From the IMG/VR virus record IMGVR_UViG_3300024518_001496, positions 1-26,752 of that record: DNA of 26,752 nucleotides; one strand, 5' to 3'. Position numbers and translations under genes: made by a program. Under the pieces are notes generated by a model that had not been told where the DNA came from, did not search any database, and worked only from the letters and a program-made list of their open reading frames with translations. Positions within the stretch are counted from its first letter, which is position 1. Every line of letters starts with the position of its first letter. Source of the stretch: a virus. Below, piece by piece: positions 1-26,752 of the stretch.

Positions 1-549
1 AACTACAGACCCATCATCAAAGGTAACGACGATGCCATCTGGCGGCGCATCCACTTAGTACCCTTCACTGTCACGATTCCAGCCGGGAAAAGAGACGGGC
101 ATCTTCCACTTAAACTCATGAAGGAAGCATCAGGAATCCTTAACCGTTTAATCGAGGGCTGCATGGCATGGCAGCAGGACGGGCTTAAGCCGACGAACGA
201 AGTGGTTACAGCAACAGAGGATTACCGGCATACAATGGATGTTATGCGTGACTTCTTTGATGACTGCTGCACTCAGAAGGAAGGGCTATGGGTCACTAAG
301 GAAGCTTTCTTTGAATCCTACTGTGAGTGGTGTGAGGCTAGAGGCAAGCGTAAACCAGATTGGGATCATCTTGCCGCCTTGATGGTAGAGCGGGATTTCG
401 ATCCGAACTCTGTAGGGAAGATTCGGATGCCAGATGGTAAGCGGAAATCCATCCGCATCTGGAAAGGAGTCTCTCTTACCAGGGAGATGCGTACCCACGT
501 AAAGAAGGAAGTCGGCGTAGTCATTACACCAGAAGCGTGGGGTGAGTAA
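1..549 (+). CDS. P4-family DNA primase/helicase, C-terminal part (5' end outside window)
   Basis: The reading frame is open from base 1, so the gene begins upstream and only about 182 C-terminal residues are present. The visible part starts NYRPIIKGNDDAIWRRI and continues with HLVPFTVTIP and a GILNRLIEGCMAWQQDGLKP block. This pattern (N-x-P-x-I-x-G-x-D-x-A-x-W-R-R, then E-x-x-GIL-x-x-x-I-x-G, then GL-x-P) is typical of the C-terminal end of phage/plasmid primases of the P4/D5 type, next to the SF3 helicase domain. These enzymes unwind DNA and prime synthesis at the phage origin. The last 115 residues match the usual accessory tail (F-x-E-x-Y-x-x-W-C-like segment, then a small basic domain). 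The internal ATG at 118 is not the true start, because the family signature begins before it. The stop overlaps the next start as TAATG. The Walker motifs are outside the window and cannot be checked. Confidence 0.85.
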   Translation, partial: NYRPIIKGNDDAIWRRIHLVPFTVTIPAGKRDGHLPLKLMKEASGILNRLIEGCMAWQQDGLKPTNEVVTATEDYRHTMDVMRDFFDDCCTQKEGLWVTKEAFFESYCEWCEARGKRKPDWDHLAALMVERDFDPNSVGKIRMPDGKRKSIRIWKGVSLTREMRTHVKKEVGVVITPEAWGE

Positions 550-1400
550 TGCAGAAGAAAGTCTTTCCTGGCAAGCTCGCCTCCAATATCTACGACCCTG
601 TTGTCCACACCTGCTTACTTGCCCCCTCTAAGAAGAAGCCCTTCTGGGTAGAGAGGGAGCGTATGCGTGATGACCTAGAGAAGCTCTGGGTTATCTGGAC
701 AGCTAACTTAGACTTCCCTCTACATCGAAAGCATCAGATACTCTCAGCCAATGTGGTTGATTGGATAGATAAAACGTCACTTATCAAGGAGTGGCTCTTG
801 GCTAAGAAGGACTGGACAGCAGCATCCTTCTGGCCGAAGAAAGTCACCGAGGCTTTTCACCCACTGCCTGTGCCTTCACCCTACGAGTTAGCTAACAGAA
901 CACGCGGGGTAGTTCAGACTAAGGTCTGGTGTACCCATGAGATCAACGTTCTCAGAGCCTACGCATCCGGTATGGACCTGGATTTGCTTTCTACCTTAAT
1001 GCAAAAGAAGTTAGTTATCGATACGATGGTTCAAGGGGTCGAGCAGTTAAAGCTCATACCTCGTGCTGTTGCCTGGTGTTGCAACGTAGATTTAAAAGCG
1101 TCACCGTTGCTCCTTGATATGGAAGGTTCTTTGCTAACAAAGGTACATCAACACGCGCAGCTAGAGGATGACCCTTTTGCCTTTACTAGGCGCGAGGGTG
1201 ATAAACTGTTTCAGTCTCCACGCTTTTTGAAATATGCTATAGGAGGTTGCATACCGCAGCGTAAGACAACAAGACCACTAGGTACAATCAGAATATCCCC
1301 CTCCTCTGAGGAGAGACAATGGCAGGAAAAGTTAAAAGTAAGAGACCACGAGGGCGACCACCTATTCAGTCAGAAGGAGAAGAATACTCCCGTTGGCTAA
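549..1400 (+). CDS. Hypothetical protein with HTH-like segment, upstream of terminase
   Basis: A 283-residue soluble protein that I cannot assign to a family. It starts at an ATG overlapping the primase stop (TAATG), with GGGGTGAG just upstream as a possible ribosome binding site. The N-terminal 110 residues are basic and rich in Trp, Lys and Pro. Residues about 126-171 (VWCTHEINVLRAYASGMD onwards) look like a helix-turn-helix unit: an aromatic lead, E-x-x-x-L, a G turn, then a second and third helix ending in a short L-x-L-x-P. This recalls GcrA- or Myb-like modules, but only by eye. The last 27 codons overlap the next gene in another frame. Its place between replication and packaging genes suggests a DNA-binding role, perhaps in regulation or in site recognition for packaging. 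That role is inference. Confidence 0.6.
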   Translation: MQKKVFPGKLASNIYDPVVHTCLLAPSKKKPFWVERERMRDDLEKLWVIWTANLDFPLHRKHQILSANVVDWIDKTSLIKEWLLAKKDWTAASFWPKKVTEAFHPLPVPSPYELANRTRGVVQTKVWCTHEINVLRAYASGMDLDLLSTLMQKKLVIDTMVQGVEQLKLIPRAVAWCCNVDLKASPLLLDMEGSLLTKVHQHAQLEDDPFAFTRREGDKLFQSPRFLKYAIGGCIPQRKTTRPLGTIRISPSSEERQWQEKLKVRDHEGDHLFSQKEKNTPVG

Positions 1401-1735
1401 CGCTTGTTCCTGAAGAGAAAAGGAAGATTGTAGCTCAAGTATTGCGTGACCATCCTGTTAAGGAGTACACAGACTTAGTTACGTTGAGCCAACATCTCGT
1501 AGCTGAAATCCTCATGGGCAACTTAACCCCCACGATTGCTAAGGAAGTCAGGCTGTGGGTAGAGTTAATGTTCACCATCATGGCAACAGAGAACTCAGCT
1601 TACGGTACACCAGCTAATGCTTACTCAGACATCATCACAGCCTTAGTCGCAGTTAAGCAACAGGCACCTAAGCTAGAAGCAGCTTACTCTGTCATCGATA
1701 CTGTGCCTATTGCGGCTAAAGAAGAGACAGGGTGA
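1319..1735 (+). CDS. Small AT-hook protein, candidate small terminase subunit (TerS)
   Basis: A 138-residue protein whose start is fixed by a good GAGGAG site a few bases before ATG 1319, although this overlaps the previous gene by 82 bases. The N-terminus holds a clear AT-hook core, RPRGRPP at residues 9-15, flanked by Lys/Arg, which would bind the minor groove of AT-rich DNA. The rest looks wholly helical (residues about 22-115), ending in an acidic tail. Gene position immediately before the large terminase, small size, DNA-binding N-terminus and a helical body fit a small terminase subunit, which recognises phage DNA and assembles as a ring. TerS proteins diverge strongly in sequence and I see no family-specific motif, so the TerS call rests on context. 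The stop overlaps the terL start as GTGA. Confidence 0.55.
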   Translation: MAGKVKSKRPRGRPPIQSEGEEYSRWLTLVPEEKRKIVAQVLRDHPVKEYTDLVTLSQHLVAEILMGNLTPTIAKEVRLWVELMFTIMATENSAYGTPANAYSDIITALVAVKQQAPKLEAAYSVIDTVPIAAKEETG

Positions 1736-3456
1736 GTTCTAAAGCCGAAGCAAAAGATGCCCTAGCGGCGTTATCAGATCCGTCTTTAAGTCTTAGGGCT
1801 TACGGGCAAGTACACGATCAGGCTTCAGGCGCGGCTGTTCCTTATGATCCCTACAAGATAACTAAAGTTCTTCAGTCTACAATCCTCTCTTACTACGCAG
1901 ATACACCTAAGTCAGAGCACGGGCAGAATAAGTGGCTCACCTTACTGGGCTATCGCCAAGGTGGAAAGTCCCTTACGGCTGAGCTTTGTGGCTACGCGAA
2001 AGCTGCGTTCACTCCTGGCTGGGACCACGTTTGTATTGCGGATAATAAAAAGCGAGCCGAGTATCTGCATGCTCGCGTCCATTTTTGCCATGCGCGGTGG
2101 CCCGATGCGATCCGATCGCCAACCGCACCGAGCCGGGAAGTGCGCCAGATGACCTTCCAAGACGGCGTGGGCGGCAAGATGCGCGTCCTTTCGGGCGAGT
2201 CGGGGGCGGTCGGCATCGGCCAATCACCGGACAACTTCCATGGATCGGAGCTTCCATTCTGGGCTGACGCCGCAGGGCAGTTCACCCTTATCTATCCATC
2301 GATGATTAACAGGGACCATTCGCTAATGGTGCTGGAATCTACGCCTGCACCTATGGATCAGCCATCGGCTGAATGGTGGAAGGACCACTGTCATGACGCC
2401 AAGCTAGGGCATGGGCGCTACCTCTATGCCTTCTTTCCATTCTGGGATGGCAAGCTTAACCAACGTCCTTGGCCCAAAGATGCATCCATAACTAATGATG
2501 AGATTCGTCTCCTAGACAAGTATGGGCACTTGGGATTAACCCAAGAGAACCTGGCTTTTCGTAGGCTGATGTTCGACATTGATCCTGAGATTCGCAGGAA
2601 CCCAGACCTCTTCCGCGTCTACTATCCTTTCGATGATGTGACCTGCTGGTTCGCCAGTAGCTCATCCGTCATCCACTCAAGCGTCATGGAGAGGCATAAG
2701 AAAGCCAAGCTCACACCTTGGTCGGCACCATACACTGAATACGAGCAGCCAGAATCAGGGGCTATCTATGTCATTGGGGCTGATCCTGCTGGCTACGCGG
2801 CACGAGATCATGCGGCCTTTCAGGTTCTCAAGGTCTATGACGGGGAGTGGACACAGGTAGCTTGCTATGCTGAGCATACTGAGCCACTTCCATTTGCTAG
2901 GAAACTCTACCAAGTCTATCGTAAGTACAACAACGCAATGGTCGCTATCGAGAGCAACGGTGTTGGTGCAGCTACGATCTCTTTGATGCAGGAGTTTGGC
3001 TGTACGCATCTTTACTACGAGAAACCCTATCGGCCAGGTATCACTTCGACTTCTAAATCCGTAGACCAGATGCTCTCCTGGCTACAGGATGCGTTGAAAG
3101 ATGAGTTGACTATGCACGACGAAGATACCGTCACTCAACTTATTAGTTACAAGCACGATAAACGCATAGAACGGGCGGTTGTGAGCGAGATCCTTACGCA
3201 GGATGGTGCAGGTAAAGGAAGGCGTCAGCGCCATCACTGGGACAAAGTGAGCGCCCTTAAGATGGCAGTCGTGGCAGCTAGGAAGTCGCCGCGACGTAGG
3301 AAGCAGGATGCCCCTGATGAGTTACCAAATGTTGTCCTTTTTAGGGATATGACATACAATCAGTTACAGGCTTACCGTGAGGCTGATAAGAAAAAACGAA
3401 CCCAACGTCCACGTCCAAGATACCGGAGTGTACGTAGCCGAAGGAGAAAATCATGA
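1732..3456 (+). CDS. terL: Terminase large subunit (ATPase and nuclease)
   Basis: A 574-residue DNA-packaging motor. It hydrolyses ATP to drive DNA through the portal and cuts concatemers. The ATPase domain shows a Walker A-like loop GYRQGGKS at residues 73-80, and a Walker B-like strand ending HGSELPFW around E173 (Ser-Glu instead of the commoner Asp-Glu, seen in some terminase families). The RNase H-like nuclease domain has GADPAG with D351, VAIESNG with E407, and a WDKVSALK segment with D504, the expected three acidic positions. The C-terminus is strongly basic and Arg-rich. The start is GTG 1732, inside the GTGA overlap with the previous stop. A segment at about 2081-2260 is far richer in GC than the rest of the gene, which may mark recombination. 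The identification is firm; the headful versus site-specific cutting mode cannot be told. Confidence 0.93.
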   Translation: MSSKAEAKDALAALSDPSLSLRAYGQVHDQASGAAVPYDPYKITKVLQSTILSYYADTPKSEHGQNKWLTLLGYRQGGKSLTAELCGYAKAAFTPGWDHVCIADNKKRAEYLHARVHFCHARWPDAIRSPTAPSREVRQMTFQDGVGGKMRVLSGESGAVGIGQSPDNFHGSELPFWADAAGQFTLIYPSMINRDHSLMVLESTPAPMDQPSAEWWKDHCHDAKLGHGRYLYAFFPFWDGKLNQRPWPKDASITNDEIRLLDKYGHLGLTQENLAFRRLMFDIDPEIRRNPDLFRVYYPFDDVTCWFASSSSVIHSSVMERHKKAKLTPWSAPYTEYEQPESGAIYVIGADPAGYAARDHAAFQVLKVYDGEWTQVACYAEHTEPLPFARKLYQVYRKYNNAMVAIESNGVGAATISLMQEFGCTHLYYEKPYRPGITSTSKSVDQMLSWLQDALKDELTMHDEDTVTQLISYKHDKRIERAVVSEILTQDGAGKGRRQRHHWDKVSALKMAVVAARKSPRRRKQDAPDELPNVVLFRDMTYNQLQAYREADKKKRTQRPRPRYRSVRSRRRKS

Positions 3457-3869
3457 TCGAAGACCAAACGTCAATGGTTGTAGAAGAAATCCCCCTACTA
3501 GAAGAGGTCAAGGTGCAAGCACAGCGAGATCCTTCCTACCTAGATAGGTTTATTCGAGGGATCACTGAATGGGTTACGAGTATAGGAGGGCCACAGGATG
3601 TAACTCCTGAAGATACCGGCGGGACTTATGGTGAAAGAGGGCTTACTCCTGTAGGACCACGAGAAGGCAGTACGACAGATACAGGAACTATGGGAGCAGC
3701 CGCACCTATGGTTGAGGAAGAAGTAGCAGCTACTGAAGTAGCAGCGGCTCCTCCTGTCGGCGGAGATGCTCCTGAGACTCCTGCTCAGATCCGCGCTCAA
3801 ATACCAATAACTCCTGGTGACATTAGGAAGCGAGCACAAGAAGTCGCCGCAAAATATGGGTCAGCATAA
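3453..3869 (+). CDS. Hypothetical acidic, Ala/Pro/Gly-rich protein
   Basis: A 138-residue protein starting in an ATGA overlap with the terL stop, preceded by AAGGAGAAA. The N-terminal 45 residues could form helices (DPSYLDRFIRGITEW). Residues about 48-110 are low in complexity, with Gly, Pro, Thr, Ala and Glu, and probably disordered. A short C-terminal helix (TPGDIRKRAQEVAAKYGSA) closes the protein. There is no recognised domain. It lies in a run of small genes between the terminase and portal genes that are joined by one-base or four-base overlaps, so it is probably a head-assembly accessory or minor virion protein. That is inference from position only. Confidence 0.6.
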   Translation: MIEDQTSMVVEEIPLLEEVKVQAQRDPSYLDRFIRGITEWVTSIGGPQDVTPEDTGGTYGERGLTPVGPREGSTTDTGTMGAAAPMVEEEVAATEVAAAPPVGGDAPETPAQIRAQIPITPGDIRKRAQEVAAKYGSA

Positions 3870-4102
3870 TGGCACAGTGGATGCAAAAAGCGGCAGCAGA
3901 GATGAAGAAGGACGGGACTAAAGGTGTCTTCACTGCCAAGGCTAAGGAAGCAGGCATGTCTGTTCAGGCTTTCGCCCGTAAAGTCACGACTGCTTACGGC
4001 AAGTGGGTGAAGTCAGGCAGGACCGGTTCCCCTCCCTATGACCTCAAAACCTATAGGCAAGCTCAGTTTGCTCTCAAAGCAGGTGGAGCAAAGAAAGACT
4101 AA
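3869..4102 (+). CDS. Small basic protein, possible minor virion protein
   Basis: A 77-residue, Lys-rich protein. It begins in a TAATG overlap with the previous stop and ends in another TAATG overlap. The sequence reads MAQWMQKAAAEMKKDGTKGVF, then a short helix with KAKEAGMSVQAFARKV, then KTYRQAQFALKAGG. The G-T-x-G-x-F, A-x-x-A-G-M-S and A-x-FA pattern recalls short basic proteins found among virion genes of aquatic phages, but I do not know an assigned function. The high positive charge would suit contact with DNA or with acidic proteins inside the head. The coding call rests on tight coupling to both neighbours and on even codon use. Confidence 0.6.
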   Translation: MAQWMQKAAAEMKKDGTKGVFTAKAKEAGMSVQAFARKVTTAYGKWVKSGRTGSPPYDLKTYRQAQFALKAGGAKKD

Positions 4103-4713
4103 TGGCCGACCGGGGGTACATTATCAAGGGGGTAAGCTCTATCTCAGGCGACCCCTACTCCGATGATGCTCGCGTGCTCATTGAGTATCCCGATGGAAGG
4201 ACAGAGTGGAAGCAGATTGGGGATAACGTACCAGGAGGGTCGATCACTAAGATCGAGGATAAAAGCATTAGTGTTATCCCTGAGCTAAGACGAACAGCCA
4301 GCGGCTACGGAGATCTTGTCGAAGACGATGAGTACACAATGCCCTTGGCAGATTATAAGCCCCCACAGGATGAGCCTTTCAAATGGGATAGGGTGAGTCC
4401 GACTGATTTGATGGCTATGCTTAGGCAACAAACAGCAGTTGTAGCTAAAGCTAACTTGGAAAGAGAAAACTTTTGGGAGAACCAGCAGGACCAAAGACCT
4501 GAAGATTTTGAGTTTACTACGGAAGAGATGAGGAAGTACGCAAAAAGAGGGCTAACTGAGCCCCAAGCAAGGGCTGAGAGAACAGCCGCAACAAGATTAG
4601 AAGACGCAGCTTTTGCGGAAGAACTGGCTTCAGCCGCTCTGACACGCACTGAGGGCTCCCAACAGTATAATGACCTATACAAGAAGTTTCAGAAGATTAA
4701 AGAGGAAGACTAA
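4102..4713 (+). CDS. Hypothetical protein upstream of portal
   Basis: A 203-residue protein, coupled to both neighbours by TAATG overlaps. Residues about 5-60 look like a small beta-rich domain (GYIIKGVSSISGDPYSDDARV, then IEYPDGRTEWKQIGDNVPGG, then ITKIEDKSISVI), a pattern of short strands and turns. The second half, from about residue 95 on, is helical and charged, with many Glu, Arg, Lys and Ala (EFTTEEMRKYAKRGLTEPQA onwards), and ends with a probable coiled coil and an acidic tail. No family is recognised. It probably acts in head assembly or is a minor structural component, by position. Confidence 0.6.
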   Translation: MADRGYIIKGVSSISGDPYSDDARVLIEYPDGRTEWKQIGDNVPGGSITKIEDKSISVIPELRRTASGYGDLVEDDEYTMPLADYKPPQDEPFKWDRVSPTDLMAMLRQQTAVVAKANLERENFWENQQDQRPEDFEFTTEEMRKYAKRGLTEPQARAERTAATRLEDAAFAEELASAALTRTEGSQQYNDLYKKFQKIKEED

Positions 4714-6476
4714 TGGCACTAACATACAAGCATGTCCGAGGTATTATCGAGACGCACCAGGCTAAATCGAGGAAGACCCGTACTGAGTGGGATCGATGGC
4801 GACGGTGGTATCTTTCTGACTTCTGGGATATTCAGCGGAATTACCCAACAGGGTCTGTAGAGTTAGATTCTTTAGGGACAGAAACCACCTTTGAAACTAA
4901 CTATCCCTACGCTTATATCGACACCATGGTTGCGAATGTTTGCCCCTCTAATCCTAGCATCTCTGTCATGGCACGACGAAAGAAGAACAAAGATGCGGCT
5001 AAGTACCGAGAGGCACTAGCTAACGACTCCTTCCGTCGTAACAGACTACACGAAAGTATCTGGAAGCTAGCTACTCAGACAGCAATCTACGGACGAGGAT
5101 TCCTTAAGTCTGTCTGGAACTTTCGCCGGGAAAGCGTAGAGTATATCAATGTGGACCCACGCTACGTCTTCTTTGATATGTCGGCTTCACGATGGGAAGA
5201 TATTCGCTACTGCATAGAGGTGACGGTCTTAACTAAGGCTGAGTTCGAGAAGCGAGTCAAGAAGCCAGGGAAGAAAGGCGGAACCTACAAAGCAAAGGTC
5301 GCAGACCTAGCTATGTTCGGGGGCTACCCTACATGGCTGCTCGATAACGTACGCGACAAAAGTCTAATGAACGAAGCCTCACAAGATGTCTTCTCTTGGG
5401 TGACAGTCTATGAGTTCTACGATTTCATCGACAATAAGTATTATCACTGTCTGCACGGGGTTGATGAACCTTTGTTTGAGGATGAGCTTCCTTATCGGTT
5501 TGTACGTAATCCTTTTGTTCAGCTTACTTTTAATGACAACCTTATGGATCTAGGTGGGATGTCAGACGTGCAGTTGATCTCTTCGCTGCAACAAAGGCTT
5601 AACGAACTGGATACGCTGGAGCTTTGGCATGCCCAATCCTCTATCCCTGTCCTCCTCCTACAATCAGGTTTGGTAGATAATCCTGAAGCCTTTAAGACAG
5701 CACTGCTAGATGTGGGCACTCCAGGTTGCGTTGTAGATGTACATGGTAAGGCAGATGCTCCTTTGCGTGACCTTATCGGGCAGACACCTGTACCTGCTCT
5801 TTCTCCAAGCTGGGACAAGATGCGAGACAGAGCTACTCAAGTAATCGAGTTCGTACTGGGTATCCCGCAGTACAGTCGAGGAGTCGTAGGTGTCACTGAC
5901 ATTGCAACCGAGGTCGCCTTAGCTGACTCAGCTACTCGAACGAGAAATGGGCGACGGATTAAAGCTGTGAATGACATTGTGGTCTCACTAGCTGAAGCTA
6001 CGGTTGGCCTTTACGAAGAGTTCTTGGAAGAAGATAGCGTGCTTCCTATCCGGCTAACGGATCGAGTAGAGGCATTGGAAGTCACACGGGCTTCTATCTT
6101 GGCAGAGGAAGGAGGGGCTTTATCATACGACTACGAAGCTTCTGCTTATTCACCGACTGAGAACAACAGGCTGACGCAGCTTAAGAACGTCCAGGCATTC
6201 CTCCCGATTTTAGCTCAGGCTCCCAACGTAGACCAGGAAGCTTTGTTCGCAAAGCTGCTAGAGCTTCTTCAGATGAAGGACGTTATGAAGGAAGGAAGCG
6301 GCGAAGACGCAGCTATGGCTATGCAACAGATGGCTCAGCAGCAGCAAGGTGGGGCTCCAGCTACGGATACAATAGCTACAGGGGCTCTCCCACCAGGAGT
6401 CCAAGAACCTCAAGTCCCTAACAACACAGGTGGAGCAGGCTTTCCAGTTCCCAATCCAAGTACACCGGAGGCATAA
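4713..6476 (+). CDS. Portal protein
   Basis: A 587-residue protein forming the dodecameric ring at one head vertex through which DNA enters and leaves. Features typical of podovirus-type portals are visible. There is a Trp/Arg-rich N-terminal helix (TRTEWDRWRRWYLSDFWDI, residues 23-40), then ETNYPYAYIDTMVANVCPS followed by NPSISVMARR (61-89; the usual N-x-x-x-x-x-V followed by P-x-I-x-V). Next come an AIYGRGFLK segment and VEYINVDPRYVFFDMSA around 142-158 (V-D-P-x-x-x-x-x-D). The C-terminal 60 residues are rich in Gln, Pro and Gly and are probably disordered. Its place a few genes after terL and before the scaffold and capsid genes fits. The start overlaps the previous stop (TAATG). Confidence 0.88.
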   Translation: MALTYKHVRGIIETHQAKSRKTRTEWDRWRRWYLSDFWDIQRNYPTGSVELDSLGTETTFETNYPYAYIDTMVANVCPSNPSISVMARRKKNKDAAKYREALANDSFRRNRLHESIWKLATQTAIYGRGFLKSVWNFRRESVEYINVDPRYVFFDMSASRWEDIRYCIEVTVLTKAEFEKRVKKPGKKGGTYKAKVADLAMFGGYPTWLLDNVRDKSLMNEASQDVFSWVTVYEFYDFIDNKYYHCLHGVDEPLFEDELPYRFVRNPFVQLTFNDNLMDLGGMSDVQLISSLQQRLNELDTLELWHAQSSIPVLLLQSGLVDNPEAFKTALLDVGTPGCVVDVHGKADAPLRDLIGQTPVPALSPSWDKMRDRATQVIEFVLGIPQYSRGVVGVTDIATEVALADSATRTRNGRRIKAVNDIVVSLAEATVGLYEEFLEEDSVLPIRLTDRVEALEVTRASILAEEGGALSYDYEASAYSPTENNRLTQLKNVQAFLPILAQAPNVDQEALFAKLLELLQMKDVMKEGSGEDAAMAMQQMAQQQQGGAPATDTIATGALPPGVQEPQVPNNTGGAGFPVPNPSTPEA

Positions 6477-6979
6477 TGAATAATCTTATCTCTCAGCCGT
6501 TTCGTGGGGAGCATGGATCTTTGGATAAAGAATCCACAAAACCAAAGAAAGAAGAGATTAAGCCTAAAGCTGCACCTAAGTCCATAGAACAAAAGAGGAT
6601 GGAGGTAGCGAAGAAACACACACCAAGCCCCAAAAAAGAAAAGCCACCAGGACCAGGGGAGTGGGGAACACCAAAACATGTTCGGCGTATACGACAGGGC
6701 TATGACCAGGCAGGTGAACTTGAAAAATCCATCGAGTGGGCCGCAGATAAGTTCAAATGGGATCCCCGGACCAGTGACGCAGCATCCGAGGCGGCTAGTT
6801 CCTTAGCCAACGAGATGACTGGTATAAACGTGGATAAGCTAAAGTTAGTGCATACAACTAAAGAGCAAAAAAACGGGGTTCCAGATCGCATCTACTTTAG
6901 GGACGAGGATGGCTGGACGTGGGAAGTAGTGAGGGAAGAAGACGGTGGATGGGATTATTTTCAATCGGTAAGTAAGTAA
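6476..6979 (+). CDS. Hypothetical Lys/Pro-rich protein
   Basis: A 167-residue protein whose ATG overlaps the portal stop (TAATG). The first 65 residues are basic and low in complexity (many KPKKEE, KPKAAPKS and PKKEKPP-type runs) and probably disordered. Residues about 70-125 look helical. The C-terminal 40 residues form a compact, Trp-rich segment (IYFRDEDGWTWEVVREEDGG) that resembles a small beta hairpin domain. No known family is recognised. The gene ends inside a GTAA repeat that provides stops in all three frames. Position suggests a minor head protein or assembly helper. Confidence 0.6.
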   Translation: MNNLISQPFRGEHGSLDKESTKPKKEEIKPKAAPKSIEQKRMEVAKKHTPSPKKEKPPGPGEWGTPKHVRRIRQGYDQAGELEKSIEWAADKFKWDPRTSDAASEAASSLANEMTGINVDKLKLVHTTKEQKNGVPDRIYFRDEDGWTWEVVREEDGGWDYFQSVSK

Positions 6980-6995
6980 ACAAGTGAGTAAGTAA
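6968..6995 (+). repeat. GTAA tetranucleotide repeats forming all-frame stop blocks
   Basis: Two short blocks, gtaagtaagtaa (6968-6979) and gtgagtaagtaa (6984-6995), are separated by acaa. Because the period is four, each block places a stop codon in all three + frames: TAA at 6969, 6973 and 6977, and TGA/TAA at 6985, 6989 and 6993. The following gene starts at ATG 6995, inside the second block, with no good Shine-Dalgarno sequence. Confidence 0.8.
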
Positions 6996-7378
6996 TGCCA
7001 TTCTATGATATTGGTTGTAATGATTGTGAGGAAGACTTCGCTGATGTGTATGCATCGTTAGAGAGCGAACCTAAATGCCCAGTGTGCAAAAAGGAAGGCA
7101 GGATAAAGATTCATCCTGTAGCTACGATTGGTCCGATGCCATCTAAACCTCTTCATTTAGGTGGGGCTGAGAAGTTCCTAACTACGAATGAGCAGGTACG
7201 AGAGTATAAACGGGCTAACCCAAATGCGCGTTTTGTAACTAAGGACAGTTCTGAGTGGCGTAATCATTACGATGATGTACGTAATCACTGTGATAGCAAA
7301 GCTAAGAAGCGAGGTTACAGGGATATGGATGACCAACTAGCTAAGCGAAAAGCAGAGAAGAAAAGAGCTTCCGCTTGA
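6995..7378 (+). CDS. FmdB-like zinc-ribbon protein
   Basis: A 127-residue protein with an N-terminal zinc ribbon. It begins MPFYDIGCNDC, with C8 and C11 as the first knuckle and C28 and C31 (KCPVCKKEG) as the second. This layout, M-P-x-Y-x-x-x-C-x-x-C near the start, is that of the FmdB-type putative regulatory domain, which is widespread in bacteria and phages and of unclear biochemical role. The remainder is basic and probably helical, with a Lys/Arg-rich end (AKKRGYRDMDDQLAKRKAEK). The start lacks a clear ribosome binding site and lies in a GTAA repeat. It sits between the portal and capsid genes, so it could be a regulator of late expression or a minor virion component; the sequence does not decide. 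The stop codon lies within the -35 box of a candidate promoter. Confidence 0.75.
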   Translation: MPFYDIGCNDCEEDFADVYASLESEPKCPVCKKEGRIKIHPVATIGPMPSKPLHLGGAEKFLTTNEQVREYKRANPNARFVTKDSSEWRNHYDDVRNHCDSKAKKRGYRDMDDQLAKRKAEKKRASA

Positions 7379-7403
7379 CAAGTAACTAATGAACACGTAG
7401 AAC
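7375..7403 (+). promoter_or_regulatory. Candidate sigma70-type promoter for the capsid cassette
   Basis: A perfect TTGACA at 7375-7380 is followed, after exactly 17 bases, by TAGAAC at 7398-7403 (four of six matches to TATAAT). It lies in one of the few non-overlapping gaps of the window, just upstream of the scaffold/capsid genes, and the -35 box overlaps the stop of the zinc-ribbon gene. A strong terminator closes the same cassette at 10345-10392. This is a prediction from consensus match and context. Confidence 0.5.
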
Positions 7404-7419
7404 TTTTGTGGGGGACTGC

Positions 7420-7791
7420 ATGCCTTACGATGATGATAAAGAGTGGGGATCGAAAGAAGACGAGGATTCAAAAACTCGTCCAGGTGAAAAGGATTACACC
7501 GGACATGAGGGTGATGATTCTAAGACAGACCCTGGCAAGAAAGATTATTCTAAGGATGAGATGGCTGACTATCTAGCTAATGAAGCTAGGGACGGACCAC
7601 ATCTCCTTGAGATTTTGGAAGAAGAAGGTTGGGAGCTTACTGGTCCTGGGGGGAAGGTAGAGGCAGAAGGTGAAGAGAGTATCGAAGACATTCTGCCTAT
7701 GCCTCCAGGCCCACGTCCGCCTAACCACATGGCTGTAATCCGCATTAAAGCTGCTCGTGATAACTTTCCTAAGAAAGGAAAGGAGAGCTAG
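7420..7791 (+). CDS. Acidic repeat-containing hypothetical protein before scaffold
   Basis: An acidic protein of 123 residues when started at ATG 7420. That start is preferred because a run of five Gs (7410-7414) lies at the right distance as a ribosome binding site. A GTG at 7408, in the same frame, would add four residues but would itself use part of that site. The N-terminal third holds two copies of a 12-residue unit, E/D-DSKT-x-PG-x-KDY, spaced 17 codons apart. The middle is helical and acidic (HLLEILEEEGWELTG). A Pro-rich stretch (PMPPGPRPP) leads to a basic C-terminus. There is no known family. It is the first gene after a candidate promoter and directly precedes the scaffold gene, so a role in head assembly is likely but unproven. 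Confidence 0.6.
   Translation: MPYDDDKEWGSKEDEDSKTRPGEKDYTGHEGDDSKTDPGKKDYSKDEMADYLANEARDGPHLLEILEEEGWELTGPGGKVEAEGEESIEDILPMPPGPRPPNHMAVIRIKAARDNFPKKGKES
7462..7548 (+). repeat. Two diverged 12-codon repeats (E/D-DSKTxPGxKDY)
   Basis: Units at 7462-7497 and 7513-7548 encode EDSKTRPGEKDY and DDSKTDPGKKDY. They start 51 bases apart. Many differences are synonymous third-base changes, so the repeat is conserved as protein more than as DNA. Confidence 0.8.
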
Positions 7792-8676
7792 ATGTCTACC
7801 GAAGAAACTCCATCTTTGGAAGAGGCTGCTCCTGTCACGGAGGCTAGTGTTGAAGGTTCTGCCCCACCTCCTATCGAGGCTCCTTCTACTGACTCTTCAG
7901 GGGCAGTCGCTTCCTCTGGGGAAGTATCGGCAGAGGCTTCTGCACCTGTAGCCGAAATGGAAAAGAAGGAAGAGGCCACTCTTCCTGAGTTTGATTTTGA
8001 AGGTTGGGGTGGTGAGTTAGACACACTCCCTGACATCTACCGTCCAATGGGAACAAAGCTGAGCGAGCACTGGTCTGCTAAGATCAAAGAGCATGCAACG
8101 GATTTTGAAGATCTGCGAAAGCTAAATGAGGCTCTCTTGCTTGGGCAAGAAGACCCCAGACTGTCCCAGCAACAAACGCAACTTACTGAGTTGCAAGCGA
8201 AATATAAAGCGCAGAGCGAAGAGTACTCTCAGTTTAAGACTTCTATCGAGAAGCTTTATGAGGATGAAGCCCAGCGTTACGTCCGTGACTTTCGTGAGAA
8301 GCACTCCGACGTATTTGAAGATGAGGCAAAATCGGCCCAACTCCAAGAGTTAATCGAGGGAGATTGGGAACCGGACATTGCTATCAAACTGTTAACACTA
8401 GGGGAAGAAGGTGTTAAGTTAGCTCAAGCAGCAAAGGCGGACGGTGTACCGGACTCCTATGCAGTGAGGTTGGCAGAAGCTACCTTAGCTAAGACGCAAG
8501 TCAAAGCAAAGGTAGAGCCACGGGCGGGCGCTCGTATTACTTCTGGTGCCACCGCGAGTACAACCCCAAATCAAGTAGATCGCGGTCTAGGGGACGCTCG
8601 TTCCTTAGATGACATTAGAACAATCGCCGCCCGAAGAGCCTTACGTGCAGTATCGGGAGGAAATAGAAGGAGTTAA
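7792..8676 (+). CDS. Putative capsid scaffolding protein
   Basis: A 294-residue protein directly upstream of the major capsid gene, with a good GGAG site before ATG 7792. Residues 1-60 are acidic and rich in Ser, Pro, Ala and Glu and probably disordered. Residues about 80-165 are strongly helical with heptad-like spacing (DLRKLNEALLLGQEDPRL, then QTQLTELQAKYKAQSEEYSQ), fitting a coiled coil. The C-terminus is short and basic (IAARRALRAVSGGNRRS), as in scaffolding proteins whose positively charged end binds coat protein. Scaffolds guide shell assembly and then leave or are degraded. They are poorly conserved in sequence, so this call rests on composition, coiled coil, basic tail and location. 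No protease motif is seen, so self-cleavage is not indicated. Confidence 0.75.
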   Translation: MSTEETPSLEEAAPVTEASVEGSAPPPIEAPSTDSSGAVASSGEVSAEASAPVAEMEKKEEATLPEFDFEGWGGELDTLPDIYRPMGTKLSEHWSAKIKEHATDFEDLRKLNEALLLGQEDPRLSQQQTQLTELQAKYKAQSEEYSQFKTSIEKLYEDEAQRYVRDFREKHSDVFEDEAKSAQLQELIEGDWEPDIAIKLLTLGEEGVKLAQAAKADGVPDSYAVRLAEATLAKTQVKAKVEPRAGARITSGATASTTPNQVDRGLGDARSLDDIRTIAARRALRAVSGGNRRS

Positions 8677-8678
8677 CC

Positions 8679-9809
8679 ATGGCTATTAGCCCTGATGTAT
8701 TGGCGTCATGTCTTGTAGATTTGATGCCGTCTTATTCAGAATTGTTTGTCCAATGGCATCCAATTCTTCAAAAAGTCCTAGAGAAAGGCAATATGGACCG
8801 CAGTGTTTTGCAGGGTCCGTTCCGTGAGTTCGTCGTTGTGACGGGTGGACCGGGTACGGTAACGCAAATCGTAACTGGTTCTGAAGTCATCGCTGGCGGA
8901 CGTAACCAGAATGCTCTGCGAGGAAACACATTTGCTCCTCGTCTGATTTATGCGTTCGATGTTCCTGGTAAGGATCTGGCCGAAGCAAACGGCGAGATGG
9001 ACCTTGCTCGTATCATCAAGCATTATCCTGAGCTTGCCCTCTCGGACTTTCATGAAATGATTGCCCTCCAGATGGCAACGGGTACAGCAGGAACGGGTGT
9101 TGGGGGCTTCCTTACCTTGAACGGAAATACTACGTACAACCCACAAGGTGCTGCTCGAACGGGCGCAATCCAGATTGATACCCCTGCTAATCAGGTAACT
9201 GCTGGTAATACGGTCTTTGGATTGAACCAGGGAACAACGCCAGGTTGGACTAACCAGTTTGGTGCGGCTCCATTGGGAATGCTTGCAGGTAACGGTCGTG
9301 GTGTCATGCGTCAGGTATATTTCGCATGTGCTCGTCAGCAAAAGACCATCGGTCCTGTTGACTTGTTGCTCGGGGACGAACTGTCTTATCTTAACTATCT
9401 TGATAGTTTGGATGCCCAGGTGCGTATCGTTCAAGATACTACCAAGGGTGGTGACCGTGCTCCTAAGCAAATCCGACAAGGTGTTAAGTTCCTCGACGCT
9501 GACTTCTACTTGGAAGAAGACATCAACGTAGCTGACGCAGCTTACGCTGGTTCTTTTGCAGCGCCCGGTGGACCTGCTCCCTTGGGTAACGCCAATGGTG
9601 GTATCGTCTACATGATTAACACCTCGACGTGGCATTCTTACACGCTTGGTCATGACGCAGGCAGAGAAACCAAAGGTGACTTTGCAGTTCGTGGTCCTTT
9701 CCGTATCCCTGAGCAAGACTTGTTCAGGTATGAAATCGTTCTTAACATGGGACTCCATACCACTCAGCTTCGTGCAAACGGATGCGTGACTGGCTTGGCA
9801 CTTCCGTAA
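8679..9809 (+). CDS. Major capsid protein
   Basis: A 376-residue protein with a strong AAGGAG site seven bases before ATG 8679 and only two bases after the scaffold stop. It is assigned as the main shell protein from its place after portal and scaffold genes, its length, its mixed alpha/beta look and its highly regular codon use. Visible segments include an N-terminal helix (LMPSYSELFVQWHPILQKVL), a beta-rich part with VVVTGGPGTVTQIVTGSEV, a helical spine-like stretch (MDLARIIKHYPELALSDFHE), Gly/Asn/Thr-rich loops in the middle, and VRGPFRIPEQDLFRYEIVLN near the end. An HK97-type fold is expected from the head module type, but I cannot show it from motifs alone. A long reading frame on the opposite strand is an artefact of codon bias. 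Confidence 0.83.
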   Translation: MAISPDVLASCLVDLMPSYSELFVQWHPILQKVLEKGNMDRSVLQGPFREFVVVTGGPGTVTQIVTGSEVIAGGRNQNALRGNTFAPRLIYAFDVPGKDLAEANGEMDLARIIKHYPELALSDFHEMIALQMATGTAGTGVGGFLTLNGNTTYNPQGAARTGAIQIDTPANQVTAGNTVFGLNQGTTPGWTNQFGAAPLGMLAGNGRGVMRQVYFACARQQKTIGPVDLLLGDELSYLNYLDSLDAQVRIVQDTTKGGDRAPKQIRQGVKFLDADFYLEEDINVADAAYAGSFAAPGGPAPLGNANGGIVYMINTSTWHSYTLGHDAGRETKGDFAVRGPFRIPEQDLFRYEIVLNMGLHTTQLRANGCVTGLALP

Positions 9810-9836
9810 ACATCATAAAGAAATAAGGAGAATATT

Positions 9837-10316
9837 ATGTCTGCTGGAACTGCAATGGGGATTGACTTAGCCCTCGTGTCAACGGGGGTTGGGAACGCCC
9901 AACTACCAATCGGATTTATTCACACGGTGCCTGCTGGGGTCGATGGTGAAGGGGAAAAAACCTTCATCTATGTATCGACTATTGCAAGCATTGGAGCCGC
10001 ACTGGGGGTAGCACGCGCTGATGCCACTTATAGTGGAGTAACGCTTTCGGGCGTCACTGAAGATGACATCACCGCAGGGTTCACAGTCAACGATATGACT
10101 GATGGTGCGCTGGGTGTCCCTGCGGCTACAATCCGTTTCGGGTTCGCTCAACGGACAGGGGTTGGTGCTGTCACAGGTGGTGCTGGTGCTGCTGGTAACA
10201 CGGCAACTACAGCAGCAGCGGGTGCATGTGCTGTGCTCGGTGCGTTAGCTGTTGGCGCAACTGGGATCGGTAACTACACTGCTGCTGATCAAGTCAACCT
10301 GTGGTGTCGGGGCTAA
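9837..10316 (+). CDS. Ala/Gly-rich structural protein, candidate head decoration protein
   Basis: A 159-residue protein following the major capsid gene by 27 bases, with a strong AAGGAG site before ATG 9837. The first 100 residues alternate short beta-like stretches with Gly/Asp turns (TFIYVSTIASIGAALGV, YSGVTLSGVTEDDITAGFTV). Residues about 108-148 are almost wholly Ala, Gly, Thr and Val (GGAGAAGNTATTAAAGACAV). The small size, strong translation signal, beta-rich character and position fit a decoration or cement protein that binds the capsid surface, but no family motif is evident. It is the last gene before a strong terminator, so it should be co-expressed with the capsid protein. Confidence 0.6.
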   Translation: MSAGTAMGIDLALVSTGVGNAQLPIGFIHTVPAGVDGEGEKTFIYVSTIASIGAALGVARADATYSGVTLSGVTEDDITAGFTVNDMTDGALGVPAATIRFGFAQRTGVGAVTGGAGAAGNTATTAAAGACAVLGALAVGATGIGNYTAADQVNLWCRG

Positions 10317-10344
10317 AAACCTAACTTCACTTTCGCCAGGGGAG

Positions 10345-10392
10345 GGGTGTCTATGTTGCTACTCTTGGGGCATATAGACACCCTTTCTTTTT
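10345..10392 (+). terminator. Rho-independent terminator after the capsid cassette
   Basis: GGGTGTCTAT (10345-10354) pairs perfectly with ATAGACACCC (10374-10383), a 10-bp stem with a 19-base loop. It is followed at once by TTTCTTTTT (10384-10392). It lies in an 88-base gap, the longest in the window, and the ribosome binding site of the next gene (AAGGAG) begins right after the U-tract. It may be partial, acting to lower expression of the tail genes relative to the capsid genes. Confidence 0.88.
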
Positions 10393-10404
10393 AAGGAGAC
10401 CGAA

Positions 10405-10920
10405 ATGACAATTCCATTAGGCGGCAGAGGTACTGTCACCGCTAATGACCCACGAGAGATTAAGCCCAGTGCGCTTCAAATGTATCCTTTAGGTCACCAG
10501 ATTGTTTTCCCCCGTAAGGGCGCTTCTGAAGTCTGGATCTATATCCAATGCCTCTCAGGCCCCGGTATTTCGGCAAATCGGGTTGTCGAACGCACCCCGG
10601 CATCAATCTACAAAGGAGACACAGCCGACATTGATGCAGAAACCGTAAACATCCTGGGTATTACTCAATCCAGCTTTGCACCAGATGACTTCGGGTTTAT
10701 CTTAAGGGAAGGGGTGGCTGAGATAGCCCACGATAATTCGTTAGGTGCAGCTTCAAATGGAAAGGTTGTTGTTGCTTCTGCGACAACAGGCGGCAGTGTT
10801 GATAACTTAGTGGCTTTTGGGGCTGCATATGACCGAGCTATAGCAGCACAACGAGAGTGCGTAATAGGTTCTACCGTCGATGCGGCAAACGCTCTATTTA
10901 AGGTACACTGTACAGGGTAA
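10405..10920 (+). CDS. Hypothetical head-surface or structural protein
   Basis: A 171-residue protein with an AAGGAG site a few bases before ATG 10405, just downstream of the terminator. It looks beta-rich throughout, with hydrophobic strands and turns (HQIVFPRKGASEVWIYIQCL, DFGFILREGVAEIAHDNS). The second half is Ala/Gly/Val-rich (NGKVVVASATTGGSVDNLVA). Composition and neighbours resemble those of the preceding candidate decoration protein, so a second head-surface or head-completion protein is plausible. No family motif is recognised. Confidence 0.55.
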   Translation: MTIPLGGRGTVTANDPREIKPSALQMYPLGHQIVFPRKGASEVWIYIQCLSGPGISANRVVERTPASIYKGDTADIDAETVNILGITQSSFAPDDFGFILREGVAEIAHDNSLGAASNGKVVVASATTGGSVDNLVAFGAAYDRAIAAQRECVIGSTVDAANALFKVHCTG

Positions 10921-10929
10921 GGGGGCTCC

Positions 10930-13182
10930 ATGAACTTAGCTGACATTCGGAACGCTGCTTTCCATCAAGCTGACTGGGGACCAAAACAAAGCCCAGAAGC
11001 AAAAGCACGAATGAATCAGTTTATCAATCGAGCCTATAACTTGATTGCTTTGGAAGCTCCTTTCCTTTTCTTTGAAGACATCCTCCGCTTTGCTACCGAA
11101 CCCGACATCAACCCAGATGAGGCAGATCCCACTACTCCTGTGAATACAGTTACCTTTTCTCCTGAAGCAGCAGCTAGTAATATCACTACAGCTAACTCAT
11201 GGGTTGTTGACCAGGATAACGAAGGCGCTGCTGGGGTCATTAACTGGCCTGTTGACCGTAGCTGGGATGGACGTGTCATTGAGCTTAAAGATAATAATGG
11301 GGTTTGGCACCGCAATATCATCCGAACAGTGTGGCAGGATCCTGAAACACCAGAGGTTCCTGCAAAAGCCGCAACCGCAACGATCCATGTCGAGGAAATC
11401 CAAGGTGTCACCTTCGTTGATTTGGGGGACACTATCTCAATAGCGAATGCACCCCTGGTGTGTACTGCACCCCCACCTATCGCTACACCACCGAATCAGT
11501 TTTATCAGCATCCAGATCCGACAACGCAGGCTGAATTGATTGCGGGGGTTCCATTTACACCTTCAGGTGGGGTCAATGATCCAGCAGGGGCTTTCCTCCC
11601 TATTTGCAGTGCGACCACCGTACCAGCACTCCCGGCAACAGTAGACCTAACGGCAACTGTAGCAGGGGCTGCGGGTAACGTTATCGCCTTAGAGTTTCTT
11701 CCCGCATTAGGGAATGCAGGGCTTCTAGTCTCCTCAGCGTCTTCGCCTGTTCCTAGCTTAGGACCAATAAATTTTGCTGGAGGAGCCGATGTAGTCCCAG
11801 CGATCCCTGGGAAGAAGCATATCTCTTTCTGGATGCCATGGGATACCGTACGCTTTGGGGCTGGTCCTTTTCAATATCGAATCTACACCGAAGAATATGC
11901 GTTACCGGATGATGTGATTCAGGTTAACTCCACCCGGCTCTGGGAAACAAATAACACTTGGCCCATGCGGGTGATTAGCCAGTATGAAGCTGAGCAACTT
12001 AGCTTACTAAACACGCATAGAAACGTAGCTAAGGGTATCCCACGGACGCTCTTCCGCCGCACTCATTACCAGATGCCAGCACCTGCCGTACCTCCTTTCG
12101 TATCTCAGTACAATGCGGTAGCAGACCTCCCGTCACTTCTCGGTGCAGGTTGGCGGGGACCAGAACCCGCAGGTACGTTTGAATATCAGATTACATACTG
12201 CTGGGGCGCAAGAGACATCTGGTTTAGGAACCCTGGTCCGCATCATTGGGGAGCTAATGCCATTGATCCGGTCAATACGGTAGGAAAAGCTTGGGATGCA
12301 ATCGACGGTAATGAGCAGTGGGGGCAACAGAGGTATAGGGAGCCCCGATGGGAATCTGCTCCGAGCCCTGTATCAGCCCAGGTGATTACAACTAATATCG
12401 AGCTAAATGGTGCTTTAGGTTTTGCTGCACGACTGACCCTTCCTAACATCGAATACATCCAAGGCTTTTACTGGAATCTTGTGGCAAGAGACTCCACTGC
12501 GGCCCTTCAACCTCCAGCCACTGACGGTACGTTTTTTGAACGGGCACACGCGCAGAAAAGTGGCTGGTTTGTACGTATCTATCGCAGGCGCGTGGCAACT
12601 GACTTCACTAACTATGACCAGCTTGGTGCAGCAGGCGGGCGGGATCCCTCAATCGGTGTGCGGTCAAGTAGTGCTCCCTCTGACCAGCTTCTACATAAGA
12701 TTGAAGAGGATACTAGCTTTTATCTTCTTTCAGAAGTCCATATTGATACGAAGAACCAGGGGTTCTTTCTCGATGACGGGCAACTTCTTCCTGACTATAG
12801 TCGCCGTTTGCGCGACACACATGGTTATATGAACATCGGTCTCTACCCAAATCCCGACAAGAGGTACGAGGTAGAGGTTCGTTGCTTGCGCCGTCCACGA
12901 CCACTAACTAATGATACAGATGCACCTTATATCCATGCTGAAGCTTGTGACGTACTTATTGATCGTACTCTCCAACTGTTGTACGAAACAGAAGGTAATC
13001 GTCCCATGATGAAGTCAGCAAAAGAACGTTATGAACGATGTCTGATTACTCTCACTAAACGCTATGGTGATCTTCGTCCTGAAGCTGTCGCCGTAAGAAG
13101 GCGTATGGTACGCGCACGTAGAGGTTTTAGTATACGAAACCCACTACGCGGGAGTGGCGGAACATCGTTACCTTTCCCTTGA
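10930..13182 (+). CDS. Head-tail adaptor-like protein with large internal insertion
   Basis: A 750-residue protein, start ATG 10930 with AAGGGGG upstream. Both ends look like a podovirus head-tail adaptor (gp4 or tail-tubular-A type). Residues 1-55 give a helical segment, MNLADIRNAAFHQADWGPKQ, then RMNQFINRAYNLIALEAPFLF. Residues about 635-720 give MNIGLYPNPDKRYEVEV, then RRPRPLTNDTDAPYIHAEAC and a helix ending LLYETEG, the usual y-P-x-P-D-x-x-Y-x-x-x-V then L-x-x-D-x-D-x-P pattern. Usual adaptors are far shorter (roughly 160-220 residues), so some 500 residues are inserted between. The insert is Pro-rich and beta-rich and includes a DLTATVAGAAGNVIALEF stretch (residues about 239-256) like repeats in other phage surface proteins. 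The role is to join the portal to the tail nozzle; the insert may protrude. Confidence 0.7.
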   Translation: MNLADIRNAAFHQADWGPKQSPEAKARMNQFINRAYNLIALEAPFLFFEDILRFATEPDINPDEADPTTPVNTVTFSPEAAASNITTANSWVVDQDNEGAAGVINWPVDRSWDGRVIELKDNNGVWHRNIIRTVWQDPETPEVPAKAATATIHVEEIQGVTFVDLGDTISIANAPLVCTAPPPIATPPNQFYQHPDPTTQAELIAGVPFTPSGGVNDPAGAFLPICSATTVPALPATVDLTATVAGAAGNVIALEFLPALGNAGLLVSSASSPVPSLGPINFAGGADVVPAIPGKKHISFWMPWDTVRFGAGPFQYRIYTEEYALPDDVIQVNSTRLWETNNTWPMRVISQYEAEQLSLLNTHRNVAKGIPRTLFRRTHYQMPAPAVPPFVSQYNAVADLPSLLGAGWRGPEPAGTFEYQITYCWGARDIWFRNPGPHHWGANAIDPVNTVGKAWDAIDGNEQWGQQRYREPRWESAPSPVSAQVITTNIELNGALGFAARLTLPNIEYIQGFYWNLVARDSTAALQPPATDGTFFERAHAQKSGWFVRIYRRRVATDFTNYDQLGAAGGRDPSIGVRSSSAPSDQLLHKIEEDTSFYLLSEVHIDTKNQGFFLDDGQLLPDYSRRLRDTHGYMNIGLYPNPDKRYEVEVRCLRRPRPLTNDTDAPYIHAEACDVLIDRTLQLLYETEGNRPMMKSAKERYERCLITLTKRYGDLRPEAVAVRRRMVRARRGFSIRNPLRGSGGTSLPFP

Positions 13183-13194
13183 TAGGAGGCTAGA

Positions 13195-13422
13195 ATGGAA
13201 AATGGAAACACCCCTGTGGTTTGCGGGGGAGTATATGAGAGGATGAAAGAGAATATTTTGGAGCGAGCATTTATGCTTTGCTCTGCAACTCAGGGAGAGA
13301 CAACTCAGGGTTGGTTGCAACGCTTTGGTCATGCCAAAGAGATTGTGGTCGAAGGTTCTGAGGAGATGAATACCTACCAACTGGTCGGTACAATCCCTGA
13401 GAAATCAGCTAAGGCGAAGTAG
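13195..13422 (+). CDS. Small hypothetical protein between adaptor and nozzle genes
   Basis: A 75-residue protein with a good TAGGAGG site before ATG 13195, placed 12 bases after the adaptor stop and 15 before the next start. It has a helical core (GVYERMKENILERAFMLC) with two Cys residues (C10 and C28 by my count), then a segment QGWLQRFGHAKEIVVEGSEE and a Lys-rich end. No family is recognised. The strong ribosome binding site and tight packing support it as a real gene. Confidence 0.6.
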   Translation: MENGNTPVVCGGVYERMKENILERAFMLCSATQGETTQGWLQRFGHAKEIVVEGSEEMNTYQLVGTIPEKSAKAK

Positions 13423-13437
13423 CACAGTGGGTAGCGT

Positions 13438-15852
13438 ATGTCAGACCGTAGAGCGAGGGACACACAAGGACCACTGAGGATCCGCATTGAGTCAGGGAAG
13501 CTTTTCTCCCCTGACACAATAGCGGCTCGCATTGAGAATATGCTGGAGACGGATGAGGGAACTCTTCGCTCTATCATTGGTCCTGTCCCCTACGGTAACA
13601 ACGTCACTGCACTTGATCCGCCAGCAGCTTTTGCTCCTAGCTATGGTATCGTAAGTGGTATCTCCCATAGCTTGTTACGCGACAGAGCCAAAGAGTTACT
13701 CATGGTAATGACACAGCCCGAGGCCATTAGCGGGTTTAGTGCAGTGGAGAGGCTACTGTTTTTCATTGGGGCTTTCGCAGAGGCTACATGGCAAACTCTT
13801 TATTCGTTTTCAACCGCCACAACGGCTGACATTGTACGTTTTCCAACTCAGTTTGAATCTACGCCTAATGGGGTTGTAGTCATTCCTCAGATGGAGAGTC
13901 GGCCTTACTTCGTAGATGCGGAGATGTTTTGTGCCCCTCTAGGTTATCGCCTAACACCTTCCCCCCCAACAGGAGCCGGTCCTGAGTCCACACTGTTCTC
14001 ATCACGGGGCGATGAGATGCAAGTACCTAATGTTTCGGGCTACTCGCATGACCGAAATATCTATAGCGCATGGTTGCAGTCAACATCCACTGTGAGACCA
14101 ACGACTCAGATGCATGCTGCTTTTGGGCGCTGCCGTATAGGTACAGTCCATACCTCAGACGCTTTAGAGGGAGATGCGGGCAGCAGCACAGCAGCGATTG
14201 CCTTAGCAGCAGGTATCTCTCCTTCTCAGCTACTCGAAGGCTCCTACGAAGCAGCAGTACAATGGGTAGATAAGTACGGGAACTTTTCTCCTATCTCCCA
14301 GCGTAGTGAGGCTGTTACTTTTGACGCGCAGTTTAATGCCGAGGTAGACGTTACTTCGAGCAATGGGTTCAAGGGGATGACAGACCCCACAAAGGCAGGG
14401 TTTAACAGCGGCATATCCATTTATGGTTATTCTGAAAAGGCATTGGTGCAGCCTGTTTCCTGGTTAAAAAAGCAGATACTATGGTCTAACATCAGCGTAG
14501 AGAGACAGAAAGATAAAGTCGATGCAACCAAAACAGTAGGCAGGTTACTCCTACGTACCAAGGACATCAACAACACTGGGGACACTGAGCTTTATGCGGT
14601 GACTGGTAACGCCATCGGCGGTGCTTTAGGTTTCGCTACGATACCAGACAACATCTCTACGATGTACCCTGATAATACACCCGACTCCTGGCTCTCAACA
14701 AAGGCGCTTGATGTTGTGGCTATGCCAGGGTTTAAGCTCTGTCGATTGGCACTGGGTAAGATGTGGTTTGCAAATGCAGAAGGCGACCCCGGTCTCGTCC
14801 GCTGGTCAATGCCAGGTCGATGGGGGACATTGCTTAAGGACGATTTTCTTTATCCTGATCCTGCGGGTGGGGAGATAACAGGTCTCTGGGCAGTGGCAGG
14901 TGGTATTCTTATCTTTACTAGGGAGTCCACTTTCTTAGCCACGGTAGATTCTCAGATGACAGGGCTATCAGTGCAGACACTTAGCTCTACAGTGGGCTGT
15001 GTGGCTCCTAGTAGCATCGCTACACTAGATTCGGGCCTAACCCTATGGTTAGGTAAGAACGGCTTCTATGGCTACGTAGACGGTAAAGTAGCCTATGCTT
15101 CGGAAGAGCTTCGCTACGAGCTAGGCTACATTAACCAAGCACGAATGATGCAAGCTGTTGCTTCTGTCTCCCCAGTGTACGGAGAGTACAGGTGCTGGGT
15201 GCCTATGCATGCGTCTAAAACAAACAATATTTGCTGGGTCTACGACGGGAAGCAGCCCAATGTAGGCTGGCGAAGGCGCTCTGACATTGCTGCCTCTGCG
15301 GTTTGCACAACTAAAGATCATCGTTCATATATGTTAGCAGCAGGCGTAACAGGGGCTGAAGACGAAGGTCATGGACATGGGGGTACTTGCGGGATCTACC
15401 TACTAGACCATCACATACCAGCAACCGCTTTTGTGGCACCTACAAAGACCTTCACCATAGAGACAGCTTGGCTTCTTAATGAGAAAGTTGGGGATGGAAC
15501 TGGGGGTTATGAGAAACAGACTCCTGTTACAGTCTACTTTTGGTTAAGAGAGACAACAGTGAACCAGTTTACTGTCTCTGTCTATAGGGACTGGCGCAAG
15601 GCGCTAATAGAAACAGCAACAGTTGAGGCACACCCAGTAAAAGACCCACCTCCTTTCTGGGGGGCAGCTACGTTGAATGTAACAGATACGACATACCGCA
15701 GGAAAAGACCTTATTGGACACGGGCTCAGATCTTTGTGCCAAGCTGCGAAGTGTTTAAGCTTGAGATCAACTCAACGGATCCCTTTGAATTCATGGGACT
15801 CTCGTTTGACTATATCCCGCACCCTACGGGTGGGGCACGGGTGCAGCCATGA
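13438..15852 (+). CDS. Tail nozzle / DNA-stabilisation-like protein
   Basis: An 804-residue protein that probably forms the tail tube end or plug of a short-tailed phage. The segment at residues about 484-555 is the best evidence. It reads GLWAVAGGILIFTRESTFLA, then a stretch with a GC-V-AP-S-S-I-A core, then a Gly/Trp strand LTLWLGKNGFYGYVDGKV. This GG-L-x-I-F-x-x-x-S then G-C-x-x-P-x-S-I then G-L-x-W-L-x-x-x-G-x-Y pattern is typical of the beta-propeller-like nozzle proteins (P22 gp10 and T7 gp12 types) as I know them. The rest is beta-rich. The start has only a weak GTGGGT upstream. The gene follows the adaptor, as expected. The stop overlaps the next start (ATGA). Confidence 0.72.
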   Translation: MSDRRARDTQGPLRIRIESGKLFSPDTIAARIENMLETDEGTLRSIIGPVPYGNNVTALDPPAAFAPSYGIVSGISHSLLRDRAKELLMVMTQPEAISGFSAVERLLFFIGAFAEATWQTLYSFSTATTADIVRFPTQFESTPNGVVVIPQMESRPYFVDAEMFCAPLGYRLTPSPPTGAGPESTLFSSRGDEMQVPNVSGYSHDRNIYSAWLQSTSTVRPTTQMHAAFGRCRIGTVHTSDALEGDAGSSTAAIALAAGISPSQLLEGSYEAAVQWVDKYGNFSPISQRSEAVTFDAQFNAEVDVTSSNGFKGMTDPTKAGFNSGISIYGYSEKALVQPVSWLKKQILWSNISVERQKDKVDATKTVGRLLLRTKDINNTGDTELYAVTGNAIGGALGFATIPDNISTMYPDNTPDSWLSTKALDVVAMPGFKLCRLALGKMWFANAEGDPGLVRWSMPGRWGTLLKDDFLYPDPAGGEITGLWAVAGGILIFTRESTFLATVDSQMTGLSVQTLSSTVGCVAPSSIATLDSGLTLWLGKNGFYGYVDGKVAYASEELRYELGYINQARMMQAVASVSPVYGEYRCWVPMHASKTNNICWVYDGKQPNVGWRRRSDIAASAVCTTKDHRSYMLAAGVTGAEDEGHGHGGTCGIYLLDHHIPATAFVAPTKTFTIETAWLLNEKVGDGTGGYEKQTPVTVYFWLRETTVNQFTVSVYRDWRKALIETATVEAHPVKDPPPFWGAATLNVTDTTYRRKRPYWTRAQIFVPSCEVFKLEINSTDPFEFMGLSFDYIPHPTGGARVQP

Positions 15853-16706
15853 GTTGGAAGTATCCTTTTTCTCAGCTTACTGAGGGTGGTGTCGTTGAGA
15901 TTGATGGCTTAAACCGTGGCTTTCTTCAGGCTGTTAATGAGGTTCAAGGCCAGCTTAATGAGCATAACTGGGATAAAGCGGCTGTACGTTCGATAATAAG
16001 AAATCCAACGGCTTCACCCAACCCCGCCCTTTGGGATCCAACGCTCAGGCTTAATTTTACGAGCGATACTTTTTTAACTGAAGATGCGTTCTTCTCTTAT
16101 CAAGCCCCGGCAGTGGGAACTGCCATCGGACAGAACACGGTTATTAACGACGGTTCCGTAGACGCAGGTACAGGACCGAATAAGAACACAGCACCTACTA
16201 TCTTCGATCCCGTGGAGTGGCTGACTGTGGGAAGAGCCGATCAGATCGGATGGGCCGGGGCATGGGCGGTCCCCGGTGATCTCCGCTGGCATATTATGAG
16301 TGAAGAAAGCTTTCCTTGTGCAACTCAGTTTTTCGCTAAAACGGAAATGCAGATATACATCCTACTTTCTTTTCAGTGGCTTGGGATAAGGCCAAGCGCA
16401 GGTTCGATGTTCGGCTTAGAACTTAACGGTAATTTACTTACCGAGAGTATTATTGGGTCAGGTGACCTACAGATAGAACCCTATAATAGGAGCATCGACG
16501 GCACCACTCCCTCACCAGAGAGGATGGAGGCGGCACCAAATCTTTGCCCTGATTCATACCTTGGCTGGCCTTTTTGTGTGGAGGCTGTTGTCACAGTTCC
16601 TCCTGGAGTGACAACGGTAGCCGGTGTGGTGCGTAGGTGTGCCTCCGATAATACACCAAATGCTATTGGTTCGAGAGAGCTAATCGTACTTAAGTTAGGG
16701 AGGTAG
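15849..16706 (+). CDS. Fibre/appendage-like structural protein, paralogue 1 of 3
   Basis: A 285-residue protein starting in an ATGA overlap with the nozzle gene. The N-terminus has an F-x-x-L-T-E-x-x-x-x-E-x-x-x-LN-x-x-F pattern with a short helix (GLNRGFLQAVNEVQGQLNEH), probably the virion attachment part. The remainder is beta-rich, with QIYILLSFQWLGIRPSAGSM near the middle, and ends with a conserved-looking pair of strands: a Pro-Gly turn VPPGVTTVAGVVRR, then SRELIVLKLGR. The same order is found in the next two genes, so the three appear to be diverged copies. The fold is probably a jelly-roll-like sandwich used for surface binding. The role as a tail or head fibre is inferred from position after the nozzle gene. 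Confidence 0.6.
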   Translation: MSWKYPFSQLTEGGVVEIDGLNRGFLQAVNEVQGQLNEHNWDKAAVRSIIRNPTASPNPALWDPTLRLNFTSDTFLTEDAFFSYQAPAVGTAIGQNTVINDGSVDAGTGPNKNTAPTIFDPVEWLTVGRADQIGWAGAWAVPGDLRWHIMSEESFPCATQFFAKTEMQIYILLSFQWLGIRPSAGSMFGLELNGNLLTESIIGSGDLQIEPYNRSIDGTTPSPERMEAAPNLCPDSYLGWPFCVEAVVTVPPGVTTVAGVVRRCASDNTPNAIGSRELIVLKLGR

Positions 16707-16708
16707 CT

Positions 16709-17557
16709 ATGCCTGAGATTAAGTTTGATCCTTTTTTAGAGGAAGAAGCTTTTACAGCAGACTCACTCAACAATCGGTTTGATGATGTAGCTAATGGGAT
16801 CAATGACATTGTCGTTGATGGGATTGCTGAAGGGGCATTAACAGGCGTCCACTTGCAAGGCGGAGTGGTTTTAGTTGACACAATAGAGTTCCCTTATGCG
16901 AATCCTGCAAGTGGGTTTTACTTCTGCAACACCATTGCTGGTATGCCAGGAACCGGAACTTGCTACTATAATGGTGCTGGAGGAGGAGGGACGTACTGGG
17001 ATTCTCAACTTAATGATGGCGACTGGACCCCTATCGTAGACGATACTGGGCAGGAACTAAAGATCTCTTTCAATGCGATACAGTTAAACAGTCCGACGTA
17101 TGATCTTACCGAAGGGATCGCTGGGATCCTGGTCATGTTGAATGTGGAAGTTGGGTTCGTAGGGGCTATGCTTGCAGACCCACAAAATCCAGGCCAGTTT
17201 ATAACTGGTGATAAAAAGGAAGTCGGAGTCGCGATTGCCCTCCAAGGACAGTCAATCGGCCCTTTATTTGAGTGGAACCATATTCGGACTTCCACAGGAG
17301 CAAATACAAATCTACGTACGACTAGGACGATTTCAGCTAGCGGAGATAGGAATGTCCCTGAAGGTCAATGGATCTGGGCAGACGTACCCATACGTACTCT
17401 TATTACTGGTGACGACATAAGTAGCTGGACCGGAAACGCTATCTTGGGTGTACGCGGGGTGATTTCTGTTATCCTTACTGATACCAGGATGCGAGGCAAC
17501 GTTAAGCTTAGGAATGCAAATCTTAGCATCTTTCTGTTAAGATCGGTCTTGGACTAA
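16709..17557 (+). CDS. Fibre/appendage-like structural protein, paralogue 2 of 3
   Basis: A 282-residue protein with a strong GGGAGGT site before ATG 16709, two bases after the previous stop. The N-terminus reads FDPFLEEEAFTADSLNNRFD, matching the pattern of its neighbours (F-x-x-x-x-E-x-x-x-x-x-x-S-L-N), and leads to a short helix. The middle is Gly- and Asn-rich (YNGAGGGGTYWDSQL). A strand region (AGILVMLNVEVGFVGAMLAD) and a C-terminal end of LRNANLSIFLLRSVLD follow, in the same order and size as in the other two. Pairwise identity looks low by eye, so the duplication is old or only the fold is shared. It is likely part of a receptor-binding or head/tail decoration structure. Confidence 0.6.
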   Translation: MPEIKFDPFLEEEAFTADSLNNRFDDVANGINDIVVDGIAEGALTGVHLQGGVVLVDTIEFPYANPASGFYFCNTIAGMPGTGTCYYNGAGGGGTYWDSQLNDGDWTPIVDDTGQELKISFNAIQLNSPTYDLTEGIAGILVMLNVEVGFVGAMLADPQNPGQFITGDKKEVGVAIALQGQSIGPLFEWNHIRTSTGANTNLRTTRTISASGDRNVPEGQWIWADVPIRTLITGDDISSWTGNAILGVRGVISVILTDTRMRGNVKLRNANLSIFLLRSVLD

Positions 17558-17567
17558 GGAGGTTTGC

Positions 17568-18434
17568 ATGTCAGACATTGTTTACAAGCACCCACCTGGA
17601 AATGCACCCCTCATCACAGGGGGAGTACCAAATGCGTTGACTATTGAAGAGAATCTTTACTTCCCTAATGCATCTGGTGATTTAACTAGGGATTCTTTAG
17701 AGGCAGTGAATGGGCACCTTAGTGAGCGCAATCTTGAACCAGACACACGTTTTGACCGCAGCCATGTACAGAGAGGTGAATTCACAGGCGCTGGTGCAGT
17801 AGGGTCAACGGCTAATCTTGATTTCTTTGATACGTCTTTTTATTGGAATCAAATACGGAGAGAAGCATGGCCACTAGAGGATCCGGTGGCCCCAAACGTA
17901 CCGACAGACACTCAGCTAATGCCAAAACATATCGCAATACCCGGTGCATGTTGTACCTTTTATGTACCTGAGTCAGCTACGGATAAGGGTTCTGTCCTTC
18001 TTAGTTGGAACATTGGTTGGTTTAATGATGGTTGCTTCACACGGGGTGAGCTTTATACGTCTAATGTGTCACGCATACAGTTATTTTGGGACGATGTGCC
18101 GCAGCAGACACAAAAACGAGTGTGCCCCCCTGCGGTGGTTGTTGAGACAGATCCACCTGAGCTACCGCAGCAGTATGCTATGTTCCTTTCTAGCCGAGAC
18201 TTCGCCCGTACATACACAGGGCATAAGTTGATTAAAGAGGTAGAGCCGGGATGGCATACAGCGGCTTTGAAGATTAGTTGCCCAAATGGGTCACAGGAAG
18301 GGGCAGGGGAGCAAGGGGAAAGCTGGATCCCTATATATGAGAGTAGGCCTACGAATAGAGTCAGGCAGACTCGTGTAAGGGTACGCTCTATGAGATATAT
18401 CTGGTTCAAGAATGTTAATGATGTGGTCCCGTAA
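17568..18434 (+). CDS. Fibre/appendage-like structural protein, paralogue 3 of 3
   Basis: A 288-residue protein with the best ribosome binding site in the window (AAGGAGGT before ATG 17568). An N-terminal extension of some 25 residues precedes the shared part, YFPNASGDLTRDSLEAVNGH, followed by LSERNLEPDTRFDRSH, a common N-x-H/x-N helix-turn motif in phage fibre N-termini. A strand block, KGSVLLSWNIGWFNDGCFTR, corresponds to similar blocks in paralogues 1 and 2. The end has a P-G-W-H-T-A-A-L-K strand, then TRVRVRSMRYIWFKN. The strand/P-G-turn/strand pattern is common to beta-sandwich appendage proteins. It is the last of the triplet; a Lys-rich protein follows after 10 bases. Confidence 0.6.
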   Translation: MSDIVYKHPPGNAPLITGGVPNALTIEENLYFPNASGDLTRDSLEAVNGHLSERNLEPDTRFDRSHVQRGEFTGAGAVGSTANLDFFDTSFYWNQIRREAWPLEDPVAPNVPTDTQLMPKHIAIPGACCTFYVPESATDKGSVLLSWNIGWFNDGCFTRGELYTSNVSRIQLFWDDVPQQTQKRVCPPAVVVETDPPELPQQYAMFLSSRDFARTYTGHKLIKEVEPGWHTAALKISCPNGSQEGAGEQGESWIPIYESRPTNRVRQTRVRVRSMRYIWFKNVNDVVP

Positions 18435-18444
18435 GGAGTAGCAG

Positions 18445-19425
18445 ATGGCTATCGGTAAGAAAGCAAAAGAAAAAGCAGCAGCAAAAAAGTTAGATGAGAC
18501 CCTTAATAAGTATCTGCGGATAAACCCTGCTAACGGAAAGAAGCAGCAAGAGACGGCTAAAGCTAAGGAGACTAAGGCTAAGGCGGATACTAAAGAGCTA
18601 GGAACATCTGGGGATGACACCGAGGCAATACGAACGCTTCCTGAAGCTGAAGCTGAAGCTAAGCCAAAAGCTAAGCCTAAGCCTAAGCCAAAGCCAAAAG
18701 CTGCGACTAAGCCTAAGCCTAAGCCTAAGCCAGATGCGTCTTCTGCCATTACGGACAAAGGAAGGTTGGACGTAGCTAAGGATAATCTAGCTTACGAGAA
18801 TACTCTTCTTTCCAATGAAGAATACGAGGCGGAAGTAGAAGCAATGAGGGTTCAGATGGCAGCAGAAAAGGCTGAGTTTGATGCAGAAACAGCAGCTAGG
18901 CTGGAGGCTAGTCGAACGGGTAGCCCTACTGAAGGTAGGTGGGAAGGAGAGGAGTGGGTTAGTCCTGAAGATCTAGCAGAACGCAACCGTAGGATGTTTC
19001 ACGAGGACTCCATTGCCGATTGGGCAGACAAGCAAATGGTTAGAAATCGCCAGCTTCACGCCTTACTTGAGCTTCAGCGACAGCTACAAACGAGCGTCGT
19101 TGAGGGTGCCGAGGAGGAAGTTGCCGCAGAGGATCAAGCCATCGAAGATCAAAGGCGAGCAGAGAGACAGGGTGGAGACGCACGCAGGCTACGTGAGGAC
19201 CAAAGAAAGTGGGGTCAGGTAGGGGAATACCAGCCTCCACCTCCTGAAAGTGAATCGGATTACTATACCCAAACGTCTGAGTCTGAATATGAAATGCCTC
19301 GTCGCTTGCAGACAAGCGACTCTGGCTATGAGGAACGACGTTTAGGGACTAGCGAAAGTGTGCCTGCTACGCCTAGAGTAAGACGAGTATGGGACGGAGC
19401 CAAAAACCGGTGGGTGAACCAATGA
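18445..19425 (+). CDS. Lys-Pro-rich, coiled-coil and repeat protein
   Basis: A 326-residue protein with a good AAGGAG site before ATG 18445. The N-terminal 60 residues are Lys/Ala-rich. Residues 67-96 form an Ala/Glu/Lys-Pro repeat ending KPKPKPKPD. Residues about 120-270 are highly charged and helical, probably a coiled coil (AERNRRMFHEDSIADWADKQ, LLELQRQLQTSVVEGAEEEV). The C-terminus has three imperfect repeats of the type Q/G-TS-E/D-S-x-YE-x-RRL and ends VRRVWDGAKNRWVNQ. No enzyme motif is seen. The stop overlaps the next start (ATGA). Within a run of virion-internal-like genes, it is likely an internal head or ejection protein or an assembly linker. That is inference. Confidence 0.6.
   Translation: MAIGKKAKEKAAAKKLDETLNKYLRINPANGKKQQETAKAKETKAKADTKELGTSGDDTEAIRTLPEAEAEAKPKAKPKPKPKPKAATKPKPKPKPDASSAITDKGRLDVAKDNLAYENTLLSNEEYEAEVEAMRVQMAAEKAEFDAETAARLEASRTGSPTEGRWEGEEWVSPEDLAERNRRMFHEDSIADWADKQMVRNRQLHALLELQRQLQTSVVEGAEEEVAAEDQAIEDQRRAERQGGDARRLREDQRKWGQVGEYQPPPPESESDYYTQTSESEYEMPRRLQTSDSGYEERRLGTSESVPATPRVRRVWDGAKNRWVNQ
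18643..18732 (+). repeat. Lys-Pro/Ala-Glu low-complexity repeat tract
   Basis: Repeated GAAGCT, AAGCCT and AAGCCA codon pairs encode E-A and K-P dipeptides (residues 67-96 of the protein). Such Lys-Pro tracts form stiff, extended, basic spacers. The tract makes a long spurious Gly-Leu-rich reading frame on the other strand. Confidence 0.85.
19270..19365 (+). repeat. Three C-terminal (Q/G)TS(E/D)S repeats in the Lys-Pro-rich protein
   Basis: Units start at 19270 (QTSESEYEMPRRL), 19309 (QTSDSGYEERRL) and 19345 (GTSESVPATPR). Serines are coded by TCT in one unit and AGC or AGT in others, so identity is kept at the protein level. The motif is acidic-Ser/Tyr followed by RRL. Confidence 0.75.
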
Positions 19426-20672
19426 GTACCGCTAACATACTAAAAGGTTTAAAGTTTGCCGGTGGGCTTGCTCTAAAGGCTGCGCCGATGCTTGGCCCTG
19501 CGGCAGTTCCATTAGGAATTGCTTCTACGATAGCAGGAGGCGTAGTAGGAGGGGCACTTAAGGATAAGAAGAACGCAGCCCTTCAAGCCGCACTTAAAGC
19601 CGAGACAGGCCCAGGTAGGGAAGCTGCCGCTGTAGCGGAAGCAGCTAACAGAGCTAACATCGGTAACCAGGCACTTGCTCCTCACATAATCGCGCAGGGA
19701 CCACAAGCGGGACGCTCAGGAGGACGGACGTTTGCTCCTTACTCAGGACAGAAAGCAGCAGAGAACCGGGAGCTTGTGCAGAAGACAATCGACAAGGCAG
19801 GCGCAAAGACAAAAGAAGCAACGGCTCAATCAATGAAAGATAGTGGCGATCGGCAGTTTGCTCTTAGAGCAGCAATCGAAGAGAATAAAGCTGCTCAGCG
19901 AACCGCGACAGACGAACAGTTATTTGGCGAACGTAACAAGAAGACAGGCGCACGGATGGGCGGAGGAGGCTTAGTCGGGGCAATCGGAGGCAAAGGTGGT
20001 GCCCTAGAGAAAGTTGTTGCTGACTGGAAAGCTAAGAATGACCCCTTTGGTGGGACAATGGCAGAGGTAGCTGAAGAAGCCACAGGAGGAGCACCTGCTG
20101 AAGCAGCCACCTATAAGGTACGCGAAGGGGATACCTTGGGTGAGATTGCCACAAAGAATAAAACTACTATTGAGGCATTACAGGCAGCAAACCCTGACCT
20201 CATTAAAAACCCCAATCTTATTGAGGAAGGCTGGCAGCTAAAGATCCCAGGTACAGAAGCACCAGCAGCCGCCGCAGCTAGCGGAAGCGCCCAAGCAGCC
20301 GCAGCACCCACTCAGGAGGCACCTGCCCGCCCAAATATGTACCGTGATGTTAGGGATCAGTTTAGGGAAAGAAAAGAAGCACGGGAAGAGGAGCGCAGGG
20401 TCGAGGGCATCCTTGAGGAGGATGCTGCTACGGAAGCAGAGATAGGAGCAGAAAATGCACCACCAACCCTTGATGTAGCAAACTTATACCGACAGAGATT
20501 ACGTCAACAATACGGAAGCTTACCGCAGGAAACTCAAGTTTATCTGGATAGAACATTGCACCCTGAGAGTTGGGTTGAGCGATCCCCCGAAGACCAAAAA
20601 GCGATGATCAATATAATGACCACGATATTTGAGACCCAAGGGTTTAATACTGACGTAAGAATCGGGGATTAG
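19422..20672 (+). CDS. LysM-domain virion protein (putative internal/ejection protein)
   Basis: The start is set at ATG 19422, in an ATGA overlap with the previous stop, giving 416 residues. An upstream ATG at 19389 in the same frame lies within the previous gene and is less likely. Residues 5-42 are hydrophobic and Gly/Ala-rich (LKGLKFAGGLALKAAPMLGP, then GIASTIAGGVVGGALKD), like a membrane-interacting or glycine-zipper segment. A LysM domain spans residues about 230-277: YKVREGDTLGEIATKNKTTI, then ALQAANPDLI and a GWQLKIPG end. LysM binds peptidoglycan N-acetylglucosamine chains. The parts around it are Ala- and Lys-rich and probably disordered or helical. No catalytic lysin domain is visible. 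A role in cell-wall contact during DNA entry is plausible. Confidence 0.75.
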   Translation: MSTANILKGLKFAGGLALKAAPMLGPAAVPLGIASTIAGGVVGGALKDKKNAALQAALKAETGPGREAAAVAEAANRANIGNQALAPHIIAQGPQAGRSGGRTFAPYSGQKAAENRELVQKTIDKAGAKTKEATAQSMKDSGDRQFALRAAIEENKAAQRTATDEQLFGERNKKTGARMGGGGLVGAIGGKGGALEKVVADWKAKNDPFGGTMAEVAEEATGGAPAEAATYKVREGDTLGEIATKNKTTIEALQAANPDLIKNPNLIEEGWQLKIPGTEAPAAAAASGSAQAAAAPTQEAPARPNMYRDVRDQFRERKEAREEERRVEGILEEDAATEAEIGAENAPPTLDVANLYRQRLRQQYGSLPQETQVYLDRTLHPESWVERSPEDQKAMINIMTTIFETQGFNTDVRIGD

Positions 20673-20674
20673 CG

Positions 20675-22324
20675 ATGCCAACTTTAGATGAAATGCTTAC
20701 TGTCTACTCAGGCAAGAAGAGGATGCGTACGCAGAAGACGATGCAAGACATCGGTGATGCTCTCCTCGGTCAGCCCGCAGAGGATGAGGAAAGGTTTACT
20801 TCTAAGGAGAAGATTGCTCTCTATATTAAGCTGGAAGAGCTTCGCAATACACGAGTAAAGCAGGCCCAAGCAAAAGCTGCTGGGGATGCGAAACTAGCAG
20901 CAAGGTATCAAAAGGATGGGGATGTTGATGCGAGAACAGCCGCTTCACTGGCTGCTACTGCACTTGGTTCCAAAGATAAAGCGGCGAAAGCAAAAGCCGC
21001 CCGATTTGCCATAGGTGTGGAGCAGGCAAGCAAAGATCTGAAGGAAGCTAGAGCCTTTGGGGAAATGAGTGACGCACTAAAACCGACAGCAGCTAAACAA
21101 ATTGAAGACCAGCGAGTGTCTCTTAAGCTGGGAGGGGCAGAAATTACCCCTTCAAAAGCGAAGACTATTGTAGGTCTATTGAATAAATTCAAGGGCAATG
21201 ACAGTGACTTTTTTGGTTTCTTTAACACTCTCGCCACAAGTGGTGTGTGGGGAGAAGGACCGGATGCTTTTATGGCAGAGTTGCAGGATGCAGCACAGCG
21301 GGAATGGGGTGCTTCGACTGGGCTCGCTGAGCATATTAAAGCATACAACGACATAAAAGGGTACATAGATGCAGATGGTAAGGCTCATGGGAAGTACGCT
21401 ATAGCACAAGCAAATATACCGGTCTTAGAAGCAAGGATCGAGACCGAACAGGCCAAAACTTTTCGCGTTGGAGGTACTTCTGCTCGACAGCATAAAGAGA
21501 TGTTTGAGTTTATGCGGGGTGTGACCGCCGATACAACAGATGAAGAGCTTGGGCTGCTGCTGAGTCAGTTGGGTATGGGGGGAGCCCCAGGGCCGTCTGA
21601 CTATGAGATGAAGATACTTGAAGAGTTAAATGGAGAAGGCTTAACAGAACAGCGAGATAAGATCATATCTTCCCCTGAGTTTGCTGCCTGGTTTAAAGAC
21701 TCAGGTTACCGAGACCCACTTACTGCCTTCAAAGCTCGGCTACGAGAAAGGCAGCAAGAGATTAAAGCATCGAAGAAACATGACAAGTTTTACGATCAGC
21801 TAAAGCGAATGGGCTACGATGATGCAACAGCACGAGAGTTTGCCAAGGCTCGTATGGGAGAGTGGCAAGACCGTAAGGATCGCTTTGTTCCTCGTCCTAA
21901 AGACAAGCCAAAGCTGACAGCTTCTTCTCTTGCAGCAGGTGTGGATGCACAGGGAGCCCTTGAGGATAAACTTAAGAAGCGCCAGGTAAAGAAAGCTGAA
22001 CGTAACCAAGCAAAATCGTTAGCTAGAGAAGCAGAAGCAACAGAAGCAAGAGATGAGATGAAAAGTCTTCAAGCTGTTAACGAGGATATTGAGAAAAAGT
22101 ATCGGGAAGTGTTTGGTCTCCAACAAGCTCTGGGCGGAAAGGGAGCCGATACAGTATTAAAGGGCATGAGTGAGACAGAAGAAGTCTCACTAGAGGGCAC
22201 CGATAAAGGGAGGGTCGCACCTGCTGGACAAACCCCCTTGATGCAGAAGATGATCGAGGCCCGAAAAGCACGCTTGCTAAGAGAAGCACAACAAAAGAAA
22301 GACGAGACTGAGGCTTCAAAATGA
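20675..22324 (+). CDS. Coiled-coil internal virion-like protein
   Basis: A 549-residue protein beginning two bases after the previous stop, without a strong ribosome binding site, so it is probably translated by coupling. It is rich in Ala, Lys, Glu and Gln and appears almost wholly helical, with long charged helices (IKLEELRNTRVKQAQAKAAG) and a Lys/Glu-rich C-terminal coiled coil (KKAERNQAKSLAREAEATEA). The region about 230-330 has more compact sequence (VRGVTADTT-type loops and LGLLLSQLGMGGAPGPSDYE). No enzyme motif is recognised. Size, composition and place between a LysM protein and a giant protein match the internal core/ejection protein sets of podoviruses. The stop overlaps the next start as ATGA. 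Confidence 0.6.
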   Translation: MPTLDEMLTVYSGKKRMRTQKTMQDIGDALLGQPAEDEERFTSKEKIALYIKLEELRNTRVKQAQAKAAGDAKLAARYQKDGDVDARTAASLAATALGSKDKAAKAKAARFAIGVEQASKDLKEARAFGEMSDALKPTAAKQIEDQRVSLKLGGAEITPSKAKTIVGLLNKFKGNDSDFFGFFNTLATSGVWGEGPDAFMAELQDAAQREWGASTGLAEHIKAYNDIKGYIDADGKAHGKYAIAQANIPVLEARIETEQAKTFRVGGTSARQHKEMFEFMRGVTADTTDEELGLLLSQLGMGGAPGPSDYEMKILEELNGEGLTEQRDKIISSPEFAAWFKDSGYRDPLTAFKARLRERQQEIKASKKHDKFYDQLKRMGYDDATAREFAKARMGEWQDRKDRFVPRPKDKPKLTASSLAAGVDAQGALEDKLKKRQVKKAERNQAKSLAREAEATEARDEMKSLQAVNEDIEKKYREVFGLQQALGGKGADTVLKGMSETEEVSLEGTDKGRVAPAGQTPLMQKMIEARKARLLREAQQKKDETEASK

Positions 22325-25300
22325 GCGCGTTTGATGATCCGTTACGTGGGATGGGGCCTCTTTCGCCAGCCGAACAGGCAGCTTTTGACGCTAAGATAAA
22401 GGCTATCAGGGCACGCACTGAGCCTGAGCCTGAAGTGGAAGCGGAAGAGCCGACTGAAACTGAGTCCCTAAAGAGTGAGATGAGCCGTAAGCGTGTACGG
22501 GAGATGGGGGCACAAGAAGCTTATAAGCAACCAAAGTACCTTAGCGCATTCGGGGAGGGGCTCAACTTAGACACTTTTCTAGGCGAACTAGGAAAGAAAC
22601 CAGAGCTATGGAAAGACGAGAATGTACAGAAGCTTGCTGAGATTGAGTTAAAGAAACGGTTTGGTTATATCCAACCAAAAGAGAAAGCCCCTCAACTCTA
22701 CTCGATGCTGGTTGCTAGCGAAAAGGCTAAGGAATCTTTAGACCTAGCACGCGACAAGCTGACACCAAAAGACCTACAGGTCTGGGGTGCAGAGTATACA
22801 GACGCAGAAGGTAACCCGCAGTACCTAGAACTCTCACGCATAAAGACCGAGAAAGAAACAGAAGCTGCTAAGCATCGACGTTTTACTAAAGGAATTGAAA
22901 AGGTAGGTACTCCTGAAGGGGTACTAGAAACAATCAATGTCATTCCAGCAGATCTCCAAAAGGCTCTGGCTAACTCTAAATTAGAGTGGCAGCTACTTCA
23001 AGAGTTATCCGACAAGGTAGGTCGAGGTTTGACTTTTGAAGAGGCTATCACCCGAACGGACACCCCGGAAGGTAGACGGCTGGCCCAGATAGCTGAGCAT
23101 AAACGTAAGCGCGGCGCACGTTTTGCTCTCCCTCTCACAGACTCACTGCAAGGGGACACTGCAATTGACGTAAATGACTCCATTCGGCGCTTATCATTAG
23201 CTTATGAGTCAGAAGAAATGGCCCGATTAAAGCGGACCTTTAAGAGCCTGTCCAAGGAGGAATATGCGGATCTCAATGATAGGTCCATAGAACGCGCAAA
23301 GAAACGAATGCGGGAGATCACAGCTTTAAATACAGGAACCCTTTGGGTTGATGTGGATCCTGACGGTACAACCCGGAATATTATCAACAACCCAGCCTGG
23401 GCAGGTGGAAGGGTAACGGCACCTATTAGGGCAATGTGGGCTGGTCTACAGACGCAGGATCAATACTTTGGTCGAGCCCCAGAGACTCTCGGTAAGGAAG
23501 GGGGTCTCGAATGGTTTGGTAGACAAGCTCTCTCGACGATGGTGGGAGCAGCACTTCACGCCGGGGAATGGGGAAGTGACGAGCATATCAAACTTATCCG
23601 TGAGGGCTACGACATTACTGATGACTTCGGTATCGTAGCTAAGTTCCTCACACCTAAGTTCTTAGAGCGAGAGCAGCTAGGGAACAGAGGCCCAGAGGTG
23701 GCTCTTGGACTAGCAGGGATGTTTGGTCTTATTCTCTTGGACCCAGACATCTTAACGCTACCAATCTTCGCTGCTACGAAACCTGTGAAAGCGTTATGGA
23801 GGTCCGGTAGGATCCCTTTAACTAGGGTACATAAGCTACAGAAAACACAGAAGCTAGCGAGAGAGCAGAGTCTGCTACCAGACGAGGCTCTCTTAAGACC
23901 AAAGCTGGAGGATCCCACTGAGTTTGATTCCTCTATAGCAACTCATATCAACGAGTTACGTCATCAGGACCAAGCACTAGGTGACTATGCTGCCGCAGCA
24001 GTAGGGCTACGTGTTGGCACCGAGCCAGTGCAAGAGGTCCATCTTGTCGGGCTACAAAGAGGTAAAGAAGCTGCCCGGAAGAAGATTGAGGAACTTGAGG
24101 GAAAGATCAAGCTATCAGAGGACGCAGACAGAGTACGTTGGCTTAAAGAAGAGAAGTTCAGGACTGAAGTTAAGCTGGTAGAGACAGAGCTTGAAGCGGC
24201 TGACATTGCTTTAGACGCAGCGAAAGCTACTATGAAGCTAGAGACAGATCTTTTGAATGTTAAGCCAGGGTTCGTCTTAAAAGACAAAGCCGGGAAGGTA
24301 CTGACCTTTCCCCTCTTTTCACAGCGACTGAAAGGTTTAGAGAAAGGATTACCAGTAGCCGCAGAGAGGATTCGCCAACAACTAGAAGAACTCCCTGAGC
24401 TTACAGAAGCGTTGAGAAAAACCTATGACACTGGTATTTCAACAGAGAAACTATCCATATTACACTATTACCTTAAAACTAAAGCCGTTAGGAACGCTGA
24501 TGGGACTTACGATGGAGGGCTTAAAGGGCTACGCCAGCCTAAACCAGGACCAGGGTGGTCTAAAAAAGGCGCAAGGGTAATCGGCATTAAAGAGGAGCTA
24601 GTCCTCCAAGGCTGGACAAAAGCCCAGGCAGAGGCTGCGACTGATCTTCTTATGCTCCCTAAGCCTGCCACCAGCTTACGGTTCTTGGAGCGAGGAGCCT
24701 TATTCGAAGCCCAACAGGCTAACCTAATCTGGTTTCAGAAACACGCAGGCTTTATGCTTGCACAGAGCAGGCTTCAAAAGATGCGTATCCAACAGGCTCG
24801 CTTGGCCCAGCGGTTAAACGCTAAGGCAGGAGTTAAGCCAGGGAAGTTTACACCTAAAGGGAAACCTGCGAAGACCCGCGCTGGCTTAGCTGAAAGACTA
24901 CAGAAGATGCAGGCTAAGCACACCAAGCAAGCTATCAGGGCTGCGGGTGCAAAGGCAGGCCACAAAGTAGCAATAGAAGGAGAACGACGTATCCTTAACG
25001 TCGAAGAGCTATACCGTGAGGAGATGGGTAAAGTTGCTGATCTGCTTGGTCTTATAATCAAGCACGCACGCACAGGGAAAACTCCTTTACAGGGTGTACA
25101 GTCTAGGATTACTGCCGGGGCAGACATCTTAGCCAAGGCGACAAAGAAAGAACTGGCTGAGTTTGAGAGGATAGTAGACCCAAACATCCTCGTAAAGTCC
25201 ATCGACGATACCTTTGACGAGACAGTTATGAACCCCTTTAAAGTCCAAGGAGGGGAAGAGGCCGCACGCTTCGGTCGAGTCATGGCGAAGCTGAAGGCTG

Positions 25301-26752
25301 AAAGGGCTACGTCAGATAGGGTTGTCTTGACTGGGAAGGAAGTTGCCGATTTCCAGGCAGGTGTCGAAGCTCTGGAGAGGCTAGCCCCTATGATTGGGGG
25401 TAAGTTTGCCAGCCATCGGCAGGCAGAGGTGCTGCTGAATGCTATGCACTCACCTTATTTACCTGTACGCTTTAAGCTCACAGAGCTAGGTAAATGGCAG
25501 TATGCGGCTGATCTAAGTCGTGTCCCTCGTAGGGTATTCGCGAAGATCTCCCCTGCCTCTCAAAGACTTGGTGATCTGGGCCAAGACATGACTGAGATTC
25601 TAAAGCGATCCATTCAGGTAAGAGCTAAGTTTGAAGATGAGATCCATGATTTGATTCGCTTGAATCCTAATGATAGCCCTATTCGGGTACTTGCAACGTA
25701 CCTAATGTCCACGAACCCCATGAAGCTACGTAACGGATGGACCTCAGTCAACACGGGAGCCGCTTCTATCTACCGGAAAGGTATTGAGCAGATCGTGGAA
25801 GACTCACGGATAATCGAAGAGAAAGGCGGCAAGGTTATCCTTAAGGCAGACAAGTTAGCCGAAGACGTAGGGGACACCAAAGCTTTGGATGCCATTGCAC
25901 GGGCATGGCTCCCGCAAGAGAAGTTTCCGCCAGGACGTATGATTGAGCTACGGAAGATTGCCTACAACATCATCAAGAAACAGTATGATGACGATGCTCT
26001 GGACTTCAATGCTTTAATGCTAGAGATGAAGAAAGCCACGAAGAACGCAGGGGCTCATAGTAAAAAGGATGGCTACACCTTTAATCTTAACTGGGGCGGA
26101 GCAGGTAGCGTTGATGATGCTACCAAAGCCTACTCCTTCGGGGCTTTAGGGATCGGGCATGCAATGGTGCTTAATGACGCCGCACGCACAGCAACTAAGA
26201 TGGTCGGGGGGATTACGACGCAAGCTGCTGCTGATGCTAGCGACATCCTCACAGGTGGCGGTGCCGCAATCGCAAAGAGCGCCAGAGCAGAGGGCAAGAA
26301 GCTACAGTGGCACCCCGAGGAGCTATTGGCTACGCCAGGTGGCGCAGGGGTAGTGGGAGATGTCACGGATGCTCGTATTGCCGATGGGTTTGATGCCATG
26401 GCACGTTACGGCATCTCTGTCATTGATCCTACTTTGGTTACGCAGCAAAAACGAAAGGTGATCGATCTCGTAAGGATCTCTAAGAACCCTGACGGGATTA
26501 ACGCCTTTCTACCTACGACTTTGATTAGTGAGATTGACAAGGCCGCAGGTAAGATTGTTAAAGAGACATGGAAATACAATGCTCGTGGGCGTGATGATCT
26601 GGGACTAGGTAGTGCCATGAATGCCTTCTGGCGTTCGTATCGCACGTCGCTAGTTTCTGGGCTGCTCGTCCCTAATCCTCGTTACTGGGTTAACAACATC
26701 TTTGGTGACTTTGCTCAGATATGGTGGGGGCATGGGCTGGGCACAGCGACTA
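22321..26752 (+). CDS. Giant virion-internal-like protein, 3' end outside window
   Basis: Starts at ATG 22321 (ATGA overlap) and stays open for all 1477 remaining codons, so the protein exceeds 1477 residues and is incomplete. The N-terminus is acidic, followed by helical regions. Residues about 358-490 read NPAWAGGRVTAPIRAMWAGL, later GPEVALGLAGMFGLILLDPD and LTLPIFAATKPVK. The G-x-x-x-x-I-x-LDP-D/L-x-L pattern with flanking hydrophobics recurs in very large phage structural proteins. A coiled coil follows at about 578-645. Near the edge is LVPNPRYWVNNIFGDFAQIW (1449-1468), a P-x-Y-x-x-x-N-x-x-G-D motif common in giant virion proteins. These proteins are often packaged in the head and ejected, sometimes carrying enzymes. 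I see no catalytic motif in this part, and no virion RNA polymerase signature. Confidence 0.75.
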   Translation, partial: MSAFDDPLRGMGPLSPAEQAAFDAKIKAIRARTEPEPEVEAEEPTETESLKSEMSRKRVREMGAQEAYKQPKYLSAFGEGLNLDTFLGELGKKPELWKDENVQKLAEIELKKRFGYIQPKEKAPQLYSMLVASEKAKESLDLARDKLTPKDLQVWGAEYTDAEGNPQYLELSRIKTEKETEAAKHRRFTKGIEKVGTPEGVLETINVIPADLQKALANSKLEWQLLQELSDKVGRGLTFEEAITRTDTPEGRRLAQIAEHKRKRGARFALPLTDSLQGDTAIDVNDSIRRLSLAYESEEMARLKRTFKSLSKEEYADLNDRSIERAKKRMREITALNTGTLWVDVDPDGTTRNIINNPAWAGGRVTAPIRAMWAGLQTQDQYFGRAPETLGKEGGLEWFGRQALSTMVGAALHAGEWGSDEHIKLIREGYDITDDFGIVAKFLTPKFLEREQLGNRGPEVALGLAGMFGLILLDPDILTLPIFAATKPVKALWRSGRIPLTRVHKLQKTQKLAREQSLLPDEALLRPKLEDPTEFDSSIATHINELRHQDQALGDYAAAAVGLRVGTEPVQEVHLVGLQRGKEAARKKIEELEGKIKLSEDADRVRWLKEEKFRTEVKLVETELEAADIALDAAKATMKLETDLLNVKPGFVLKDKAGKVLTFPLFSQRLKGLEKGLPVAAERIRQQLEELPELTEALRKTYDTGISTEKLSILHYYLKTKAVRNADGTYDGGLKGLRQPKPGPGWSKKGARVIGIKEELVLQGWTKAQAEAATDLLMLPKPATSLRFLERGALFEAQQANLIWFQKHAGFMLAQSRLQKMRIQQARLAQRLNAKAGVKPGKFTPKGKPAKTRAGLAERLQKMQAKHTKQAIRAAGAKAGHKVAIEGERRILNVEELYREEMGKVADLLGLIIKHARTGKTPLQGVQSRITAGADILAKATKKELAEFERIVDPNILVKSIDDTFDETVMNPFKVQGGEEAARFGRVMAKLKAERATSDRVVLTGKEVADFQAGVEALERLAPMIGGKFASHRQAEVLLNAMHSPYLPVRFKLTELGKWQYAADLSRVPRRVFAKISPASQRLGDLGQDMTEILKRSIQVRAKFEDEIHDLIRLNPNDSPIRVLATYLMSTNPMKLRNGWTSVNTGAASIYRKGIEQIVEDSRIIEEKGGKVILKADKLAEDVGDTKALDAIARAWLPQEKFPPGRMIELRKIAYNIIKKQYDDDALDFNALMLEMKKATKNAGAHSKKDGYTFNLNWGGAGSVDDATKAYSFGALGIGHAMVLNDAARTATKMVGGITTQAAADASDILTGGGAAIAKSARAEGKKLQWHPEELLATPGGAGVVGDVTDARIADGFDAMARYGISVIDPTLVTQQKRKVIDLVRISKNPDGINAFLPTTLISEIDKAAGKIVKETWKYNARGRDDLGLGSAMNAFWRSYRTSLVSGLLVPNPRYWVNNIFGDFAQIWWGHGLGTAT

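Follow-up and report, generated by a model that had tools for sequence, protein, structure and literature searches.

Phage fibres are usually homotrimers seated on tails of another symmetry. The A, B and C chains of complement C1q form a known heterotrimer. The tail fibre gp24 of the myocyanophage Pam3 consists of a docking helix and a TNF-like knob and assembles as a homotrimer (PMC9608196). In Kuravirus SU10, the three identical N-termini of a fibre trimer contact the tail unequally (PMC9509320); the symmetry mismatch is solved there by a single sequence with unequal contacts. Three consecutive tail genes of the virophage DSLV2 are reported to give a 1:1:1 heterotrimer (PMC12724248), and the three-gene operon gp56-gp55-gp54 of phage DEV gives one hetero-oligomeric podovirus receptor fibre (PMC12892993). 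TNF-like phage fibres (Pam3) and three-gene heteromeric receptor complexes (DSLV2, DEV) are thus already known singly. In the open-access literature searched, no description of an obligate set of three TNF-like paralogues was found.

The window analysed here, i.e., the whole stretch of 26,752 nucleotides (26.75 kb) of an uncultured virus record, carries the late genes of a podovirus. The coordinates of the features are collected in Table 1. The adaptor was assigned by a slim margin (27.4 bits against PF24175, the SU10 adaptor family, with a cut-off of 27.0). Three genes follow directly 3' of the nozzle gene and are referred to as A, B and C; their predicted sizes (285, 282 and 288 aa) and order were confirmed from the list of open reading frames (ORFs). 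The start of A overlaps the stop codon of the nozzle gene (ATGA), and both B (GGGAGG) and C (AAGGAGG) have good ribosome-binding sites 5-6 nt upstream of ATG. Further downstream, among probable ejection proteins, lies one (19389-20672) whose middle part is a LysM peptidoglycan-binding domain. The window ends within a giant ORF (22321-26751) that exceeds 1477 aa and matched neither PHROG nor Pfam; its counterpart in the relative G014 has 2033 aa, and it is probably an ejection or channel protein. Near the terminase gene, an ORF of 143 aa (118-549) has a Pox_D5-like (primase C-terminal) match.

Table 1 Features of the window, with the segments and signals of the A, B and C genes
Feature	Position	Strand	Basis
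Terminase large subunit	1732-3456		
P22-like portal	4713-6476		
Capsid	8679-9809		
SU10-like adaptor	10930-13182		PF24175 match
Nozzle (tail tubular protein B-like) gene, 804 aa, synteny anchor	13438..15852	+	PHROG virion/internal-virion profile matches
Protein A, 285 aa (MSWKYP...LNEHNW...SRELIVLKLGR)	15849..16706	+	ORF; family in all relatives; 97% profile match to C
A residues 1-50, conserved N-terminal segment, putative docking	15849..15998	+	Column conservation; close-pair N-terminus identity
A C-terminal part	16275..16703	+	Local A-C profile alignment from A residue 143; C-terminal parts alone 79%
Shine-Dalgarno-like GGGAGG of B	16698..16703	+	Sequence
Protein B, 282 aa	16709..17557	+	ORF; single copy in 28/28 records
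B residues 1-50, conserved N-terminal segment, predicted helix 17-32	16709..16858	+	Conservation; model; 91% match to C N-terminus
TNF/C1q-like jelly roll of B, residues 55-279, predicted	16871..17545	+	AlphaFold model; 9ib7 match
Shine-Dalgarno-like AAGGAGG of C	17556..17562	+	Sequence
Protein C, 288 aa	17568..18434	+	ORF; single copy in 27/28 records
C residues 1-73, N-terminal segment, short helices	17568..17786	+	Model; conservation
TNF/C1q-like jelly roll of C, residues 74-283, predicted	17787..18416	+	AlphaFold model; 9ib7 match

Pairwise BLAST of the window proteins remained below detection, with best E values of 0.27, 1.3 and 21 (single comparisons), and the low identity claimed by eye in the original prediction was borne out. 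Profile-profile comparison of the families against each other gave a different result. Profiles of 49-54 members each, from about 50 uncultured podovirus contigs, were aligned with hhalign on core columns. A and C matched with 97% probability over 220 columns (P 1.7e-10), B and C with 95% (P 1.5e-8), and A and B with 61% (P 1.1e-5). All three pairs exceeded the controls: the same profiles matched those of adaptor, capsid, nozzle and two further head-gene families at 0.7% or less, and none of 24 block-shuffled and reversed controls, made with somewhat smaller member sets, reached the observed score for any pair. With the tool's own alignments, the values were weaker.

A common order of parts had been proposed as well, and it holds above chance, the A-C alignment running in register from the N-terminus to the C-terminal strand. 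When the profiles were divided, A and C matched in the N-terminal (69%) and the C-terminal part (79%) and are therefore paralogues over their length. For B and C, a strong match is confined to the first 60 residues (91%); the A-B match in the N-terminal part is 42%. Split-profile comparison found no significant sequence match between the B knob and the A or C knobs (about 5%), so that the B knob is tied to them by fold alone. The LN motif described for all three N-terminal segments is present in A (DGLNRGF) and B (DSLNNRF); C has IEENLYF in the equivalent place, followed about 15 residues later by an 'xNGxL..xN' motif.

The AlphaFold models of window B (pLDDT 75.5) and C (pLDDT 73.4) are of moderate confidence (pTM 0.64-0.69). 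In both, short N-terminal helices precede a beta sandwich, the strands follow the same order, and the TNF/C1q-like jelly-roll class is matched over nearly the full domain length. The structure 9ib7 was matched by the B model with Z 11.5 and an rmsd of 2.5 Å over 132/133 residues, and by the C model with Z 9.9 and 3.0 Å over 129 residues. The nearest solved structures are identical for B and C, namely trimeric TNF-like lectins (PLTL, BC2L-C). Two phage proteins stand lower in both lists, the short tail fibre of cyanophage A-1(L) (8ke9) and, from the portal-tail complex of cyanophage A4, one chain (9k09). Monomer prediction, one of the checks suggested at the outset, thus gives B and C the same fold. 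Since A is tied to C by its profile, its sequence suggests a TNF-like fold for A too. PLTL (Photorhabdus) and the BC2L-C N-domain (Burkholderia) are the closest solved folds, but they are bacterial, lack a phage docking segment, share 10-14% identity with B and C, and no sequence family link to them was found.

The predicted order of parts is that of Pam3 gp24, which is of similar subunit size and carries its TNF-like domain behind a helical docking part at the N-terminus. According to the models, helix 17-32 of B would precede a jelly roll at residues 55-279, and short helices would precede the jelly roll of C. In contrast to the triplet, gp24 is the product of a single gene, forms a homotrimer, and has a distal glycine-rich domain and a chaperone, neither of which is seen here; inspection of A, B and C revealed no glycine-rich repeat block.

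Family libraries leave the three proteins unnamed. None matched the Pfam TNF/C1q families at E 0.1, which indicates a shared fold and not family membership, and none rose above the cut-off of any Pfam family. PHROGs gave no match for the window proteins and none that was consistent across members of the A and C families, and the three profiles found chance-level matches only when searched against PDB by sequence. Taken with the same predicted B/C fold and the occurrence of A, B and C as distinct families in every relative, the profile matches support the ancient duplication that had been predicted. We regard A, B and C as ancient paralogues; for the B knob, common descent with the A and C knobs is suggested by the modelled fold.

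Relatives were collected by nozzle-profile searches of uncultured viral contigs, which returned 24, then 59, then 68 loci in overlapping sets. According to family HMMs, A-B-C follow the nozzle gene on its 3' side in 43 of 60 sources, the window included; among the sources without this call, 12 have too little DNA past the nozzle to tell. The later set has the same order in 51 of 70 loci. The genes are tightly coupled, with gaps mostly of 2-5 nt. When 28 records were searched over their whole length, exactly one A and one B were found in 28/28 and one C in 27/28, i.e., three distinct subunits are co-encoded per genome, as a heterotrimer would demand. The sole record without C is a 31-kb fragment. 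Several contigs are near-duplicates, and hence the records are not all independent.

The position of C is not fixed. C does not adjoin B in three records (G001, G002 and G004), and in the first of them (L087, G001:C1:10204-13073) it has moved, along with the two genes 3' of it, to a place between the terminase large subunit and the portal, about 14 kb away. It is relocated in G032 as well, and the end of a C is found at a contig edge in G031. Loss of C in the L051 group was considered and rejected, as the whole-record search showed relocation. In the most distant relative, a 65-kb contig, A and B form a single ORF of 511 aa (L159:7085-8620) without a stop at the junction, and a separate C comes next; B can alternatively be read from an internal GTG. 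No second contig with an A-B single ORF was found, and the fusion is known from one metagenomic contig. In some relatives, B and C are in frame across a stop.

The three families diverge quickly and at matched rates. For pairs with related nozzles, mean identity is 0.47 for A, 0.46 for B and 0.49 for C, compared to 0.64 for the nozzle, 0.70 for the adaptor and 0.85 for the capsid. In the first 50 residues, the means are 0.57, 0.56 and 0.54, respectively. The N-terminal segment of A (2.09 and 1.77 bits/column vs a mean of 1.20) has the highest conservation apart from the C-terminal strand, and that of B reaches 1.91 and 1.64 bits/column vs a mean of 1.14. In one close pair (L048 and L050), nozzle identity is 91% and that of the N-termini 88-100%, but B reaches only 64% and C 76%. 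A faster-changing remainder behind conserved N-termini is the pattern of a constant dock that bears a variable tip.

Distance trees of A, B and C correlate with that of the nozzle (r 0.88-0.92), among themselves (0.86-0.89) and, at lower values, with that of the capsid (0.66-0.71), which gauges co-inheritance and shared constraint, not contact. Partial correlations are 0.41 for A-nozzle, 0.38 for C-nozzle, 0.31 for A-B, 0.27 for A-C and 0.20 for B-C. The original prediction had called the set possibly modular; in the sense of part swapping, this was not borne out, given that the trees track the nozzle tree. Host-range proteins often swap, and vertical descent with the nozzle is unusual for them, which counts against the explanation preferred below.

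We propose that the paralogues A, B and C jointly build the adsorption appendage of these podoviruses, most likely as one A:B:C heterotrimer, and give this reading about an even chance. A putative appendage encoded right after the nozzle gene, as predicted, is supported by synteny and the predicted fold. The conserved N-terminal segment of about 50-70 residues of each protein would dock on the tail, at the nozzle and perhaps the adaptor. The fast-evolving C-terminal TNF/C1q-like knob would trimerise through jelly rolls such as those of B and C and face the cell surface, where it would probably bind a glycan or a surface protein. In the A:B:C heterotrimer, each N-terminus would fit one of three non-equivalent places on the six- or twelve-fold tail. 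More tentatively, and with somewhat less than an even chance, the complex may be a C1q-like obligate heterotrimer of tandem TNF-like paralogues, in which triplication of the gene would let each subunit specialise for one of the unequal docking positions and would create three different inter-subunit receptor pockets.

Each described system shares a part of this proposal. The short and long fibres of SU10 are trimers docked on a podovirus nozzle and adaptor (PMC9509320), but the short-fibre tips are T4-like and there is one gene per fibre type and part. Like the triplet, the DSLV2 tail is encoded by three consecutive genes conserved as a set; unlike a TNF-like complex on a podovirus tail, it has a T4 gp37-like fold and a predicted attachment to the capsid. 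The DEV fibre is not an assembly of three paralogues: two different proteins cap a gpJ-like homotrimer. C1q resembles the triplet in arrangement only, with three tandem paralogues and the same kind of jelly-roll head, and it differs by its collagen stalk, of which none is present here.

Alternatively, A, B and C could be separate homotrimeric TNF-like fibres or knobs for three places on the tail or three receptors. Known phage TNF-like fibres are indeed homotrimeric (Pam3 gp24, PMC9608196), the N-terminal signature differs from family to family, as expected of three docking sites, and the C gene can lie at a distance from A and B. However, no loss or duplication was seen in 28 records, save the one fragment without C, the rates of A, B and C are matched, and the A-B single ORF of L159 would force a 1:1 ratio there. 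Separate homotrimers are considered the less likely reading. The one A/B/C set, the matched rates and the single ORF all fit a 1:1:1 heterotrimer, and the retention of one of each, even with C unlinked and A-B joined, leans to a hetero-oligomer; between the two, the heterotrimer is somewhat more likely.

A role as structural collar or fibre-docking proteins, comparable to the A2B tail hubs of crAss001, would leave receptor binding to another variable protein. Hetero-oligomeric docking hubs exist (PMC10172136), A, B and C behave as core genes that track the nozzle tree, and an accessory beta-rich protein occurs in 3/19 records, patchy as expected for a receptor-binding protein. Nevertheless, this role is improbable, since divergence of the A/B/C knobs greatly outpaces that of nozzle, adaptor and capsid, the modelled fold of B and C is nearest to lectins, and the accessory protein is missing from most records. 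It is very unlikely that the three proteins are unrelated, with a common short docking motif and convergence on jelly rolls. Jelly rolls are common, pairwise similarity is absent, and no sequence match links the C-terminal part of B to A or C; against this stand the full-length match of A and C, which also holds for each of their two parts, the 91% match of the B and C N-termini, and the nearest solved fold and strand order common to B and C.

With a conserved set of three diverged paralogues, the symmetry mismatch would be solved genetically, and the set would be a natural heterotrimer in uncultured phages. Moreover, the A, B and C profiles offer a handle for annotating the adsorption apparatus of these viruses. 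Deposited phages searched by tblastn with A, nozzle, capsid and portal, and with the nozzle or A of relatives, gave no relative; about 50,700 deposited phage records contained none of this clade of uncultured phages, and single-protein pattern scans with A and B returned none either. Two MAG 'chromosomes', L161 (CP070713.1) and L162 (CP070719.1), carry nozzle genes of this phage group. A host assignment from them was rejected: the adaptor and nozzle of L162 are flanked by N runs between bacterial genes, apparently a scaffolding artefact, and hence no host can be inferred.

The accessory protein has 323 aa and a proline/glycine-rich start (MARTIPAPSGGRTVPAP), and is encoded 3' of the giant late ORF (L090:15644-16615, - strand). 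It occurs in only 3/19 relatives and is a candidate for a variable receptor-binding protein; its reading as a fourth paralogue is not supported (10% match to C over 16 residues). In two other relatives, a small extra gene lies between A and B (L036:9257-9496, 79 aa; L039:9420-9692, 90 aa).
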